Below are positions 1-64,000 of a stretch of 64,000 nucleotides of DNA, one piece after another. Every line of letters begins with the position of its first letter. Positions within the stretch are counted from its first letter, which is position 1. Source of the stretch: Verrucosispora sp. WMMD573 (lineage in GTDB: Bacteria > Actinomycetota > Actinomycetes > Mycobacteriales > Micromonosporaceae); NCBI RefSeq assembly GCF_027497175.1, contig NZ_CP114901.1:3844001-3908000 (forward strand), written 5' to 3'. A program made the translations under genes and the position numbers. Under the pieces are notes generated by a model, which searched no databases, was not told the origin of the DNA, and saw nothing but the letters and a program-made list of their open reading frames with translations.

Positions 1-540
1 GCCGGTGGGGTCATCGCCGGTGAGCAGCTGCGCGGTCGTCCCGCCGGCGGCCTTCACCTGGCGGCGGCGCCGCACGGTGGGCACCTCAAAGGGTTCACCG
101 TCGGTCTGGCTGATGTCGAAGGTGCTGGTGGGACGGAATCCGACGACCTGGATCGCGGGGCGCCCGTCCGGGTCGCGACGGACTGTGCGGCCGGCGGCCT
201 CCCACTCGCGGGCCTGCTCCTCGGTGGGGCGGCGGGTGACCGGCGCCCAGATGAGGAACCCGGTCTCGCCTGCGCGGACGTGCCGGTTGAGGGCCTGCCA
301 GCCTGAGGTGCCTTTCCTGTTGCCGTAGGGCAGGAAGTAGCGGGGCTCGACATTCCGTTCCGCGGCCTGGAGCGAGAGCAGGAACTGGTTGTGCAGGCTG
401 TAGCGGGCGCCGAAGACGGCCGCTTCCTCGATGAAGGTGACCCACTCGGTGGGGTCGGCGGCGAGGCGCGCCAGCCGGGCGTCGAACTCGGCTTGGGTCC
501 GTTCGAGGAACGCGTCGCGTTGCTCGGCTGTCATGGCCAT
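1..540 (-). CDS. ArdC-type antirestriction protein (N-terminal part, cut by window edge)
   Basis: The reading frame opens at ATG 540 and stays open to base 1, so the C-terminus lies outside the window. An AGGAGG six bases upstream fixes this ATG rather than the second one at 534. The 180 visible residues match the N-terminal single-stranded-DNA-binding domain of ArdC/DUF1738 proteins: helix-rich start, 'HNQFLL' near residue 46, 'GWQALNRHVRAGETG' near 77-91 and 'IWAP' next to it. Known members protect incoming conjugative DNA from restriction and are often fused to a metallopeptidase that would lie beyond the edge. Its place at the end of a run of element accessory genes fits early expression in a recipient. 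The family call is from remembered motifs. Confidence 0.8.
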   Translation of the reverse strand, partial: MAMTAEQRDAFLERTQAEFDARLARLAADPTEWVTFIEEAAVFGARYSLHNQFLLSLQAAERNVEPRYFLPYGNRKGTSGWQALNRHVRAGETGFLIWAPVTRRPTEEQAREWEAAGRTVRRDPDGRPAIQVVGFRPTSTFDISQTDGEPFEVPTVRRRRQVKAAGGTTAQLLTGDDPTG

Positions 541-662
541 GGTGGCCCTCCTGTCTCCGCCACGTGGCGGCGGACAGGCTGGGGCCGCAGCCCCAGCCGG
601 CCCGTAGGCACGAGGTGGGACTGCGGCCCCGGGTGTTACGGGAGCGCGGACGGAGGTGCGCG

Positions 663-2009
663 TCAGCTCCGGGTCGGTGCGGGAAGAGTCGCGGCCAGCG
701 CGGCGGTCTTGGGTGCGGTGCGGAACATCGAGACCGCGTTGGGGGTGATGTCCGCGACGCCGTCGGCGCGTTCGGTGGCGGTGAAGGGAAGCTTGGCGTG
801 TGGGCCGACCCGGAACGCGGGCAGCGTGTAGTGGGTCCGGGCAACGACGGTGCCGTCGGCGGCCGTGTACTGGTCGAAGGAGGCGAGGTCGAGTCCGTCG
901 ATGGGTGTCTCGCGGTTGCCGGTGCAGACGATGACGAGGTCGTAGGTGCGCCCGCCGATCAGTGCGGCGTCGGGTAGCGCGATGGGACGCACCCGGCGTT
1001 TGATCACGGTGAGTCGTTGGACGCCGCGGCGGTCCGCCCGTAGGTAGCGGCCGGTGGCCTGATAGCGGCCGCGGATGTCGGTCTGCCACTGCTCGCAGGT
1101 CGTCGGCAGGTCCTCGGCGTACCAGTCGATGCGGTCGACCTGGTCGAGGGCGGCGGCGGCCATGAACGGTTGCGGGGCGAGGCCCAGGCACGACTCGACG
1201 GCGCACTTGGCGGAGTCACCGCCGCCGACGACCGCGACGCGCCGCAGTCCACGCAGCGGCCACATGCCGGCCATCCGCTGCATGAACTGCCGGAAGGTGA
1301 GCACGGTGGTGCCGTTGGCGCCGTCGGGGATCGGGTCGCCCACGCCGCGGGCGTCGATGACCCGGCCCGCCAGAATCGGGCCCTTGCCGTCGATCTCGAT
1401 GCTGGCTGCGGTGCCGGCGGCGCTGACGGACGAGACGGTGGCGTTGGTCACCACGTCGGCGAACTGGGCCAGCGCCAGGCGGATCACGAACGCCATGTCC
1501 GTGTTCGGCTGATACTCGATCATGGACAGGTCTGCTGCCTGGATCGGTGCGCCCGGCAGGTAGTTCAGGCTCGCCCCCTGGTCGCCGGCGGGTCCCGCGC
1601 CTCCGGCGCGGTTGCGGGAGTTGAGCCAGAACGTCGGCCGTGCGGTCAGCGCGAACGTGCCACCGACGCGCTGGTGGCGTTCCAGCACCAGCGGCCTCGG
1701 ATAGCCGGCGAGGACGCGGACCGCGGCGTAGGTGGCGGCGTGGAATCCGCTGCCGATGATGACCTCACGGTCGGTGCTGCCGGCGCTGACGATGTCGTGG
1801 TGGCGCTGGTCGTCGGACCAGTAGGTGTCCAGGAACTGGTCGGCGAACTCGCGGCCGTAGGGGTCCAGGGCGATCCCGGTGAGCTGCGCCTGCGTCTGGC
1901 TGGGGAACTCGGACTGGCGTTGCATTATCGCCCGCATTCCCTCGCCGGCGGCCGGCCGTAGAGAGACGGCGGCGAGCAGGGCCTGGATCTGCGTGGATGG
2001 CTCGATCAT
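663..2009 (-). CDS. FAD/NAD(P)-binding flavoprotein
   Basis: A 448-residue protein with two Rossmann nucleotide-binding sites: 'IIGSGFHAA' near residue 70 (FAD) and 'VAVVGGGDSA' near residue 230 (NAD(P)H). A late 'DLVIVCTGN' strand resembles the final FAD-contact motif of the flavin monooxygenase/thioredoxin-reductase superfamily. It is probably a cytosolic flavin-dependent reductase or monooxygenase; the substrate cannot be read. The frame is open up to 2252, but the upstream part has low-complexity composition. ATG 2009, preceded by GGAG and GAAAGGA, starts a protein-like sequence. A 7-bp GC hairpin (2065-2083) lies about 55 bases upstream in the leader. It is unusual cargo among conjugation accessory genes. 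Confidence 0.75.
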   Translation of the reverse strand: MIEPSTQIQALLAAVSLRPAAGEGMRAIMQRQSEFPSQTQAQLTGIALDPYGREFADQFLDTYWSDDQRHHDIVSAGSTDREVIIGSGFHAATYAAVRVLAGYPRPLVLERHQRVGGTFALTARPTFWLNSRNRAGGAGPAGDQGASLNYLPGAPIQAADLSMIEYQPNTDMAFVIRLALAQFADVVTNATVSSVSAAGTAASIEIDGKGPILAGRVIDARGVGDPIPDGANGTTVLTFRQFMQRMAGMWPLRGLRRVAVVGGGDSAKCAVESCLGLAPQPFMAAAALDQVDRIDWYAEDLPTTCEQWQTDIRGRYQATGRYLRADRRGVQRLTVIKRRVRPIALPDAALIGGRTYDLVIVCTGNRETPIDGLDLASFDQYTAADGTVVARTHYTLPAFRVGPHAKLPFTATERADGVADITPNAVSMFRTAPKTAALAATLPAPTRS

Positions 2010-2289
2010 GGGGCTCCGTGTCCTTTCGTGCGGAGTCCAGGCATCGCGCCGGGCCGCGCGCCCACCCCGGGTGGCCCCCGGGGTTTGCGGCACACGGCCG
2101 GCACGATCCCCGGAAGGGGTCAAAGCGGGATGGGTTCCTGGGCTGGCGGTGACCAGCCCCTGGTGGGTCGCCACGTGGTCGGCGTGGACCGTCAGGCTGC
2201 CGGCGCCGCAGCACGGGGCGGATGCCCGCGGGTGGTGGCGGTGGCCGGGCACCTGCCGGTGGCAGCGGTGAGGCTGCCGTGGTGGGCGG

Positions 2290-2628
2290 TTATTGAGCGA
2301 TGACGACCTCGTCGTCGAGGACGGCGAACCAGGGGATGGCCGTTGCCCGGCGCAGCTGGGTCAGCCAGTCGTCGATGGCCTCGATCGGGCCGTCGGGATC
2401 GGGCAGCGGATACCGGTCGGTGAAGTCCGGGGCGTCCTCGACGAGGCTGCCCGTGTCGGCGAGGGTGCGGATGAAGAGCCGGATCGCTTCCCGCTTCACC
2501 GCCTCAACGCTGCTGCCGACGATCAGGATCGGCGCGTCGTCCCAGTCGATCAGCCCGTACACGTCCCCGCCGACAACCGCAGCGCCAGGCGCCCGACGGC
2601 GACAGCCGACCGGCCGGCGGGTCCTCAC
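2290..2628 (-). CDS. Hypothetical protein coupled to GGDEF-like gene
   Basis: A 112-residue ORF whose GTG start overlaps the TGA of the upstream GGDEF-like gene by four bases (GTGA), a translational-coupling arrangement that recurs in this window. The first 20 residues are Arg/Pro-rich and less protein-like. From residue 22 the sequence alternates hydrophobic strands and acidic helices ('YGLIDWDDAPILIVGSS', 'IEAIDDWLTQLRRA', 'AVLDDEVVIAQ'), as in a small alpha/beta protein. An internal GTG near residue 23 is an alternative start. I recognise no family. Its position suggests a partner of the GGDEF-like protein. Confidence 0.55.
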   Translation of the reverse strand: MRTRRPVGCRRRAPGAAVVGGDVYGLIDWDDAPILIVGSSVEAVKREAIRLFIRTLADTGSLVEDAPDFTDRYPLPDPDGPIEAIDDWLTQLRRATAIPWFAVLDDEVVIAQ

Positions 2629-3275
2629 CGGACCGGCCCGCCGTCGATGGCACCGGGCATGGTGGCGGGGTGGAACACCGTCGTGTGCCCGCGACCGGTC
2701 TGTTTAGCCGCGCGCAGGGCGCGGTCGACGTGCACGAGCGCCAGCCGCCGCGCGACCTCCTGGTGCGGCGTGACGGACGCGACGCCGGCGCAGGCGGTGA
2801 CGGTGACCGCGACGGGCGGCCCGGTGAGATGGATGCCGGTCGGTTCGGCGACGGCAGCGACCAGCCGCGCGGCAAGACCAGCGGCGTCGGCGCGATCGTC
2901 GATGACTGCCACGAACTCGTCGCGGCGCAGACGGAACACCTGTCCGCCGGCGGCCTGCGCGGCGTGGCGGAGGCGACCGGCGGTCAGGACGAGCAGCTGG
3001 TCGAACGCGCGGTCGCCGAAGCGGGCCACGAACGTCCGGGTGCCGTCCAGGTTGACCAGGATCACCGCGACGGGTCGTCCGGCGACGGCCAGAGCGGCGT
3101 GCAAACCCGCCCGGTTGGCGAGGCCGGTCAGGTCGTCGTGGTGAGCGGTGTGCAGGGCAGCGGCGACGGCCGCCCGGTAACGGGCCGCGGCGCGCAGCCG
3201 GGTCAGGTGGTAGGTGATCGATGCGGTGATCACGATCGCCGCCAAAAGGACGGTGATCTGCGCCAGGGTGGACAC
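2625..3275 (-). CDS. Membrane-anchored degenerate GGDEF-domain protein
   Basis: About 216 residues from GTG 3275, with GGAGG ten bases upstream. One N-terminal transmembrane helix ('ITVLLAAIVITASITYHL') is followed by a GGDEF-type domain. 'HDDLTGLANRAGL' is the usual opening motif and 'ILVNLDG' takes the place of the 'D(I/L)DxFK' metal-site region. The signature loop reads Arg-Arg-Asp-Glu-Phe instead of Gly-Gly-Asp-Glu-Phe near residue 116. Loss of both glycines in the active-site loop normally abolishes diguanylate cyclase activity, so this is more likely a GTP or c-di-GMP sensor or a structural protein. The tail is shortened compared with active cyclases. A second, intact GGDEF gene lies at 6533-7654. 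Confidence 0.75.
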   Translation of the reverse strand: MSTLAQITVLLAAIVITASITYHLTRLRAAARYRAAVAAALHTAHHDDLTGLANRAGLHAALAVAGRPVAVILVNLDGTRTFVARFGDRAFDQLLVLTAGRLRHAAQAAGGQVFRLRRDEFVAVIDDRADAAGLAARLVAAVAEPTGIHLTGPPVAVTVTACAGVASVTPHQEVARRLALVHVDRALRAAKQTGRGHTTVFHPATMPGAIDGGPVR

Positions 3276-3419
3276 GGTGCCCACACCTCCAATCCCCAGG
3301 GTTGGGGAGGTATCGAGGGCAGCCGGCGGTTGCCACCGGCTGCCCTCACCTCGAACGGTGTGCGAGCGCCTGCTCGCAGGGATGCCGGCGGCGCCCAGGT
3401 CGGGCACCGCAGCGACGAA

Positions 3420-4427
3420 CTACTCGGCGGTGCCGGTGGTGGCGGCCCGCCACTGCTGCGGCGACACACCGGCCTGCAGCGCGTGGCCGAGCAGGTGCGC
3501 CAGGTGGTAGTCCGGGTCGGCGTACAGGGCACAGTGCACGGCGATGTTCGCCATGGCGCCGTCACCGGCCAGGTAGGCCGTGATGGCGAGCAGGCAGGCC
3601 GGTGCGGCGCTGGTAGCGGGCATCGCCCGTCGGGTCACATCGATCCACAGCCGCCGCTGCACGTCGCTGCCGTCGCAGCTGACCCACGCGTGATCGCGGA
3701 CCTCGGGGACCATGAGGACGGCGGTCAGCCACCCCACCTCGTCGTCGGACAGGGTCTCGCCGCGGGCAACGGACTCGTACGCCCGCTGCACCGCCGCGAT
3801 CCCGGCGCGCACCACATGCTCCGGTGCCACCGGCTGCCCGCCGCTGGCGGTCGAGACGGCGCCCTCGGCCAACATGACGGCCATCCGAGACAGCGCGGTG
3901 TATGTCGCAGTGCGCATCCGGACGCGCTCCGGCCCCGATACCGGCGTGATGAGGCGTTCCAGCGCGCCCCGGTCGGGCAGGGGCGCGAGACCGCGGTAGA
4001 CCGCTTCCGCCGCAATCCTGCTCGCGGCCGGGTCGTAGGCCACACCGTCGGCGCAGCCGCTGTCACCGCACAGGCACCAGTAACGGCCGTCGCCGACCCG
4101 CAAGGCTTCGAGGACGTCGACGCCGGCGGTGGTCAGCGCGGTGGTGAGCAGCGTGGCGGCGGGTGCGACCCGGGCGGCCGGTCCGTAGCCGACGAGGAAC
4201 GCCGCCGACCCGTGCCGGGCGATCATCGCGGCGTTCTGCGCCGCCGGCACCGCCAGGCCCGCAAGGTCGGACAGGCGAGGGAGGTCGAGGCGGGCGGCGA
4301 AGCGGACCTGCCTGCCGTCCAGGACCACCACGACCAGGCTGTCGGTCGGGGTGAAACCGACGAGGTAGGGCACTGCGGCGACACGATCGTCGCGGGTGGT
4401 GAGAGTCAGCTTGTCAGGTGTGACCAC
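3420..4427 (-). CDS. DUF4192 family protein
   Basis: A 335-residue protein from GTG 4427 with AAGGAG eight bases upstream. The N-terminus carries the DUF4192 signature: 'VAAVPYLVGFTPTDSLVVV' at residues 17-35, then 'RQVRFAARLDLP'. The following alpha/beta region includes a cysteine-bearing segment, 'YWCLCGDSGC', near 117-126. DUF4192 proteins are widespread in Actinobacteria and common on plasmids and integrative elements, but their biochemical role is unknown. It stands alone between the GGDEF-like pair and the DUF3846-like gene and has its own ribosome-binding site. The family call is confident; function is not inferable from sequence. Confidence 0.85.
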   Translation of the reverse strand: MVTPDKLTLTTRDDRVAAVPYLVGFTPTDSLVVVVLDGRQVRFAARLDLPRLSDLAGLAVPAAQNAAMIARHGSAAFLVGYGPAARVAPAATLLTTALTTAGVDVLEALRVGDGRYWCLCGDSGCADGVAYDPAASRIAAEAVYRGLAPLPDRGALERLITPVSGPERVRMRTATYTALSRMAVMLAEGAVSTASGGQPVAPEHVVRAGIAAVQRAYESVARGETLSDDEVGWLTAVLMVPEVRDHAWVSCDGSDVQRRLWIDVTRRAMPATSAAPACLLAITAYLAGDGAMANIAVHCALYADPDYHLAHLLGHALQAGVSPQQWRAATTGTAE

Positions 4428-4477
4428 GGTGGGTTCTCCTTCCCGAGGCCGTCGACGGTGTGCCGCCGACGGGCAGG

Positions 4478-4831
4478 TCAGCGACAGCAGGTGAGCGCGG
4501 TGAGCACCGCGTCGGTCTGGGTGGTGGTGAGACTGACGGCCGTGGCGCCTCGGCGACCGGTGACGACGACAGGTCCGACCAGCGGCAGGTCACCACCGCC
4601 CAGGCGCGCCACGAGCAGGCGGGCGACAGGGTTCGGGCGCAGGGCTTTCGGGTAGCCGTCCTCGTCGCCCCACGCGTAGAGGTCCGGGACACCGATCGGG
4701 ATCGGCGTCAGCCACCCGCCGACCGTGCGGCGCAGCAGCGATGCGACGTTGCTGTGGCGCAGTCGGGTGTGGTGTTCGTGGCTCGTGCCGTCCTCGGCGA
4801 CCACGATGTATCGGAAGATTTCGCAAGCCAT
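4478..4831 (-). CDS. DUF3846-like small protein
   Basis: A 117-residue protein from ATG 4831, chosen over the longer frame to 4876 because AGGAG sits five bases upstream. The centre ('GWLTPIPIG', 'DLYAWGDEDGYPKALRPNPVA', then 'PLVGPVVVTGR') matches the DUF3846 pattern: an acidic-Gly turn, a conserved Asn, then a 'GxVVVxG' strand. DUF3846 proteins occur on phages, plasmids and conjugative elements with no established role. It sits between DUF4192 and an unrecognised gene, all on the same strand with separate ribosome-binding sites. The family assignment is from memory of the motif pattern. Confidence 0.6.
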   Translation of the reverse strand: MACEIFRYIVVAEDGTSHEHHTRLRHSNVASLLRRTVGGWLTPIPIGVPDLYAWGDEDGYPKALRPNPVARLLVARLGGGDLPLVGPVVVTGRRGATAVSLTTTQTDAVLTALTCCR

Positions 4832-5030
4832 GGAGACTCCTGTCAGGGCAGTCGCCGGGCATGGCCGTCTGGCCATGCCCGGCGCGCAAAGGGGTGGCCG
4901 GGCATCGGCCAGGACAAGTCGTGTGCAGATACGGCCGCCGCTGGCGGCGCGGGCCCGTGCGCGCGGACGTTGGAACCAGGAGGTTGTCCGGGGTGGTCAC
5001 TGCGCGTAGGGGGCCGCCGCGATGCGGGCC

Positions 5031-5696
5031 TCAGTCGCCGATATCCTCCACGTCGGCCGTGACGTCGATCGTCACAGTGTCGTCCTCGACGTTGTCGACC
5101 CGATCGGTGTCGATCCGCAGGTAGCTGCGGACGTCGGACTCCGTGTCCTCGGTGTCGCGGTCCACCTCGGGAATCACGTCGAAGCTGCCGCTGATGGTGA
5201 ACCGGACCCGGTGGCGCGGCTGGTAGGGACTCAAGTCGAACCGGGACAGGAGGCTGTCGAGGCCGTCGCGGGTGATGTCCGCCTCGCGGTACTGGTCGAT
5301 GGCGTAAGACCGGATCTCGGCAAGCTGGCTCGCCTCGCGTCGCCGATCCTCGTCGCGTTGCTCGACCAGGCTGCGGGCGCGTTCGACGGCACTGTCCTGT
5401 TCCGCCACCGCCCACGCCACGGCCTGCCGGGTCAACGCCAACGCGGTGGCCGGCTCCGTGACCGGTACCGCGGAGATGTCCGCGCGCAGGCTACGGACCT
5501 GCCCGTCGACCAGGACACGGACCATGCTCGTCCCCGGGGCCGGGGACAGCACCACGGCGTCGTAGCTGGCGCCGGCGTCCAGGATGGTGACCGCCTGACC
5601 GGGAGAGCCGGCGAAGGCGGCCAGCGGACGCGGCGACGGCTGCGTGGCGACGACGGTCGGGGAATCGGGGCGTTCGGAGGTCAGGGCGTCGGTCAT
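5031..5696 (-). CDS. Hypothetical protein with coiled-coil centre
   Basis: A 221-residue protein from ATG 5696, with AAAGGA six bases upstream deciding against the longer open frame. Residues 1-90 form short strands around 'ILDAGASYDAVVLSP' and 'VRVLVDGQVRSL'. Residues about 95-150 are highly charged and helical ('AVAEQDSAVERARSLVEQRDEDRRREASQL'), a likely coiled coil. The C-terminus is strongly acidic ('EVDRDTEDTESDV', 'VEDDTVTID', 'DVEDIGD'). An acidic tail plus coiled coil suggests an oligomeric protein or DNA mimic, but no family is recognised. It lies among element maintenance genes. Confidence 0.65.
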   Translation of the reverse strand: MTDALTSERPDSPTVVATQPSPRPLAAFAGSPGQAVTILDAGASYDAVVLSPAPGTSMVRVLVDGQVRSLRADISAVPVTEPATALALTRQAVAWAVAEQDSAVERARSLVEQRDEDRRREASQLAEIRSYAIDQYREADITRDGLDSLLSRFDLSPYQPRHRVRFTISGSFDVIPEVDRDTEDTESDVRSYLRIDTDRVDNVEDDTVTIDVTADVEDIGD

Positions 5697-5967
5697 GACG
5701 ATTCCTTTTCTGATAAGCCCGGCGGGCACCGGGACGTGGAATGGGGTTCGCGCCCAACGGCGCGCAGAGGGGAGTCGTGAACCGACCAGGCGATCACGCC
5801 CGGCGCGGCGTGTGGACTGCGGCGACGTTCGGCCCGGGGGCTCGGGCACTGCCGGTGACGCCGGCCACAGGTACCGGGGCGGTCAGCGGCGTCGCCGCAT
5901 TCGCCCGTGCTGGTGTGGTCGTCGTCGGCCAAATCTCAGGTGCCTCGCCAGCGGCTGTCGGCCCGGG

Positions 5968-6399
5968 TCAGTCAGGTGGGTCAGCGAGGACGTCGATCAG
6001 GGGTTCGCCGGCCAGGGCGGGATCATCAAGCCAGCCGCTGCGCGTGAACGCATGCGCCGCGGTGCTGACCTGGAACGTCCCGCTGCTGGTGTCGCGGTCC
6101 AACCAGCGCAGCCGGACCAACCGGTGCAGGGCCGACTTCACCGACCCGGCCGACATGCTGTTCACGCCGACCAGGTCGTCCGGCTCGCAGCCCGAGTAGG
6201 TGCCGCCCGTCGCGGTCACGCAGTCCGCGTGATGGTGCACGGCCACGCACACCAGCCGCTGGACCGGCGTCAGGTCATCCGGGTGCAGGCCACGGCCGGC
6301 CCGACCGCCGGCCAGCAGCCACCAGCCGTAGGCGGTGTAGGTGCACATCCTGCTGCTGGCAGCGGCCAACGCGCTCAGCCGCTGCGAGCGGCCGGTCAC
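5968..6399 (-). CDS. Winged-helix-like DNA-binding protein
   Basis: A 143-residue protein whose GTG start overlaps the TGA of the 46-aa ORF (GTGA). The middle reads as a helical DNA-binding unit: 'LTPVQRLVCVAVHHHADC' (helix 1), 'GCEPDDLVGVNSMSAGSVKSALHRLVRLRWLDRD' (helix-turn-helix with recognition helix), and 'SGTFQVS' (wing). This resembles the GntR/MarR-type or plasmid replication-initiator winged-helix fold with an 'AxxxLVxLGWL'-like wing entry. It is the last gene of a coupled operon with an intact GGDEF protein, so a c-di-GMP-linked transcription or replication regulator is plausible but unproven. Confidence 0.6.
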   Translation of the reverse strand: MTGRSQRLSALAAASSRMCTYTAYGWWLLAGGRAGRGLHPDDLTPVQRLVCVAVHHHADCVTATGGTYSGCEPDDLVGVNSMSAGSVKSALHRLVRLRWLDRDTSSGTFQVSTAAHAFTRSGWLDDPALAGEPLIDVLADPPD

Positions 6400-6536
6400 C
6401 GGTCGTCCCGTCCGGACGCTGCGAGGACGACGCCGACCTCACCAGGCAGTCGGACGACGTCGTCCTGCCGCAGGTCGACCGCCCCGCGCAGTCCGACGAC
6501 CACCAGGGCAGGCGGTAGCGGTCGTAGCCGGGTCAC
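6396..6536 (-). CDS. 46-aa ORF coupled on both sides
   Basis: This short ORF is supported by position: its GTG (6536) overlaps the TGA of the GGDEF gene, and its own TGA (6396-6398) overlaps the GTG of the winged-helix gene, each as GTGA. The 46-residue product has an Arg/Pro start, a hydrophobic strand 'ALVVVGL', an acidic-basic turn 'DLRQDDVVRLP' and a second strand 'VGVVLAAS'. It resembles a small beta-hairpin protein. No family is recognised. Two stop/start couplings in one reading chain make it likely that ribosomes pass through it. Confidence 0.55.
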   Translation of the reverse strand: MTRLRPLPPALVVVGLRGAVDLRQDDVVRLPGEVGVVLAASGRDDR

Positions 6537-7654
6537 GACTCGCCTCCCGGCATGTCGAGGGCTGCGGCGATCGCGTCGGCGAGTGTCGCGTACCTGGCCA
6601 TCTCCGACTGCCCCACCACCCGGATCCGATCGACCTCCTCCGCCGTGGGCGCGACATCGATCGTCTGGTCCGCTGCGTCTGCCGCACCGCTGCCCGTCGG
6701 TGTAGGTCCGGCGATGGCTGCCCACCTCTCGTAGGCGGTTCGAAGGGCGTTGACGATCGCTGCCGCGTCCGCGCCCGAGCACAAGATTCGGACCGGCGGA
6801 ACCGGCCTGTCGGTGACAACGATGTCGCGGCGGGGCTTGAGGTCACGGCGACGGACGTGCGCCCGGGTGCCGTCGGCCCGCGGTATCCCGTCGCGGTCCG
6901 GCTCGTACACCAGGGACTGGTTGCCGGCCCGCTTCGCGGTGTACATGGCAGCGTCGGCCTGGGCGAGGGCGTAGCGGGGACTGCCGCCGTCGCTTGCGGC
7001 CACGCCGACACTGGCCCGCGGCGCCGGCTCGTCAGCGTCCGGTGCAGTGAAGGCGGCACGGATCGCGTCAGCCAGCACGGCCGGGTCGGTGTGCGGGGCC
7101 ACGACCACGAACTCGTCGCCGCCGGCACGAGCCACGACGGCGTCGGCCCGCACAGCGGTGGCCGCGGTGGTGAGCCGATCCGCGATCGCGGTGAGGTACC
7201 GGTCACCCGCCGCATGCCCACCGCCGTCGTTGACCTGGTGCAAACCGTCGGCGTCGGCCACCGCGACCGCCACAGGGGCGCGGTGTTCGGCGGCGGTAGC
7301 GAGGGCCCTCTCGACGACCGCCCGGGTGGGCAGGCCGGTGAGCGGATCGGTCAACGCCGCGGCGAGTTCCCGCCGCAGACTGTTCTCCCGGTCGGCGGCC
7401 GCAGCGAGACTGGCCCACAACCGCTCGTACTCGCTGCCCCACCTGTGCTGGTGGTGGCGGGCAAGCCGGACCAGCGCCACGGCGCCCGGCAGCGCCACCA
7501 CCCCGGTGATGACGGCGGCTACCGCCGCGGCGGTGAACCGGCCGGTGGCGGCGAACGCGCCGGCCGGCCCGGCGGTGATGATGCTGGAGATGACGATGAG
7601 TGTGCCCGCCCTGGTCAGGCGGGGTTGGCGGTCTGGTCGCTGAGGAGGCAGCAT
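6533..7654 (-). CDS. Membrane GGDEF protein (probable diguanylate cyclase)
   Basis: 373 residues from ATG 7654 with AAGGAG seven bases upstream. Two N-terminal transmembrane helices (about 15-35 and 40-62) are followed by a helical linker and a GGDEF domain: 'DPLTGLPTRAVVERAL' near 104, 'VADADGLHQVNDGGGHAAGD' around 135-155, intact 'AGGDEFVVV' near 176-184, and the closing 'ALAQADAAMYTAKRAG'. All residues needed for GTP and metal binding that I can place are present, so it probably makes c-di-GMP. The Asn-containing substitution in the usual 'DxFKxxND' region is within normal variation. About 130 residues follow the domain and may couple output to the two downstream genes with which it is translationally linked. 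Confidence 0.85.
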   Translation of the reverse strand: MLPPQRPDRQPRLTRAGTLIVISSIITAGPAGAFAATGRFTAAAVAAVITGVVALPGAVALVRLARHHQHRWGSEYERLWASLAAAADRENSLRRELAAALTDPLTGLPTRAVVERALATAAEHRAPVAVAVADADGLHQVNDGGGHAAGDRYLTAIADRLTTAATAVRADAVVARAGGDEFVVVAPHTDPAVLADAIRAAFTAPDADEPAPRASVGVAASDGGSPRYALAQADAAMYTAKRAGNQSLVYEPDRDGIPRADGTRAHVRRRDLKPRRDIVVTDRPVPPVRILCSGADAAAIVNALRTAYERWAAIAGPTPTGSGAADAADQTIDVAPTAEEVDRIRVVGQSEMARYATLADAIAAALDMPGGES

Positions 7655-7795
7655 TCAAGGGCTCCTTATGGCTGAGGAGCACCGGGGCGGACCGGCTCGG
7701 CGAAGGCAGGGCCCGCCCCGGGCCCACATGAAGCCGGCCCACCGATCAGGCGGGCTGGCCAGAGGTTGTCCGACGGCGAATCGGCCCGTGCACGG

Positions 7796-8989
7796 TCATC
7801 GGCCTACGGCGACACCGGCCGGCTCCCGGGGTTGGGCGAGATGGCCAGCGGGACCCGGTGAGGCGACGCCGGGCAGCGGAGCCGCCCGTCTGCTGACCCG
7901 CCGAAAGTGGTCGCGGGGTGGCGTCAGTCGCGGCAGCCCCGAACGCAGCCGTTCGGGTCGCACCCGAGGCCCGCGGCCATCGCGTGAGCATTTGCCGCAG
8001 GTGCGGATCGCCGATGGTGTCGGTGAACGCCAGCCGAACCCGTCGGCGAAGAACTTGACCTTGGGCGCCCCGTATATCGGGTAGTCGGCATCGTCGATGG
8101 CCGAGGCGAGATCGTCGCGGCCGAGCAGCCAAGCCAACTCGGCCAGCGTCTCGACTGAGCGGCTAACCGAGTTGCCGCGATGGTCGAGGATCATGTCGAT
8201 CGCGAACTTCTAGGTACTGGTGGGCGTAGCCCTCGGCGTCGCTGTGCCGGCTCCACCGCAACTGGTCCCACCGCCCTGCGGTCATATTGGCGTCGAGGAA
8301 CACGCGGGCGTGTGCGGGGTTTATCCGGTCGGGTGGGCGGCGATGGCGACCAGTGGAGTGCGCGAGGGCAGCTGGTCGATGTAGTCGTTGGCGGCGTGGA
8401 GATTGGCCAGTCGGTCGGACAACCGACCACTGCGAGTGGTGAGCCACATGCCGGTGGCAGTGGCGGTGGCATCGCCGGGAACCGCGGCGAGCGCGGCTGC
8501 GGTGCAGTAAGTGCTCAATCCGGCCTGTAGCGATTCGAGTCCGGTCGCCGGGATGGGGTGCTGCCGGTATGCGGCGTTGTAGGCGGTCATCGCCAGCACT
8601 CGGGGCTGCGCCAGGTACGCCTGTTGGGCGCGGCTGATCGGCCATGCGGCCGGGTCGGCACGATGCCGATCGAGAAACACCCACCAGGGTTGGGCATCGC
8701 GGGTGCCGGAAACGGTGGCGTGCCATTGCTGCCTCTGCCAGGCGGCGTACTCCGCGGCACGGCTGCGCATCAGACGCAGATCGAGCAGGCGAATCGGTCC
8801 GCCAGCGGCGTGTCCGCGCGAGCGGTGCACCAGTTTGCGGGTCAGTCGGCGGCGTGCCGGGAAACGGCCGACAGGGCCAGTGGGACGAAGGTGCCCCTGC
8901 GTGTGGACGCGGTCCGCGGCCGAGTCGGTCAGGGCGTCAGTGGTGATGTCGGGGTCGACAGTGACCACGATGGTCAAGGACGCGGACAT
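7796..8989 (-). pseudogene. Frameshifted accessory gene remnant
   Basis: A protein-like sequence begins at ATG 8989 (GGAG seven bases upstream) and runs 222 residues to a stop at 8321. Protein-like sequence then resumes in a second frame ('INPAHARVFLDANMTAGRWDQLRW', about 8325-8205), in a third from about 8208 ('KFAIDMILDHRGNSVSRS' through 'GAPKVKFFADGFG'), and in a fourth segment ('LAFTDTIGDPHLRQML'). Three frame changes within about 600 bases mean no single product can be made. The intact ancestor would be about 350-400 residues, rich in Trp, His and Arg, of unknown family. Assembly error is the alternative, but the neighbours are intact. Confidence 0.55.
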
Positions 8990-9054
8990 GCGTCTACTCC
9001 ACTCGAAGACAGAAATGGTCGGCGAGATGCGCCGCCGTCGAGGCTGTTGGCTGG

Positions 9055-9406
9055 ATAGATCCATGGGTGGGCAACAGCGTTGGACGAAGCGACGGCGTGG
9101 AGAACGTGGGAGAGATTTGGTGGTGCGGGTGGGCGGGACGTCGCGGGAGGAGGTATCGCTGCCGACCGGCCGATGGGGCGGGTGGGCGGGTGCGGCTCCT
9201 GCCGCGACGGGCCGAGGCCCGAGGGGTGGGGCACGATGGAGAACTCAAAATAGGCCCTCACCGTAACCCGCCCACCCAACAGAAAACGATCATGCACTGA
9301 TGTCGGTCAGATCTGATCTGACCAGGACTGTTGGCCACGTTGAGGGATGCCGTGACGGCTGGTTCGGCCAGTCGTGTTGGTTACTCGGATCGACTGTTGG
9401 CCAACA
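9055..9406. repeat. TGTTGG/CCAACA motif cluster A
   Basis: The 650-base space between the minus-strand pseudogene and the plus-strand phosphotransferase gene has no convincing ORF but holds six exact TGTTGG/CCAACA hexamers (9055, 9276, 9329, 9375, 9395, 9401). The last two form the perfect 12-bp palindrome TGTTGGCCAACA (9395-9406). About 0.2 hexamers would be expected by chance over this length. The same motif is concentrated in two other divergent intergenic regions of the window. Confidence 0.65.
9305..9323. promoter_or_regulatory. 19-bp perfect palindrome, operator candidate
   Basis: GGTCAGATC and GATCTGACC flank a single central T, giving a 9+1+9 perfect inverted repeat. It lies inside motif cluster A, about 315 bases upstream of the phosphotransferase-like gene, in sequence of locally lower GC. 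The geometry suits a dimeric repressor such as a TetR- or GntR-family protein, though no such regulator adjoins it. Confidence 0.5.
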
Positions 9407-9638
9407 CGCCCTGGCTATCGGGTCACGGTGAGGTGGTGCTGGGTTCCCTTCAGTGACGGCGCGGGGTCGTTGGGTTACGCAGTACGTGTGCCCGCGCAGG
9501 CTGTGCGGCGGGTCACGCGATTGCTGCAGGCCGCCGGACCGGCGAATGAGCATCTGAGACCCGGCTATGACGGACGAGATGGCTCTGCCGTAACTGGCCC
9601 CACCACGGGCTGACTGCCGTTACGCCCCTGACGACAAT

Positions 9639-10499
9639 GTGGCTGCTGCGCCGAAAGCGCCGAGTTATGGTGCTCCGATGCAGGCGCATGCGGCCCGGCG
9701 GGCGACACAGGCAGCCATGTCGATTGCCTCGTCGCTTGGCCTGACCGCCGACGACGCCTCCGTCCTGCACAACTCGAACAAGCTCACCCTGCATCTGCAG
9801 CCCTGCGACGTGCTGGCACAGGTGGCGCCGGCGGCGCATCAGTGCGCCCAGCTCGAAGTGGACACCGCTAAGCGACTGTTCGAAGTCGGGAGCCCGGTGG
9901 CCGCGCTGGATGCGTCCGAGGTCTTCGTCTGGGACGACTACGTGGTCACTCTGTGGACCTACTACGAACCGGTGACTACTCAAGCGATCCCACCTGTGGA
10001 CTACGCCAGAGCGCTTGAACGTCTGCACGCCGGAATGCGGCGGGTCGAGGTGCCCACCCCGCACTTTACGGACCGGGTTTCCGAGGCCCAAACGCTCGTG
10101 GCCGAGCACGATCGAACTCCGAACCTGACCGACGCGGACCGGACCTTTCTCGCCGGCACGTTGTACCGCCTGCGCCGAGCGGTCAGCGATAGCGGCCGGC
10201 CCGAACAGCTCCTGCACGGCGAACCTCACCCGGGCAACCTGCTCTCGAACCCGGTCGGTCTGCTCTTCATCGACTTCGAGACGTGCTGCCGGGGGCCGAT
10301 CGAGTTCGACCTGGCCCACGCACCCGACGAGGTCGCAGACCTCTACCCGGGCGTCGACCATCACCTGCTCCGAGATTGCCGGACGCTCATGCTCGCGATG
10401 ATCACCACGTGGCGCTGGGATCGTGACGACCAGTTCCCCGACGGCCACCGGCTGGGCATCGAGTGGCTGAGCGAACTCCGGAAGGCGACGGCTCGGTAA
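9639..10499 (+). CDS. Aminoglycoside-phosphotransferase-like (APH) family protein
   Basis: Up to 286 residues. The kinase-like catalytic core is visible as 'LLHGEPHPGNLL' (Brenner-type loop with His-Gly-Glu and Asn near 192-203) followed by 'GLLFIDFETCCRGPIEFDLAH' (metal-binding Asp near 215). These match the APH/choline-kinase phosphotransferase superfamily. The usual HGDxHxxN has Glu for the catalytic Asp, which would weaken or alter catalysis. The nucleotide-binding N-lobe is short. The substrate is unknown: resistance, an amino-sugar or a protein target are all possible. The GTG at 9639 has no good ribosome-binding site, and ATG 9678 is an equally plausible start. The gene stands alone downstream of motif cluster A. 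Confidence 0.65.
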   Translation: MAAAPKAPSYGAPMQAHAARRATQAAMSIASSLGLTADDASVLHNSNKLTLHLQPCDVLAQVAPAAHQCAQLEVDTAKRLFEVGSPVAALDASEVFVWDDYVVTLWTYYEPVTTQAIPPVDYARALERLHAGMRRVEVPTPHFTDRVSEAQTLVAEHDRTPNLTDADRTFLAGTLYRLRRAVSDSGRPEQLLHGEPHPGNLLSNPVGLLFIDFETCCRGPIEFDLAHAPDEVADLYPGVDHHLLRDCRTLMLAMITTWRWDRDDQFPDGHRLGIEWLSELRKATAR

Positions 10500-10552
10500 G
10501 TTACCGAGCTCTGTCATCGGCACGATCGCGTTCCTAGCTATGCCGTCCTCGG

Positions 10553-10798
10553 ATGCCGGCTGCGATCATCGGACGGTTGGAGGTACGTGTCGCTGCGGTG
10601 CGCCCCGGTACACCCACTATGGTCGACGCCGTGTTGGCCGGCGTTCGGCTGAAGGCCGAATGGGTTGGACAGCCCGCTCAGCCCGGTGAGCTCGTCGATG
10701 TCGAACTCGACATCGACGACGTGCTGGAATGGGGGGACACGATCGCGATGGCCGACGCCGAATCCACGCTGCACGAAGGGCCACGACCTCCGCCTTGA
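10553..10798 (+). CDS. Small hypothetical protein or fragment
   Basis: An 81-residue ORF with a beta-rich, protein-like centre: 'RLEVRVAAVRPGTPTMVDAVLAGVRLKAEW' then 'ELVDVELDIDDVLEWGDTI'. The end, 'STLHEGPRPPP', looks like read-through after a break, and a charged helical stretch in another frame follows downstream. This may be the N-terminal part of a longer beta-domain protein truncated here. ATG 10553 and ATG 10619 are both possible starts; neither has a strong ribosome-binding site. No family is recognised. Confidence 0.4.
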   Translation: MPAAIIGRLEVRVAAVRPGTPTMVDAVLAGVRLKAEWVGQPAQPGELVDVELDIDDVLEWGDTIAMADAESTLHEGPRPPP

Positions 10799-11036
10799 GT
10801 TTGTTGATCTGGCGACGCAGTTCTTGATGTGCCTGCGCGAGCTGCAGGCTGAACGCGACTGCACATTCGCGGTCGTGGGAAGCCACTGTTGGCGGCCCTT
10901 CGGTTCCGCACCTCCATGCCTGACGCAGTCCGCCACTGGCACGCGATGCTGCCACTGTCCGATCATGAGGGTGGTGGAGCTGCACGTGTGGCAAAGGGGG
11001 GTGGTCGTCGACGTCTCGGGTTTGGACCGCAGAAGT

Positions 11037-12854
11037 TTAGAAACGCCACGGCCGCTGAACCAGTTGACTGAGGAATTCCCGACCTGCATCGGTGATGGGA
11101 ACTCCTGAGTTTTTGATGTTCCATGCAACGACCTCAGGGCTCACGCCGTACTTTTCTGATAGGCGCTTAACAACACGCTTAGGCTTATCCGGCGACTGCT
11201 GGTACGTCTCACCGGCGACTTGCTGCGGTAGCAGGAATTCGGCGGCGAAGGCTCGGGCGCGGGCCTCCACTACCGTGGATTCTTGGCCACGCAGCACCTC
11301 TGCAATAGGAAGTGAACCGGCGCGGTCGAGCAGCAAATGGCAGAGTTCGTGCGCCGCAGTCGTTCGTCGTCCAGCACTACCCTGAGCATGAACTCCAAAT
11401 GTATTGATAAGGACGCAAGGTCCACGTTTAGATCCCCACGCTGCGATGGCATCAACCGAGCGGATAGACTTTAGCTTGACATGCTTAACCAATACGCCAT
11501 ACTCTGTCAACATTCGCTCGGGATCGACCGGAGCGTCCAACGGTATGTCCAAAAATTTGCGAAGCCATCGAGCAGCCTCAAGTCCTTGATCAAAAGCGAA
11601 AACATGGCCGGCTATTTGCGTGGGCGCTACCTCGGATAGCCTGTCTAGGTCATCGGTAGCCGAGCCAGGGATAGGTCCGATGAGCGAGACAATTTCGGCG
11701 ACGTGCTCAGGCGCAAGCCCGGCTGACATGCGCGCCGCTGCCAGCAGCTCGCTCTTGGACGGGTCTGGGTCTGCCAGTGAAAGACCGTCAAATTGAGCAA
11801 GCTCCCGGCGAAATTCCTCCGATGCTTCTTCAATAAGCCGAACCTCCTCACTACTGAGTCCAGTGACAATTTCGGCTGCCTCATGGCTGGTCAGGCTCCA
11901 TCTGGATGACCACGCGCTTATCGCTTCACGTGCGGCTCGGTCATCGAAGCGCTCGAGCCGTTTGACCAGCCCTAAGGCAAGGGACTCGAGCGGACCCAGA
12001 AGGTTTTCGATGCTATACCTACCAGCGTCATCCTCCCGCAGTATCCATCCATATGCACCTTCTCTGGCCAAGACGACGGAAGGCAGGGCGCCCGCCGAAC
12101 TCATCTGGCTTAAATCGTGTCCGAACATAAAGTCGTTGAACGACAGTTCGAGGCTCCGTCGAAGGTAGTGAGGGGCTCGATTGCGCTTTCGGTCGAGGTC
12201 GTCACGTATGTCCCGGAGATTGCCGAAAGGTAAATCTAGTGGGAGTCCTTCTTCCCACGAAAAGTACGCCCAAGAGCGCGCTAGGAAACGCAGAGCTTCC
12301 CTCGCGTCAAGTACGACGCCGGAAGCTTCATCGCCCCAGACGTAGCTCCCAGCGATCGCCAATCGAATTGCGACGCGCGGGAACTGTGGAGCGGCATGCT
12401 CATCGGGTTCGGGTGGATCGACGGCCCATTCAATGTCTATGCAAACGGCATTAGAGTCTTTAGAACCAGGCTGCTGTTCAGTGCCTGGAACGGCAAGGTT
12501 GGCGTCGGCAGGAGGAAGCCATGTATCAGGCAACTCGCTCGCCGTAATTGATTTAATCTCGAAGTCGGCTGATTCGAGCGACCGTCTCACTGCCCAAACA
12601 TGCGGACCGGACGGTTTGAGGATCGCATCGCGAAGGCCGATGCGGCCAGCAATCAAGTCGCGCATGCGGCCAACGCTTTGAGGAGCATAGACGTACCATT
12701 CGGATTCGTCGTCCTCGTCGACAAGGATTGATAGGTAACGTTGCCCCAATCCGTTTACGCAAGCAAAGAGTTTGGGTCCGTCATATTCGACGAAGATGTC
12801 GGTGATTGACAGGACTCCAAGTTGTGTACCGACGGGCGGGACGTCACTCATCAT
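11037..12854 (-). CDS. DUF6575-like / ImmA-IrrE metallopeptidase protein
   Basis: 605 residues. The N-terminal ~95 residues ('LGVLSITDIFVEYDGPKLFACVN', 'GRMRDLIAGRIGLRDAI') resemble the DUF6575 domain found in phage-resistance-type genes. A long helical middle follows. The C-terminal ~170 residues carry an ImmA/IrrE zinc peptidase domain with 'TTAAHELCHLLL' (HExxH, near 500), then 'EARARAFAAEFLLP', its usual third-ligand helix. ImmA/IrrE peptidases cleave repressors or antitoxins to switch on responses. The start (ATGATG) overlaps the stop of the upstream gene by 11 bases, so the two are coupled. Base composition is visibly more AT-rich than the surroundings, suggesting recent acquisition as a defence or toxin cassette. 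Confidence 0.75.
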   Translation of the reverse strand: MMSDVPPVGTQLGVLSITDIFVEYDGPKLFACVNGLGQRYLSILVDEDDESEWYVYAPQSVGRMRDLIAGRIGLRDAILKPSGPHVWAVRRSLESADFEIKSITASELPDTWLPPADANLAVPGTEQQPGSKDSNAVCIDIEWAVDPPEPDEHAAPQFPRVAIRLAIAGSYVWGDEASGVVLDAREALRFLARSWAYFSWEEGLPLDLPFGNLRDIRDDLDRKRNRAPHYLRRSLELSFNDFMFGHDLSQMSSAGALPSVVLAREGAYGWILREDDAGRYSIENLLGPLESLALGLVKRLERFDDRAAREAISAWSSRWSLTSHEAAEIVTGLSSEEVRLIEEASEEFRRELAQFDGLSLADPDPSKSELLAAARMSAGLAPEHVAEIVSLIGPIPGSATDDLDRLSEVAPTQIAGHVFAFDQGLEAARWLRKFLDIPLDAPVDPERMLTEYGVLVKHVKLKSIRSVDAIAAWGSKRGPCVLINTFGVHAQGSAGRRTTAAHELCHLLLDRAGSLPIAEVLRGQESTVVEARARAFAAEFLLPQQVAGETYQQSPDKPKRVVKRLSEKYGVSPEVVAWNIKNSGVPITDAGREFLSQLVQRPWRF

Positions 12855-13383
12855 CTACCGCCTCAAAGAAGGAACTCGGTTCGATATTGGTGGGAAACCA
12901 CCAGCTTGTGTGTGATTTCAAGATTTCGTGAGTATGCGGAGGGCGACTGGGAGTGACTTGGGTTACGCCGCAAATTGGGCTCAATGTGCCCACCGCCAAG
13001 CGCCTTTTTCTGAAACCCGGCACAAGCACTATGGCCCGTTGTGCGTCGGTGAGATTTCCATACAGCGAAAGCGCCGACGCCTGGCACATTTTGTTCGGCG
13101 CAAAAGGCTCGGTCCTAGGGAGGTCTCGAGGGCGGCGGAAATCACGCTTTGTCAGCGGCAAGGCCTTGACAACGCGATAGTAGTCACCGGAAGCCGGTGC
13201 CGCGGCGGCAGGCGGACACTGCTCGGGAAGATCATCTGCCCACTTGTAGTGTCGCTGCCGCTGCTCGGTCACGGCTTGAATAGTGGCACACGCAACAAGT
13301 TTCGCGGCAGGGGGTAACCGGCGCGCTTGTGCCCAAGCCTTTACCGGCTGCACTTGCCACCTGTTCGGCGTGCGAGTCGTCAT
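12844..13383 (-). CDS. Hypothetical partner of ImmA/IrrE protein
   Basis: 179 residues from ATG 13383. It is basic and Pro/Trp-rich, with the recognisable segments 'VKAWAQARRLPPAAKLVACATIQAV', 'CPPAAAAPASGDYYRVVKALPLTKRDFRRPRDLP' and 'CQASALSLYGNLTDAQRAIVLVPGFRKRRLAVGTL'. It lacks signal or membrane segments. It overlaps the downstream ImmA/IrrE-type gene by 11 bases and shares its lower GC. No family is recognised. By position it could be the substrate, antitoxin or target-binding subunit of the peptidase. The start is uncertain because the best Shine-Dalgarno-like GGAG lies 11 bases upstream. Confidence 0.6.
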   Translation of the reverse strand: MTTRTPNRWQVQPVKAWAQARRLPPAAKLVACATIQAVTEQRQRHYKWADDLPEQCPPAAAAPASGDYYRVVKALPLTKRDFRRPRDLPRTEPFAPNKMCQASALSLYGNLTDAQRAIVLVPGFRKRRLAVGTLSPICGVTQVTPSRPPHTHEILKSHTSWWFPTNIEPSSFFEAVDDE

Positions 13384-13918
13384 CCAGCAGCCGGCTCCGA
13401 CTCCCTGCCGCTGGACTGTTGACTGCAGCCGTGTGTCCACATGACCAGCGTAACGGCAGATTCTCCGCCGCTGGGTGGACTGCTACAACCAAGCAACGTT
13501 CGAGGCCGATCACCGAGGAGGACGCCAGCCGTCCGAGCCCTGCGATGCCTTCCGGAACTTCGAAGAGTGCGAGTCGGTAGCACCTTCTGCGAAAGCAGAT
13601 AAGCCAAGCAAATAGGTCCATACAGCAGATTCGCGTATTGATCACCTGAGAGGGCCTGCGGGGCGCGTATGCAAACACACGCTCATCGGCTCCGCGCACT
13701 GCCTCCCGGCAGCGCCAGCAGTTTGTGGTCCTCACGCGCCGTTACTCGAGCCTCCTCGGCGAGACCGGCCCAGGTTGGCCAGTTACGGCGGTCCCGGTGG
13801 AACCCATCTCGTCCGTCATAGCCGGAGCCCTTTGCCGTCGTGCGCCGTGTTCGGGCGGTGGACGCTGCTGGAGCAGATCCGCCTGACTGATGGCGGGCAG
13901 CCGCGTTGTGGGTGGGAG
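13384..13918. other. No convincing gene
   Basis: About 535 bases between the low-GC cassette and the replication-relaxation gene. Open frames exist on both strands, but their translations are Arg/Ser/Pro-rich or Cys-rich with no recognisable domain and no good ribosome-binding sites. I see no tRNA, palindrome or TGTTGG cluster here. Confidence 0.5.
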
Positions 13919-14917
13919 TCAGGTGAGTTCGTGTAGCGGGTCGTGATCGGGTGTGGGTGGTCCGGGATTGAGCGGCCCGGGTTCCTCGTCGGTGGTGGGG
14001 AGGTCGGCCAGGCGCAGCCGGTGGCCTCCGTTCCCGACGAGTCGCCAGATGGGGCCGGCGGGGCCGTGGCCGTTGATGCGGTCGCGGGCGCAGGTGGCGA
14101 TGGTGAGGGTGGCTAGGGCGGCGGCGATGCGGTGGTCGCGGCCGGCGGTGTCGATCAGCCTGTGGTGGAAGTGGCGTTCGCGTTCTCGGGTGGGTAGGGA
14201 GAACAGCAGGGTGCAGTCGGGTCCGCCGTCGATGCGGAGTCGGCGGTAGGGCTCGAGTTTGTCGCGTAGGCGTGGGTGGTGTTCGGTGCCGCGGTCGTGT
14301 TCGAGCCAGAAGCCGGCGTGGTGGTGGCCGGTGGTCCAGACGCCGTGGCCGTCTGGCCGTATGCGGCGGCCGAACGCGGCGGTGGTCTGCTGTTCGGACC
14401 ACCAGCGGGTCAGCCGGGACTGTGGATGCGATCGGCTGCGGGTGAGCAGGTCGATGAAGAACTGGTTGGTTTCGATGGTGTGTCGGCGGGTGCGGTCGGA
14501 CAGGACGCGGTCGGCGGCGAGGGCGACCGCTTTCGGGGTGGGTGGGTTCTCGCCGCGGGCGAGGGCGACCAGGCGGGCCGACAGTCGGCCGGGTACCCAG
14601 TAGACGTGGGTGGGTTGGCCGGGGTGGGCGCGCAGCACGCGGTTGATGAAGTCCATGCGGCGCAGCGTGTAGAGGCGGTGGCCGCAGGTGATCGGTGAGT
14701 CGAACAGCACTGCGGCGATCTGGTCGGTGGTGAGGGCGGTGTGGTCGGACAGGAGGAAGGCGATGACCCGGTCGCGGGGCTGCAGCCGGGCAGAGATGTC
14801 GGCGAGGGTCGTTGTCGTACGTCGGGCCGGTGTGCGGGGGAGAGGGGGCGATGGGCCGCCCCCCGGTCGGAGAGTGTCCCCCCGGAGGGACTGTCGGGAC
14901 CGTTGATCATCGGGCAT
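13919..14917 (-). CDS. Replication-relaxation family protein
   Basis: 332 residues from ATG 14917, chosen over GTG 14926 because an AGGTAGG lies about nine bases upstream. The N-terminal winged-helix region ('RVIAFLLSDHTALTTDQIAAVLF', 'GHRLYTLRRMDFINRVL', 'HVYWVPG') followed by 'ARLVALARGE' is characteristic of Replic_Relax (PF13814-type) proteins. These are found on actinobacterial plasmids and conjugative elements and are thought to act in replication or relaxation of element DNA. A nuclease-like central part ('FWLEHDRGTEHHPRL', 'LEPYRRLR') follows. It lies just downstream of the coupling-protein gene on the same strand, the normal context for a transfer or replication initiator. One TGTTGG motif (14938) sits just upstream. 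Confidence 0.8.
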   Translation of the reverse strand: MPDDQRSRQSLRGDTLRPGGGPSPPLPRTPARRTTTTLADISARLQPRDRVIAFLLSDHTALTTDQIAAVLFDSPITCGHRLYTLRRMDFINRVLRAHPGQPTHVYWVPGRLSARLVALARGENPPTPKAVALAADRVLSDRTRRHTIETNQFFIDLLTRSRSHPQSRLTRWWSEQQTTAAFGRRIRPDGHGVWTTGHHHAGFWLEHDRGTEHHPRLRDKLEPYRRLRIDGGPDCTLLFSLPTRERERHFHHRLIDTAGRDHRIAAALATLTIATCARDRINGHGPAGPIWRLVGNGGHRLRLADLPTTDEEPGPLNPGPPTPDHDPLHELT

Positions 14918-15049
14918 TCGTGGCACCTACCTGCACTGTTGGGTATCCGAGGGTGGGCGGGGGCCGGCCGGGTCTGCACCGAGGTGCGGACCAGCACCCG
15001 CCCGCCGCCAGGCCGGACGGCATTTCGACCTGGCGGCAGCGGACGGGGT

Positions 15050-17539
15050 TCACCGGCGGCGGTGGGTGTCGGCCCGGGTGGCCAGCCGTGTGGCGAGTTG
15101 CTCGATCGCGGTGGGGTCGCCTGCGCCGCCGCTGGCCGTGGCGCAGGCGGCGCGGATCTGGTCGGCCGCGCCGGTGATGGGGCGAGCTGGTCGGGTGTGC
15201 AGGGTGAACGCGGCGGTTTCCCGGTTGCCGATCACGAGGCGGGCGGCGGCCTGGTAGGCGTCGAGGTGGCTGAGGTCGTGGTCGGACAGTTCGGGGAACA
15301 TGTGCCGGGCCATCTGGTGGGCGTCTTCGGGTGCCACGTTGAAGGTGATTTTGTTGCGGGCGTTCGCGGACAGGGCGAGTTGGGTGGGGCGGGGTAGTTG
15401 GGCGAGGTCCTGGTGGGCCAGGATGAGGCTCATCCGGTAGCCGCGGGCTTCGGCGAGCATGTCGTCGACGGAGCCGGGCAGGTTCAGGAAGTTGTGGCAT
15501 TCGTCGATCACGACGGTGCAGTCGCGTCGTTGGTGTTCGGGGAGTTTCGCGCGGGCGGTGGCGGCCTGCCAGGCGCGGGCCAGGACAAAGGAGCCCATCA
15601 GGCGGGAGGTGTCCTCGCCGAGTTGCCCTTTGGGCAGGCGGGCGAGCAGGATCCCGCCGCTGTTGAGTAGCCGTCCCATGTCGAATGATGAGCGTGGGGT
15701 GCCGAGGGTGCGGCGGGGGAAGTCCCGCAGCAGGAACGCGCGTAGGCGGGCCATGACGGGGCCGATGACCTGCGCCCGCACGGGTGGGGGCATGGACTCG
15801 TACCAGGTCCAGTAGCCGAGGAGTCCTTCCGGGTCGTCGAGGCCTTCGGTGAACGCGAGGCGGAACTGTTTGTCGTTGAGCAGCGGCGGGACCAGGGCGA
15901 GGGTGGCGTTGGCCTTGCGCATCAGGGTCAGGCAGGCCACGCGCAGGGTGTCGTCGATGCGGGGCCCCCAGTGCCGTTGGAAGATTTTGGAGAAGATGGA
16001 GACGACGTTGTCCACGGCGAGATCGTGGTCGTCGCCGGACAGCGGGTTGAAGTAGCCGCCCTGGGCCTGGTCTGGGTCGATGAGCACGACCCGGTCGGCG
16101 ACGTTCGGGTCGAGCCGGTCGAGGACGTCGGTGACCAGGTCGCCTTTGGGGTCGATGACGACGACACCGCGGTGAGCGGCGACGTCGTCGAGGATCATGT
16201 TGACCAACAGGGTGCTCTTCCCGACGCCGGTGGAGCCAAGGACGTGGAGGTGTTGGCGGGCGTCGACCACGGGCAGCCCGACGGCGTGGCCGCCGATCTG
16301 CGCCCGGCCGAGCTGTTTGACGCCTCGGCCGCCGGTGGTGGGCACGTCGACCGGCATCGGCATCGGCTTGGCGCGGGCCCGCAGCAGACCGGGCACCGCC
16401 ACGTCGCAGGGCAGGGCGGCCACGGCGGCGAGTTCAGCGGCGCCGAGCAGGTAGCCGGTACGCAGTGGCCGGTTCGCCAGCACCGTGGCGGGGCGGGTGA
16501 GGCGGACGCGACGCAGCCGCTGCCGGGCGGTGTAGAGGCCGTAGGCCGAGGCGACGCCGTCGGCGAGGGTCGCCAACCGGACCCGCAGGTTCTCCTGCGG
16601 GGCGTGGCGGGGGTTGGTGTGGGCGATGCCGTAGCGGATGGACGTTTCCCACAGCTGGCCGCAGGCCAGCTTGTCCACGGCGGCGCGGGCGTCGCGGTCT
16701 CGTTCCGGGTCGCCGGCCGGCGGCCGGTAGGCGGTGGTCCGGCTGCCCGTCGTGGGGCGGGTCGGGCCGGGCGTGAGGAAACCGAACAGCTCTTCCAACC
16801 AGGCCGACGGGTCGAGGACACCGGGGGTGCGCTGACCGGTGCGTAGTGCCGCGGTGCCGGCGCGCAGCCGGCGGATCTGTCGGGGTGCGGCGGGGCGGGC
16901 GAGGATCTGCACGCAGGCGTACTCGTGGTCGCGCAGCCCCGACAGCGCGGAGATCAGAGGGCGTAGCGGGTCGGTGTCGTGGTCGGTGACGATCGGGTAC
17001 CACGCCGGCAGGGTTGGTGCTAGGGCGCGGCCCTCGCAGAGGATGCCGGTAGGGATGGGTTCTGTGGCGTCGACGGTCGTGGTGGTGGCGCCGGGCCAGG
17101 CGCCAGCGATCGCGGCGAGGACCGGGCCAGTGGCGACGGTGCCGGGCAGCCAGATGGTGATGGTCAGCTGCCGGCCCGCCCACCGGTACTCGTAGCCGAC
17201 GTGCGGGGTGCCGTAGAGCCACCGTCGCCAGCCGGCCGGCCGCAGGATCTCGGCGCAGGTCGCCCACCACCTCGCCGCGCTGTCCGGCTCCACCTGCGGC
17301 GGTGGGGTGATGGTGACCTGCTGGGCGTGGCGCTGCCAGCGTCGCTGCCGCCAGGCTTGCAGCTGGCCGTGGGCGACGACCGTGACCACAGCTGCCGCGG
17401 CGGCGACGGCGGCGAGCCACGGCCGGGCCACCACCCACCCGACCGCGGCGCCGATCGTCTCGGCGACCGGGTTGGTCGGCGTGACCGACGACAGCAGCGA
17501 AGGGGTGGGCGCTGGGACGGGTGGGGCGAGCCAGGTCAC
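15050..17539 (-). CDS. Type IV coupling protein (VirD4/TraD-like DNA transfer ATPase)
   Basis: 829 residues from GTG 17539, with GCAGGA six bases upstream. An N-terminal transmembrane helix (about 33-50, 'WLAAVAAAAAVVTVVA') anchors it. The motor domain holds a Walker A 'GSTGVGKSTLLVN' near 435, a following 'VVVIDPKGDLV', and a Walker B 'CTVVIDECHNFL' near 673, then 'LAHQDLAQL' and a C-terminal helical part. These fit the FtsK/HerA-type coupling ATPases that bring relaxase-bound DNA to the secretion channel. It belongs to the same conjugation set as VirB4, PrgI, TrbL-like and pilin-like genes at 21.8-26.4 kb, from which a recombinase trio now separates it. Confidence 0.9.
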   Translation of the reverse strand: MTWLAPPVPAPTPSLLSSVTPTNPVAETIGAAVGWVVARPWLAAVAAAAAVVTVVAHGQLQAWRQRRWQRHAQQVTITPPPQVEPDSAARWWATCAEILRPAGWRRWLYGTPHVGYEYRWAGRQLTITIWLPGTVATGPVLAAIAGAWPGATTTTVDATEPIPTGILCEGRALAPTLPAWYPIVTDHDTDPLRPLISALSGLRDHEYACVQILARPAAPRQIRRLRAGTAALRTGQRTPGVLDPSAWLEELFGFLTPGPTRPTTGSRTTAYRPPAGDPERDRDARAAVDKLACGQLWETSIRYGIAHTNPRHAPQENLRVRLATLADGVASAYGLYTARQRLRRVRLTRPATVLANRPLRTGYLLGAAELAAVAALPCDVAVPGLLRARAKPMPMPVDVPTTGGRGVKQLGRAQIGGHAVGLPVVDARQHLHVLGSTGVGKSTLLVNMILDDVAAHRGVVVIDPKGDLVTDVLDRLDPNVADRVVLIDPDQAQGGYFNPLSGDDHDLAVDNVVSIFSKIFQRHWGPRIDDTLRVACLTLMRKANATLALVPPLLNDKQFRLAFTEGLDDPEGLLGYWTWYESMPPPVRAQVIGPVMARLRAFLLRDFPRRTLGTPRSSFDMGRLLNSGGILLARLPKGQLGEDTSRLMGSFVLARAWQAATARAKLPEHQRRDCTVVIDECHNFLNLPGSVDDMLAEARGYRMSLILAHQDLAQLPRPTQLALSANARNKITFNVAPEDAHQMARHMFPELSDHDLSHLDAYQAAARLVIGNRETAAFTLHTRPARPITGAADQIRAACATASGGAGDPTAIEQLATRLATRADTHRRR

Positions 17540-17682
17540 GACTCGTCCTGCGGGTCGGTGCCGGTTACCGGATCTGCACGGAGTTCCTTGTCGCTCGTCC
17601 TCTGGCCAGATGGTGTTGCAAGTGGCCAGGTGGGCCGACTGGAACGCGTGTCGGTGGTTGACCGTCGGTCGGGATTACTGAA

Positions 17683-17707
17683 CAGTTCGCAGTAATCACG
17701 ACTGGTT
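17683..17707. repeat. Inverted repeat upstream of recombinase trio
   Basis: GATTACTG (17683-17690) and CAGTAATC (17700-17707) form a perfect 8-bp inverted repeat around a 9-bp spacer, 26 bases before the first recombinase start codon. Arm and spacer sizes resemble tyrosine-recombinase core sites, and the AT-rich arms stand out in this GC-rich sequence. It may be a crossover site, a terminal binding site or an autoregulatory operator. Confidence 0.5.
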
Positions 17708-17733
17708 GTCGACTTCGGCGATCTGGAGCAGCC

Positions 17734-18819
17734 ATGGGCTTGGCGGTGGTGCGATCGCTGGACGCTCCGCGGCGCCTGTCGACTCACACTGACGTCGAGG
17801 ACTTCGAGCAGGAGCTGGTGGATCAGTACCTGTTGGCTGCGGTGGGCTCGGGGTCCGCAGACAGCACGGTGGCGGCGGACCGGTCGGTGTTGTTCGAGTT
17901 CATCAGGTTCTTGGGTCGCCCGGTCTGGACCGCGCGGCCGAGTGACGCGGACCGGTTCCTGGCCGAGCAGCGCCGGTCGGGGCTCGCGCGGTTGACGGTG
18001 CAGCACAAGGCGTGGGCGTTGGCTCATTTCTTCGAGTTCCTTCTCGTGCGGTACGAGGGCGACATCCATCGGTTGACCGGTGTCGTGGTCGAGCAGGTGA
18101 TCGACGAGTTCAATCGGCCGGCCCGGGCGGACTACGGATCGATCCGGGTGCCGCCGAGCAGTGATGAGGTGGAGCGGCTGTTCGCCATGTGGCGGCAGTG
18201 GCTGCCGCAGGCCCGCAAGTTCTTGCCGGCGGCGCGGGACTATCTGGCCGCCTCGTTGTGGCGGCGGGTCGGGCTGCGAATCACCGAGACGTGCATGCTC
18301 GACATCCGCGACTGGCGTCGTGATCTGGGTGAGTACGGCTGCCTCGACGTGCGGTTCGGCAAGGGCAGCCGGGGTCGTGGCGCCAAGACGCGGCTGGTCC
18401 CGGCGATTAACTCGGTGGGGGAACTGCTGGACTGGTGGATGGTCGAGGTGCGCCATCAGTTCGGCGGCGACTACACCAACCCGGACGCTCCGTTGCTACC
18501 CGCCGAGCGCAAGCCGGACCCACTGACCGGGTGCTGTCCACGCGCGGGTGTGCAGACGCTACGCGACGGGCTGGCAGCCGCGGTGAACCGTGGGCTCGCG
18601 GACTGGCAAGGCCGGCTGACCCCGCACATGCTGCGGCACTTCTGCGCGTCGTCGCTCTACGCCCAAGGCTTGGACGTCAAGGCAATCCAGGAGCTGCTGG
18701 GGCATTCGTGGTTGTCCACGACGACCCGTTACATCCACGTCCCGACTGAGCACGTGACACAGGCATGGAAGATCAGTAACCAGCGCACGGCGGCGCGTCT
18801 GGGACAGCTCGGAGGGTGA
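17734..18819 (+). CDS. Tyrosine recombinase, TnpA-like
   Basis: 361 residues. The N-terminal core-binding domain (about 20-120) precedes a catalytic domain with the full tyrosine-recombinase set: Arg in 'GLRITE' near 182, Lys in the 'GKGSRGRG' beta-hairpin, 'HMLRHFCASSLY' (His298, Arg301), 'LGHSWLSTTTRYIHV' (His near 324 and nucleophile Tyr333). It should be an active site-specific DNA recombinase. It starts at ATG 17734 after an inverted repeat and ends four bases before the HTH gene. Length equals Tn554 TnpA. It stands separate from the XerD-like integrase at 34.5 kb. Confidence 0.85.
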   Translation: MGLAVVRSLDAPRRLSTHTDVEDFEQELVDQYLLAAVGSGSADSTVAADRSVLFEFIRFLGRPVWTARPSDADRFLAEQRRSGLARLTVQHKAWALAHFFEFLLVRYEGDIHRLTGVVVEQVIDEFNRPARADYGSIRVPPSSDEVERLFAMWRQWLPQARKFLPAARDYLAASLWRRVGLRITETCMLDIRDWRRDLGEYGCLDVRFGKGSRGRGAKTRLVPAINSVGELLDWWMVEVRHQFGGDYTNPDAPLLPAERKPDPLTGCCPRAGVQTLRDGLAAAVNRGLADWQGRLTPHMLRHFCASSLYAQGLDVKAIQELLGHSWLSTTTRYIHVPTEHVTQAWKISNQRTAARLGQLGG

Positions 18820-18823
18820 TGGG

Positions 18824-19135
18824 ATGCAGTGGAACCTGCGGATGCGCGCGGCGCAGGCCGGGATCTGGAAGTCCACCGAGATGCGCCGCCGGTTGGCTGA
18901 GCACGGCCTGGAGATCAGCGCCGGCAAGATGTCAGCGTTGTGGACGGGCGCACCGACCACGATCCGCCTGGACGACCTGGACGTGATCTGCGTGGTGCTC
19001 GGCTGCACCCCGACGGACCTGCTGATCTGCGAGCCGGACAAGGTCGCCGCCCGCCGCCCGGCCCAAGCCTCGACCGGCGCAGGGCCGCAGCCGAGTCCTC
19101 GGCTTGGGCGTCACACGTCGGTGCCGCCCGCGTGA
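18824..19135 (+). CDS. Small HTH protein of the recombinase trio
   Basis: 103 residues from ATG 18824, four bases after the first recombinase stop. Residues about 10-65 form a Cro/C1-type helix-turn-helix: 'STEMRRRLAEHGLEISAGKMSALW' then 'IRLDDLDVICVVLGCTPTDLLI'. The tail is Arg/Pro/Ala-rich and disordered. It occupies the place of TnpC in Tn554-like sets, where the small protein aids recombination orientation or frequency; here it may also regulate the operon. The TGA overlaps the GTG of the next recombinase. Confidence 0.75.
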   Translation: MQWNLRMRAAQAGIWKSTEMRRRLAEHGLEISAGKMSALWTGAPTTIRLDDLDVICVVLGCTPTDLLICEPDKVAARRPAQASTGAGPQPSPRLGRHTSVPPA

Positions 19136-20883
19136 GGGGCAAACCCCGGCCCTGCACTGTCTGCGGGGTGCGTCCGCCGGCGATGCGCGAGATCCCGTAC
19201 TGCTTCGGCTGCTGGCCCGGCGGCCCGGTCACCGCCCCGCCTTGCTACAAGTGTGGATCGGAGGTCGACTACTTCACCTCGGGTTTGTGCGCCCGGTGCC
19301 ACCCGCACGCGCCCGGCCAACTGTCCCCGGCGTGGAAGCTGCCTGGCCCTCTCGCGCAACGCCGCGTGCTCATCGATTCGTGCCCGGACTGCCACGCCTG
19401 GGGCGTGACCCGCACCTACGGCTGGATGTGCGTGGCCTGCCGGTCCTTCCGCGAGACCCACCGCCATGTCGCCGCCTGCGGCACCTGCGGTCAGCACGTC
19501 GCGCTCTACGACGACGGCTCCTGCCGGTTGTGTCACCGCCAGCGCAGCCTCGTCGCCCACAACACGGCACGCCGCACCGGCGATGTCAGCCTGGCTGAGG
19601 CGAACCGGTACGGCCAACAGCTGTTCTTCGCCGGGATGTGGCACCAGCCCGGCACCGGCAAACGCCCCTATCAGAAGAAGACGACGCCAGCGGACATGCG
19701 GCTGCTGACGCCCGTGACCTACCGTCAGCTCACCCTGCTCGAGGTGCCACGCGACCTGTCAGCCGGTCAACGGCGCGGCTTCCCGCCACCACCGCACCCC
19801 GGTCGGGAAGCGGCGCTGATGGCGTTCGTCGCCGACCACGCCGCCCGTCACGGCTGGCGGCCGAGCAAGGTCGAAAGGATCCGCCGCGCAATACGGATCA
19901 TGCTCGGTATCCAGGACACTCCCGGCGCACCTATCCGCCGCAGCGACGTGGCCCTGCTGTCCAGCATCAAGCACTCCGCCGCCGTGGTCGCGGACGTCCT
20001 CGACGACGCGGGCCTGCTCGACGACGATCGGCAACCTGCCATCCTCGCCTGGTTCGCGATCAGCACCGCCGGCCTGCCCGCTCTCATGCGTGACGAGCTG
20101 ACCGAGTGGCTTCAAGTGATGCGCGACGGCTCGACCAGCCCGCCCCGACGCAAACCCCGCGCCGACAGCACCATCAGCACACACCTGCGCTGGGCACTGC
20201 CCACCCTGCAGCAGTGGGCCACCACCCACGACTCGCTACGCGAGATCGGCGTCGACGACGTCACCACCGCCCTACCCGCGGACCCGCTCGCCCGCTACAC
20301 CACCCTGCAGGGCCTACGGTCGATCTTCCGGATCCTCAAGGCCCGCAAGCTCGTCTTCGTCAACCCCACCGCTCGTGTCCGCGCCCCGCAACCAACGCCC
20401 CCGGCACCGGCACGTGTCGACCTCGACACGCTGCGCGCCGACCTCAACTCCGAACAGCCGGCCACCGCCGCGCTGGCCGCGCTGCTCGCCTTCCACGCCA
20501 TCCGCGTCGCCCAGCTCTGCCACCTGCAGCTGACCGACCTGCGTGACGGGCACCTGCACATCGACGGCCAGGTCATCCCGCTGGCCGCAGCCGTCCGGCA
20601 ACGCCTGAGCGCCTACCTCGATCATCGACAACAGGCATGGCCGCGCAGCGTCAACCCGCACCTGTTCATCCACGCCCGCAGCGCCATCACCACCCGCCCC
20701 GTCACGTCCTGGTGGATCCGCCATCAACTCGGCATCGCCGGACAACAGATCCGGCTTGACCGCATCCTCGACGAGGCCCACGCCACCAGCGGCGACATCC
20801 GACAGCTCATGGACCTGTTCGGCCTGTCCGTGCACACCGCGCACCGCTACGCCGTCACCGTCAACACGGTGCGCCACCGATGA
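19132..20883 (+). CDS. Zinc-ribbon tyrosine recombinase, TnpB-like
   Basis: 583 residues. GTG 19132 overlaps the upstream TGA (GTGA) and is preferred over the longer frame from 18940. The first ~150 residues hold at least four zinc-ribbon-like pairs ('CTVCG', 'CYKCG', 'CARCH', 'CPDCH', 'CVAC', 'CGTCG', 'CRLCH'). A core-binding region and a catalytic domain follow, with Arg in 'HAIRVAQLCHLQLTDL' near 460. The C-terminus ('GDIRQLMDLFGLSVHTAHRYAV') keeps the final helix and Tyr, but the usual HxxR box is hard to identify. This divergent active site and the zinc module fit the larger recombinase of Tn554-type trios. Confidence 0.75.
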   Translation: MRGKPRPCTVCGVRPPAMREIPYCFGCWPGGPVTAPPCYKCGSEVDYFTSGLCARCHPHAPGQLSPAWKLPGPLAQRRVLIDSCPDCHAWGVTRTYGWMCVACRSFRETHRHVAACGTCGQHVALYDDGSCRLCHRQRSLVAHNTARRTGDVSLAEANRYGQQLFFAGMWHQPGTGKRPYQKKTTPADMRLLTPVTYRQLTLLEVPRDLSAGQRRGFPPPPHPGREAALMAFVADHAARHGWRPSKVERIRRAIRIMLGIQDTPGAPIRRSDVALLSSIKHSAAVVADVLDDAGLLDDDRQPAILAWFAISTAGLPALMRDELTEWLQVMRDGSTSPPRRKPRADSTISTHLRWALPTLQQWATTHDSLREIGVDDVTTALPADPLARYTTLQGLRSIFRILKARKLVFVNPTARVRAPQPTPPAPARVDLDTLRADLNSEQPATAALAALLAFHAIRVAQLCHLQLTDLRDGHLHIDGQVIPLAAAVRQRLSAYLDHRQQAWPRSVNPHLFIHARSAITTRPVTSWWIRHQLGIAGQQIRLDRILDEAHATSGDIRQLMDLFGLSVHTAHRYAVTVNTVRHR

Positions 20884-20975
20884 CAGAGGGCTCCGCGACC
20901 CGTCCTCGGCGCCGCAAGGATCCGCCGCAGAACGTCACCTTGGTATGGTCAGCGCCCCTTCTATAGGAGGCGGGC

Positions 20976-21713
20976 GTGGCCAACTCTGTTGCCGCGGCAG
21001 CTCGTCCTAGCCGCACGGCGGTGGTCGCAACTGCCGCGGTTTCGCTCGGCCTGCTCGCGTTCGCGGCCGACTCCGTTGCAGGCATTGTTGGGCAGCTCCT
21101 GATCGCTCTAACCAGCAGCGGCTTCGCTTGGGGGCTGGCTGCTGTCCTCGTCGGCCGTTCAGCCGCTACGGCGAGACGAGCGGCAGTTGACGCCACCATG
21201 CTGTTGGTGCTGGCCACGCTGCTCTACTACCTGCTCGTATTGATGGTCAGTCGACGGTGGAGCGGGGGCCACCTCGAGGACGGCACGTCGGCCGACCTAC
21301 TGGGGCTGCGTTCGGTTGCCATCATGACGGCTGCGTGGCTGGCCGCGGCCATCGTCGCGGGCCCGATGCTCGGGATGCTCGGTTACGTCGTGAAGGTCGG
21401 CAAACTCTCAACTTCGGCGTTGGCTGCGGGAGGGCTCTGCGGGCTGCTCTCCGGCGACGGTTGGCAGGCCCTGGTGCTGGCACCACCCTGGCGGCTGCTG
21501 GCCGTGACCGACCCGGACCAAGCGCAATTCTTTCGAGGCGTTCTGGCTGGCCAGGTCGTCAAGATCGTGCTTCCGATTGTCGTCCTGGCCTGGCTCGCCA
21601 CGGCGCACCGTCTTTGGCGCGCATGGCCGATGCTGCTAACCGCGGCCGTCTCATGCGGTGCTCTGAGTGCGGCCCTGTGGTACGTGGTCTACGCCGCAGC
21701 GGGCAGCATCTGA
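20976..21713 (+). CDS. Polytopic membrane protein
   Basis: 245 residues from GTG 20976 with a strong AGGAGG five bases upstream. About six hydrophobic helices are visible ('VVATAAVSLGLLAFAA', 'FAWGLAAVLVG', 'MLLVLATLLYYLLVLMV', 'IMTAAWLAAAIVAG', 'VKIVLPIVVLAWLA', 'LLTAAVSCGALSAAL'). The layout faintly resembles DUF6518-type integral membrane proteins, but I cannot confirm a family. It follows the recombinase trio on the same strand after 90 bases and could be its cargo. Alternatively it could be an isolated gene that predates the insertion. Confidence 0.65.
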   Translation: MANSVAAAARPSRTAVVATAAVSLGLLAFAADSVAGIVGQLLIALTSSGFAWGLAAVLVGRSAATARRAAVDATMLLVLATLLYYLLVLMVSRRWSGGHLEDGTSADLLGLRSVAIMTAAWLAAAIVAGPMLGMLGYVVKVGKLSTSALAAGGLCGLLSGDGWQALVLAPPWRLLAVTDPDQAQFFRGVLAGQVVKIVLPIVVLAWLATAHRLWRAWPMLLTAAVSCGALSAALWYVVYAAAGSI

Positions 21714-21807
21714 ATGCGGCTGCGCGGGTGATCGGGTGCATCCAGCATCCTGATTCCCACCTAGCGTCAGCCCGCAGTTCCCCAACATCATCGCTTCGCT
21801 AAGCTCG

Positions 21808-23670
21808 TCACAGGTCGTCGACCTCGGAGTTCCCGCCAAAATCCGGCAAAGTTGCGACGAACTCCGGGTCAGTGATGCACAGCTCGTGTTCTCGGTAGGA
21901 GGACACGGCGTGGCTGGCCACCCGGTTGGCACCGGAGAGCAGGAGTCCTTCGCCGCGTTGGGCGGACAGCAGCATCCGTGCTTCCCCGCCGGTGAGGTGG
22001 AAGCTGTCGGCGACGGCGGCGATGGCCTGCGGGGCTTGGCGCATCAGCACCTGGGTGGCGCTGTTGGCGATGACGGCCTGGCCGAGGTCGGAGCCGAGCA
22101 GGTCGGCGGCGTCCTGGGTGATCACGGAGAGGCCGGCGCGGCGTTTGCGGGCCGCTTTCGCCAGCCGGTTCAGGAACCGCACGCCCTCACCGTCGCGCAA
22201 CAACGTCCAGGCTTCGTCGACGATGACCAGCCGCCGCGGGTCCCCGGTCGGGCCGGCGGCGGGTGGGGCGTCCACGATCCGCCAGATCGCGTCCAACGCC
22301 AGGAGCATCCCGGCGGGGCGCAGCTCGTCGGCGAGGTGGCGGGTCGACCACACCACCAGATGCCCGACAGGGTGGGTGGTGGTGGCTCCGGCGAACAGGT
22401 GACTGAAACTGCCGGTCGTCCACGGCGACAGCCGGGCAGCGAGAGTGACCGCCGGCGGCGAGCCGTCGGCGGCCAGGGCGGCGGCCACATCACGCAGCAA
22501 CGGAGCCGGCCGCCCCCACGTGGCCGGGTCGTTGGTGACCCCCGCCTCCAGGTAGGCGGTGTTGACGGCCCGGTCGAAGGCGGCACGTTCGGCCGGATGC
22601 ATGCCACCGTCCTGCCCGGCGCCGAGGAGCACGTGGGCCAGGGTGTGGGCGAACAGAGCCCGCCGGGTACGCGCGTCCGGGCGCCGATCGTCGGCGGCGA
22701 TGTCGAACGGGTTGAGCCGCACGTCGGGGGCGCCGAGGTTGATCACGGCGCCGCCGACCGCCTCGGCGAGCCGCCGGTACTCGTCCTCCGGGTCGATGAC
22801 GTGGACCTGCACCCCGTCATACAGGCTCCGCAACGTCTCCAGTTTGATCATGTAGCTTTTGCCCGCGCCGGAGCGGGCCAGCACCACACTGTTGTGGTTG
22901 TCGGCGGCCCACCGGTCGTGCCACACGATCCCGTTGGTCGCGGTGTTCAACCCGTACAGGACACCGGAGGCGGTGGGCGGATCCCCGGGCAGCGGCGCGG
23001 GAAGGTCAGCGGAGGCCAGCGGCATACCGGCGGCGAGGCTGTCGGTGTCGAAGACCCGCCGCATCCCGATGCTGTCCACCCCGAGCGGCAGGGTGGACGT
23101 CCACGCCGGAAGCTGCCGCCAGGTCGCCGCAACCGTGTCGAGCATGACTGAGGCGGCGGTGGCCCGCACATGCGCCACCGACTCGGTCAACTCCGCCAAA
23201 CTCGTCGCGTGCACGGCGACGTAGTGCGCGACCCGGAACAGACGGCTCGCACCCCGGGCCACCCGGTCGGCCAGCTCCGCGGCGTCCGCGGCGGCGGCCT
23301 CGGTGCTCGGGTCGTCGAGACGGCCGTGCTCGGCATCCGAGCGTCGGGAGGATTCGAGGCGGGCACGCTGGCGGCGCAGCCGGGACGCGGCCACCTGCGG
23401 ATCGAGCGGTTCGATGTGGATAACGACGTCGGCGCGGCCCGGCCAGCCGGTCAGCGGGGACAGCCAGCCCGCGCCGACCTCCGCCGGATAGCCGTTGACC
23501 AGCAGCGTCGAGGTGTAGCCGTCGCCGACCTTCAGGTAGCGGGGGGTCACCTCGACGCTGGCCGGGCCGATCAACGCGGCCAGCACGTCGACCTGCGACC
23601 CTGCCGACGGCGCCGTCGGCTGGGGTGTGCGGGTGGGAAGCAGAGCGCGCAACACGGTGCGGAGCCTCAT
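21808..23670 (-). CDS. virB4: VirB4-like conjugation ATPase
   Basis: 620 residues from ATG 23670, which overlaps the PrgI gene's TGA (ATGA) and has GGGAGG six bases upstream; the longer frame to 24348 is read-through. Walker A 'LARSGAGKSYMIK' lies near 265 and Walker B 'RLVIVDEAWTLL' near 480, followed by 'SVITQDAADLL' and the closing 'EGLLL'. The sequence matches the VirB4/TraC ATPases that power pilus assembly and substrate transfer in type IV secretion. The N-terminal ~200 residues include the 'RLSRQRARLESSRR'-type helix that contacts the membrane partner. It is the central motor of the module and is coupled to PrgI. Confidence 0.88.
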   Translation of the reverse strand: MRLRTVLRALLPTRTPQPTAPSAGSQVDVLAALIGPASVEVTPRYLKVGDGYTSTLLVNGYPAEVGAGWLSPLTGWPGRADVVIHIEPLDPQVAASRLRRQRARLESSRRSDAEHGRLDDPSTEAAAADAAELADRVARGASRLFRVAHYVAVHATSLAELTESVAHVRATAASVMLDTVAATWRQLPAWTSTLPLGVDSIGMRRVFDTDSLAAGMPLASADLPAPLPGDPPTASGVLYGLNTATNGIVWHDRWAADNHNSVVLARSGAGKSYMIKLETLRSLYDGVQVHVIDPEDEYRRLAEAVGGAVINLGAPDVRLNPFDIAADDRRPDARTRRALFAHTLAHVLLGAGQDGGMHPAERAAFDRAVNTAYLEAGVTNDPATWGRPAPLLRDVAAALAADGSPPAVTLAARLSPWTTGSFSHLFAGATTTHPVGHLVVWSTRHLADELRPAGMLLALDAIWRIVDAPPAAGPTGDPRRLVIVDEAWTLLRDGEGVRFLNRLAKAARKRRAGLSVITQDAADLLGSDLGQAVIANSATQVLMRQAPQAIAAVADSFHLTGGEARMLLSAQRGEGLLLSGANRVASHAVSSYREHELCITDPEFVATLPDFGGNSEVDDL

Positions 23671-24590
23671 CGTTGCCCTCCCGTGACCGGCTCGTCCGGC
23701 AACGCCCGCTCCCCGGACAACGGGAGGGTGTAGGGGTCGACCGCGGCGGCGAGCACGGCGGCGACCGCCGGCCCGTCCAAGACCCGGGTGGCCGCGCCCA
23801 CACCCTGCAACGCGGTGGCCGTGTGCTCGGCGGCCCGCAGCACATCGGTGTCGCGGCGCGCCCCGGTGGCGGTGTGCACGATGGTCACCGTTCGCCACAG
23901 CGGCTGCCGCTCCTGCTCCACGTCGAGGAGAAACTCGGCGTAGTCGGCGGCGGCGTCCGCCAACGCCGGATGAGGCAGCAGATCGGCGGCGTCGGCGATG
24001 CGCTGCGCATGCCCGGCCAGGTCCACCGGCTGGGTGGACACCACGATCTGCACCGGCGCGGTCAGACTGTTCAACCAGCGGGCGTAAGCGCCGACCAGCG
24101 CCGCCTGCTCCGCCGGCGTCCGCAAACCCAGGTTCACCGTGGTCACCGCGACCAGGGCGGCGCTGGTCCCGCCCAGGTCCACCACCCCGTTGGCGGCGAT
24201 CGCCCGCGCCGGCAGCCGCAACATCGCCGGCGGCGTCAGGTCTCCCTCGACCCCGACCGGGCTCGGCGCCCACCGCGGCGCCTTCCCGCCGGGGGAGGGG
24301 ACCTGCCGGCGCGGGGTGCGGGCGCCTCGGATCGCCGCGAGGAGCCACGCGTCTAGGCCCAGCCCGTCACGGCGACCCAACGCCAGGACCGTGGCGGCGC
24401 CGAGCAGCGGGATCAAGGCGGCAAGGAGGATCGGCATCGGCACATGGCCCAGCAGCGCCCGCCACAGCAGGTACGCCACCGCGGCAGCGGTGGCCAGGAT
24501 GGCCACCTGCCGCGGGCTCAGCTGGTAGAGCAGACGATCCGGGGCCTCAATGTCCGCCGGAATACGAGCACGAAGATCAACATCAGGCAT
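23667..24590 (-). CDS. PrgI/VirB3-like conjugation protein
   Basis: 307 residues from ATG 24590. Two adjacent hydrophobic helices near residues 28-75 ('ILATAAAVAYLLWRALL', 'PILLAALIPLLGAATVLAL') follow an 'SPRQVAILA' segment typical of PrgI-family proteins. A soluble region with 'GVVDLGGTSAALVAVTTVNL' and 'ARWLNSLTAPVQIVVSTQPVDL' resembles the SCO6880/VirB4 N-terminal contact domain. Members anchor VirB4 at the membrane. It is translationally coupled to virB4 downstream and follows the TrbL-like gene by 31 bases. The ribosome-binding site is weak, so expression may depend on upstream translation. Confidence 0.78.
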   Translation of the reverse strand: MPDVDLRARIPADIEAPDRLLYQLSPRQVAILATAAAVAYLLWRALLGHVPMPILLAALIPLLGAATVLALGRRDGLGLDAWLLAAIRGARTPRRQVPSPGGKAPRWAPSPVGVEGDLTPPAMLRLPARAIAANGVVDLGGTSAALVAVTTVNLGLRTPAEQAALVGAYARWLNSLTAPVQIVVSTQPVDLAGHAQRIADAADLLPHPALADAAADYAEFLLDVEQERQPLWRTVTIVHTATGARRDTDVLRAAEHTATALQGVGAATRVLDGPAVAAVLAAAVDPYTLPLSGERALPDEPVTGGQR

Positions 24591-24621
24591 GGGAAACACC
24601 AATCTTTGGCATCGAAGGAGG

Positions 24622-26094
24622 TCAGCCCGGCCAGCCGGCTTCGCTGCTGTCGCGGCCGGCCGCCGGCCGAGGTGAAGGCCGCGGTCGTGACCGGGTAGTG
24701 GCTGCGGCACGTGCTGCCGCTGAGGTGCGGGTGGTCCGGGGTCCGTAGGTGGGCACCGACGGCCACCCCGTGCCGCTGGCCGTTCGCGCGGACTCCGGGA
24801 CAGCAGAGAGCACCGGCGGCACGCGCGGGCCTGGCACCGACTCGGCCGGCCAGTTCCGAGACGCGCCGCTCGGCCAGCCGGTACCGGATTCGGTGTAGGC
24901 CCACCAGCGACGCCACCGCGGCATCCGCTGCGGCATCGCCGTCGCCGGAGTCCGCCCCGCCGGCACCCTCCGCACCCCGGCCCCGGCCCCGGGCTGGGCC
25001 TGGGACGGCCGGACAGGCGTCGACGCCGCAGCAGTTCGCGGCGGACGACGCGCCACCGGACCGGGCCCCGCACCACTGCGAACCCCAGCCGGCTGCGGCA
25101 GCGGCACTCCGCCGGAACGGGCAGCCAGATTCCCGGCACGGCGTGCCCGGCCGACGGCGGCTCCCGCCGCAGCACGCCCCGCGCCACCCCACAAGCCCCC
25201 GGTGAGCGCGCGGCCGAGTTGCTGAACGATGGCGACCCGCACGAACGCGCCGACCACGCTGCGGGACTGCCCACCCGTGACGTACCGGCGCACCAGACCC
25301 GGGATTCGCGTCACCGCGAGCAGCAGGCAGCAGACGATGAACAGGTTGAGCGTGCCCGTCGGATCGTTCGGCAGACCCAGGGCCGGCAGATTCGCCGTCG
25401 GGCTGACGAACACCGTCAACCCGGCGTGCAGCGCGATGCCCTGACCGCCGACCGTGGCGAACACGCCGAGGAACGCCCGCCACCACAACGTCGCTACCGG
25501 CTCGGTCCACGGCGTGGCATGGCAGGACAGCGCCGCAGGTGCGAGACCAACGAGGATCACCAGCATGCCCAGCCGCAGCACCCAACCGACCATGATCATG
25601 GCGGCGAGCACGGCGATGACCACGCCGATCACGAGGGTGAGCAGGGCGTTGGCCGGATTGGTCAACGCGTCGACGATCGTGCGACGCAACTGGTCCAGCG
25701 AGCCATCGGTGGTGACCGACTCACCGATGAGCGCCTGGATCAGCGCGTTACCCAGCGCGATGAGTTCCCGGCACATCGGCATCGCGAAGTTCGCGCCGAT
25801 GATGCCGATCAGCAGGCGCGGCGCGAGTTCCGCGACGCCGTAGCGGGCCTGGACGCTGTCGCGGGCCATGACCACCACACCGCAGGCGACGATCGCCACC
25901 ATGTAGCAGGTGTTGGCGATGACCAGTGCGCGGGTGCTGATCGTCTGGACCTGCGGCAGGGCGGTCACGTCCGGCACGACGAGGAACGCCCAGGACAGCA
26001 ACCTCCACAGGGCGTCGATGGCGTCCGCGACCCGTGCCGCGATCCATTCCAGGATCCTGTCCAGCACCGCCGCGATGGTGAACGGGTTGTACAT
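24622..26094 (-). CDS. TrbL/VirB6-like membrane channel protein
   Basis: 490 residues. ATG 26094 shares a base with the pilin-like gene's TGA (TGATG). Five to six transmembrane helices lie in residues about 20-270 ('YMVAIVACGVVVMA', 'LLIGIIGANFAMPM', 'ALLTLVIGVVIAVLAAMIMVGWVLRLGMLVILVGLAP', 'NLFIVCCLLLAVTRIPG'). This is the usual TrbL/VirB6 pattern of a polytopic inner-membrane channel subunit. The last ~190 residues are Pro/Arg/Ala-rich and probably disordered. A second frame over the tail also reads like a helical protein ('IRYRLAERRVSELAGRVG'), so a C-terminal frameshift cannot be excluded. It sits between pilin-like and PrgI genes as expected. Confidence 0.8.
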   Translation of the reverse strand: MYNPFTIAAVLDRILEWIAARVADAIDALWRLLSWAFLVVPDVTALPQVQTISTRALVIANTCYMVAIVACGVVVMARDSVQARYGVAELAPRLLIGIIGANFAMPMCRELIALGNALIQALIGESVTTDGSLDQLRRTIVDALTNPANALLTLVIGVVIAVLAAMIMVGWVLRLGMLVILVGLAPAALSCHATPWTEPVATLWWRAFLGVFATVGGQGIALHAGLTVFVSPTANLPALGLPNDPTGTLNLFIVCCLLLAVTRIPGLVRRYVTGGQSRSVVGAFVRVAIVQQLGRALTGGLWGGAGRAAAGAAVGRARRAGNLAARSGGVPLPQPAGVRSGAGPGPVARRPPRTAAASTPVRPSQAQPGAGAGVRRVPAGRTPATAMPQRMPRWRRWWAYTESGTGWPSGASRNWPAESVPGPRVPPVLSAVPESARTASGTGWPSVPTYGPRTTRTSAAARAAATTRSRPRPSPRPAAGRDSSEAGWPG

Positions 26095-26435
26095 CAGTTC
26101 GTCCCGAGGATGCCGCGCAGGATGCTCATCAGCACCGGCGCGAGCACCGCCAGGCCGTAGCCGGTTGCGGCGCCCTTCAGCGCGCCCTTGGCCTTCTCCA
26201 CCTGACCGGGGTCACCGCCGGCCATCAGATACAGGGCACCGCCGTAGGTGAGGAACAGCGTGGCGACGCCGACGAGGATGCCGACGATCCAGGCGATGAG
26301 GTTGTTGATGACGGTGTCCAGGCTGTTGACCGCCAGCAGTTCTGGCGGCCCAGCCTGAGCCGCACCGGCCGTGCCGGCGACAACGGCGGCGACGATCACG
26401 GTGGACAGGAACAGACGGGACAGGACACGGCGCAT
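26094..26435 (-). CDS. VirB2/pilin-like small membrane protein
   Basis: 113 residues from ATG 26435 with GGGAGGTG eight bases upstream; the longer frame to 26540 lacks a ribosome-binding site. A signal peptide (basic start, 'FLSTVIVAAVVAGTAGAAQA') is followed by two hydrophobic helices ('LIAWIVGILVGVATLFLTYGGALYLMAGG' and 'GYGLAVLAPVLMSILRGIL') around a short basic turn. This is the VirB2-type pilin plan, although actinobacterial homologues may form a channel rather than a pilus. It is the first gene of the coupled transfer operon. Confidence 0.75.
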   Translation of the reverse strand: MRRVLSRLFLSTVIVAAVVAGTAGAAQAGPPELLAVNSLDTVINNLIAWIVGILVGVATLFLTYGGALYLMAGGDPGQVEKAKGALKGAATGYGLAVLAPVLMSILRGILGTN

Positions 26436-26452
26436 CTGGTCTTCACCTCCCA

Positions 26453-26470
26453 CCCCGCCAGGCGGCGGGG
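26453..26470 (-). promoter_or_regulatory. Leader hairpin before pilin-like gene
   Basis: CCCCGCC and GGCGGGG flank a 4-base loop, placing a strong 7-bp RNA stem just upstream of the ribosome-binding site of the first transfer gene. It could set the translation level of the operon. No poly-T follows, so it is unlikely to be a terminator. Confidence 0.35.
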
Positions 26471-26674
26471 CATGCGCGAAAGCCGATAGGGAGGCGCCGC
26501 CCGCACGGGCGGAGACCGTGGAAGCACTCTCCTTCCACAACCTGGTTCGGAAATTGTGGTGAGCACGGGCCGACGCCGGGCCGAGTCACCACCCACACCG
26601 GGCGGCGCCTAAGACCGTCCGCAAACCCGGCTGGGGTGCCGGGGTGGATCGGTCTTGTGACCGCCAAAAGCCGC

Positions 26675-26736
26675 TGTTGGCCGCGAACTGCGGGGACCTG
26701 GCACCCAACAGCGGCCAACGGCTACCCAACTGTTGG
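26675..26736. repeat. TGTTGG/CCAACA motif cluster B
   Basis: The 435-base divergent space between the pilin-like gene (minus) and the DUF5954 gene (plus) holds no gene but carries three exact hexamers (26675, 26705, 26731), a CCAACG variant (26715), and the 11-bp palindrome CCAACTGTTGG (26726-26736), all within 62 bases. It shares the motif with clusters at about 9.1-9.4 and 31.6-32.1 kb, and it lies upstream of the whole transfer operon. Confidence 0.65.
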
Positions 26737-26870
26737 TGCGTCTCCTCGGGACCGGGACATGCCTTGGACTCGGTGGACTTGCGCACGTGCGCCTGCCTTC
26801 GCCTTCGCGCAGCGACCTTCTCCGACTGCAGCGGTCCTGTGCAGAGGTTGCTGATGGTGGTGGAGGATCT

Positions 26871-27932
26871 GTGGTGGTGGCGGTGCTGCGTTTCGGCGAT
26901 CCGGGGACACACACTGTGTACATGGCCCATCACGACAAGTGGGTGCCTGAGCACCTGCTGATCACCGTCGAGCAGCAGGACGATCCCGTGTCGGCGGTGT
27001 CCGAGGACGATGCCCGACGCCGCTCGGTCGCCTATCCCACACTGATGTGGAGCGCGCCGGTCTTCGGCTGTGCCGAGGAGGTCGACGGCCGGTGGCGGAT
27101 CGTGCGACTTGACGCCGACGAGCCGCAGCATGCCCGCGACAGCCTCGCGTCGCACTTCCGAAAACTGTTCAGCGAGACGCCGCCGACCGCCGAGAACGCG
27201 GCCGCGCGGGCCGCGTACGAGACGGCGTACGAGATCCTCGACTGGGAGCCGGTCAACGAGCTGACCGTCAGTGGCCGTCGTTACCGGATCATCCGGGCGC
27301 AGCCGTTCATCCGGATGGGACCGGACGGACCGGAGCCGCCCCGGCCCACCGACGCCGACCCGTACCCGCCGGGCGAGGCGGAGCGGACCACGTCGCCGAT
27401 GGGCGGATTCGTCATCGACCCGGCCGCTGGCACCGGGCTCACCGACGCCCTCGTGCGGATGGAACTGGTCTCGGCGTCCTACCCGGCGACGTCCTTCCCC
27501 GCCGACGTGTACGCCGACTCTTGCCGGGCGCTGGTGACGCACCCGAACGTGGTGCTGCTCCCGGTCGGCTTCACCGTCGGGGAACACGTCGACGGCAAGT
27601 GGCGACCCCGGTCGTTCACCACGTACCCGACGCCGCAGGCCGCCCGTGACGCGAAGTCCTTCGCCATCGCCGACATTCCACGCGACGCCAACACCCCGAT
27701 CGAAGAGTTCATGGCGGCTTACGCGCACGCCCGCGCGGCACACCGTCCGCCACGCACCGACGACTTCGAGGTGGGTGGTGTGCGGTGCCGGGTGACCCGG
27801 GTCGAAACCTTCATCCGGTACGGCCCGGACGGTCCGGAAGGACCCCGCCCCTCAGACCACGACCCGCTGCCACCGCCGGCCAGTCAGGTCGAACAACTCC
27901 GCGCGCAGGGCCTGATGCCCGAACCAGACTGA
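26871..27932 (+). CDS. DUF5954 family protein
   Basis: About 353 residues from GTG 26871, with GGAGG a few bases upstream; the open frame extends to 26733, but that part is not protein-like. Two repeats of a characteristic module are visible: 'YRIIRAQPFIRMGPDGPEPPRPTDADP' near 185 and 'CRVTRVETFIRYGPDGPEGPRPSDHDP' near 320. Both have the 'FIRxGPDGPExPRPxDxDP' signature that I associate with DUF5954 in Actinobacteria. Function is unknown. It is transcribed away from the transfer operon and shares with it the intergenic region holding motif cluster B. Confidence 0.75.
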   Translation: MVVAVLRFGDPGTHTVYMAHHDKWVPEHLLITVEQQDDPVSAVSEDDARRRSVAYPTLMWSAPVFGCAEEVDGRWRIVRLDADEPQHARDSLASHFRKLFSETPPTAENAAARAAYETAYEILDWEPVNELTVSGRRYRIIRAQPFIRMGPDGPEPPRPTDADPYPPGEAERTTSPMGGFVIDPAAGTGLTDALVRMELVSASYPATSFPADVYADSCRALVTHPNVVLLPVGFTVGEHVDGKWRPRSFTTYPTPQAARDAKSFAIADIPRDANTPIEEFMAAYAHARAAHRPPRTDDFEVGGVRCRVTRVETFIRYGPDGPEGPRPSDHDPLPPPASQVEQLRAQGLMPEPD

Positions 27933-28079
27933 CCCGAACACGGCAGCAATTCGACGGCAGGTACACCGTACGTCCGCCGTGCACCGCGGGCGGCGCCCGT
28001 CACGCCCTGCGGCCCGTCTGCCGTGACGGTTGACGTCTCCAACCCGACGTCGAGGTCGGCCCTGTCGTTGACCTTGCTG

Positions 28080-29447
28080 CTACCAGGGGACGACGGTGTA
28101 GTTCTTGAGTAGGACGCCGTGTAGTGGGGTGCCGGTTTCGCCGTTGATGATGGGGTGGTAGATGCGGGCTGCGGCGTCGGTGACGTCCAGTGGTGGTTGC
28201 CAGCCGGTGGCGGCGCGGTGGGCTTTGATGGTGGTGGGGTTCTCGTCGGTGATCCAGCCGGTGTCGACGGCGCACATATGGACGTGGCGGCGGGCGAGGT
28301 CGGGTGCGCCGACGCGGGTGAGCATGTTGAGGGCGGCTTTGCTGATGCTGGTGTGGGGGTGTCGGGTGGGGCCGGTGCTGTCTTCGGAGAACCAGCCTTC
28401 GCGGCCGGTCACGTTGATCACGTACCGGTTCTCGGATCCGGGTGCGGTCAGGGCGGGGCGGAGCCGGTCGAGCAGGAGGAACGGTGCGACGACGTTGACG
28501 AGTTGTACTTCGAGTAGTTCGACGGGGTCGATCTGGCCGATGGTGGCGGTCCAGGAGTTCGTGGTGCCGGGGACGACGAGCGCGCCGGTGGCGTCGATGA
28601 TGGAGGTCAGCTCGTGGCGGGGTGTTTCCGGGAGCGCGGCGAGCCGCATGCTCCAGTCGGGTGGTGCGGCGCCGGGTCGGAATCCGGTCGCGGATTCGAT
28701 GGCGACTGCGGTGGGTGCGGCGTGCAGCTCTGCGGCGATGAGCGGCTGGTAGGCCCAGTCCGGCCGGCGTACGGTCTGGGCGGCGTTGTTGATGAGGATG
28801 TCGAGTCGGGGTGCGTCGTCGGCCAGTCGTTGGGCGACGTCGAGGACCTGGCGGGGGTCGCGTAGGTCTGCGCCGATGACGCGCAGCGAGGCGAGCCAGT
28901 CGGTGGCGTCGGGTTGGTGGGCGTAGCGGCGGGCGGCGTCGGCGGGGAATCGGGTCACGATGGTGACGGTGGCGCCGTCGCGGAGTAGTTTCAGCGCGGT
29001 CTGGTAGCCGATTTTGACCCGGCCTCCGGTGACCACGGCGCGGCGGCCGGTCAGGTCGGTGCGGGCGTGCCGGTGTCGCCGGTGCAGGTCCGCGCAGGCG
29101 GGGCAGAGCGCGTGGTAGAAGGCGTCGACGCTGCGGAACCGGTCGCGGCAGGCGTAGCAGCGACGGTCCCGCCGGGTACGTCCGACACCGTCCGGGTCGG
29201 GCAGCTCGGTGGGTTCAGCGACCGGTACGCCTTCGGCGCGGTCTACGGCGGCGGTGGCGGCGTCGGCGACCACGGCCCGGTCAGCGGCGGCGGTCTTGCG
29301 CCGTCGATCAGCGCGGCGTTGGCGCTGCGCGTCCTTGAGTAGCCCGTCGACGGCGCGTTGGACTCGTTGCCGGATCGGGTCGTCGACGGGCATGGCGCGG
29401 ATCTCGCCGAGCACCCGAAGGGTTTGCTCGACCTCGGCGCTGTTCAT
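28080..29447 (-). CDS. SDR-fold protein with N-terminal zinc ribbon, no catalytic Tyr
   Basis: 455 residues from ATG 29447 (TGAGGA just upstream). Residues 1-90 are helical and charged. A zinc ribbon follows near 97-121 ('CYACRDRF' and 'CPACADLH'). A short-chain dehydrogenase domain begins at 'RAVVTGGRVKIGYQTAL' near 135, with 'ILINNAAQTVR' and 'INVTGREGWF'. The catalytic Tyr-x-x-x-Lys box reads Thr-Ser-Ile-Ser-Lys, so the tyrosine is missing although the lysine remains. It may bind NAD(P)(H) without normal reductase chemistry, acting as a sensor or scaffold. It starts 22 bases after two tRNA genes on the same strand, probably in one transcript. Confidence 0.75.
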   Translation of the reverse strand: MNSAEVEQTLRVLGEIRAMPVDDPIRQRVQRAVDGLLKDAQRQRRADRRRKTAAADRAVVADAATAAVDRAEGVPVAEPTELPDPDGVGRTRRDRRCYACRDRFRSVDAFYHALCPACADLHRRHRHARTDLTGRRAVVTGGRVKIGYQTALKLLRDGATVTIVTRFPADAARRYAHQPDATDWLASLRVIGADLRDPRQVLDVAQRLADDAPRLDILINNAAQTVRRPDWAYQPLIAAELHAAPTAVAIESATGFRPGAAPPDWSMRLAALPETPRHELTSIIDATGALVVPGTTNSWTATIGQIDPVELLEVQLVNVVAPFLLLDRLRPALTAPGSENRYVINVTGREGWFSEDSTGPTRHPHTSISKAALNMLTRVGAPDLARRHVHMCAVDTGWITDENPTTIKAHRAATGWQPPLDVTDAAARIYHPIINGETGTPLHGVLLKNYTVVPW

Positions 29448-29469
29448 CGTTCCTCACCAACCGGTCGAC

Positions 29470-29542
29470 GTGGACGGACCGGATTCGAACCGGTGTCCTC
29501 CGCCTTGAGAGGGCGGCGCGTCGACCTCTGCGCTACCGACCA
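29470..29542 (-). tRNA. tRNA-Glu(CTC), element-borne and atypical
   Basis: A 73-base cloverleaf on the minus strand. The acceptor stem TGGTCGG/CCGTCCA has one T-T mismatch. The D-arm stem is short. The anticodon stem CCGCC/GGCGG holds loop CTCTCAA, giving anticodon CTC. The T-arm is ACCGG/CCGGT with loop TTCGAAT. No CCA is encoded and the discriminator is C. Anticodon arm and loop closely follow bacterial tRNA-Glu, but the acceptor stem does not, which suggests divergence on a mobile element. It lies 22 bases upstream of the SDR gene. Confidence 0.8.
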
Positions 29543-29554
29543 CGCGACGGGGGT

Positions 29555-29627
29555 GGGGCCCGACCGGACTCGAACCGGCATCCTCCGCCACGCTATGGCG
29601 GCGCGACTACCTCTGCGCTACGGGCCC
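29555..29627 (-). tRNA. tRNA with anticodon AGC (Ala codon GCU), atypical
   Basis: A 73-base cloverleaf on the minus strand. Acceptor GGGCCCG/CGGGCCC is perfect and extends three more pairs into leader and trailer. The anticodon stem CCGCC/GGCGG holds loop ATAGCGT, giving anticodon AGC with A at position 34, rare in bacteria outside tRNA-Arg(ACG). The T-arm loop is TTCGAGT. It lacks the G3-U70 pair that alanyl-tRNA synthetase reads and has discriminator C, so charging with Ala is doubtful. D-arm and anticodon stem are nearly identical to the adjacent tRNA-Glu, indicating a shared origin. Confidence 0.72.
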
Positions 29628-29786
29628 CACCACGACGCATCGTAGCGACGCCGATCACCGTGCCGCCAACCGTTTACGCCTGCATGGTGTTGACCTCGAC
29701 CGGCGCGGCCCGTGCTTCGACGTGCCGCCATTGCGTGACCGAGGCCCGCCCGGCGGTGTCCGAGAGTTCGAGGACGGCGAGGGTGA

Positions 29787-30053
29787 TTAGGATCCCGGTA
29801 GGCGACGGGGGTGCCCGTCGGTGACGGCGAGGATCTCGGCGACGGCGTCGCGCCAGTGCATCGACTGGCGTTCGGTGCCGAAGTGGAGGTGTTCGGCGCA
29901 GAACCAGTAGGCGTTTTCCGGGTGGCCGACCCAGCCGACGGCTGCTCGTGCTTCGAGTCCTGCTCTCTCGTGGTCGTTGACGGCGAAGTTCACCACGGTG
30001 AATTGGGTAGCGCTGTCGGTTGATCCACAGACGAGGCACAGCGGTGGCTTCAT
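29787..30053 (-). CDS. Small zinc-finger-like hypothetical protein
   Basis: 88 residues from ATG 30053. Two Cys pairs can be seen: 'CLVCGS' near the start and 'WFCAEHLHFG' near 55, the latter with His ligands, suggesting a single zinc-stabilised fold. An alternating 'FTVVNFAVNDHER' strand and the terminal helix 'WRDAVAEILAVTDG' complete it. ATG 30083 is another possible start; neither has a strong ribosome-binding site. It lies upstream of the two tRNA genes on the same strand. No function is inferred. Confidence 0.55.
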   Translation of the reverse strand: MKPPLCLVCGSTDSATQFTVVNFAVNDHERAGLEARAAVGWVGHPENAYWFCAEHLHFGTERQSMHWRDAVAEILAVTDGHPRRLPGS

Positions 30054-30359
30054 GAAAGCAAGTGTCGCAGCTTCGATCCGCATCTCTGCACCAGGTTTCC
30101 GAGGGATAGGCGCTCTACTGGTGTAGGTTCGCGCCAGCGTTGTCGCTGGCGGTTGCCCTGATCAGGGACGGCGTGATCGGTTTCGCGGTCACGTCGCTGG
30201 GTTCTTCTGAAGGTTGCGTCGCTTACCGCGTCTTCCGGCCGGGACAGCATCGATCGGCGAGAGGTGGTTGGATCGGAGCTTGTTGAAGCCGCTGCTGGAC
30301 GCGGGATACCGGCTGTAGGCCCGTCGTATCCGTGACCAGCTTGTTGCCGTGGACCTGCC

Positions 30360-30647
30360 GCACGATGCGGCAGTGGTGGCGGAGCCTTGCGGCCCGCCGG
30401 GGGATGCCGAATCGGATCAGGTTCCGGCGGACGGTTTCGGGGGTGAGTGCGAGGTCGGCGGCGATGTCGCTGGCGGAGTGCTGCCGTACTTCGCTCTACT
30501 CGCGCAGCCAGCCGCGGTAGCCGAGCAGCGCCAGCGCTGAATGGTCGGGTCGGCGTAGGCAGCCACGGCAGCGCGGCGATCCGACGGCTGCCAGGAGCGA
30601 AGCAGCAGATCGTTCGCGTGGATCTCAGGCTGCGCCAGCGCCGCCAT
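30360..30647 (-). pseudogene. GNAT and HTH gene remnants
   Basis: The 700 bases between the zinc-finger-like gene and the sigma-like gene hold only debris. The minus frame from 30647 reads as the N-terminus of a GNAT acetyltransferase ('LLLRSWQPSDRRAAVAAYADPTIQRW'), then loses homology near 30520. In another frame, about 30484-30360, a helix-turn-helix fragment appears ('SASDIAADLALTPETVRRNLI', 'RFGIPRR'). No intact gene remains. This looks like recombination between two lost genes. Confidence 0.5.
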
Positions 30648-30749
30648 AGGGCTCGCCCTTCGACGGCCGGCGGCCGGCACATGGCTCGGCCGTTGCTGCT
30701 CTGGACGACATCATCACCGAGAGGGCCTGTGCCGCATTCCCGGGTGGGC

Positions 30750-31544
30750 CTATTCCCCGGGCCATGCCCTCAGCGTGGTCCGATGGATGGGTTTGGCGGG
30801 ATGTGGCCGTAGCCGCACGTGGGCGAGTTCGCCCTTGCGGATGGCGTTGATCAGGCGCTTTTCGGCCTGGTCGCGCCAGTGCGAGGCGAGTTGGCCCTGG
30901 ATGCCGCGGCGGGCAGCGGCGACCTGGACGGTGACGCCTTCAAGTCTGGTCTCGGCGATGATGTTCGCGTCGTCGGCGTCGATCACGCCGATGGCAACGG
31001 CCCGTGCCAGGACGAAGTCGGGGTGGTCCCACGGCTGTAGCGGTGTGCGGGGACCGGCGGGTTCGCTGTCGAGCGGGTCGGTGGTGACGTCGGCGTAGCG
31101 AATCTTGAGTCCGGCGCGTTCGGCGGCGTCGAGCATCCGCCCGAGAACGCGGCGCTGGTCGGCGTCGACGCGCTCCAGTAGTTGCTCCCAGAAGGTCTTG
31201 AGCATCTCCGCGTCGATGTCCTCGACGTCGCCGACGAAGCCGCGGGCGATGTTACCGGCCCGCCTGCGTAGGCCAGGCATGGCGATGCCGATCGCGCCGA
31301 TGCCCCAGCCGGCGCCGTCACGGCGGGCCCGTACGACCAACTCCCGCCACACCGTGTCGCGGACCTGCGGTGCGGTGTCGCGGTTCAGCAGAAAGGCCTT
31401 CAGTTCGTCGAGGGCCATGAGCCGCTGAGGGCAACCGGGGATGCCGCGGCCGTCGAAGGCGATCAGCACGGGCCGGCGGACGAGGAGATCGAAGGCGCGT
31501 TGGTGGGCGTCGAGCGGCGACACGCGGATGGAGGTAGAAGGCAT
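30750..31544 (-). CDS. Sigma-factor-like HTH protein
   Basis: 264 residues from ATG 31544 with GGGAGAGG just upstream. The middle is helical ('VRDTVWRELVVRARRDGAGWGIGAIGIAMPGLRRRAG', 'DIDAEMLKTFWEQLLERVD'). The C-terminal 90 residues ('VLARAVAIGVIDADDANIIAETRLEGVTVQVAAARRGI', 'AEKRLINAI') match the region-4-like HTH of ECF-type sigma-related proteins on actinobacterial elements ('I..TRLEG.....AA..G.......R..AE.RL'). It could be a transcription regulator of the element. Its promoter faces motif cluster C, making it a candidate binder of that motif. The family call is tentative. Confidence 0.55.
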   Translation of the reverse strand: MPSTSIRVSPLDAHQRAFDLLVRRPVLIAFDGRGIPGCPQRLMALDELKAFLLNRDTAPQVRDTVWRELVVRARRDGAGWGIGAIGIAMPGLRRRAGNIARGFVGDVEDIDAEMLKTFWEQLLERVDADQRRVLGRMLDAAERAGLKIRYADVTTDPLDSEPAGPRTPLQPWDHPDFVLARAVAIGVIDADDANIIAETRLEGVTVQVAAARRGIQGQLASHWRDQAEKRLINAIRKGELAHVRLRPHPAKPIHRTTLRAWPGE

Positions 31545-31612
31545 GAACCTCTCCCGAGGGCTCCGAAGCGCCGTACCGACTGGCACGGCCAGGCTCATCC
31601 ACTCACACCCAC

Positions 31613-32127
31613 CCAACAGCAATCGGAGTTCGCCGATGGACGGTGAGCGGTGGGTGTATCGGGTACGGGCGTGTTGGGTACAGGTCGGGGCCTTGACCGC
31701 CCGACGGTCCGGCGCAGCTCACGACGAGCCGGAGTTCACGCGCGTGCACAGCGTCGGCTGTTGGTGCAGTTCAACGCCCTGTTGGCTGCTGTTGGCCAAG
31801 TTCCTAGCCAACAGCAGCAGCAGCCGGGCTTCGTGCTGTCTCGCCGAGTGCAGACGGCCGACCAGACAAAGCCCAGCGCCAAGAGCTCGGCCTGCCACCT
31901 GACGGTCTCGCCGGCAGAGTCGACCCTGCCGATCGGCTAAATGCCGAACGCGGGGCGGGGCATCGCCTGTTGGGCGGCTTGTCTCACGCCGTTGGGTGGT
32001 GCCAGGCCGCTGTTGGGCTGAACCAGCCCGGACTCTGGGCAAGACGTTGGGTTGAGCGGCCTTGACCCAGCGGGGCGGCCCGTTGGCCAACGTCCTGCCG
32101 GCCCGCGTCGCTGTTGGGTGCTGTTGG
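31613..32127. repeat. TGTTGG/CCAACA motif cluster C
   Basis: The 670-base divergent space between the sigma-like gene and the next plus-strand operon has no convincing ORF but carries ten exact TGTTGG/CCAACA hexamers (31613, 31672, 31759, 31780, 31790, 31808, 31969, 32012, 32112, 32122). It also has CGTTGG variants and the palindrome CGTTGGCCAACG (32082-32093). Chance would give about 0.25. This is the densest of three clusters and a candidate origin of transfer or replication, centromere or global operator array. Confidence 0.7.
31785..31818. promoter_or_regulatory. 12-bp inverted repeat inside cluster C
   Basis: GCTGCTGTTGGC (31785-31796) and GCCAACAGCAGC (31807-31818) are perfect complements around a 10-base spacer, each arm containing one TGTTGG/CCAACA motif. 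No poly-T follows on either strand. The arrangement suits paired binding of a dimer, or a nicking-site hairpin, better than a terminator. Confidence 0.5.
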
Positions 32128-32218
32128 CCGGGAGAGCCGGGCGGCCCCCCGCACATCGGGGCCTGGTTGCCCTATTGGGAGTCGTGAGCACGGGCCAGCC
32201 GGTGGAAGCCACCCGCCG

Positions 32219-32935
32219 ATGACCGAACCCTTCGCAACACCCGCACACCCCGGCGAGTCGCCTCAGCCGCGACGCGGCGAACAAGCGAGTCGCGACACGC
32301 CCCTGCCCGATGGGGTCGCGTACCGCGACTTCCTTCGGGTGGACCTCACCGACGGCCCGCCGGTGCCGATCTCGATCTGGCGTGCTGTCGGCACGGAACG
32401 CGACAACGAGGAAACGATCCACCAGCAGTTGGCGCGGCGGGTCGTTGTGACCTACAGCCGCCGCGACGGGACTGTGGTCGACTTCGACGGCGACCCCGGC
32501 CTGCGGGAAGCAGCTGCAGCGACCAGCCGCCTGTACCTGCCGGTGACTCAGCCCGCCGACCTCGCCGACATCGACGCCGTCCAGGTGGACCTGGTCGTGC
32601 TGCGGTGGCCTCGACCACACTCGGTGGTCGAGGCTGTGGCGGACCTGTTTCGTGCATTCCGCCTGGTGGTCACCCCGGACGGCTTCGCCGTGCTCATCGT
32701 CGACCCGACCCAGGACGGCGGCAGCAACCCCGAACAGAGCCGCCGGTTGATCCCCGAAGCCCGCTCGGGCGGCATGCGCTACCTGCAACGCATCATCGTG
32801 ATCACCGTCCCCACTGCTGTCACCAGCGGCGACACCGCGCCCGCCGACGACACCACCTCCGGGGATACGGCGACCGGACGCCCTGTGCGCGTCGATGTCC
32901 TCGTGTTCGTGGTGGCGGGTGGCCGCCGTGGCTGA
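32219..32935 (+). CDS. Hypothetical protein, first gene of methyltransferase operon
   Basis: 238 residues from ATG 32219; the open frame reaches 32114 but is not protein-like there. After a disordered start, an alpha/beta domain is visible: 'YRDFLRVDLTDGPPVPISIWRAVGT', 'RRVVVTYSRRDGTVVDFDGDPGLREAAAATSRLYL', then 'DAVQVDLVVLRWPR' and 'DLFRAFRLVVTPDGFAVLIV'. 'DFDGDPGLREAA' resembles the SAM-binding loop of a methyltransferase-like fold, and 'LRWPR' might stand in for a catalytic 'PPY'-type turn. It could be an inactive methyltransferase paralogue. It overlaps the next gene by eight bases. Confidence 0.6.
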   Translation: MTEPFATPAHPGESPQPRRGEQASRDTPLPDGVAYRDFLRVDLTDGPPVPISIWRAVGTERDNEETIHQQLARRVVVTYSRRDGTVVDFDGDPGLREAAAATSRLYLPVTQPADLADIDAVQVDLVVLRWPRPHSVVEAVADLFRAFRLVVTPDGFAVLIVDPTQDGGSNPEQSRRLIPEARSGGMRYLQRIIVITVPTAVTSGDTAPADDTTSGDTATGRPVRVDVLVFVVAGGRRG

Positions 32936-33767
32936 CGGGCAGCCCATCGCGTCGTTGATGTCGGTACCGCAGCGGTCGGTGTGGCTGCTCGGGCAACGCC
33001 CGGTCGACGCCCAACGGCGCGGGAAGTACGTCCCCGGCTCGGCCGCGCATCCGCAACGGATGTGGCCCGACCTGGCCACCGCCGCGATCATCCGATACAG
33101 CCAGCCTGGAAACCTGATCCTCGACCCCATGGCAGGTGTCGGCACCACGCTTATCGAAGCGGTGGCGGCGGCTCGCGACACGATCGGGATCGAGTACGAG
33201 CCGAACTGGGTACGGCTGGCCCAAGCGAACCTGCACCGCGCGAACCAGGCCGGCGGCACCGGTCAGGGCACGGCCCTGGCCGGCGACGCGACCGCCCTGT
33301 CAGACGTGCTGCCGTCCGCGCTGCGGGGACGTGTCGCGCTGGTGGTGACCTCACCACCGCACGGACGCCCCCTGCAGGGCCGTGTCGCGAACCGCACCCG
33401 CCGTGTCGACCTCGCCGCCGGCCTGACCGCCGTACTCACCGGCTGTCTGCCGCTGCTGCGACCGGACGCCACCGTCGTGGTCACCCTCCGCCGCCACCCC
33501 AACCACCCGCCGGTCGACCCGCCGGACGCGATCCCCGCCGCCGGCGCCGGAGCTGGTCTGACGCTCATCGAGCACAACATCGGCGTGCTCGCCGACGCCC
33601 ACGACGGCCAACTCGTCCCCACGTCGCCCTCCAGCCCGCCCGCAACGACCGCCCCGCGGCGCGACGGCTCTTCCCTTCACACGAGCGCCTACGAGGACAT
33701 CTACGTCTTCCGGCACCAGCCGACCACAGACCTGGTGGCACCCGACCAACACGGAGTGCGCCCATAA
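32928..33767 (+). CDS. DNA (or RNA) methyltransferase, N4/N6-type motifs
   Basis: 279 residues from GTG 32928, overlapping the upstream stop (GTG 32919 is an alternative). The SAM-binding motif 'ILDPMAGVGTTLIEAVAAARDTIGIEYEP' lies near 64-92 and the catalytic motif IV 'VVTSPPHG' near 139-146, with His where Tyr/Phe/Trp is usual. The order motif I then IV resembles Trm11-like or gamma-type amino-methyltransferases rather than the beta class. No restriction endonuclease or clear target-recognition domain adjoins it. An orphan methyltransferase that protects the element from restriction is the simplest reading. Confidence 0.7.
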   Translation: MADGQPIASLMSVPQRSVWLLGQRPVDAQRRGKYVPGSAAHPQRMWPDLATAAIIRYSQPGNLILDPMAGVGTTLIEAVAAARDTIGIEYEPNWVRLAQANLHRANQAGGTGQGTALAGDATALSDVLPSALRGRVALVVTSPPHGRPLQGRVANRTRRVDLAAGLTAVLTGCLPLLRPDATVVVTLRRHPNHPPVDPPDAIPAAGAGAGLTLIEHNIGVLADAHDGQLVPTSPSSPPATTAPRRDGSSLHTSAYEDIYVFRHQPTTDLVAPDQHGVRP

Positions 33768-34303
33768 TCGCCAGCCCGCACCGCCGTCCGACCCGCCCCC
33801 GCGTACGCCCGATCAGCTACCGACAGGCCAGAGACTTCATCACCACCCACCACCAGCACCTCACCGCACCGCAGGGCCACACGTTCTCCCTCGGCCTGAC
33901 CAACCACGCCGGCGACCTGCTCGGAGTCGCGGTGGTCGGCCGACCCCTCGCCCGTCACCTCGACGACGGACTCACCGCCGAGATCACCCGCCTGGCCACC
34001 GACGGATCCCGCAACGCCTGCTCCATCCTGCTGGCCGCCGCCTGGCGCGTCGCCCGACACATGGGCTACCAGCGGATGATCACCTACACCCGCGCCGGCG
34101 AACCCGGCACCAGCCTCCGCGCCGCCGGCTGGACCACCGTCGCAGACCTGCCCGCCACCCCCGGCCGGGACCGGCCAAGCCCACCCCGAACGTCACACGG
34201 CGCCGACCACATCGCCCGCACCCGCTGGCAGGTGACCACCCCCGACTGGACCCACAAACCCCGAAGAGCGCGCCGGCCACGAAGGCGGAGGGAAACCGGA
34301 TGA
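33764..34303 (+). CDS. XF1762-family protein with probable ATA start
   Basis: About 179 residues matching XF1762-type phage/element proteins: 'VRPISYRQARDFITTHHQHL', 'GVAVVGRPLARHLDDG', 'EITRLATDGSRNACSILLAAAWR', 'MITYTRAGEPGTSLRAAGW'. The fold is GNAT-like. No ATG, GTG, TTG or CTG lies in frame near the domain start. An ATA at 33764 overlaps the methyltransferase TAA (ATAA) with GGAG seven bases upstream, mimicking the ATGA couplings elsewhere, so I place the start there. The family usually accompanies methyltransferase or replication genes on mobile DNA; its biochemical role is unknown to me. Confidence 0.7.
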   Translation: MIASPHRRPTRPRVRPISYRQARDFITTHHQHLTAPQGHTFSLGLTNHAGDLLGVAVVGRPLARHLDDGLTAEITRLATDGSRNACSILLAAAWRVARHMGYQRMITYTRAGEPGTSLRAAGWTTVADLPATPGRDRPSPPRTSHGADHIARTRWQVTTPDWTHKPRRARRPRRRRETG

Positions 34304-34550
34304 CCAGCCCCACACCGACCCGTTCGACCGGACCCCGTAGCATCCGTCCGACCCGAGAGCCATCGAAGATGGTGGCCGCAAGCGGACCGAACAACGCGTC
34401 GCTGGACCGCAGGATCGCTCACGATGGCGGCCTCAATCAGAGGGGGAGGCGCGGTGCACCGCGCAGATTGTCGTCCACTCTGACCTGCGCTCGGCGCTGC
34501 CACGTCCCGCTGGGTCTTCCCGGCCCCTGGGGTCGAGGGGCGCCGGCATC

Positions 34551-35507
34551 ATGAAGATGGATCTTCCAAAGCTGGTGGTGGGTCTCTCGCCGGCATGGTC
34601 AGCGTTCCTCACGGACTGGGACCGATCGCTGAGGTCCGGGAACTACCCGGCGACAACTCGCTACAACTACCTGCTGGCCGCAGCCCAACTGGGCCGATAT
34701 CTAACCGCCCACACCTCCCAACCCGACGGCAGCAAGGCGGCCCACACGCCAACAGCAGTGAACCGACGCCACCTTGAGGAGTTTCAGGCGTGGATGCTGC
34801 AGACCCGGTCGGCGTCGACCGCCCTGAACAAGCACAAGGCTCTACAGCAGTTCTTCAAGTGGCTGGCACTGGATGAGGAGGAGATCGACCAGTCTCCGAT
34901 GCTGCGTGTGCGGCAACCGAAGACGCCGGTCAAGCTGGTCCCAATCATCCGCGATGAGGACACCAAGAAGCTACTCGACCACTGCAAAGGCAAGGACTTC
35001 GTGCAGGTCCGCGACGAGGCGATCATCCGGACGCTGGCCAACACCGGAGCTCGCCTGTCCGAGGTAGCGAATCTCCAGCTCAGCGACGTCGACCTGTCGC
35101 TCGACACCGTGCACTACCACGGCAAGGGCGCCAAAGACCGACGAGTCAGACTAGGGCCCAAGACCGCCCGAGCGATCAGCCGCTACCTACGCGCCCGCAG
35201 CAGCCACCGCGCCGTCGGCCTGCCCGACCTGTGGATCGCCGTACGCGGCACACGGCCGCTGGCCGCCAACGGCATCAAACTCATGCTCAAACGCCGCGGC
35301 CAACGTGCCGGAGTCAAGGGTGTACACGCTCACCGGTGGCGGCACACCTACGCACACGAGTGGAAGTTGGCCGGGGGAGACACCGGCGACCTGATGCTGC
35401 TACTCGGCTGGACCTCCGACGACATGCCCCGCCACTACGGAGCCAGCGCAGCCGCCGAGAGAGCTCAGCACGTGCAGGCACGGATGGGGATCGGTGAACG
35501 TGTCTGA
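34551..35507 (+). CDS. XerD-like tyrosine integrase
   Basis: 318 residues from ATG 34551. The SAM-like core-binding domain ('SPAWSAFLTDWDRSLRSGNYPATTRYNYLLA', about 13-43) precedes a catalytic domain with 'TLANTGARLSEVANLQLSDVD' (Arg near 169), 'HGKGAKDRRVRLG' (Lys hairpin), 'HAHRWRHTYAHEW' (His/Arg) and 'LLGWTSDDMPRHYG' (nucleophile Tyr296). Trp replaces His in 'LGW', an accepted substitution. It is probably the element's own integrase. It overlaps the next small gene by 14 bases. I found no tRNA or obvious attachment core beside it. Confidence 0.85.
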   Translation: MKMDLPKLVVGLSPAWSAFLTDWDRSLRSGNYPATTRYNYLLAAAQLGRYLTAHTSQPDGSKAAHTPTAVNRRHLEEFQAWMLQTRSASTALNKHKALQQFFKWLALDEEEIDQSPMLRVRQPKTPVKLVPIIRDEDTKKLLDHCKGKDFVQVRDEAIIRTLANTGARLSEVANLQLSDVDLSLDTVHYHGKGAKDRRVRLGPKTARAISRYLRARSSHRAVGLPDLWIAVRGTRPLAANGIKLMLKRRGQRAGVKGVHAHRWRHTYAHEWKLAGGDTGDLMLLLGWTSDDMPRHYGASAAAERAQHVQARMGIGERV

Positions 35508-35826
35508 CCGCGATGACGTCCGGCAGTCCGGAGCCGGGGAAGGGCGGCGGCCGGCTGGCCTGACGCCAGAGCAACGTCGCCGTCGAGCACGCATCGCCGC
35601 GCACGTCTCCTGGGCCAACACCGCCGACCGCGCCGCCAGAACCGCAGCCGGCACCAGAGCCTTCCTTGACCGGTTCGAACGCCAGGTCGATCCCGACGGC
35701 ACTCTTCCCGTTGAGGTCCGTAACACCATGGCGCAGCACGCGCGGAAGGCGTACATGCTGCAGCTGGCTGAGCAATCAGCAGCAGCGAGGAAGCGCCGAG
35801 GTCACGGGAGTGCTCGGACGAGCTGA
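35494..35826 (+). CDS. Small helical protein downstream of integrase
   Basis: 110 residues from GTG 35494 (GTG 35500 is an alternative), overlapping the integrase end. Highly basic helical sequence: 'LTPEQRRRRARIAAHVSWANTADRAARTAAGTRAFLDRFERQVDP', then 'VRNTMAQHARKAYMLQLAEQSAAARKRR'. Proteins of this pattern ('HxSWANTxDRxARTxxxRxAFLxRFExxVDP') are common and conserved in Actinobacteria with no known role. DNA binding is plausible from charge. Here it follows an integrase gene, which may mean a recombination accessory or simply conserved neighbouring DNA. Confidence 0.75.
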   Translation: MNVSDRDDVRQSGAGEGRRPAGLTPEQRRRRARIAAHVSWANTADRAARTAAGTRAFLDRFERQVDPDGTLPVEVRNTMAQHARKAYMLQLAEQSAAARKRRGHGSARTS

Positions 35827-35977
35827 TTGCATTACCGCAGAGCCGGCCGGCGAAAATCCACGAGTGGTCGCACGGCCGGATCGTGTACCGCCGGATGGTG
35901 TAGAGGCTGAACCGCTACCGCGTGACCGGGGCCGCGGCGCGGCCGAGAGGCGATGTCGATCCGACAACCACGCTTCC

Positions 35978-36032
35978 AAACTGGCCTGCTGCGTTTGCCT
36001 AAGCTTACGAAACAAAAGTGGCCAGTTTCGTA
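35978..36032. promoter_or_regulatory. Nested inverted repeats upstream of CHAT operon
   Basis: Two interlocking perfect inverted repeats: AAACTGGCC (35978-35986) with GGCCAGTTT (36020-36028), and TACGAAAC (36006-36013) with GTTTCGTA (36025-36032). They share the right-hand region, and a TAAGCTTA palindrome lies between. The stretch is AT-rich against its surroundings and ends 72 bases before the first gene of the membrane-HTH-CHAT operon. This looks like a promoter/operator where two alternative dimer sites compete. Confidence 0.55.
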
Positions 36033-36104
36033 TCCGCGCGCGCAACGTGTTCGTAGGCGTTCCTAGTGTCGACCCCAATGGATCGCAGGGAGAGGAGGTC
36101 GGCG

Positions 36105-36266
36105 ATGGTGGACTGGCTGGCATGGGTGATCGAGGACTGGCCACAGTCCTACCTGTTCATGGCCATCGGCGTGCTGGTGGTGTTCGTCGGTTGGGTGATC
36201 ATGAGTGAGCGGCGCACAAGGCATCTGGTCCAGTTGATCCCCGCATGGCGGACCGGTCGCCGATGA
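36105..36266 (+). CDS. Small single-pass membrane protein
   Basis: 53 residues from ATG 36105, with GAGGAGG seven bases upstream, a strong site that decides this start over the longer open frame. One transmembrane helix ('SYLFMAIGVLVVFVGWVIM') is flanked by a short acidic N-terminus and a basic C-terminus ('SERRTRHLVQLIPAWRTGRR'), predicting the C-terminus inside. It overlaps the HTH gene by ATGA and so heads the CHAT operon. It may be a membrane anchor, sensor or pore-type component of the conflict system. Confidence 0.65.
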   Translation: MVDWLAWVIEDWPQSYLFMAIGVLVVFVGWVIMSERRTRHLVQLIPAWRTGRR

Positions 36267-36586
36267 CCGGGCGACCTAGCCTCGACGGTGGGGAGGTCAG
36301 GAAACCAGTCGCGAAGCGGCGGTGGATGACTCGCTCGGAGGTGGCGCAGGCGGCTGGGGTGAAGGAGCAGGCAGTCAGCCTGTGGGCCAGCCGACGCCCT
36401 CAGTCCTTTCCCCAGCCGATCAGGGACGGTCGCCAGCTGTGTTACCAGGTCGATGCAGTGGCCGAATGGTTGGACGGGCGCAAGATCCATCAGAAGGCCT
36501 GGCGTGCGGATGATCGCCGTGGCACGACCTACGGTCAGCGCTTCCGTTATGCAATGGGTTCGACAGCGGACAGTCGGGTGGTATGA
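36263..36586 (+). CDS. MerR/excisionase-like HTH protein
   Basis: 107 residues from ATG 36263, coupled to the membrane protein by ATGA. Residues about 20-70 form a winged-helix HTH: 'RRWMTRSEVAQAAGVKEQAVSLWASR', 'SFPQPIRDGRQLCYQVDAVAEWLDGRK', the pattern of AlpA/excisionase and MerR-type DNA readers. A basic tail follows. Its stop overlaps the CHAT start (ATGA). It could be the operon's own repressor, acting at the nested repeats upstream, or a recruited excisionase of the nearby integrase. Confidence 0.75.
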   Translation: MTGRPSLDGGEVRKPVAKRRWMTRSEVAQAAGVKEQAVSLWASRRPQSFPQPIRDGRQLCYQVDAVAEWLDGRKIHQKAWRADDRRGTTYGQRFRYAMGSTADSRVV

Positions 36587-37872
36587 AGGGTGAGGCAGTG
36601 GCCAGTAGCGATTTCGCCGAAGAGTCGGACATCTCCCGGATGGTCGACCGTCGGATGGCGCTCACCCGGGAGTGGGACGCGCTGGTTGAACAGGTGCGGA
36701 AACTGCCGGGTTTCGAGGACTTCCTTAAGCCGCCGCCCCTGGAGAAGCTGCTGCCTGCCGCAGAACACGGCCCGGTCGCCATGATCAACGTCAGTCGGTG
36801 GCGGTGTGACGCGCTGCTGGTATTGGACGGTGGCGTGCGGGTCCGTGAGCTGCCCGACCTCCGCGCGATTGAGGTGGAGGAAAAGACCAGGGCATACCTT
36901 ACCGTTCTGGACATGGTCAGCCAACGCTGGAGGGCCTGGTGGCAGGCGAAACAGGGCGTCGGTGACCTGGGGCAGGCCGAGCAGGAACTCTCGGCAGCAG
37001 AGGATCGTGCGGAGAAAATGCTCCGGGCCATCCTACGATGGCTGTGGCGGACGGTTGCCGAACCCGTCCTCGACGAACTGGGCTTCACAGCGACACCTGA
37101 TGGTGACGAGTCAACCTGGCCACGCCTGTGGTGGTGCCCCACCGGCCTGCTCACCATGCTCCCGCTGCACGCCGCCGGCGATCACCTCACTGACGGGACG
37201 CACCGGCCCACCGTTCTCGACCGGGTGGTGTCGTCGTACACGCCGACGCTGCGTGCGTTGATGCAGGCCCGGGAGCCGCTGCCCGAGGATAGGACGCCCG
37301 AACTGCTGATCGTGACCGTGCCGCAGGTCGGTGACGAGCCGCCCCTACCGGAAGCCGCCGCCGAGCGCGCCATGCTGCAACGCCGGTTCCCCGGCCGGCA
37401 CCGCGTCCTCGACGGGCCGGAGGCGACGGTCGACGAGGTGGCGCGGCTGCTGCCCACGTACCGATGGGCCCACCTGAGCTGCCACGGCAACCAGTTGCTC
37501 GACGACCCGTCACAGGGCGGCCTGCGACTCGCCGACGACGTTCTGACCGTCGCACGGCTCAGCGCCGAGCAACACCAGGGCGACTTTGCTTTCCTATCCG
37601 CCTGCAAGACCGCGACCGGCGGCCTTGGCCTCGCCGACGAGGCAATCACACTGGCTGCGGCACTGCACTACACCGGCTACCGGCACGTCATCGGCACGCT
37701 GTGGACGGTCAACTCCTCAGTCGCGGCTGAGGTAGCTACCGCCGTCTACAACCCCCAGGACGAACCGTTCGACCCAGCTGGCTCGGTTCTTCGCCTGCAT
37801 ACCGTGCTACGTCGGTTGAGGGAGACGGAGCGGTTGAGCGTGTGGACGCCGTTCATCCACCTCGGGCCGTGA
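36583..37872 (+). CDS. Stand-alone CHAT-domain protease
   Basis: 429 residues; ATG 36583 overlaps the HTH stop (ATGA). A helical N-terminus (about 1-50) leads into a caspase-like CHAT domain: 'GPVAMINVSRWRCDALLVL' near 64, 'LWWCPTGLLTMLPLHAAG' near 184, catalytic His301 in 'AHLSCHGNQ' and catalytic Cys341 in 'AFLSACKTATGG', then 'YRHVIGTLWTV'. Both catalytic residues are present, so it should be an active cysteine protease, like the effector of gasdermin or TPR-CHAT (Craspase-type) systems. Unlike common CHAT proteins it has no TPR array. Five CHAT-less TPR proteins are encoded nearby. It converges on and overlaps the NACHT gene by 20 bases. Confidence 0.88.
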   Translation: MKGEAVASSDFAEESDISRMVDRRMALTREWDALVEQVRKLPGFEDFLKPPPLEKLLPAAEHGPVAMINVSRWRCDALLVLDGGVRVRELPDLRAIEVEEKTRAYLTVLDMVSQRWRAWWQAKQGVGDLGQAEQELSAAEDRAEKMLRAILRWLWRTVAEPVLDELGFTATPDGDESTWPRLWWCPTGLLTMLPLHAAGDHLTDGTHRPTVLDRVVSSYTPTLRALMQAREPLPEDRTPELLIVTVPQVGDEPPLPEAAAERAMLQRRFPGRHRVLDGPEATVDEVARLLPTYRWAHLSCHGNQLLDDPSQGGLRLADDVLTVARLSAEQHQGDFAFLSACKTATGGLGLADEAITLAAALHYTGYRHVIGTLWTVNSSVAAEVATAVYNPQDEPFDPAGSVLRLHTVLRRLRETERLSVWTPFIHLGP

Positions 37873-40800
37873 GCCGGCCGGTCTCCACGGACAGTTCCCG
37901 GAGCAACTCTAACAGTGTGGAATGGGCCCGGCGGTCGTGGTCGCCGTGGTGCAGCAGGGCGGCGACCACGTCCCGCGCCAGGTTCCGGTCGGACCAGACG
38001 GTCGCCCAGTGGACGACGGCGTGTCGAGCGGCGGCGTGCAGTCGTGGCTCGGCGCCGTCGAGCCCGCGCAGTACCACCTCGGCGTCACCCAGAAAGGCGA
38101 GCCCGATCAGCCTGCCGGTGACGTCACTGGGATGGGCACCGGTCAGGTCCATCCCCCTGATCTGTTCGGTCGCCGCCGCCGCCGTGCTGCCCGGGTGCCG
38201 TCGGGCCAAATAGCCTGCGGCGGACAGGACCTCGGAGCGAGCGGTGAGGGTGAGCACCCCGTGGACCGGGTGGGAGACCATCCGCGTCAGTTCCGCCAGC
38301 GTCGGGAGCGTCAGCAGGTCGGCCGCCAGGCTCAGGCCCTCCGCGAGGCCGGTGGCCGCCGCCGCCCGCAGGTACGCCACCACGTCCCATGTGGGAGCGG
38401 TGTGAGGCCGAAGCGCCCGCAGCGAATCACGGGCCACCTCGCTCAATGGCCAAACCCGTGGTGGGGCGGCGTCCAACAGGAAGGAGGCCGATGCGAGGGT
38501 GGCGACGGCCAGCACCCGATCGTTGGCGTCGTCGGAGCGCAACAGGGTCTCCACGGTGGCAGCGTCCGGGCTGCAACGGGCCAGCGCGACCCGGATCGGC
38601 CAGCGGAGCCGGTCGGGGCTGTCAGCGGCCGTCAGCGTGACGTGCACCTGCTCGGCGAGGTGCGCGCCAGCGACTGGATTCATTTGCCTGGCCGCGGTCA
38701 GGAGCCGGGCCAGGGTCTCGTTCTGCCGAGGGCTGCGTGCGCTGAGGGCGGTCAGCGACCCGACGGCGGTCACCAGACCGGCTAGGTCCTGCGGTAGCGG
38801 GGTCTCCGACTCCGGTCGGCCCGTGGGACCGGTCGGAAACTGTGCGAGCATGTCAGCGGCGTACGGGCCGATCTCGAAGTCCCAGCGGTGAGCGAGCAGC
38901 ACGTCGCGGTCCTGGCGCAGCGGTGAAATCAGCAGGAACTCGCGTTCCCGCTGAGCGGCGTCGTAGGTGGCGTTTGTCGTCAGTCGCGGCAGCACCTGTG
39001 AGAGCCGGTCCATCCGGCGTCGGGCTGCGGCGGTGTACTCCCGGTGCACGCGTCGAGGTAATGCTGCGCCGAGACGGCGAAGAGCATCGTGTGCGGCTTG
39101 GTGATAGTGCCAGGGTGACTGGACGCTGCAGTGCTCGGCGATGACGGCGACCAGGTGGACCGCGTTGTATCGGACAGCGAGATCCACTGCGGCTGTGCGC
39201 AGTCGCGCCGGCTGCGGCTCGTCGCCAAGCAGATGGGCGGCGAGTCGCACCGGCTCGTCGCTCGACGCTGGCTCGTCGCTCACCAGCGGTCGTATGGCAG
39301 CCGACCGCGCTGCCGGGGAGAGGCGGTTGTCGCGAACGACGCCGCAGAGGGCCCTGATCCCCGCTTCGCCGAGGGCGTACAGGGCCTCCGCAGCGACCTG
39401 CTGTGCGAACCGAGCGGCTCGTACATTTCGCAGTGCGGCGACCTGCTCCGCGATGAAGCCGGGGTCCTCCGGAGCGATCATCGCCAGAAGTCGAGCGGCG
39501 AACCGCGGATCGGTGTGACGGGCGATCTGCGTCAAGGTAGCGGCCAGGTCCGCCGCGCCGCGCCGGGCCGCAGCCAGCCGCAGTGGCTCCTGCCAGGACA
39601 GACGCAGCGCACGGTCGGGCAGCGCCGCAGGTTCTCGGCCAGCGGCGCGGGCCGCGAACCAGTCCCGGTGAGCCAGCCGGGCGAAGGACAGCATTCCCGC
39701 TTGCGACTCCAGCACTTGCTCATGGAGCAGACGGTCGCGAGCCGCACGCCACCCGGCCGGATCGGCTGCGAACAGCACCTCGGCGGCAGCCTCGGTGCTC
39801 TGCTCGACATCGCGGTCTACCAGGTCTGCGGCCAGAATCTCCGCGACCCGGACGGTCTGCTGGTCGTCGAGGCGAGCGAAAGCAGCGTCGAGCAGGTCGG
39901 CCAGGCTCGGTCGGACCTTCGGGCGTAACTGCCGGGCCAGTAGCGTGACGCCTTCCGCAGTTCTGAAGACCTCGTCAATCCGTGGTGTTCCGCGCCCGGC
40001 GAGGACGTCCCGTAGAGCTGTCATGGGGATCCCGCGGCGAATGGCCGATTCGGCGAGGAACGGCACCGCCTGTTCCGGAGTCGGATGTTGCAGTCGGTAC
40101 ACCGAAAAGTCCGCACCGAAGCCCTCGGCGGACCGGCTGGTGACCAGTAGCGGCAGACGGGGGTGGTTGCGTCGCAGCGCGACGACGCGATCGAGCAGGC
40201 CCGTCGGCGTGCCGCCATCGACGATGAGATGCAGGCATCCCGCGTCCATCAGGTCTTCGATCGAAACGGCGTCCTGAACCGGAGCATGCCGGGCAAGGGC
40301 CTCGGCCACCGTGACACCGGGTTCGAGCAGGTCGGCGGCGGAGACGAGCACCGGGAGCCGATGCCGGCCCGGATCCCGCACGGTTTCGCGGTTGGTGGCG
40401 ACGGCCATCAACCGGTTCGCCATCTCCTGGGCCACGGTGCTCTTGCCGGTGCCCGCAGCGCCGATGAGCGCCGCGCAACTCGTGCCGGTCAGAACCTCGA
40501 CCGCTGCCGTAGGTGGCTCGTTGTCCCTGATCACGGAAAGCTCCATGAACGGTGCCAACACAGCGGGATTTCTTGCCTGGTAAACGGCGCCCGACAGGCT
40601 GTTGGCCGCGGCGGCGAGGGTGCCTTCGAACCCAGCGAGCCCCCGTCCGTCGATTTCTCGAGTCAGGCTGCCGAGCAGCCTCGTCGCGCAACGAGGCGTC
40701 TGGTACGCGGCTGACGCCACCATCTCGATAGCGGCGTTGAGCATCGAGGCGGTCCAGAACCGGAACGGGGCCACCGGCTCCACCCACTCACCCGCCACCA

Positions 40801-42304
40801 CGGCGGTGGCAACGGAGGCCGCCCAACGGGTGGCGGACTGCTGCCCGTCCGACCACTTGAAGGTGCGATGGGCGGCCAGCACGAGGTGGCGACTGTAGTC
40901 GACGAGCCAGCGGTCGCGGCTGCCCTCGGGGTAGCAGCGGTACGCGTGGCGACGGAGCCGAAGCAGCACGGCACAAATCGGGGCCAGACCAGGCTGCGAG
41001 AGAGTGAGCCCGGGGATCGAACCAAGGCCGGACGGGGCGTCGGCACCGGACGCCGGTAGCAGGGCGGCAGCCGTGGTGACCAGTCGTTGCACGGTGACCA
41101 GGTCGGCGAGCGAAGGATCACCTCCGATGGCCCGCATCAGGTTGATCTCCAGCCACGCGAAGTCGGCGAGCAGCTGCTTTTCTTTCTGTACGCCGACGCT
41201 GCGGGCGTAATCGATAAGGTACGGATCAGCGTTGACCAGCAGCACGTTGCCAGCATTCAGGTCCCCGTGCACCCGGGTGCCCCGCACCGGGCGACAGGAC
41301 ACTTCCAGGGCTTCCCGCAGCGCCGAGAACGGGTGCGGGGCCTGCATCTTCGGTGCCCGGATCGTCTCGCCATTCTCGATGAGGCCGGGTAGGGCGTCCA
41401 GCACCCGGGACATGACCACACCCCGGCGGACGCTGGCGACCTTGCCGTGCACCTCGACAGTGCCTGGAGGGAACGGCATGTCCAGGGGCATCCCGCGAAG
41501 CTCAACGGTAGCGAACCTGATCCGGCCGATGAAGCGGCTGTTCCGCTGGCTCAGTTCGACGCCGTCAACCCGTACCGGTTGGCCGACCAGGTTGTCGGCG
41601 GCTGGGGAACCGGAACCCGCCTTCCAGATCGTGCGTTCGGTAAGTCGGCGGGATGCCCGGTCTGCGGTGCCGCTACTCCAGACGTCGCCTGATGCATCGG
41701 CGAGGTGCGTGACCTCGAGAGTGAGGTCCGGCCCGAGGGTCGAGATCATGTCCTGCAGTGACGTCTCCGGATCAACGGCAACGGCCCCGGCATATAGCGA
41801 GGTCTCGGCCTGGGTGAACAGCTCCCCGATCGCCTCGCTGGCCCGGTACGCGGCCGTCTGATTACCCAGCGAGGCATCAGTGAACACGGCCTCGAGCGTC
41901 GTCACGGTGGCGTCCGGTCGGCCGGCGAACTGCCCGACATGACCGTAGACGACTGCCTCTCGGCCGTTGCTGGATGGAGGGCAGCCTGGATCGAGGGTGC
42001 TGTGTCGGATCGGCGTGCACATCCTGGTGGCGACCGGACGGATGACCGTCTCCCAGGCCTTTAGCTCAGCCTCAATTTCGGCGGCCGGTCCCACCTTGAC
42101 CACCTCGATGAACGTCGACGCTCTGGACCGAACCTCGATCTGCAGCACCAGAGCTCCACCGGCGCCGGTGAACCGCTTGCTGACCAGGATCGCGACGTCC
42201 CCCGTGCCCCAGACGTCCGGAGGCAGACGCTGCAAGACCTCGTCGATTTCGTCCTCGTCGTCGGCCGTTATCACCCCAGGGGCGAAAGTGACGTACCTGG
42301 CCAT
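37853..42304 (-). CDS. Kinase-like / NACHT STAND NTPase with helical repeats
   Basis: 1483 residues. Residues about 1-560 contain a phosphotransferase-like region with 'RVHGDLNAGNVLL' near 343 (HGDxxxxN loop) and 'YLIDYAR' near 361 (metal-binding Asp), plausibly the TCAD9-type domain of ternary conflict systems. A NACHT-type NTPase follows: Walker A 'GAAGTGKSTVAQEM' near 614, Walker B 'LHLIVDGG' near 690, 'LLVTSRS' sensor near 722, then a winged-helix-like part ('GVTLLARQL'). From about 900 to the end, alpha-helical HEAT-like repeats suit ligand sensing. This is a complete switch ATPase of the STAND class. It is convergent with the CHAT gene, and an operator-like palindrome precedes it. Confidence 0.85.
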   Translation of the reverse strand: MARYVTFAPGVITADDEDEIDEVLQRLPPDVWGTGDVAILVSKRFTGAGGALVLQIEVRSRASTFIEVVKVGPAAEIEAELKAWETVIRPVATRMCTPIRHSTLDPGCPPSSNGREAVVYGHVGQFAGRPDATVTTLEAVFTDASLGNQTAAYRASEAIGELFTQAETSLYAGAVAVDPETSLQDMISTLGPDLTLEVTHLADASGDVWSSGTADRASRRLTERTIWKAGSGSPAADNLVGQPVRVDGVELSQRNSRFIGRIRFATVELRGMPLDMPFPPGTVEVHGKVASVRRGVVMSRVLDALPGLIENGETIRAPKMQAPHPFSALREALEVSCRPVRGTRVHGDLNAGNVLLVNADPYLIDYARSVGVQKEKQLLADFAWLEINLMRAIGGDPSLADLVTVQRLVTTAAALLPASGADAPSGLGSIPGLTLSQPGLAPICAVLLRLRRHAYRCYPEGSRDRWLVDYSRHLVLAAHRTFKWSDGQQSATRWAASVATAVVAGEWVEPVAPFRFWTASMLNAAIEMVASAAYQTPRCATRLLGSLTREIDGRGLAGFEGTLAAAANSLSGAVYQARNPAVLAPFMELSVIRDNEPPTAAVEVLTGTSCAALIGAAGTGKSTVAQEMANRLMAVATNRETVRDPGRHRLPVLVSAADLLEPGVTVAEALARHAPVQDAVSIEDLMDAGCLHLIVDGGTPTGLLDRVVALRRNHPRLPLLVTSRSAEGFGADFSVYRLQHPTPEQAVPFLAESAIRRGIPMTALRDVLAGRGTPRIDEVFRTAEGVTLLARQLRPKVRPSLADLLDAAFARLDDQQTVRVAEILAADLVDRDVEQSTEAAAEVLFAADPAGWRAARDRLLHEQVLESQAGMLSFARLAHRDWFAARAAGREPAALPDRALRLSWQEPLRLAAARRGAADLAATLTQIARHTDPRFAARLLAMIAPEDPGFIAEQVAALRNVRAARFAQQVAAEALYALGEAGIRALCGVVRDNRLSPAARSAAIRPLVSDEPASSDEPVRLAAHLLGDEPQPARLRTAAVDLAVRYNAVHLVAVIAEHCSVQSPWHYHQAAHDALRRLGAALPRRVHREYTAAARRRMDRLSQVLPRLTTNATYDAAQREREFLLISPLRQDRDVLLAHRWDFEIGPYAADMLAQFPTGPTGRPESETPLPQDLAGLVTAVGSLTALSARSPRQNETLARLLTAARQMNPVAGAHLAEQVHVTLTAADSPDRLRWPIRVALARCSPDAATVETLLRSDDANDRVLAVATLASASFLLDAAPPRVWPLSEVARDSLRALRPHTAPTWDVVAYLRAAAATGLAEGLSLAADLLTLPTLAELTRMVSHPVHGVLTLTARSEVLSAAGYLARRHPGSTAAAATEQIRGMDLTGAHPSDVTGRLIGLAFLGDAEVVLRGLDGAEPRLHAAARHAVVHWATVWSDRNLARDVVAALLHHGDHDRRAHSTLLELLRELSVETGRLTARGG

Positions 42305-42373
42305 CTCGCCCTACCCTCCGTCAATGCTGCCTGTCCGTGGAGAGGCGAGCCGCGCGCCACGTCATACAGTAGT

Positions 42374-42385
42374 CATGACGTCATG
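42374..42385. promoter_or_regulatory. CATGACGTCATG palindrome in divergent promoter
   Basis: A perfect 12-bp palindrome between the divergent NACHT gene (start 42304) and the small zinc-tail gene (start about 42406). It could be an operator serving both genes. GntR-type regulators and similar dimers bind sites of this form; no such regulator adjoins it. Confidence 0.45.
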
Positions 42386-42405
42386 CGGGTGCCCAAGAAG
42401 CGAGA

Positions 42406-42813
42406 GTGCGAGTGTCGAACGAGGACAGATCCGGTGAGCCGCATCCGGTGCCGAGCGAGAGCTGGGCGATCATCTGCGACGAGTTCCCCGACCTGCGGCG
42501 TTGGGCGTACCGGACCGAGCAGGCAGATCGGTTCCACGAGCTGAGAAAACAGGACTGCGTGGACGAAGTACTCCTGGACTGGCAGGCATTCCGCGAAGAA
42601 ATGCTGCAACGCGAACGCGACGAGCGGGACGTCGTCAAGGAGTCTTGGTCAGACGCCTACGAACGCATGATAAACGGCTCCGAAACCGGGCCGATCGGGC
42701 AGGCGGTCTACACATGCCCGACCCGCAGGTGCGCTCGGCGTGCTCACGCCGACGCTCCAGGCGAGCGACCGTGGTGCGACCTGTCCGATAGCCCGATGAA
42801 CCCCAACTCCTGA
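42406..42813 (+). CDS. Small conflict-island protein with Cys-rich tail
   Basis: 135 residues from GTG 42406 (GTG 42412 is an alternative). The N-terminal two thirds is helical and charged ('SWAIICDEFPDLRRWAYRTEQADRFHEL', 'VLLDWQAFREEMLQRERDERDVV', 'SWSDAYERMING'). The C-terminus holds a probable zinc knuckle, 'YTCPTRRCARRAHADAPGERPWC'. It is divergent from the NACHT gene across a shared palindrome, a position typical of a small adaptor or sensor. The Cys pattern suggests nucleic-acid or protein binding. No named family is recognised. Confidence 0.65.
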   Translation: MRVSNEDRSGEPHPVPSESWAIICDEFPDLRRWAYRTEQADRFHELRKQDCVDEVLLDWQAFREEMLQRERDERDVVKESWSDAYERMINGSETGPIGQAVYTCPTRRCARRAHADAPGERPWCDLSDSPMNPNS

Positions 42814-42907
42814 GCCCAGACGAACTGGGTCGAGCGGTCCACAGCCCGTGCGACCTGTGGACCTGCCGGCATGGCCCAGGCACCGTTCGCGCGCTCGCCG
42901 GCGTCTG

Positions 42908-43678
42908 TCAGCTCAGCCCGGGGAGGTCCTGGTGAATCCGCCGATTTCCAAGCAGGAATGCCGACTGTGGGCTGATGAGGTGCGCACCACTCCGGCCATC
43001 CTCAATGTCGCTGGCATCAACCAGGACAATCTGCGTCTCTGCCGGATTGTGGCCGAGCGCGACGAGGCGGCCCACTAGCTCTGCGGCCTCAGGTGTATCG
43101 GTCACCGCGTCGTACACCTCGAATGAACGAAGGGTCGAGTACTGCTTGCCCGGTGTCGGCCGGGGTCTCTCCAAGACAGTGCGGACGAGCGCGAACCGCA
43201 GGTTCTCGGTCAGCGGCACCAACTCTGGATGCCCGACCTCGGCGAGTTCCTCGCGTAGTTCGCGGCGCAGGCACTCGGGCCCGGACTCTCGGTCGTCGCC
43301 TCGGCTATACCAACGGAGAAAGTCGATGCCGCTCCGAGACGGAACGAAACCGCGCAGATCATGCCGCATCGCCGCCACCCGCCCGGTCGAGCGCCTCTGG
43401 TCGACAAAACCGACGGCGTCTAGCGCCTTTCGGGCCCCGCTGCGGTACTTGACAACTCCTCCCGGCGGGCCGTACGCATGCGGCCGGATCGGGTTATGGA
43501 AGAGGACGTAGCTGTCGTCGTCCTTGACCCGGAGCAGGGCGGCAACCGACACACGTAGCCGCCCGGACGGGAACACAGTGGCCCTCAGCAGACCGAAATG
43601 CCCCCGATGCCGCCAAAGCAAGCCACCGAGGGCGATAAGAACAGTGGTGATCAAGCCGGCGACGATGTTGGCAAGCAC
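42908..43678 (-). CDS. Membrane-anchored NUDIX-like protein (CBASS-effector-like)
   Basis: 256 residues from GTG 43678 with GGAGGT five bases upstream. One N-terminal transmembrane helix ('IVAGLITTVLIALGGLLW') precedes a NUDIX-type domain: 'VSVAALLRVKDDDSYVLFHNP', 'YGPPGGVVKY' near 68, and, after a roughly 60-residue insert, 'CLRRELREELAEVG' near 135-149 (REx2EE part of the NUDIX box). TM-NUDIX architecture with a split box recalls SMODS-associated NUDIX and Cap16-type CBASS effectors, which bind a cyclic nucleotide rather than hydrolyse. No CD-NTase gene is present in the window. The role as effector is inferred from architecture and neighbourhood. Confidence 0.65.
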   Translation of the reverse strand: MLANIVAGLITTVLIALGGLLWRHRGHFGLLRATVFPSGRLRVSVAALLRVKDDDSYVLFHNPIRPHAYGPPGGVVKYRSGARKALDAVGFVDQRRSTGRVAAMRHDLRGFVPSRSGIDFLRWYSRGDDRESGPECLRRELREELAEVGHPELVPLTENLRFALVRTVLERPRPTPGKQYSTLRSFEVYDAVTDTPEAAELVGRLVALGHNPAETQIVLVDASDIEDGRSGAHLISPQSAFLLGNRRIHQDLPGLS

Positions 43679-43822
43679 ACGACACCTCCGGGATCGGCGA
43701 CCGGAGCCACGGACAACAACTTCGATGTTCTAGGGCAGCGTCAAGGTCCGTCAACACACGTGAAGGTCTAATAGTCCACCCCAGCAGCTGAACCAATCAG
43801 CGCCAGTGACACCCACGCCCGT

Positions 43823-45202
43823 CTACCGCCTCGGCGCTTGGAGCGCCGCCCGGTCCAGTACGTCGGTGCGGCGCAGAAGCTCGTCCAGCGCCGCGGCGGC
43901 TGTCGGATGCGCCGCTCGTAGCCGGGCGAGACTCCCCTGTAAATTGAGCTGGGCGGCAGCGAGCACCCCTCGGGCCTGCTCGAGGAATTCCACCGCTTGG
44001 GACAGCTCACCTTGACGGATCGCGGCTGCGGTGGCGTCCGTAGCGAGGTCCTTCAGCTCTCCGAGACCCAGCTCGCTGTCCCGACGCAACCGCGACCGCG
44101 CCGCCGTCGCGGGAAGCATGGTGACGGCCAGTCGGTATGCCGTCAGCGCGTCGGCGAAGCGACCGCGGCCGTACTGGGCCGCGCCGACACCACGGGCCAC
44201 CTCTACTTCAACCATCGGATCACCGGTCACGACCTCCCCGGCGGCGCGAAAGGCGACGAGCGCCTCGGCGTAATCTCCTGCAGCCATCCGGAGACGACCG
44301 CGGGTCAGTAGCGCCAACGCCAACCGGGTGTCGTAGACGCCGGGGAACGCGGTGGCCAGAGACCGGTAGATGGCCACCGACTCCGCTGACACGGCCGCTG
44401 CTTCGTCATGGCGGGCGACAAGGCTGAAGCACGACGCGGCAGTGTCGAGGGCGATGGCAAGGTCGCCTCGGTACGGGCTCGGCTGCGTCCTCGCGAGCTT
44501 CCGGTAGAGCCGCACCGCCTCATCGACGACGGGGAGCGCCTGCGTGCCGCGGCCGAGATCGACCAGCCGATACGCCCAGTTGTTCAGACTGCTGGCAAGG
44601 TCCGCAGCGTGCTGCCGAGGCGACATCCGCACCAAGTCTCGGCGAACCCCGACAGCCTCCGCGATCACCTGTTCCGCTCCCACCGGCAACGCGGACTCCG
44701 CCAGCCGGTTGGACAGGTTGTTCAGGGCGGCTGCGAGCTGCGGCCGATGACGCCGATGCCGGGTCACACAGAATCGATAAATTTCTGTCGCTTCGTGCGC
44801 CGCGATGAGCGCCTCTGCTCGCCGACCTGCCTCCGACAGCCAGATGCTGAGATTGTTGAGCGATAGCGCGACGTCCGGAGTCGGTTCACCATCGGCGAGC
44901 TCCCGGAAGATGAGAACCGCCTCGCGAGCCGGCCCGAGGGCGTCAACTGGACGCGCGAGGTCACCCAAGCGATTCGACAGATTAGTGAGCAGGGCGGCCA
45001 GATCCTCGCGGTGCTCACGACAGAGGGCCGGGAGCCCTCGAAGAATGATCTCAGCCCGCTCCGCGGCAGCCAGCCCCTCCTGCCAGCGACCCTCCTCGGC
45101 GTAGCGGTTGGACAACTCGCTGAGCTCGCGGGCCTGAGCACGAGAACCGGCCGGAAGCGTGGCCACTACCCTTTCCGTGGCCGCCGCGTCACCCCAGGTC
45201 AT
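43823..45202 (-). CDS. TPR protein 1 (CHAT-less)
   Basis: 459 residues from ATG 45202 (GTG 45205 is an alternative). About eight TPR units of 40-48 residues run from 30 to 390 ('LAALLTNLSNRLGDLARPVDALGPAREAVLIFREL', 'LAAALNNLSNRLAESA', 'VYDTRLALALLTRGRLRMAAGDYAEALVAFRAA'). The end reads 'LSQAVEFLEQARGVLAAAQLNLQGSLARLRAAHP', the linker helix pair that precedes the CHAT domain in TPR-CHAT proteins, then stops after about 25 residues. It probably senses or scaffolds and works with the CHAT protein in trans. The repeats are longer-spaced and more Ser/Asn-rich than in the other four. Confidence 0.8.
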   Translation of the reverse strand: MTWGDAAATERVVATLPAGSRAQARELSELSNRYAEEGRWQEGLAAAERAEIILRGLPALCREHREDLAALLTNLSNRLGDLARPVDALGPAREAVLIFRELADGEPTPDVALSLNNLSIWLSEAGRRAEALIAAHEATEIYRFCVTRHRRHRPQLAAALNNLSNRLAESALPVGAEQVIAEAVGVRRDLVRMSPRQHAADLASSLNNWAYRLVDLGRGTQALPVVDEAVRLYRKLARTQPSPYRGDLAIALDTAASCFSLVARHDEAAAVSAESVAIYRSLATAFPGVYDTRLALALLTRGRLRMAAGDYAEALVAFRAAGEVVTGDPMVEVEVARGVGAAQYGRGRFADALTAYRLAVTMLPATAARSRLRRDSELGLGELKDLATDATAAAIRQGELSQAVEFLEQARGVLAAAQLNLQGSLARLRAAHPTAAAALDELLRRTDVLDRAALQAPRR

Positions 45203-45279
45203 CACACTTCAATATGCCGCTCGGAGCATCGAAGCACAATCCGCCGCTGCCCAGGTAGGCTGAGTGCCAGCCAATCGGG

Positions 45280-45537
45280 GTGATGCCGAGCATGTGTAGC
45301 CCTCGTCGAGACTCGATTTGGCACGATCCTGACCTGTTGACCGGACTCGACCGCAAGGATCCAGCGGCGGCGATTCTTCATACCAGCCTGCAGGATGCAG
45401 TGCGGCTCCTCGAATGCGGGCGGGCACTGCCGCTACGGAAAACGCTGCCGAGCCGGGGGAAGCTAGCCGCTCTGTCCCCGGTGCGCTCCAATATCCCCGC
45501 CGCCATGTACCGTCTCGGCGGGGCACTGGCCAGATGA
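45280..45537 (+). pseudogene. Remnant of a TPR/CHAT-linker gene end
   Basis: An 85-codon open frame whose middle, 'SLQDAVRLLECGRALPL' followed by 'KLAALSPVR', is a decayed copy of the pre-CHAT linker seen at the ends of the intact TPR proteins ('AVELLExGRAVLW', 'LAAL'). Its TGA overlaps the ATG of TPR protein 2 (ATGA). So the coupling may be a relic of a tandem TPR array in which the upstream member was deleted. It could still be translated as a leader. Confidence 0.45.
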
Positions 45538-47264
45538 CCCCCGAGCAGCTATTCAACGCGGCGAGCGACGCCCGTGTGAGAGCTTCCCGCAGCCGTCGGC
45601 TGGCCGACTTTGACGAGGCCGTCGAGCTCAGCCGACGAGCTGTTGCCACGATCGGTGACCGGCACCAGGCGACGGCGCTGGCGGGACTCGCCGGGGCGCT
45701 CCAGGAGCGGTACCTGCGCACCAGCGAGGATACTGACCTGTACGACGCCATCGAGGCTGGCCGGGCAGCTGTGGCTGCAGGCGGTGATATGAGTGCGTGG
45801 ATGAACCTCGCAGCCGCGCTGGCCCTGCGCTTCCGCCGTACCGAAACGCGCGTGGACGCCGACGCGGCGGTCGTGGCCGGTCACCAGGTACTGGTCAACA
45901 TGCCTTCGGGCGACCCCGACTGGGCCACCGCGCTGTCCAACCAGGCACTGCTGCTGACCGAGGTGCATCGTCGTTTCGGCACCGGGCTCGATGCCGCCTT
46001 GGACCTGCATCGGCGGGCCGTAGAGGCAGCCGCTGACGACTCGGCCCGGCACGCGATCACCCTGCTCAACTGGTCGATGGCCCTGCTCGAAGCCGGTGAG
46101 GTGGCCGCCGCCGTGGAGGCGGCCGCGCGAGCACTCGCGGGGACGAGGGAGGACGACCCCATCCGTCCGGCGATCCTGTCACAGTTGGGCAGCGGGCTGC
46201 GTGCCTACGGCCAGCTCGACGATGCCGTCGTAGCCTTCCAGGCCGCCGTGACAAGCGATCCCGGAAACGCTGGATACCGAGGCAACCTCGGCAGCGTCCT
46301 GTACGACCGGTTCAAGCTGTATGGGGCCGTCGCCGATCTGGATGCGGCGGAGCGGGCCATCGGCCGTGCGGCGGCCGGGGCGTACGGTGCAGAGCGTGCC
46401 CGTTACCTCGCGCAGGCGGGCACGATCCTGCGTACCCGGTTCGACCTGAGCGGCGATGTCACTTGGCTGCGGCGGGCCCTCGCGGTGGGGGAGCGGACAG
46501 TCGATCTCCTACCGCCCGACCACCCGGAGCGGGCAGATCATCTCGTCAACGTTCTAGGTACCGTCGTCCGTCTGCTCGACTACGATCCGGCGGGCGTCGA
46601 TGCAGTGCTGGCCGAGTCGGCCGCGCGGGAGGCTGTTCGCACCGCGCGGAATGCGGCCCGGAGGGCGGCCGCACTGGTTCAACTCGGACAAGTCTTGCGG
46701 CGGGACAGCCCGAGACTTGCCGAGGCAGCCGGGCACACTCGGGCGGCGGTGGCCCTCTTACCTCCTGGCAGCCCTGACCGGGCCGCGTACCTCGCGAACC
46801 TGGCCCGGTTGATCGAGGAGTCGGCTGCCGACCCGACCGCGGCCGCGGCAGCCTGGGCGGAGGCGGCCGACGACACCACCGGCCCGGCCGCGGTCCGGCT
46901 GGCTGCGGCCCGTGAGCGGGCGCGCCTTGTTGCAGAGCGACGAGGTCCAGCGGCCGCTGCGGATCACTACGGCACCGCGGTGCGGGATCTGTTGCCGTTG
47001 CTGGCCTGGCCCGGAGTGTATCCGGCCGATCAGCGGCGGATCCTTCGGTCGCATGCCTACCTGTTGGCCACCGACGCCGCAGCTTGCGCGATCGACGCTC
47101 ACTGTCGCGTCGAGGCGGTGGAACTACTCGAGCACGGTCGGGCGGTGCTCTGGGGAAGAATGCTCGACGACCGTCGTACCCTCGCCGCCCTGTCTGCGGC
47201 CGGTTCACCCGTGGCTGCCCGGCTGCGCCGGATCCGGGCGGAACTCGATCAAGACAGCCAGTGA
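45534..47264 (+). CDS. TPR protein 2 (CHAT-less)
   Basis: 576 residues from ATG 45534, which overlaps the upstream fragment's stop; the longer frame to 45414 is not protein-like. About ten degenerate TPR units ('DLYDAIEAGRAAVAAGG', 'DDAVVAFQAAVTSDPGNAGYRGNLGSVL', 'DVTWLRRALAVGERTVDLLPPDHPERADHLVNVL'). The C-terminal part ('LLPLLAWPGVYPADQRRIL', 'LLATDAAACAIDAHCRVEAVELLEHGRAVLWGRML') is the conserved pre-CHAT segment. The protein ends 35 residues later with no protease domain. Convergent with TPR protein 3. Confidence 0.8.
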   Translation: MTPEQLFNAASDARVRASRSRRLADFDEAVELSRRAVATIGDRHQATALAGLAGALQERYLRTSEDTDLYDAIEAGRAAVAAGGDMSAWMNLAAALALRFRRTETRVDADAAVVAGHQVLVNMPSGDPDWATALSNQALLLTEVHRRFGTGLDAALDLHRRAVEAAADDSARHAITLLNWSMALLEAGEVAAAVEAAARALAGTREDDPIRPAILSQLGSGLRAYGQLDDAVVAFQAAVTSDPGNAGYRGNLGSVLYDRFKLYGAVADLDAAERAIGRAAAGAYGAERARYLAQAGTILRTRFDLSGDVTWLRRALAVGERTVDLLPPDHPERADHLVNVLGTVVRLLDYDPAGVDAVLAESAAREAVRTARNAARRAAALVQLGQVLRRDSPRLAEAAGHTRAAVALLPPGSPDRAAYLANLARLIEESAADPTAAAAAWAEAADDTTGPAAVRLAAARERARLVAERRGPAAAADHYGTAVRDLLPLLAWPGVYPADQRRILRSHAYLLATDAAACAIDAHCRVEAVELLEHGRAVLWGRMLDDRRTLAALSAAGSPVAARLRRIRAELDQDSQ

Positions 47265-47337
47265 GGGCTGGCAAGAGCCACGTGATGGACGCTCTGAGCC
47301 CCGGTGGACGCATACCCGTCGGGTCGGGTTTCGCGGG

Positions 47338-49836
47338 TCAGCGACGAAAAGGTACGTCCTTCCCGGCGAGGTGTGCGTCCTTCGGGCCACTGAACCCATC
47401 GGATCGGTGTCCTCCGATGGCGCCGGAGAGCTGATCCAGTTCCTCCGAGCCGTCCAGCTCGGAACGTACTCGCTCGAGTGAGGCGGCAAGCTCGGGCGCC
47501 TGGCTGCGCAACACGGCCAGGTCGGCACGCCGGTCGAGAATCTGCGCCCACAGGATTGCGCGGCCTGCTTCGAGCAGCGTGACAGCTGTCGTGTGCCGGC
47601 CGGCATCGGTGGCCGTAGCGGCCGCGTCCCGGGCCAGGCCGGACCAGCCGGCGATCGCATACTCCCGATCGACGCGTCGGACACCCGGCCAGGACAACGC
47701 GGCCAGCAGGCGCACCGCGGTGGCATAGCCGTCGGCGCCATCGGCTCGGGCACCGAGCCGGGCCGCGGTCCGGCCCCACGCCGTGCCCGCGACAGTCCGG
47801 ACGGCTACCGGCGCGGCGGGTGCTGAGGCGGCACACCACCAGCAGTCCCGGGCTTCGCGTAGGTCGGTGGCGGTCGCCCGCTGCTCGTACGCGCTGCCGA
47901 GATTGACCAGCGACCGGGACCAGCCCGGCGACCCTGGCTCGGCCGCCGCGACCGACTCGGTGCCCAGCCGGACGGCGTCGTCCAGGTCCTGTGGCTGACG
48001 GGTGCGCTCGAACCGGCGCAGCAGCGCGAGACCCACGTTGGATAGCCGGCTGTGCCGCTCCGGGGCGCTGCCGTCGGTCTGATCGACCGCGCGGAGCCCA
48101 TCGACGATCGCCGCATCGAGTTCGGTGAGGTCACCGTTACGCAGGTATCGGGTCTGCCGGATAACACATATGTTGGACAGTCGAGCGGGTAGGGCGGGGC
48201 TGCTCGGCGGGGTGGCTGCGACCGCCTCCCGCATGGTGCTGATCGCCTCGTCGAGGTCGGCATCTTGTTCGGTGCGGGTGAACCGGGCCTGAAGGAAGAG
48301 GCTCAGGTTCGTAAGGTAGCGGGGTCGATCGATGTGACCAATAGGCACCAGTTCGGTGGCCTGCCGGCCGACGGTGACGGCCTCGTCGATGTCCTCGACG
48401 GCGCCGTGCCTGTCGAAACGTGCCTGCAGCACGCCGGCCAGCGTCGACAGGCACCGGGCCCAGTCGGTGGGGGACTGGCCGGCGAAGGTGGCCGCCTGGC
48501 GGCCGTATAGCACCGCCTGGTTCAGGTCGTCGCCGGCGCCGAACCGTTCGAAACGGGTAAGCAGGCTCCCGGCCAGGTTGGACAGATAACGGCCCTGGTA
48601 ATGGTCATCGGCAGCGGCGTTGGAGACCGCCTGCTGCTGAACCTTGACGGCCGCGTCAAGGTCGTGTCGTGCGCCGGTCGACTGGAAACGCAGCCGCAGC
48701 ATCGCCCCAAGGTTGCTGCTATAACGGGCGACGCCGGGATGCCCGGCGGGTGCGGTAGCGAGGGCGTCACCGGTCACCGTGATCGCCTCGTCGAGGTCGG
48801 CCCAGGCACCGGCGAGGTCGTATCGGGCACGCAGGGTGTTGCCCAAATTGACCTTGATACCGAAAACCCGCGGATGCCTGGCTGGTACCACGGCAACAGC
48901 CCGCCGGTGCGCCGTCAGCGATTCGTCTAGGTCACCGCTGTCGCCGGTTGCCTCGAACCTGGTCCGCAACGCCGAGCCCAGACCCGACAACCGTGCCCCG
49001 AGATCCGGGTCGTCGAGGTCACTGTGGTCGACGGCCAGGCGCGCCTGGCGTACCGCCTCGGTGAGGTCGGCGAGGTCTCCGGTGGCCTCGTAGCGGACGG
49101 TTAGGGCCTGAGCGAGGTTCGCGGCGTGCCCGGCCGAGCCGGACCCGGACGCGGCCTGAGACAGGGAGCGGACCGCGTCGTCGATGTCGGCGGGCATCCG
49201 GGTATGCCCGAACCGGGCGAGCAAGGCGGTGCCGAGATTGTTGAGCAGGTCGGCCCGCAGTGGTCCGGGCTCGACGGCCGCGGTTCGGTACAGCTCAATT
49301 GCCTCGTCTAGGTCGGCCACATCGCCGGTCGCCTCGAACCGCTCACCCAGCGCGGCACCCACGTTGATCCGCCCTGCCCGCACGGTCGCCTCTGCGCCCC
49401 AGCGCAGCGCGACGCGTCCGGCTGCAATCGCCAAGTCAAGCAATCCCCGTCGCTGGAACTCGGCACACGCGTCGACTGCGGCGATAGCGGCCACCGGTCG
49501 CAGCAAAATTGGCACCACCTGCGGTTCCTCCAAGGCGACGGCCAGGGCCACAGCGCCGGCATGCCGCTTCGCAGCACGTCGGCCCTCCGATGTGGCCACA
49601 GCTAAGGCCCGGCAGTGATGCAGGCAGGCCGACACGATCAACATCCGGTGCCTTAGCTGCGTCCCCGCGGCTCCGGCGGAGTCACGGACGAGGCGCTCGG
49701 CAAGCGATGCAGTGCCCGCTGCGGTCACCCCGGTGTAGTCGCCGACGGCGAAGGCGGCGAGCCGCCGTTCGGCGTCGGGCAGATCCTCAGCGATGGTGGC
49801 ACCCCGATCGATCTGGTGGTCATCCGCTTCTAGCAT
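47338..49836 (-). CDS. TPR protein 3 (CHAT-less)
   Basis: 832 residues from ATG 49836; the frame is open to 50193, but that part is the antisense of the neighbouring gene. After an N-terminal helical domain ('IAEDLPDAERRLAAFAVGDYTG'), about a dozen regular TPR units of roughly 45 residues carry the phrase 'RFExTGDxxDLDEAI...A...P.....R...L.NLG..L..R'. The end holds 'LLAALSWPGVRRVDREYAI' and 'AVTLLEAGRAILWAQILDRRADLAVLRSQAPELAASL', the pre-CHAT linker, then a 35-residue tail. Only 36 bases separate its start from that of divergent TPR protein 4. Confidence 0.82.
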   Translation of the reverse strand: MLEADDHQIDRGATIAEDLPDAERRLAAFAVGDYTGVTAAGTASLAERLVRDSAGAAGTQLRHRMLIVSACLHHCRALAVATSEGRRAAKRHAGAVALAVALEEPQVVPILLRPVAAIAAVDACAEFQRRGLLDLAIAAGRVALRWGAEATVRAGRINVGAALGERFEATGDVADLDEAIELYRTAAVEPGPLRADLLNNLGTALLARFGHTRMPADIDDAVRSLSQAASGSGSAGHAANLAQALTVRYEATGDLADLTEAVRQARLAVDHSDLDDPDLGARLSGLGSALRTRFEATGDSGDLDESLTAHRRAVAVVPARHPRVFGIKVNLGNTLRARYDLAGAWADLDEAITVTGDALATAPAGHPGVARYSSNLGAMLRLRFQSTGARHDLDAAVKVQQQAVSNAAADDHYQGRYLSNLAGSLLTRFERFGAGDDLNQAVLYGRQAATFAGQSPTDWARCLSTLAGVLQARFDRHGAVEDIDEAVTVGRQATELVPIGHIDRPRYLTNLSLFLQARFTRTEQDADLDEAISTMREAVAATPPSSPALPARLSNICVIRQTRYLRNGDLTELDAAIVDGLRAVDQTDGSAPERHSRLSNVGLALLRRFERTRQPQDLDDAVRLGTESVAAAEPGSPGWSRSLVNLGSAYEQRATATDLREARDCWWCAASAPAAPVAVRTVAGTAWGRTAARLGARADGADGYATAVRLLAALSWPGVRRVDREYAIAGWSGLARDAAATATDAGRHTTAVTLLEAGRAILWAQILDRRADLAVLRSQAPELAASLERVRSELDGSEELDQLSGAIGGHRSDGFSGPKDAHLAGKDVPFRR

Positions 49837-49872
49837 TACCACGGGCTGCCACCAGCCGGTAGCGTTCCGATC

Positions 49873-52638
49873 GTGGCACGCGATGAGCCGGACGCTCGGG
49901 AGGTACTGCTGGCTCGGGTCGAGGCGAGAGTGGCACGGTACGCCGATACCCTCGACAGCGCTCACGTCCTCGGCCCGCAAGCGGCTGCAGAGGCAGCCGC
50001 CCTGCTGGCCATCGTCGACCGAGCAGAGCATCTGGACGCAGAGGTAATGCTCGCGGTGGCCTACCTGCATTGGGTACGGGCCGACCACGTCGACGCCGAG
50101 GCAAAAGAGGCCGAGGTCGCCATCGCCGTGCCGTTGTTCGCCGACCTGTACACGCTGGATCCAGGCTTGCTGCCGCCCTCGCTGCATGCGCAACTGGACG
50201 AGGCCACCGGCATTCGGGCCTACCGGTCGTGGGAGCAGACCGGCGATCCTCAGGCGCTCGACGAAGCGGTGGGACTGCTACGAACCGCCTGCACCGAAGG
50301 TGGCGGAGGGCCCCGACGGCTGTCCAACCTGTCCAGCACGCTGCGGCAACGGTTCCTGCTCACCGGGGACAGGTCCGACATCGACGAAGCAGTCGTGTCG
50401 GCTGCGGAAGCGGTACGCCGCGCGGAGTCCACCGACCCCAACCGGGGCGCGTGGCTGTCGAACCAGGGCAGCGCCCTGCTGGCCCGTTTCGGCCACTCCG
50501 GTGACCCGGCCGACCTGGACACCGCAGTGGCCGCGCTGCGGGCGGCGACCGCCGCTGCCCCGGGCGGCGTCTACCTGTCCAACCTCGCGGCAGCCCTGAT
50601 CACTCGGCACACCATCAGTGCGGACTCGGGAGACTTGACCGCGGCGCAGGCCGCAGCCCGCGCGGCGGTCACCGGCCCCGGCCACGACGACCAGAGTCTC
50701 GCCGATGCGACGGCGGTGCTCTGCCTCGTGCTGACCCGCGGCTACGACGTGTCCGGTGACCCAAACATCCTGGCCGAGGCGATCACCGCCGGCGAACAGG
50801 CGGTACGTCTGGGCGGCGGCCCCGAGGCACTGACCAATCTCGCCGTTGCGCTGGTGAACCGGTACCTGATGACTGGCTTTGTCGCTGATCTTGACACCGC
50901 TGTCGATCTCGGCCGGCAGGCGGCGGCCGACAGCACCGCCGCCGGACAGGCCATCAACCTGTCCAACCTCGCCGACACTCTGCAACTCCGCTTCGCCGCT
51001 GGCGCACCCAGCAACGTCCTCGACGAGGCGGTCGACGTGGCCGCGAAGGCAGTGGCGGTCGCCGGACCCGACGATCCGGGCCAGGTCACCTACCTGGCCA
51101 ACCTTGGCGCCGCCCACCTGACCCGGCACGAAATCACCGGTCACGACGACGACCTGGAGGCAGCGCTGGCCGCCGCCCGATCGGCGGTGGACGCGGCCGG
51201 GCCGGCGCACCGGGCTCGGCCCTTGGCCGAGACCACTCTGGGTCTGGCGCTACTCGCCCGGTACGAAACCGACGGCGCACCGGCCGACCTGGACGAAGCG
51301 GTTCTTCTGGCCCGGGCCGCTGCTGCCGCTGAAACCGGTGTCAACGACCGGATCAGCTGCCTGGGCAACCTGTACGCCGCCCTGCAGCAGCTGTTCGCCC
51401 GGGACGGCGAACCAGCCCTGCTCGACGAAGCGGTGAACGCGGCCGCGGAAGCGGCACGACTGGCCGGTGGGACCGCGCACGCCGCTGTGACTCAGTCGAA
51501 CCTGTCCGCCGCCCATGGACTGCGGCAGGAGGCGACAGGCGCACCGGCCGACGTAGAAGCGGCAGTGGACGCTGCGCAGCGCGCGGTCGTCGCGACAAGT
51601 CCTGGCGACCGCGCCCTGGCAGCCCGGTACGGCAACCTCAGTGCCGCCCGGCTAGCCCGGTTCACTCAGTTCGGTGCCCTGACCGACCTGGACGACGCGA
51701 TCACCGCCGCCCGGCAGGCGGTCGCGGTCTCCACCGGTCCCGCCGTCCTGGCGACCTCCCGGTCGGGACTGGCAGCGGCCCTTTACCACCGGTTCACCGT
51801 CGTTCAGGACTGCGCAGACCTGGACGAGGCAGTGGACGCCGCCCGCGCCTCTGTCGCGGGTTCTCCCAAAGAGGCACCGGAGCGGCCTGGCCGTCGCGCC
51901 AACCTCGCCAGCGTGCTGATGGTCCGCGACCGCCCCGACGACCTGGATGAGGCCATCGAGCAATACCAGGAAGCGGTCGCGGCGGTCACCGGTGCACCGG
52001 TCCTGCGGGCCGCGCTGCAGTCCAATCTCGCGCATGCGCTGAGCCGCCGGTACATGCTCACCGGCTCGGCTGCCGACCTGACCGCTGCGATCAGCGTGGG
52101 ACGCGAGGCGCTGGAATCGGCGGGCAGCCGTCCAGTACCGGATCGGGCCACCTACCTGGTCAACCTCGCCCGCGCGCTGCACCTGTACGCCGAGCGGACC
52201 GATGACACCGCGGCCACCAGTGAAGCACTGAACCTACTGGCACAAGCGGAAGCGGCGGCTGAAACACCGGCCGAGGACCGACTGACCGCAGCGGTCGAAC
52301 GGGGCCGTATCGCAGCCGTGGCCGGCAACTGCGAGCAGGCCCGCGCCGGATACTCGGCGGCAGCTCGACTGCTGCCCGAGGCCGCCTGGACCGGACTGGA
52401 CCGCCGCTCCCGGGAACGGCACCTGAGTCGCACCACCGCAATCGGTGCCGACGCTGCGGCCTGGCAGCTGACGGCGGCGGACATACCGGCTGCGATTGAG
52501 CTGCTGGAACTGGGCCGGTCGGTGCTGTGGACCAGCCTGCTTGATCAGCGGCCCGACCTGTCATTGCTGAAACACGAGCACCCAGAGTTGGTCCGGCGCC
52601 TGGTCGAGGTCGGTGCCCGCCGTCACCTACTGCACTGA
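49873..52638 (+). CDS. TPR protein 4 (CHAT-less)
   Basis: 921 residues from GTG 49873. A conserved N-terminal region ('LLARVEARVARYADT', 'VMLAVAYLHWVRADHVDA', 'AVPLFADLYTLDPGLLPPSL') corresponds to the helical head also seen in TPR protein 5. Fourteen or so TPR units follow, many with '.RF..TGD..DLDEAV..A..AV.......R...L.NL...L'. It closes with 'AIELLELGRSVLWTSLLDQRPDLSLLKHEHPELVRRL' and stops, so the CHAT domain is absent. Divergent from TPR protein 3 across 36 bases, so the two must share or overlap promoters. Confidence 0.82.
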   Translation: MARDEPDAREVLLARVEARVARYADTLDSAHVLGPQAAAEAAALLAIVDRAEHLDAEVMLAVAYLHWVRADHVDAEAKEAEVAIAVPLFADLYTLDPGLLPPSLHAQLDEATGIRAYRSWEQTGDPQALDEAVGLLRTACTEGGGGPRRLSNLSSTLRQRFLLTGDRSDIDEAVVSAAEAVRRAESTDPNRGAWLSNQGSALLARFGHSGDPADLDTAVAALRAATAAAPGGVYLSNLAAALITRHTISADSGDLTAAQAAARAAVTGPGHDDQSLADATAVLCLVLTRGYDVSGDPNILAEAITAGEQAVRLGGGPEALTNLAVALVNRYLMTGFVADLDTAVDLGRQAAADSTAAGQAINLSNLADTLQLRFAAGAPSNVLDEAVDVAAKAVAVAGPDDPGQVTYLANLGAAHLTRHEITGHDDDLEAALAAARSAVDAAGPAHRARPLAETTLGLALLARYETDGAPADLDEAVLLARAAAAAETGVNDRISCLGNLYAALQQLFARDGEPALLDEAVNAAAEAARLAGGTAHAAVTQSNLSAAHGLRQEATGAPADVEAAVDAAQRAVVATSPGDRALAARYGNLSAARLARFTQFGALTDLDDAITAARQAVAVSTGPAVLATSRSGLAAALYHRFTVVQDCADLDEAVDAARASVAGSPKEAPERPGRRANLASVLMVRDRPDDLDEAIEQYQEAVAAVTGAPVLRAALQSNLAHALSRRYMLTGSAADLTAAISVGREALESAGSRPVPDRATYLVNLARALHLYAERTDDTAATSEALNLLAQAEAAAETPAEDRLTAAVERGRIAAVAGNCEQARAGYSAAARLLPEAAWTGLDRRSRERHLSRTTAIGADAAAWQLTAADIPAAIELLELGRSVLWTSLLDQRPDLSLLKHEHPELVRRLVEVGARRHLLH

Positions 52639-52732
52639 TGCCAGGACTGACCGTTTCCACTTCGGCGTCGACCTGAGGCGACCGGTGGAACAGAGGGATG
52701 TTTGACTCTGTGGCGCGTCGTGGTTCACCTGG

Positions 52733-52933
52733 CTATCGAGCGCTTGGGGGCCAGAGACCCGCGCGACCGCGTTCGGGTAGCTCAAGGGCGTTGGTACGGT
52801 GGCCGGCGCTGAGGACGCAGGCTGCGGCGTCGGTGGCGAGCGAGAGGGCTGTTCGCCTGGAGGGCCTTTCCTCGAAGCGGCGGTGTTGGCGTTGCCAGGC
52901 AGCGACGGGAAGTACCTCGATGGCTGCGCTCAA
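52733..52933 (-). pseudogene. TPR/CHAT-linker fragment in 480-bp gap
   Basis: The space between TPR proteins 4 and 5 (52639-53122) holds one recognisable piece: a minus-strand frame reading 'LSLATDAAACVLSAGHRTNALELPERGRAGLW', clearly the pre-CHAT linker of this protein family ('L.TDAAAC...AG....A.ELLE.GR..LW'). Nothing upstream or downstream continues it. It is the leftover end of another TPR gene, evidence of loss by recombination between repeats. The rest of the gap shows no gene. Confidence 0.55.
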
Positions 52934-53122
52934 ACCGGACTCGCATTTCCCCCGCCGCTGCCCGCTCGGCGGCGGAAGCTGTTCAACACGTACGCCGGGT
53001 CGGCCAGCGGCGACGCCGTAAAGCGACCTGCCCGATGTTCAGGTGGTCGGCAACATGAGCGGCAACCCCTCGATACGGACTGGTGGGCTGGCTGCGCCGG
53101 AGATCAACGCAGCGGCTGAGGT

Positions 53123-55048
53123 TTACAATCGCCACTTTTGAATGGCGTCTAGGGTGGACCGATCGAGGGCGGCGCGGCAGTTAGACAACTGCTCGGCCAA
53201 ATCAGGCGCGACGTGGTGCAAGTCAGTCAGGTCGATGCGCGTGCTTAACACTTGGGACCAGTAGACTCCGCAGCCTGCATATAGCAGCGTGGCAGCAAGA
53301 TCGGGGCTGCCGGCGGCGATTGCACACGCGGCACCATCGCGAGCGAGTGAAACGGACTGGGTCTGCAGAAGGTACTGCTGGTCGCGATGGCTGATTCCCC
53401 TCCAAGTCAGCAACGGAAGCAGTTTCACCGCCTCTGTGTAGGGTTCGGCTGCGGCGGCAGGACCGCTACGCTGTACGACTGCGTGTGCCCACGATTTGGC
53501 TGCGGATAGGCGAACCATCGCTGGGGCGACTGATGACTGGCTTGCTTCCACCCACCCATGTATCGCCTCGTCTAAATCCCCAGCAACTCTCAGGGTTTCG
53601 AACCGAGTAGCCAGCGCGGCGCTAAGGTTGCAAAGCATTGAGGCGCGGTCAGGGTGTCCGTCGGGGACAGACGCAAGGGCTTCTCGACTTACCATCGTCG
53701 CTTCATTCAGGTCCTCAACAGCCCCGGTACGGTCGGCCAAGGTGCTTAGCGTGTTGCCTAGGTTCGCCAGCACCGCGGCGCGATCGGAGTGATGAGCAGG
53801 GGTGATTGCCGCCGCCTCCCTACCAAGGTGAACTGCCTCATCCAAGCTCCCGACGTCAGTCCGCTCGAACCAAGCCGCCAGCATGTAGGCGAGGTTGGTT
53901 AATCGCCCGGCGCGGTGAGGATGATTGATGGCGGTGGCCTTTACCGCCTGCCGACCCGCGGCAATTGCCGCCTCCAGGTCCTCAATCTCATTTGTCCGAC
54001 CGAATCGACCGTGCAGTGCTATGGCGAGATAAGACCAGCGGATCGCGTACTTGCGGTGACCTTCAGGGGTTGCGGCAACGGCCTGCCGGGCAAGGCTGAC
54101 GGCCTCGTCCAGATCAGCAGCGGCCCCGAGCCGATCGAATCGGGAAAGAAGCGCGACGCTTAGGTTCGACAAGCAGCCGCCATGGTCTGGGTGACCGTCC
54201 GAGAGTTCGGCCACTGCCATCCGACCCAAGCGGACCGCCTCGTTCAACTCTCCGATTTTCCCTGTTCTGTCAAACCGTGCACGCAGTGCGAGACTGAGGC
54301 TGGAAAGATACGCGGCCCGGTCAAGATGGCCGTCGGGGGTGGCAGTTACCGCCTGCTGACCAACGCTGATTGCTTCATCGAGGTCGGTAATCGCTCCGCC
54401 CTCCTCGAATTGCATGCGCAGATGGTTGCCGAGGTTGGATAGATACTTGGCGCGCTCGGGGTGCCCATCTGGGGTGGCGGCAACGGCGTCCCGGGTAACA
54501 GCCACTGCTTCGTCCAGGTCGGTGATCGCGCTTGTGCGCTCGAACCGGAAGCTCAGTGCGACTCCGAGGTCCGACAACAGGCCGGTCCGATCGCAGTGCT
54601 CGTCAGATGTGGCAGATAAGGCGGCCGTGAGGGCGGCAATGGCGTGTGTCAACGCAGCAGGGTCATCCCGGCTTGCAACCCGCTTGAGTAGACCCGTAGC
54701 GAACGCAGCCAGCCGACCCGCATCGATTTTATAGCCATCGGTAGTCAGATATTCGCGTACTGCTCTAGGTACTGCACTTTGATCTTCTTGGAATATCAAA
54801 GTGAACAGCCCCATCGCCGTACGCAAGTCACCCTCGTCCTGACCTTCCGGCAGGGCGCGATGGCGACACCAATGCAGCCACGCCACCAAGCGTGCTACCT
54901 CAAACGATAGACCACCCTCGGCACCTGCGGCCTGACTCAGTAGGTCACGCGCCTCGACGGCCGCCTCCGGATCCTGAACGGGGCGCGCGTCGCCTTGCTC
55001 AAACGCGCGAATTCGAGTGATGAGCCTACCGATCCGCTCGTCGTTCAC
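53123..55048 (-). CDS. TPR protein 5 (CHAT-less)
   Basis: 641 residues. GTG 55048 is preferred over TTG 55075 because GAGAGG lies nine bases before it. The N-terminal head ('DERIGRLITRIRAFEQGD', 'FEVARLVAWLHWCRHRALP', 'AMGLFTLIFQEDQSAVPRAVREYL') parallels that of TPR protein 4. About eight very regular TPR units carry 'AVAATPDGHPERAKYLSNLGNHL' and 'RFDRTG...DLDEAV'. The end, 'LAATLLYAGCGVYWSQVLSTRIDLTDLHHVAPDLAEQL', is the pre-CHAT linker, then 25 residues and stop. Base composition is visibly less GC-rich than the other TPR genes, suggesting separate acquisition. Confidence 0.82.
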   Translation of the reverse strand: MNDERIGRLITRIRAFEQGDARPVQDPEAAVEARDLLSQAAGAEGGLSFEVARLVAWLHWCRHRALPEGQDEGDLRTAMGLFTLIFQEDQSAVPRAVREYLTTDGYKIDAGRLAAFATGLLKRVASRDDPAALTHAIAALTAALSATSDEHCDRTGLLSDLGVALSFRFERTSAITDLDEAVAVTRDAVAATPDGHPERAKYLSNLGNHLRMQFEEGGAITDLDEAISVGQQAVTATPDGHLDRAAYLSSLSLALRARFDRTGKIGELNEAVRLGRMAVAELSDGHPDHGGCLSNLSVALLSRFDRLGAAADLDEAVSLARQAVAATPEGHRKYAIRWSYLAIALHGRFGRTNEIEDLEAAIAAGRQAVKATAINHPHRAGRLTNLAYMLAAWFERTDVGSLDEAVHLGREAAAITPAHHSDRAAVLANLGNTLSTLADRTGAVEDLNEATMVSREALASVPDGHPDRASMLCNLSAALATRFETLRVAGDLDEAIHGWVEASQSSVAPAMVRLSAAKSWAHAVVQRSGPAAAAEPYTEAVKLLPLLTWRGISHRDQQYLLQTQSVSLARDGAACAIAAGSPDLAATLLYAGCGVYWSQVLSTRIDLTDLHHVAPDLAEQLSNCRAALDRSTLDAIQKWRL

Positions 55049-55194
55049 GCGCCGGAACCTCTCTGCCGGAGACAATAACGACCACTAATCTACGAAACGC
55101 TCGATGGGCTGACCCAGCGGCTTTGCGTAATCGGTTGAGGTGCGTCTGACCTGGCCGTACGGTCGTGTGGCCTGTATGGAGGGTGAAGGGAGAC

Positions 55195-55437
55195 GGGTGT
55201 GGCCCGTCGGTGATCATGGAGTTGCTGAGACAACATGACACCGAGAAGGACCACACCCGCGCATGTCATCATCGCTGATCGACGTGATCCGTCAGCACGC
55301 CCCTGCCCCGGCGGCCGACTCCCGGCCCGCTGGCGGTAAGGCGTATGGCCTGTTGACGGCTCTGGCGCGGGTGCCTGACCCGCGTGACCCGCGGGGGGTT
55401 CGGTATCCCCTGGCGAGTGTGCTCGCGGTCGCGGTCC
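55195..55437 (+). pseudogene. ISAs1-like transposase fragment with IS end
   Basis: ATG 55263 begins 'SSSLIDVIRQHAP', then 'LLTALARVPDPRDPRGVRYPLASVLAVAV', the N-terminal DDE_Tnp_1-associated segment of ISAs1-type transposases. Homology ends near 55437, where the frame runs into unrelated sequence and stops at 55469; the catalytic DDE domain is missing. An inverted repeat GGGTGTGG (55195-55202) / CCACACCC (55251-55258) lies directly upstream, probably part of the IS left end. Only the 5' end of the insertion sequence survives, marking the border of the TPR island. Confidence 0.6.
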
Positions 55438-55465
55438 CCGACATCGACAAGTGGAGACACCACGT

Positions 55466-55696
55466 ATGACCACTTCCGAGAGCGACGCCGACCCGACCCA
55501 ACTGTGGCGGATCACCATCCCGGTGATCGCCTCGGCCAGTGAGGTCGACGCCCTGACCGATCGCCTGGTCGAGACGCTCTGCCCGGACCCCAACCACGAA
55601 GGACCGTGCCCGACCCCCTGGGCGTTGCACGTCACCGACGGCAACTCGCTCAGCAAAGCTGAGCAGCGCCGCCAGGTTGTGGGGCTACGCCTTTAA
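55466..55696 (+). CDS. Small hypothetical protein, possibly 3'-truncated
   Basis: 76 residues from ATG 55466, with GGAG nine bases upstream. Sequence 'LWRITIPVIASASEVDALTDRLVETLCPDPNHEGPCPTPWALHVTDGN' is beta-alpha with two Cys and a conserved-looking 'LCPDPNHEGPCPTPW'. It is similar to small proteins I have seen often in Actinobacteria without known function. The final residues ('QVVGLRL') look out of place, so the natural C-terminus may have been lost when the flanking DNA was rearranged. Confidence 0.5.
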   Translation: MTTSESDADPTQLWRITIPVIASASEVDALTDRLVETLCPDPNHEGPCPTPWALHVTDGNSLSKAEQRRQVVGLRL

Positions 55697-56420
55697 CTCG
55701 CTCGTCAAGCATTTGTACCGGGCCTACCTACCGGAGCCGGCGACCAGTCACAGACTTGCGGGGACCCTCACTTCGTTATCCAAGCTCGATGTGGCGGCGG
55801 GTAAGCCGTTGCTGGAACCCTTGACTCGGGTGGTTCTGCGAGCCGATCTTGGCTATCGCGCCTGTGAATCGCCTGGTAGGCGTGTCGAGCCGGCGTCTCC
55901 GAGAGTGTTGTTAGACCGCTTGACAGTGGACGATTTTTGGGTAAAACGGGCGCGGTTGACCTATCCGACGTCGACTGGTGGACGTGGTTGGTGTGGGCCG
56001 CCTTCGTCCAGCTACACCTCGCCTGAGGTGCCCTCGTCGATCTACGCCGGCACTGGAGGGCCCTGCATCATCCGGCTGCGTTTTCACGTCGGTGGGCGGT
56101 GGGGTGGAGGCGGCCACGATCGGCACCGAGCGTGCTGGTGGCGGCGGGTCGCGATCTCCGCCGCAGTGCGCCAGTGCCTCGGCGGCAGGGCAGGTTAGTG
56201 GTCAGCAGGGCGGCGCACAAGGTGTGCCCCTGATCACATATTGATTTCCATCGAACGGTTTCCCGTCGCCCTAAGTGATCAAGCGATGTCACGCCCATCA
56301 ATGCATTGTTCATGATCGATATTGCGTGGTGGGTGACGGTTTTTTCGTGGCGAAGCGGGGCGGTCGGGGGGAGGTCGAGGCCCTACTGTCGCTGCCACTG
56401 CTTGCTCTCAGCGGGGGTGT
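55697..56420. other. No convincing gene
   Basis: About 720 bases between the small ORF and the LamG gene. A plus frame continues to 56198, but its translation is Arg/Gly/Ser-rich without domains; other frames are no better. The last ~150 bases are more AT-rich (around 56225-56350) and probably contain the promoter of the LamG gene. Confidence 0.5.
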
Positions 56421-59400
56421 GTGTTGGGCGTTCGGTGGCGGCGTGGGTTGTCCGCGGCGGTGGCGGCGGTGGTGGCTGTCGGGGTGATCGGTGTTCCGGC
56501 GCCGGAGCGGGTCGTTGCGGCGGGACGGCAGTGCGTGGACGTGGCCGGCTCCGAGGTTGAGGCAAGGGTGCTGGCTGCCTCCTGCGGGCAGCCGGTGGTG
56601 GTGGACGGGTCGCGGACGGAGTTCGCCGAGGTGACCGCGTTGCCGGATGGGCGGCTGCAGTTCGCGTCGGCGGTGGTGCCGCAGCGCACCCGTAAGGCCG
56701 GCAGTTGGCGGGATATCGATCTCAATCTGGCCCGGGGTGGGGACGGGTTGTGGCGCCCCGGGGTGTCGGTCGCGGACGTGGCGTTCTCGGGTGGTGGGGA
56801 CGGGGCGATGGTGACGCTGACGCGTGGCGGGCGGACGGTCACCCTGTCGTGGCCGGGGACGTTGCCGGCGCCGACGGTGTCGGGGGATGCGTTGACCTAC
56901 GCGGACGTGCTTGCCGATGTGGATCTGGTGGTGCGGGCGACGCGGACGGGCTTCACGCACGTGCTGGTGGTCAAGACGCGGGCGGCGGCGACGCATCCTG
57001 ACGTCCGTGAGCCGCGCTTCCGCATCGGTGGGGACGTCGAGGTCGTGGCGGGCCCGGATGGCGGCCTGCGGGCGATGGCAGGTGGTGCTGTGGTCGCTTC
57101 GGCAGAGCCGGCGGTGATGTGGGATTCCCGGGTGGGGGCGGTGGACGGCGTCTCGGCGCGGGGGTCGTTGACCGAGAGCTCGCCGTCGACGGCGACGGTG
57201 GCGGGGGACGCGGCACGGACTGGCAAGGTCGATGTCGAGGTGTCTGGCGACCACCTGGTGCTGCGTCCGGATGAGACGTTGCTGGACCATCCGGATGCGG
57301 TGTTCCCGCTGTTCGTGGACCCGGCGTGGTCGGTGTTCAAGAGCAAGTGGGCGTACGGGACGAACAACGGGTCGTCGAACTCGGACACGAGTCGCGCGCG
57401 AGTGGGGCTGAACCCGGACACTGGCGCCCTGTACCGGTCGTACTTCGCGTTCTCGACGACGGCCAACGGGGTGTCGCTCAAGGGCAAGCACATCGAGTCG
57501 GCGTACGTGCAGATGAAGCTGGACCACTCGTGGTCGTGCGGGCCGACGGTGTCGGCGATGTATCTGACCTCGGCGATCAACGCGACGCCGAAGGCGACGT
57601 GGTCGTCGATGAAGATGAGAGCGTTCCTGAACTCGGCGACGGGGAACGCGAACGAGGCCGGCGGTTGTTCGTCGATCCAACCCGACATGATCATGAACTT
57701 TAAGGGCTCGAACACCACCAGTCAGGTGCAGGCCGCGGCGACCGGGAACTGGAGTTCGATCACCGTGGCGTTCACCGCCCGCGCGGCGGATGGGTCGGGG
57801 GAGTCGACGGAGGATCGTTGGAAGAAGTTCTTTCCCAACGATGCGAAGCTGATCGTCGACTACGACACCAAGCCCGGTGCCCCGCACACCCTCCAGGCCG
57901 CTGGCGTGACCTGCGGCTCCGGTGTGCTGACGATCGGCACATTGGCCCCGACGTTCTCGGCGGTCTTCCCCGACGCAGACAGCAGCGACTCACTGACCGG
58001 CACCTTCGAGTGGATCGAGGTGCCGGCGGGCGGCATAGGCACCGTGACGTCCACCTTCCCGGCCCGTAAGAGTCCGCCGCCGGCGAGGACGGGAATCACC
58101 CCGAATAGTCGGGCGACGAGTTCCGCGGTGACGGTCGCCAAGGGACCGACCTACGCGTTCCGCGCCAGGGGCACCGACAAGGCCCCGTACTCGATCACCG
58201 GCTCGTGGTCGTCGTGGTGCCAGTTCACCCCCGACACTACGGTGCCGCCGGTGCCCACGATCACCCCGGGCACCGCCGGTGGCCCGGGCAAGACGATGAC
58301 CTTTTCGATCAGCACCACTACCACGGACGTGACCAAGTTCCGCTTCGGCTGGTCCAACCCGCCCACGACCGAGGTCGCCGCCAGTGGCGCCAACCCGAAA
58401 ACAGCCACGGTCACCGTCACCGTGCCCAGCTTCGGGCAGAACACCCTCTGGGTTCGCGGCATCGACGCCACCGGCAATCTCGGCAACATCGGCTCCGCCA
58501 CCTTCACCGCGCCCCGACCCTCACCGGCCGTCGCCCAGTGGGGTCTGGAGCAGTACCCCGGCGTCGACCAGACGGTCGCGCTCGCCGATCAGCAGCCCAC
58601 GCTGGGTGGTCAGACCGACTTGAGCGCGTCCAACGTCAGCTGGGTCGACGATGTTCGCCTGAACGGTGGCAAGACCGCTGGCCTCAACGGCAGCTCGTCG
58701 GTGTTGACTACGTCGGGCAGTGTCGTCAACACGGCCAACTCCTTCAGCATCGCCACATGGGTCCGGCTCACCTCGCTGCCGACGACCGGCGATGTCGTCA
58801 TCGCGTCCCAGGCGGGGGCGAGCGCCGCCGGTTTTCATCTGGGTACCCGGTTGGTCGGGTCGCCGTTGACGCCACGGTGGTCGTTCCTGATGAAGGACAG
58901 CGACGATCAGTCAAGTACCACCCGTGTGGCGTACAGCGCCACGGCCTTGACATCTGCTGATGTCGGGCGGTGGACGCACATCGCGGGCGTGTATGACAAG
59001 GCCGCTGGCAAGGTCCGGCTCTACGTCGACGGCGAACTGGTCGCCGAGGTCGACCGCAGCGGCACGCCGTGGAACGCCACCGGCACGTTCGCGGTGGGTC
59101 GGGGGTGGAGCTCCGGCGTAGCGAGCAACTGGTTCCACGGCACCGTCGCCGACGTCCAGGCGTACGACCGGGTGCTCGTGCCGCAGGATTTCGTCGGCCA
59201 GCTGGCACAGGATCCGGCCTCCGGCGGGTTCCACGAGCCGGGGATGCTGACACCGGTGCGGGTGGGCGACTGGAACTTCGAGTTCGCCGTGCCCAGCTAC
59301 CTGGCCGATCTGCGGGACACCTGCGAGGCACCCAGTGCGGTGACGACCTGGGATCGGTGGCTGGCACTGACACGCGGCTCCGCCGTTGGCGCCGGCTACT

Positions 59401-60023
59401 CCACCGACGGCTCGGGGCTGTGGCTCGACGACGAGTACTTCCCGGAGGAGGGGTTTACCGAGAGCACCGCGGAGTACGGGCGAAGCGCGGTGAAGGCGGG
59501 GACCACGCCACCGGACGCCGACGGTCTGGAGTTCACCCAGTGGCAGGACAAGCCGGTCCTGCGTACCGATCAGTCGTTCACGATGTCGGCCTGGGTGATG
59601 CTCGACCGGCTCGACGGCATGCGGACGGCGGTGTCCCAACGTGGGCAGCATGCCAGCGGCGGCTGGCTCAAGTTCAACTCCACTCTCGGCAAGTGGCAGT
59701 TCGCCATCAGCGACGAGGACACCACCACCACACCGACGGCCAGCATCACGTCGACGTCAACGGCCGAGGAGGGCGTGTGGACGCACCTTGTCGGCGTGTA
59801 CGACGCCGGGCGGAAGCAGATCCGCCTCTACGTCAACGGTGAGCTCGAAGGGGTCACGCAGAACATCTCCTTCACGCCCATGGTGTCGACCGGACCGCTG
59901 TTGGTGGGCCGGGTCCAGTGGCAGGGCCAGTTGAAGGACCCGTGGATCGGCGGCATCGACAACGTCGCCGTGTTCCAGGGCGCGCTGACGGACACGGCGG
60001 TGTACATGCTGTACGACTCGTAG
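56421..60023 (+). CDS. Secreted LamG-domain protein
   Basis: 1200 residues from GTG 56421. A basic start and hydrophobic helix ('LSAAVAAVVAVGVIGVPA') form a signal peptide. Residues about 40-310 resemble the N-terminal scaffold of actinobacterial RHS-associated proteins ('WRDIDLNLARGGDGLWRP', 'VFPLFVDPAWS'). Two LamG/concanavalin-like domains lie near 690-850 ('FSIATWVRLTSLP', 'GRWTHIAGVYDKAAGKVRLYVDGEL') and 1050-1195 ('FTMSAWVMLDRLDG', 'VWTHLVGVYDAGRKQIRLYVNGEL', 'IDNVAVFQGAL'). It is probably exported and surface-associated, binding glycans or proteins. It lies 180 bases upstream of an RHS gene on the same strand, the usual pairing in these loci. Confidence 0.82.
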   Translation: MLGVRWRRGLSAAVAAVVAVGVIGVPAPERVVAAGRQCVDVAGSEVEARVLAASCGQPVVVDGSRTEFAEVTALPDGRLQFASAVVPQRTRKAGSWRDIDLNLARGGDGLWRPGVSVADVAFSGGGDGAMVTLTRGGRTVTLSWPGTLPAPTVSGDALTYADVLADVDLVVRATRTGFTHVLVVKTRAAATHPDVREPRFRIGGDVEVVAGPDGGLRAMAGGAVVASAEPAVMWDSRVGAVDGVSARGSLTESSPSTATVAGDAARTGKVDVEVSGDHLVLRPDETLLDHPDAVFPLFVDPAWSVFKSKWAYGTNNGSSNSDTSRARVGLNPDTGALYRSYFAFSTTANGVSLKGKHIESAYVQMKLDHSWSCGPTVSAMYLTSAINATPKATWSSMKMRAFLNSATGNANEAGGCSSIQPDMIMNFKGSNTTSQVQAAATGNWSSITVAFTARAADGSGESTEDRWKKFFPNDAKLIVDYDTKPGAPHTLQAAGVTCGSGVLTIGTLAPTFSAVFPDADSSDSLTGTFEWIEVPAGGIGTVTSTFPARKSPPPARTGITPNSRATSSAVTVAKGPTYAFRARGTDKAPYSITGSWSSWCQFTPDTTVPPVPTITPGTAGGPGKTMTFSISTTTTDVTKFRFGWSNPPTTEVAASGANPKTATVTVTVPSFGQNTLWVRGIDATGNLGNIGSATFTAPRPSPAVAQWGLEQYPGVDQTVALADQQPTLGGQTDLSASNVSWVDDVRLNGGKTAGLNGSSSVLTTSGSVVNTANSFSIATWVRLTSLPTTGDVVIASQAGASAAGFHLGTRLVGSPLTPRWSFLMKDSDDQSSTTRVAYSATALTSADVGRWTHIAGVYDKAAGKVRLYVDGELVAEVDRSGTPWNATGTFAVGRGWSSGVASNWFHGTVADVQAYDRVLVPQDFVGQLAQDPASGGFHEPGMLTPVRVGDWNFEFAVPSYLADLRDTCEAPSAVTTWDRWLALTRGSAVGAGYSTDGSGLWLDDEYFPEEGFTESTAEYGRSAVKAGTTPPDADGLEFTQWQDKPVLRTDQSFTMSAWVMLDRLDGMRTAVSQRGQHASGGWLKFNSTLGKWQFAISDEDTTTTPTASITSTSTAEEGVWTHLVGVYDAGRKQIRLYVNGELEGVTQNISFTPMVSTGPLLVGRVQWQGQLKDPWIGGIDNVAVFQGALTDTAVYMLYDS

Positions 60024-60203
60024 CCCCGGCCAGGCCGGGTAGCAGCACGCTTCGGTGTTCGGGGGCGCCGCCGAACCAACGTAGGCCGCTCACCTGCTGA
60101 CCCGCGGGCCGGACCGAGCACGTCCGACGTCCAGACCTCGCAACTGCCGATTTGACCCATCTGCACCCTTGCTCCATGCGGCTGTCCTGACCGGGGAGAA
60201 AGC

Positions 60204-63200
60204 ATGTTCTCTGCACCACCTGCCCACGATTCGCGGCAGCCACGACGGAGCTTGCGTGCAGCGGGCCGTCTGCGCCGGTGGATCGCCGGCCTGACGGTCG
60301 TTCCCGTGGCGGCGTCGCTGCTGGTCGGTGTGCCGGCCGAGGCGGTCGCCCCGAAGGTCGAGCCGACGCGGCCACCGGCAGAGAAACTCGACACGCACGG
60401 TGCCTCGGTGTCGGGGCGGGCGTGGACGCAGAAGCTGATGCAGGACACGCCGCTTCCGAAGCCGGTGTGGCCGACAGCCAGCACCGCCCGGATCACGCTC
60501 GATTCGCCGAGCACGTCAGGTCGGGGCGTCAGGGCGGGTGCCCTTCCGGTGTGGGTCGCTCGCGGCAGCGGTCCGGCAGGTGCGCGGGTCACCAGCGTCG
60601 ACGTGCAGGTGGTGGATCGGGAGTCACTGCCGGGCAGCTGGCGTGACGGCCTGGTGCTCAAGGTGACGGCGCCGGCCGGAGCTGCGACCGGCCAGGCAAA
60701 GGTGTCGGTGGACTACAACTCGTTCCGGCACGCGGTGGGCGGGTCCTGGGCGTCGCGGCTGCGGCTGTGGCAGGTCCCGGCCTGTGCCCTGTCCACACCG
60801 GACGCGCCAGGTTGCCGATCCGTGCCGCTGCCCACGAGGAACGACCTCGGTACGGGAGTGGCGACCGCGGAGGTGACCGCCCCCACCTCGACGATGCCGA
60901 GGGAGCTGGCCCGGCTGTCGGGGGAGACGACCCCGGCGAGTGGCTCGTTCGTCGTCCTGGCGGCGGCCGGGTCGGGCGCGGACGGCGACTTCACCGCCAC
61001 CGGTCTCGCGCCGTCGTCGACCTGGTCGGCGGGCGGCTCGTCCGGTGACTTCTCGTGGAACTATCCGCTGCGTACGCCGCCGGCAACCGGCCCCGAGCCG
61101 TCGGTCGCCCTGGCCTACTCGTCGGCATCGGTGGACGGCCGCTCCGAGGTGACGAACAACCAGCCGTCGTGGATCGGTGAGGGTTTCGACTATTCGCCCG
61201 GGTTCATCGAGCGGCGGTACGTGCCCTGCGCGGAGGACCGGAAGACAGGCGGCGCGAACAACACCGCCGACACCGGTGACCTGTGCTGGCGGTCGGACAA
61301 CGCGACGATGAACCTGAACGGCCGCAGCACCGAGCTCGTGTTCGAAACCGGCAAGGGTTGGCATACCCGCTCGGAAGACGGATCGAAGATCGAGAAGTTG
61401 ACCGGCGCGTCGGGCAACGGCGACAACAACGGCGAGCACTGGAAGGTGACCACCACCGACGGCACCCAGTATTTCTTCGGTCTGCACGCGCTGCCGGGCC
61501 ACACGGCGAAGACCAACTCGGCTTTGGCCGTGCCGGTGTTCGGCAACCACACGGGTGAGCCGTGCCACGCCACGGCCTTCGCCAACTCCGACTGCCAGCA
61601 GGCCTGGCGGTGGAATGTGGACTACGTCGTCGATGTGCGCGGCAACACGATGTCGTTGTGGTACGGCAAGGAGACCAACAAGTACGCCCGCAACGACACC
61701 GACTCCGACGACGTGTCCTACGACCGGGCAGGGTATCTGGAGCGCATCGACTACGGCACCTACGACCGCACCTCGGACATCCACGGGGTAACGGAACGCA
61801 TCACCAGTCCGTACGCGCGGGTGGTGTTCGACACCGACATGCGGTGTTTCGACAACTGCGGCACCGAGTCGAGCCCAGTCAAGGCGTCGTGGAAAGACAC
61901 CCCCTGGGATCAAGAGTGCAAGGCGTCGGCGACGTCGTGCGCGCAGCAGTACTCACCGACGTTCTGGACGACGAAGCGGCTGAAGAAAATCACCACGAGG
62001 GTGTGGGACACCACGAAAACCACCCCGGCGTGGCAGGACGTCGAGTCATGGACCCTGTCGCACACCTTCGCCGCGACGGCGGACTCCACACACACCGGAC
62101 TGTGGCTGAACCGCATCGACCACGCGGGGCACGTAGGCGGCACCGTCAACCTGCCGCCGGTGACCTTCGAGCCGGAGTCGTTGCCGAACCGGGTACTGAC
62201 CGAGCACGGCACGACCGACAACTGGCTACGGATCTCCAGCATCGTGACCGAGACTGGATCCCGGATCAAGGTCGACTACGCGCAGCCGGAGTGCACCGAG
62301 GCGATCGTCGAGACGTTGAACCCGCACACGAACACCAAACGGTGCTACCCGGTGCGGGTGCCGGACCCGGCCGACCCCACCGGTGAGCGGCTCATCACCG
62401 AATGGTGGCACAAACACCGGGTCGAGCACGTCGCCGAAGACGACATCCAACTCGCCGACGGGCACCAGGCGCCCTCAAAGCACACCTGGTATCAGTACGT
62501 GGGATCGCCCGGCTGGCACTACGCCGACGACGACGGTCTGACCAGACCGGAACGTAAGACATGGTCGCAGTGGCGTGGCTACGCGCAGGTCAAGACCCGC
62601 GTCGGTGACGACTCGGCGACCCAGACACTCGCCGTGACAACCTTCATGCGGGGTATGCACGGCGACAAGGCCAGCCCGAGCGGCGGCACCCGCAACGTGA
62701 CAGTTCCGGCCTCACTGGGCAGCGAAACCGTCTACGACGAGGACCAGTTCGCCGGCCAGGTGCGCGAGCAGGTCGTCTACAACGGCGTCGAGACCAAGCC
62801 GGTGTCGAAGACGGTGAACGTGCCGTGGCGGTCCAACCCGACCGCGAGCCGGACGATCAACGGCGACACCGTCGAGGCCCGGTTCGTCGACACACAGACC
62901 ACCTACACGGCCACCGCCCTGGGCGTCGACGGGAGCCAGGGCTGGCGCACCTCGCGGGGCACCAAGAACCTGGATCACACATACGGCACGGTCAACTGGT
63001 CCCAGGACGACGGCGACATCGCCGTCACCGGCGACGAGAAGTGCATCACCTATCGCTACAACCGCAACACCGGCAAGAACCTCACCACCACGGTCAAGCA
63101 GACGACCACCACCGCGCTGGCCTGCGGCACGACCCCGTCCACCGTCGATGACGTGATCTCCGACGCGCGGACCTACTACGACGAAGCCAGCAGCGTCGAC

Positions 63201-64000
63201 ACCGCCCCGAAGTACGGATCGGTGACGAAGACCGAGCAGCTCAAGGACTGGTCGACCGGCACCGGCACCGTGTGGCAGGTCGTGTCGCAGGGCGGCTACG
63301 ACTCCGCGGGCCGGCCGGTGAGCGCGACCGACATCAAGGGCAACGTCACCACGACCGCGTACACCCCTGCGGTCGGTGGCCCGGTCTCCAAGGTGACCAC
63401 GACGGGTCCGGAGCCGTTCTACTGGACCTCGTCGGTGGAGATGAATCCCTACTGGGGCTCCACGGTCAGGGCCACCGACCCGAACAACAGGGTGATCTCG
63501 GACGTCGAGTACGACGCGCTCGGCCGCGTCAGCAAGGTGTGGGCCCTGGGCTGGACCAAGGCAGCCAATCCGACCACCCCGTCCGCGCAGTACACGTACA
63601 CGTTCGCCGCCGGCCGCAACGCCTACCCGTTCGTCAGGACACAGGCGTTGAACGCAGACGGCAACTACGTCACCTCGTACGAGATCCTCGACGGGCTGCT
63701 GCGCTCCCGACAGACCCAGAGCCTGGCGGTGGACGGCACCGGGAACCGGGTCGTCACCGACACGATTTACGACAGCCTCGGCCGCGCCGCGACCTCCTAC
63801 GGGGCACACGCCGAACCCGGGGCACCGTCGGGCACGCTGTGGTGGGAGCCGGAATGGTCTGTCCCCGCCGTCTCCAAGACCGTGTTCGACCGGGCGTCGC
63901 GCCCCACGAACGCGATCTTCCTGGCCGGTGACGGCGTTTCGAACCTGGTCGAGAAATGGCGAACGGTCACCGCCCATGAGGGCGACCTGACCAAGGTGAC
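60204..64000 (+). CDS. RHS/YD-repeat secreted protein (3' end outside window)
   Basis: At least 1265 residues from ATG 60204, with GGGAG five bases upstream; the frame is open at the window end. A signal peptide ('WIAGLTVVPVAASLLVGVPAEA') follows a basic leader. The N-terminal region has 'SFSWNYPLRTPPA'-type and 'PSVALAYSSASVDG' segments typical of actinobacterial RHS proteins, and YD-like repeats appear late ('VISDVEYDALGRVSKVW', 'GGYDSAGRPVSATDIKGN', 'TDTIYDSLGRAATSYG'). The missing C-terminus would be expected to hold more repeats and perhaps a polymorphic toxin tip. It works presumably with the LamG protein just upstream. Confidence 0.85.
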   Translation, partial: MFSAPPAHDSRQPRRSLRAAGRLRRWIAGLTVVPVAASLLVGVPAEAVAPKVEPTRPPAEKLDTHGASVSGRAWTQKLMQDTPLPKPVWPTASTARITLDSPSTSGRGVRAGALPVWVARGSGPAGARVTSVDVQVVDRESLPGSWRDGLVLKVTAPAGAATGQAKVSVDYNSFRHAVGGSWASRLRLWQVPACALSTPDAPGCRSVPLPTRNDLGTGVATAEVTAPTSTMPRELARLSGETTPASGSFVVLAAAGSGADGDFTATGLAPSSTWSAGGSSGDFSWNYPLRTPPATGPEPSVALAYSSASVDGRSEVTNNQPSWIGEGFDYSPGFIERRYVPCAEDRKTGGANNTADTGDLCWRSDNATMNLNGRSTELVFETGKGWHTRSEDGSKIEKLTGASGNGDNNGEHWKVTTTDGTQYFFGLHALPGHTAKTNSALAVPVFGNHTGEPCHATAFANSDCQQAWRWNVDYVVDVRGNTMSLWYGKETNKYARNDTDSDDVSYDRAGYLERIDYGTYDRTSDIHGVTERITSPYARVVFDTDMRCFDNCGTESSPVKASWKDTPWDQECKASATSCAQQYSPTFWTTKRLKKITTRVWDTTKTTPAWQDVESWTLSHTFAATADSTHTGLWLNRIDHAGHVGGTVNLPPVTFEPESLPNRVLTEHGTTDNWLRISSIVTETGSRIKVDYAQPECTEAIVETLNPHTNTKRCYPVRVPDPADPTGERLITEWWHKHRVEHVAEDDIQLADGHQAPSKHTWYQYVGSPGWHYADDDGLTRPERKTWSQWRGYAQVKTRVGDDSATQTLAVTTFMRGMHGDKASPSGGTRNVTVPASLGSETVYDEDQFAGQVREQVVYNGVETKPVSKTVNVPWRSNPTASRTINGDTVEARFVDTQTTYTATALGVDGSQGWRTSRGTKNLDHTYGTVNWSQDDGDIAVTGDEKCITYRYNRNTGKNLTTTVKQTTTTALACGTTPSTVDDVISDARTYYDEASSVDTAPKYGSVTKTEQLKDWSTGTGTVWQVVSQGGYDSAGRPVSATDIKGNVTTTAYTPAVGGPVSKVTTTGPEPFYWTSSVEMNPYWGSTVRATDPNNRVISDVEYDALGRVSKVWALGWTKAANPTTPSAQYTYTFAAGRNAYPFVRTQALNADGNYVTSYEILDGLLRSRQTQSLAVDGTGNRVVTDTIYDSLGRAATSYGAHAEPGAPSGTLWWEPEWSVPAVSKTVFDRASRPTNAIFLAGDGVSNLVEKWRTVTAHEGDLTKV

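Follow-up and report, generated by a model that had tools for sequence, protein, structure and literature searches.

Sequence analysis of a split TPR-CHAT locus in Verrucosispora sp. WMMD573 suggests that a changing set of TPR sensors shares a stand-alone protease in trans

Results

Organization of the locus

The window, by which we mean the whole 64,000-nt stretch of Verrucosispora sp. WMMD573 DNA analysed here, carries genes for a stand-alone CHAT protease, a TCAD9 protein, a NUDIX protein and five TPR proteins that end without a CHAT domain (hereafter TPR-only; Table 1), together with relics of additional TPR-only genes. CHAT was detected in one of the nine window proteins scanned, as the original prediction had it in placing the sole CHAT domain in the stand-alone gene at 36.6 kb, and a whole-genome search returned five CHAT places, of which four lie outside the window in open frames of at least 875 aa. 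The TPR and CHAT parts are not fused here: every one of these genes is separate and ends at a stop codon of its own. By its PF12770 match the window CHAT is a caspase-superfamily protease, and it scores 36.7 bits against the Csx29 profile (NCBIfam NF041237; cut-off 300).

Table 1. Features of the locus, with coordinates in the window. JUNC, profile of the TPR C-terminal module; tail, residues from the end of the JUNC match to the stop.
Feature	Coordinates	Strand	Basis
Tyrosine recombinase	34551-35507		1 kb from CHAT
Stand-alone CHAT protease, 429 aa	36583..37872	+	PF12770 132.5 bits; starts at joint helix DRRMALTREWDALVEQVR
TCAD9 protein, 1483 aa	37853..42304	-	PF19974 281.9 bits, cut-off 40
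SMODS-associated NUDIX protein, candidate effector	42908..43678	-	PF18167 115.2 bits; PADLOC 2TM effector models
Putative TPR-only sensor 1, 460 aa	43823..45205	-	TPR_12 and TPR_10 above cut-off; JUNC 109 bits, tail 12
Relic, C-terminal end of additional TPR-only gene	45259..45537	+	JUNC positions 83-139, 26 bits, tail 2
Putative TPR-only sensor 2, 576 aa	45534..47264	+	JUNC 135 bits, tail 3; no Pfam match at 0.001
Putative TPR-only sensor 3, 832 aa with the original start	47338..49836	-	TPR_10 above cut-off; JUNC 147 bits, tail 37
Putative TPR-only sensor 4, 921 aa	49873..52638	+	JUNC 134 bits, tail 5; no Pfam match at 0.001
Relic of additional TPR-only gene	52733..53038	-	JUNC positions 42-108, 52 bits, 101-aa frame
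Putative TPR-only sensor 5, 641 aa with the original start	53123..55048	-	TPR_10 above cut-off; JUNC 160 bits, tail 11

The TCAD9 gene is convergent with the CHAT gene and overlaps its 3' end. The protein, which has the ternary complex associated domain (TCAD) of caspase/TPR ternary conflict systems, contains a GAAGTGKST stretch that looks P-loop-like by eye, and its homologues adjoin solo CHAT genes in loci L006 (65%) and L096 (47%). CATRA-N and CATRA-C were absent from the 19 window proteins scanned, and a BLAST of the NUDIX protein against the other 53 loci at 1e-5 gave no match. Three of the five TPR proteins exceed a Pfam TPR cut-off, and all five are recognized by JUNC. The length of sensor 2, whose start is overlapped by the stop of the first relic as read from the sequence, is backed by a 98% identical homologue of the same length (P0121), the ORF of sensor 3 opens upstream of the start adopted in Table 1, and sensor 5 is modelled, from a 650-aa frame, as all-helical (pLDDT 91.1).

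The TPR-only proteins share a common end point

The JUNC profile covers 141 positions of the C-terminal module; its first-round end was placed by hand 44 aa past the motif start, and it was then extended with matches from the same loci; the yardstick was identical for TPR-only and fused proteins. The second-round scores are those of Table 1. All five window ORFs are open and stop 3-37 residues past the match, whereas JUNC in fused TPR-CHAT relatives continues into the protease, with 25 fused proteins extending 383-472 aa beyond the match end. Across relatives, 49 of 51 full TPR-only ORFs stop no more than 41 aa past the match, a count restricted to JUNC matches that score at least 60 bits and reach position 134 (the window relics, L091 15533, L096 15430 and L099 5832 being excluded). 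The other two carry tails of 298 and 445 aa and were left out of the JUNC tree and the nearest-relative comparison. The common end point of the TPR-only proteins is thus beyond chance.

The original prediction held that five TPR proteins end exactly at the pre-CHAT linker, and the alignment with fused proteins that it proposed as a check does recover one end point; only "exactly" is slightly too strong, given the 37-aa tail of sensor 3. Its motif, A.xLLExGRxVLW...L..R.DL..L....P.LA..L, is degenerate in two of the five proteins, sensor 1 lacking the W (GVLAAAQ) and sensor 5 reading GCGVYW.

Split and fused forms among relatives

Between one and five TPR-only genes accompany the CHAT gene in 28 of 31 solo-CHAT loci and in none of 23 fused loci, the latter a selection from many more fused matches found. 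The three solo-CHAT loci without a full TPR-only neighbour are L049, which is lower-scoring, fragment-like and was excluded from the CHAT tree, L110, which lies 1.5 kb from a contig end, and L099, in which a repeat run interrupts the neighbour's JUNC. Two short-frame CHAT matches, in G1016 (one internal stop) and G082 C138 (contig edge), were left out of the flank analysis. Profile A4 replaced A1, which had missed its own genome's fused gene; neighbour clustering was dominated by shadow frames, and only Pfam-scanned neighbours were used.

Midpoint rooting of a tree built from 63 CHATs places the fused forms outside and the solo proteins inside, with at least four fusion or fission changes and one fused protein (L121) nested among solo CHATs; a single solo-CHAT clade was rejected (AU p 9e-39). 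The JUNC tree, built on few columns, leaves 42 of 71 inner branches open. Judged from these sequences, the TPR/CHAT split is recurrent rather than a product of random truncation.

The His-Cys dyad is present in the window CHAT, in 30 of 30 solo rows and in 33 of 33 fused rows. The window CHAT starts with the helix that comes after the joint in fused relatives, and this helix beside the cut hardly varies among solo CHATs but does vary among fused ones of equal divergence elsewhere, in pairs that are non-independent and with solo rows gathered by similarity to one solo protein; three of the 25 fused proteins, having no CHATN match, were excluded from the linker count. Such near-invariance is expected of a common docking plug. 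JUNC, the putative socket side, carries no matching constraint, and its TPR-only versions vary slightly more than its fused ones. One fused relative gave a confident model with a fold like those of Csx29 and separase, and a JUNC-CHAT contact is predicted from this fused homologue.

The TPR repertoire turns over around a conserved protease

TPR parts are far more variable than CHAT in number, length and sequence. Between the window and Actinomadura terrae, the CHAT is 84% and the TCAD9 protein 65% identical, whereas the five TPR genes of the former and the three of the latter include a single orthologous pair (sensor 4, 59%). Local tandem duplication was rejected as the source of the TPR genes: in multi-TPR loci the best relative lay in another locus in 35 of 35 cases and in the same locus in none, which, with about 70 candidates elsewhere, shows only an absence of recent local copies. 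The dN/dS of TPR-only genes is 0.23-0.58 (pairs below 55% identity excluded, two standing at 54.7-55.0%), and that of CHAT, 0.35, falls inside this range, so that dN/dS gives no clear sign of faster change in sensors than in CHAT for the G1145/G1159 pair.

TPR-only genes co-occur with solo CHAT genome-wide

We examined 50 genomes of one related genus. TPR-only genes were found in all six genomes with a solo CHAT of the window family and in none of the 44 others, as judged on the best-scored first-look candidates per genome (best 82 or best 150), such that weak matches may be missing; the Fisher value of 6e-8 overstates independence since loci and genomes are related. The six genomes hold 34 TPR-only genes, 26 of them far from the solo CHAT, and in G1145 some 15 such genes, up to megabases away, accompany one solo CHAT of the window family. 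That genome has 19 CHAT-domain places altogether, so other CHAT proteins might be the ones its sensors serve; in these genomes generally, more distant CHAT proteins could be alternative partners. Three of the 44 (G1151, G1169 and G1171) lack any JUNC match although they have weaker CHAT matches in short frames (E 7.5e-45 to 4e-26, 434-577 aa); a short CHAT is therefore not always accompanied by sensors. A position-rule count scored as fused two tandem TPR-only genes that adjoin solo CHATs (in G1143 and G1090), and scored G1043 7445258 and G970 4832946, both of whose frames hold CHAT-type sequence, as lacking CHAT.

No conserved partner of the dispersed sensors emerged among 19 neighbours scanned. 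A CHAT-AAA-TPR protein lies near a dispersed sensor in L178, and a DUF4132 protein in two loci.

The original prediction had gone on to propose that the two halves of an ancestral fusion were split, that several interchangeable TPR sensors may feed one protease in trans, and that they form a modular recognition repertoire. The CHAT tree and common cut point support the split, the dispersal and co-occurrence in six genomes point at sequence level to service in trans, and the comparison with A. terrae bears out a changing set.

Discussion

We consider it probable (roughly 0.75) that the locus encodes a split TPR-CHAT protease, in which trigger-sensing TPR proteins dock one CHAT that acts on partners. 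The repeats of each TPR-only sensor would bind a trigger, and JUNC would form a socket at the sensor C-terminus into which the conserved N-terminal CHAT helix (DRRMALAREWDELVEQVR, the putative sensor-binding element) plugs, where fused relatives have a loop into the same helix. Sensor and trigger together would switch on the docked CHAT, which would cleave partner proteins (at the window possibly the NUDIX effector or TCAD9) and so bring about death or dormancy. With sensor and protease encoded separately, a genome could acquire, lose or disperse sensors and keep its protease unaltered.

A different role for the TPR proteins, as substrates, inhibitors or scaffolds that bind CHAT in trans while something else reads the trigger (for instance TCAD9, or a nucleotide signal), seems unlikely to us, though it has precedents, as securin restrains separase and RNA bound to the partner gRAMP switches TPR-CHAT (PMC9729208). 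Third components differ among solo loci, and sensor 3 matches TPR-S, whose Pfam name denotes sensor repeats, below the cut-off only and so falls outside that family, both of which would suit such a role; however, CHAT varies far less than the TPR parts do, and varied triggers fit this better than a fixed inhibitor. We disfavour more strongly, as very improbable, the notion that TPR-only genes are pseudogenes, fused genes truncated of their CHAT halves. Broken copies do exist: besides the two window relics, L152 and L153 are visibly broken, G970 4832946 resembles a cut fused gene, the tail of L094 10703 keeps a piece resembling the CHAT linker helix, and L102 (372 aa) and L103 11660 (149 aa) are possibly broken on their upstream side. 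Yet the ends agree to about 40 aa across genera, the remaining ORFs are open over 372-1357 aa, dN/dS speaks against decay, and the 44 genomes where no TPR-only gene was found are home to 22 of 24 fused genes, the supposed source. Still harder to credit, and likewise disfavoured, is a shufflon-like cassette whose recombinase joins single TPR genes in frame to CHAT, since, for all the alternating strands, the nearby recombinase and the common end point, of the repeats listed, which comprise 20 of 57 direct families and 25 of 82 inverted pairs, none connects the ends of the five genes to the start of CHAT, BLAST finds no counterpart of the recombinase in the other solo loci, CHAT has its own start codons and the G1145 sensors are too widely scattered.

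The best reading is a single protease that a shifting set of TPR sensors uses in trans, a hub-and-spoke variant of caspase/TPR conflict systems. With less assurance, we lean slightly towards a whole immune network of this kind, with a near-invariant N-terminal plug, one caspase-like protease and fast-changing TPR sensors genome-wide (about 15 intact in one genome), to which specificities would be added without duplicating the executor. If true, this would offer a simple route for widening innate recognition and a clean genetic test, as loss of one protease gene would silence every sensor, and the helix of solo CHATs combined with the JUNC end would serve as a sequence rule for locating orphan sensors anywhere in a genome.

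Caspase/TPR ternary conflict systems with CATRA or TCAD components were predicted in print by Burroughs and Aravind in 2020, as cited in PMC8195603 and PMC12657218. The window family resembles them, as cited, in that actinobacterial loci pair a caspase-fold protease with a TPR protein and add a component that varies, TCAD9 at the window and CATRA in L095 and L105, but differs from those accounts in having several divergent TPR genes per protease, dispersed sensors, a defined cut point and a constrained adjoining helix. Among the matches listed by our full-text literature searches, none described a CHAT accompanied by many TPR genes, and parts of the arrangement may be in print. Csx29/Craspase of type III-E CRISPR is, unlike the split genes of the window, a single polypeptide with one RNA-guided partner, while separase is eukaryotic, cleaves cohesin and has one partner where the window has a family of putative sensors. 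In plant NLR sensor-helper networks, many divergent sensors feed a shared executor; the proteins are unrelated to those of the window and the analogy is one of logic only. If our reading is true, bacteria would likewise separate recognition from execution, pairing a universal-plug protease with an exchangeable pool of detectors.

TPR proteins end at the pre-CHAT joint

The roughly 140 residues that precede the presumed joint in the five window proteins and six homologues gave a profile (JUNC), which we extended to 73 sequences and ran against stop-to-stop frames. The five window TPR proteins stop 12, 3, 37, 5 and 11 residues after the JUNC match, whereas 25 fused relatives continue for a further 383-472 residues. 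The alignment with fused proteins thus yields a common end rather than widely differing ones (tails of 0-41 residues in 49 of 51 TPR-only ORFs), and the original prediction that all five window proteins end at the pre-CHAT joint, with no CHAT domain, is very firmly established. In the 22 fused proteins with a CHATN match, a linker leads into CHAT, its length up to a fixed CHAT anchor ranging from 10 to 74 residues with a median of 24, and solo CHATs have possible start codons inside, or just before, the equivalent stretch, indicating that the cut falls in the linker and that every domain is kept.

In two JUNC proteins, from loci L106 and L107, CHAT's place is taken by an additional TPR-like stretch (445 and 298 aa, respectively). 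The 41-residue tail of one TPR-only protein, from locus L094, holds a stretch resembling the CHAT joint helix, RRRAETYREWRALVVDAVTRL, possibly a later cut point or a self-plugging sensor.

The 36.6-55.1 kb region of the window, from a 6.5 Mb single-contig genome whose proteins find their closest named matches in Verrucosispora and Micromonospora, encodes the stand-alone CHAT protease, a convergent TCAD9 gene, a SMODS-associated NUDIX protein of a kind known from nucleotide-signalling defence, plus five TPR genes that alternate in strand. The nearby recombinase has no BLAST match in other solo loci and so perhaps derives from a separate mobile insertion.

Coordinates of features in the window and in compared loci (L)
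Locus	Feature	Position	Strand	Remark
Window	Tyrosine recombinase	34551-35507	+	Phage_integrase 79 bits; 1 kb upstream of CHAT gene
Window	SMODS-associated NUDIX protein	42908-43678	-	between TCAD9 and sensors
Window	Relic of further TPR gene	45259-45537		JUNC search
Window	Sensor 4	49873-52638	+	
Window	Relic of further TPR gene	52733-53038		JUNC search
Window	1200-aa protein	56421-60023	+	two Laminin_G_3 lectin-like stretches; adjoins sensor array
L094	TPR-only protein	10703-13285	+	
L106	JUNC protein	3-2390	+	
L107	JUNC protein	10825-13866	+	
L152	TPR gene	1452-4292	+	beside G1145 solo CHAT
L178	CHAT-AAA-TPR protein	10789-14652	-	1287 aa; in G1145

TPR-only genes co-occur with solo CHAT

The 54 loci compared (the window, eight from a contig scan and stretches from the searched genomes) comprise 31 with solo CHAT and 23 with 25 fused genes. 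Full TPR-only genes, one to five each, were found in 28 of the 31 solo loci versus none of the 23 fused loci, in DNA mostly ~10 kb each side, so the split of an ancestral fusion proposed for the window proves recurrent. We hold the split and its co-occurrence with solo CHAT with high confidence.

Sensors also lie far from the protease. The JUNC alignment and CHAT were run against 23 genomes, with the best 150 first-look JUNC candidates scored in each; the nine without a solo CHAT of the window family gave eight JUNC matches, all fused. Genome G1145 has one such solo CHAT among 19 CHAT-domain places, and fifteen intact TPR-only genes spread from 4.5 to 8.9 Mb, every one ending 1-23 residues past JUNC; the scanned neighbours of the dispersed genes are mostly unrelated (P450, oxidoreductase and transporter, for example), and one gene abuts the CHAT-AAA-TPR protein. 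In the TPR gene beside the solo CHAT, an in-frame EIADSAAR repeat run interrupts JUNC and splits the profile match.

Of the 189-366 first-look JUNC candidates in each of 50 genomes of the same genus we scored the best 82, taking JUNC and CHAT in one open frame as fused and a match at E < 1e-85 in a frame < 560 aa as solo CHAT. The six genomes with solo CHAT carry all 34 TPR-only matches, 26 of which are placed on a different contig or >15 kb away from that gene, with none among the scored candidates of the other 44 (Fisher p 6.3e-8, a test that ignores relatedness of genomes). Within the same candidates, 17 of these 44 genomes gave 22 JUNC matches, all 22 fused. Three of the 44 had weaker short-frame CHAT matches and zero JUNC matches. 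We put at roughly three in four the probability that the TPR proteins dock with CHAT in trans.

A conserved helix at the cut

Solo CHATs barely vary in the first helix downstream of the cut, DRRMALAREWDELVEQVR (mean entropy 0.52 bits, close to the 0.41-0.45 bits of their most conserved windows), whereas in fused CHATs its variability exceeds that of the average column (1.83 versus 1.73). Across 367 windows of 18 residues, the largest solo/fused difference falls in those overlapping this helix. At rest-of-protein divergences of 0.30, 0.50 and 0.55, helix divergence is 0.14, 0.18 and 0.22 in solo pairs versus 0.30, 0.53 and 0.60 in fused pairs; intermediate divergence (0.36 at 0.49) is seen for six fused proteins that fall within the solo-rich clade, relative to solos. 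This sequence pattern suggests that the helix may be kept fixed because many sockets must accept it; the proposed socket, JUNC, exhibits no matching constraint.

Sensor repertoire and CHAT history

Window and Actinomadura terrae CHATs are 84% identical and their TCAD9 proteins 65%, yet of five versus three TPR genes just sensor 4 is matched by an orthologue (59%); the remaining pairs among the matches listed (top four per protein) reach 35% at most. The corresponding dN/dS values are 0.16 for CHAT, 0.37 for TCAD9 and 0.41 for sensor 4; two further locus pairs gave 0.22 and 0.25 for CHAT and 0.28-0.41 for TPR parts. Between G1145 and a second genome, G1159 (19 versus 11 JUNC frames), seven frames have an orthologue (at least 55%) with dN/dS of 0.23-0.58, one being the broken L152 gene, over its aligned part only; solo CHAT, at 0.35, lies within this range. 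The sensors are therefore under constraint, mostly weaker than that on CHAT.

A fused protein is the best relative of 16 of 49 TPR-only genes, so sensor modules may move between split and fused states. The midpoint-rooted CHAT tree (63 sequences, 30 solo and 33 fused) has at least four solo/fused label changes forced by well supported branches, and a tree test rejected one single solo clade. Fused L121 is nested in a solo clade (support 99/95), which reads as re-fusion, the halves working together once rejoined. CHAT relatives occur in 17 PLSDB plasmid records (Streptomyces 14, Embleya 2, Rhodococcus 1), with best places at 35-45% identity.

Third components and known systems

Twenty neighbours scanned in other solo loci include C14 caspases (L093, L098, L106), CATRA (L095, L105), TIR (L100), a protein kinase (L091) and TCAD9 (L096), the remainder belonging to other families or none. 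This variety fits a protease with changing targets or partners, and a putative defence through cleavage of a partner protein is plausible. Caspase-bearing ternary systems are described in PMC7159879, the word CHAT being absent from the portion consulted; PMC10907252 and PMC12799240 were likewise consulted, and Craspase regulation is treated in PMC9729208. Although the defining caspase/TPR paper could describe one, a many-sensor arrangement is absent from the literature matches listed.
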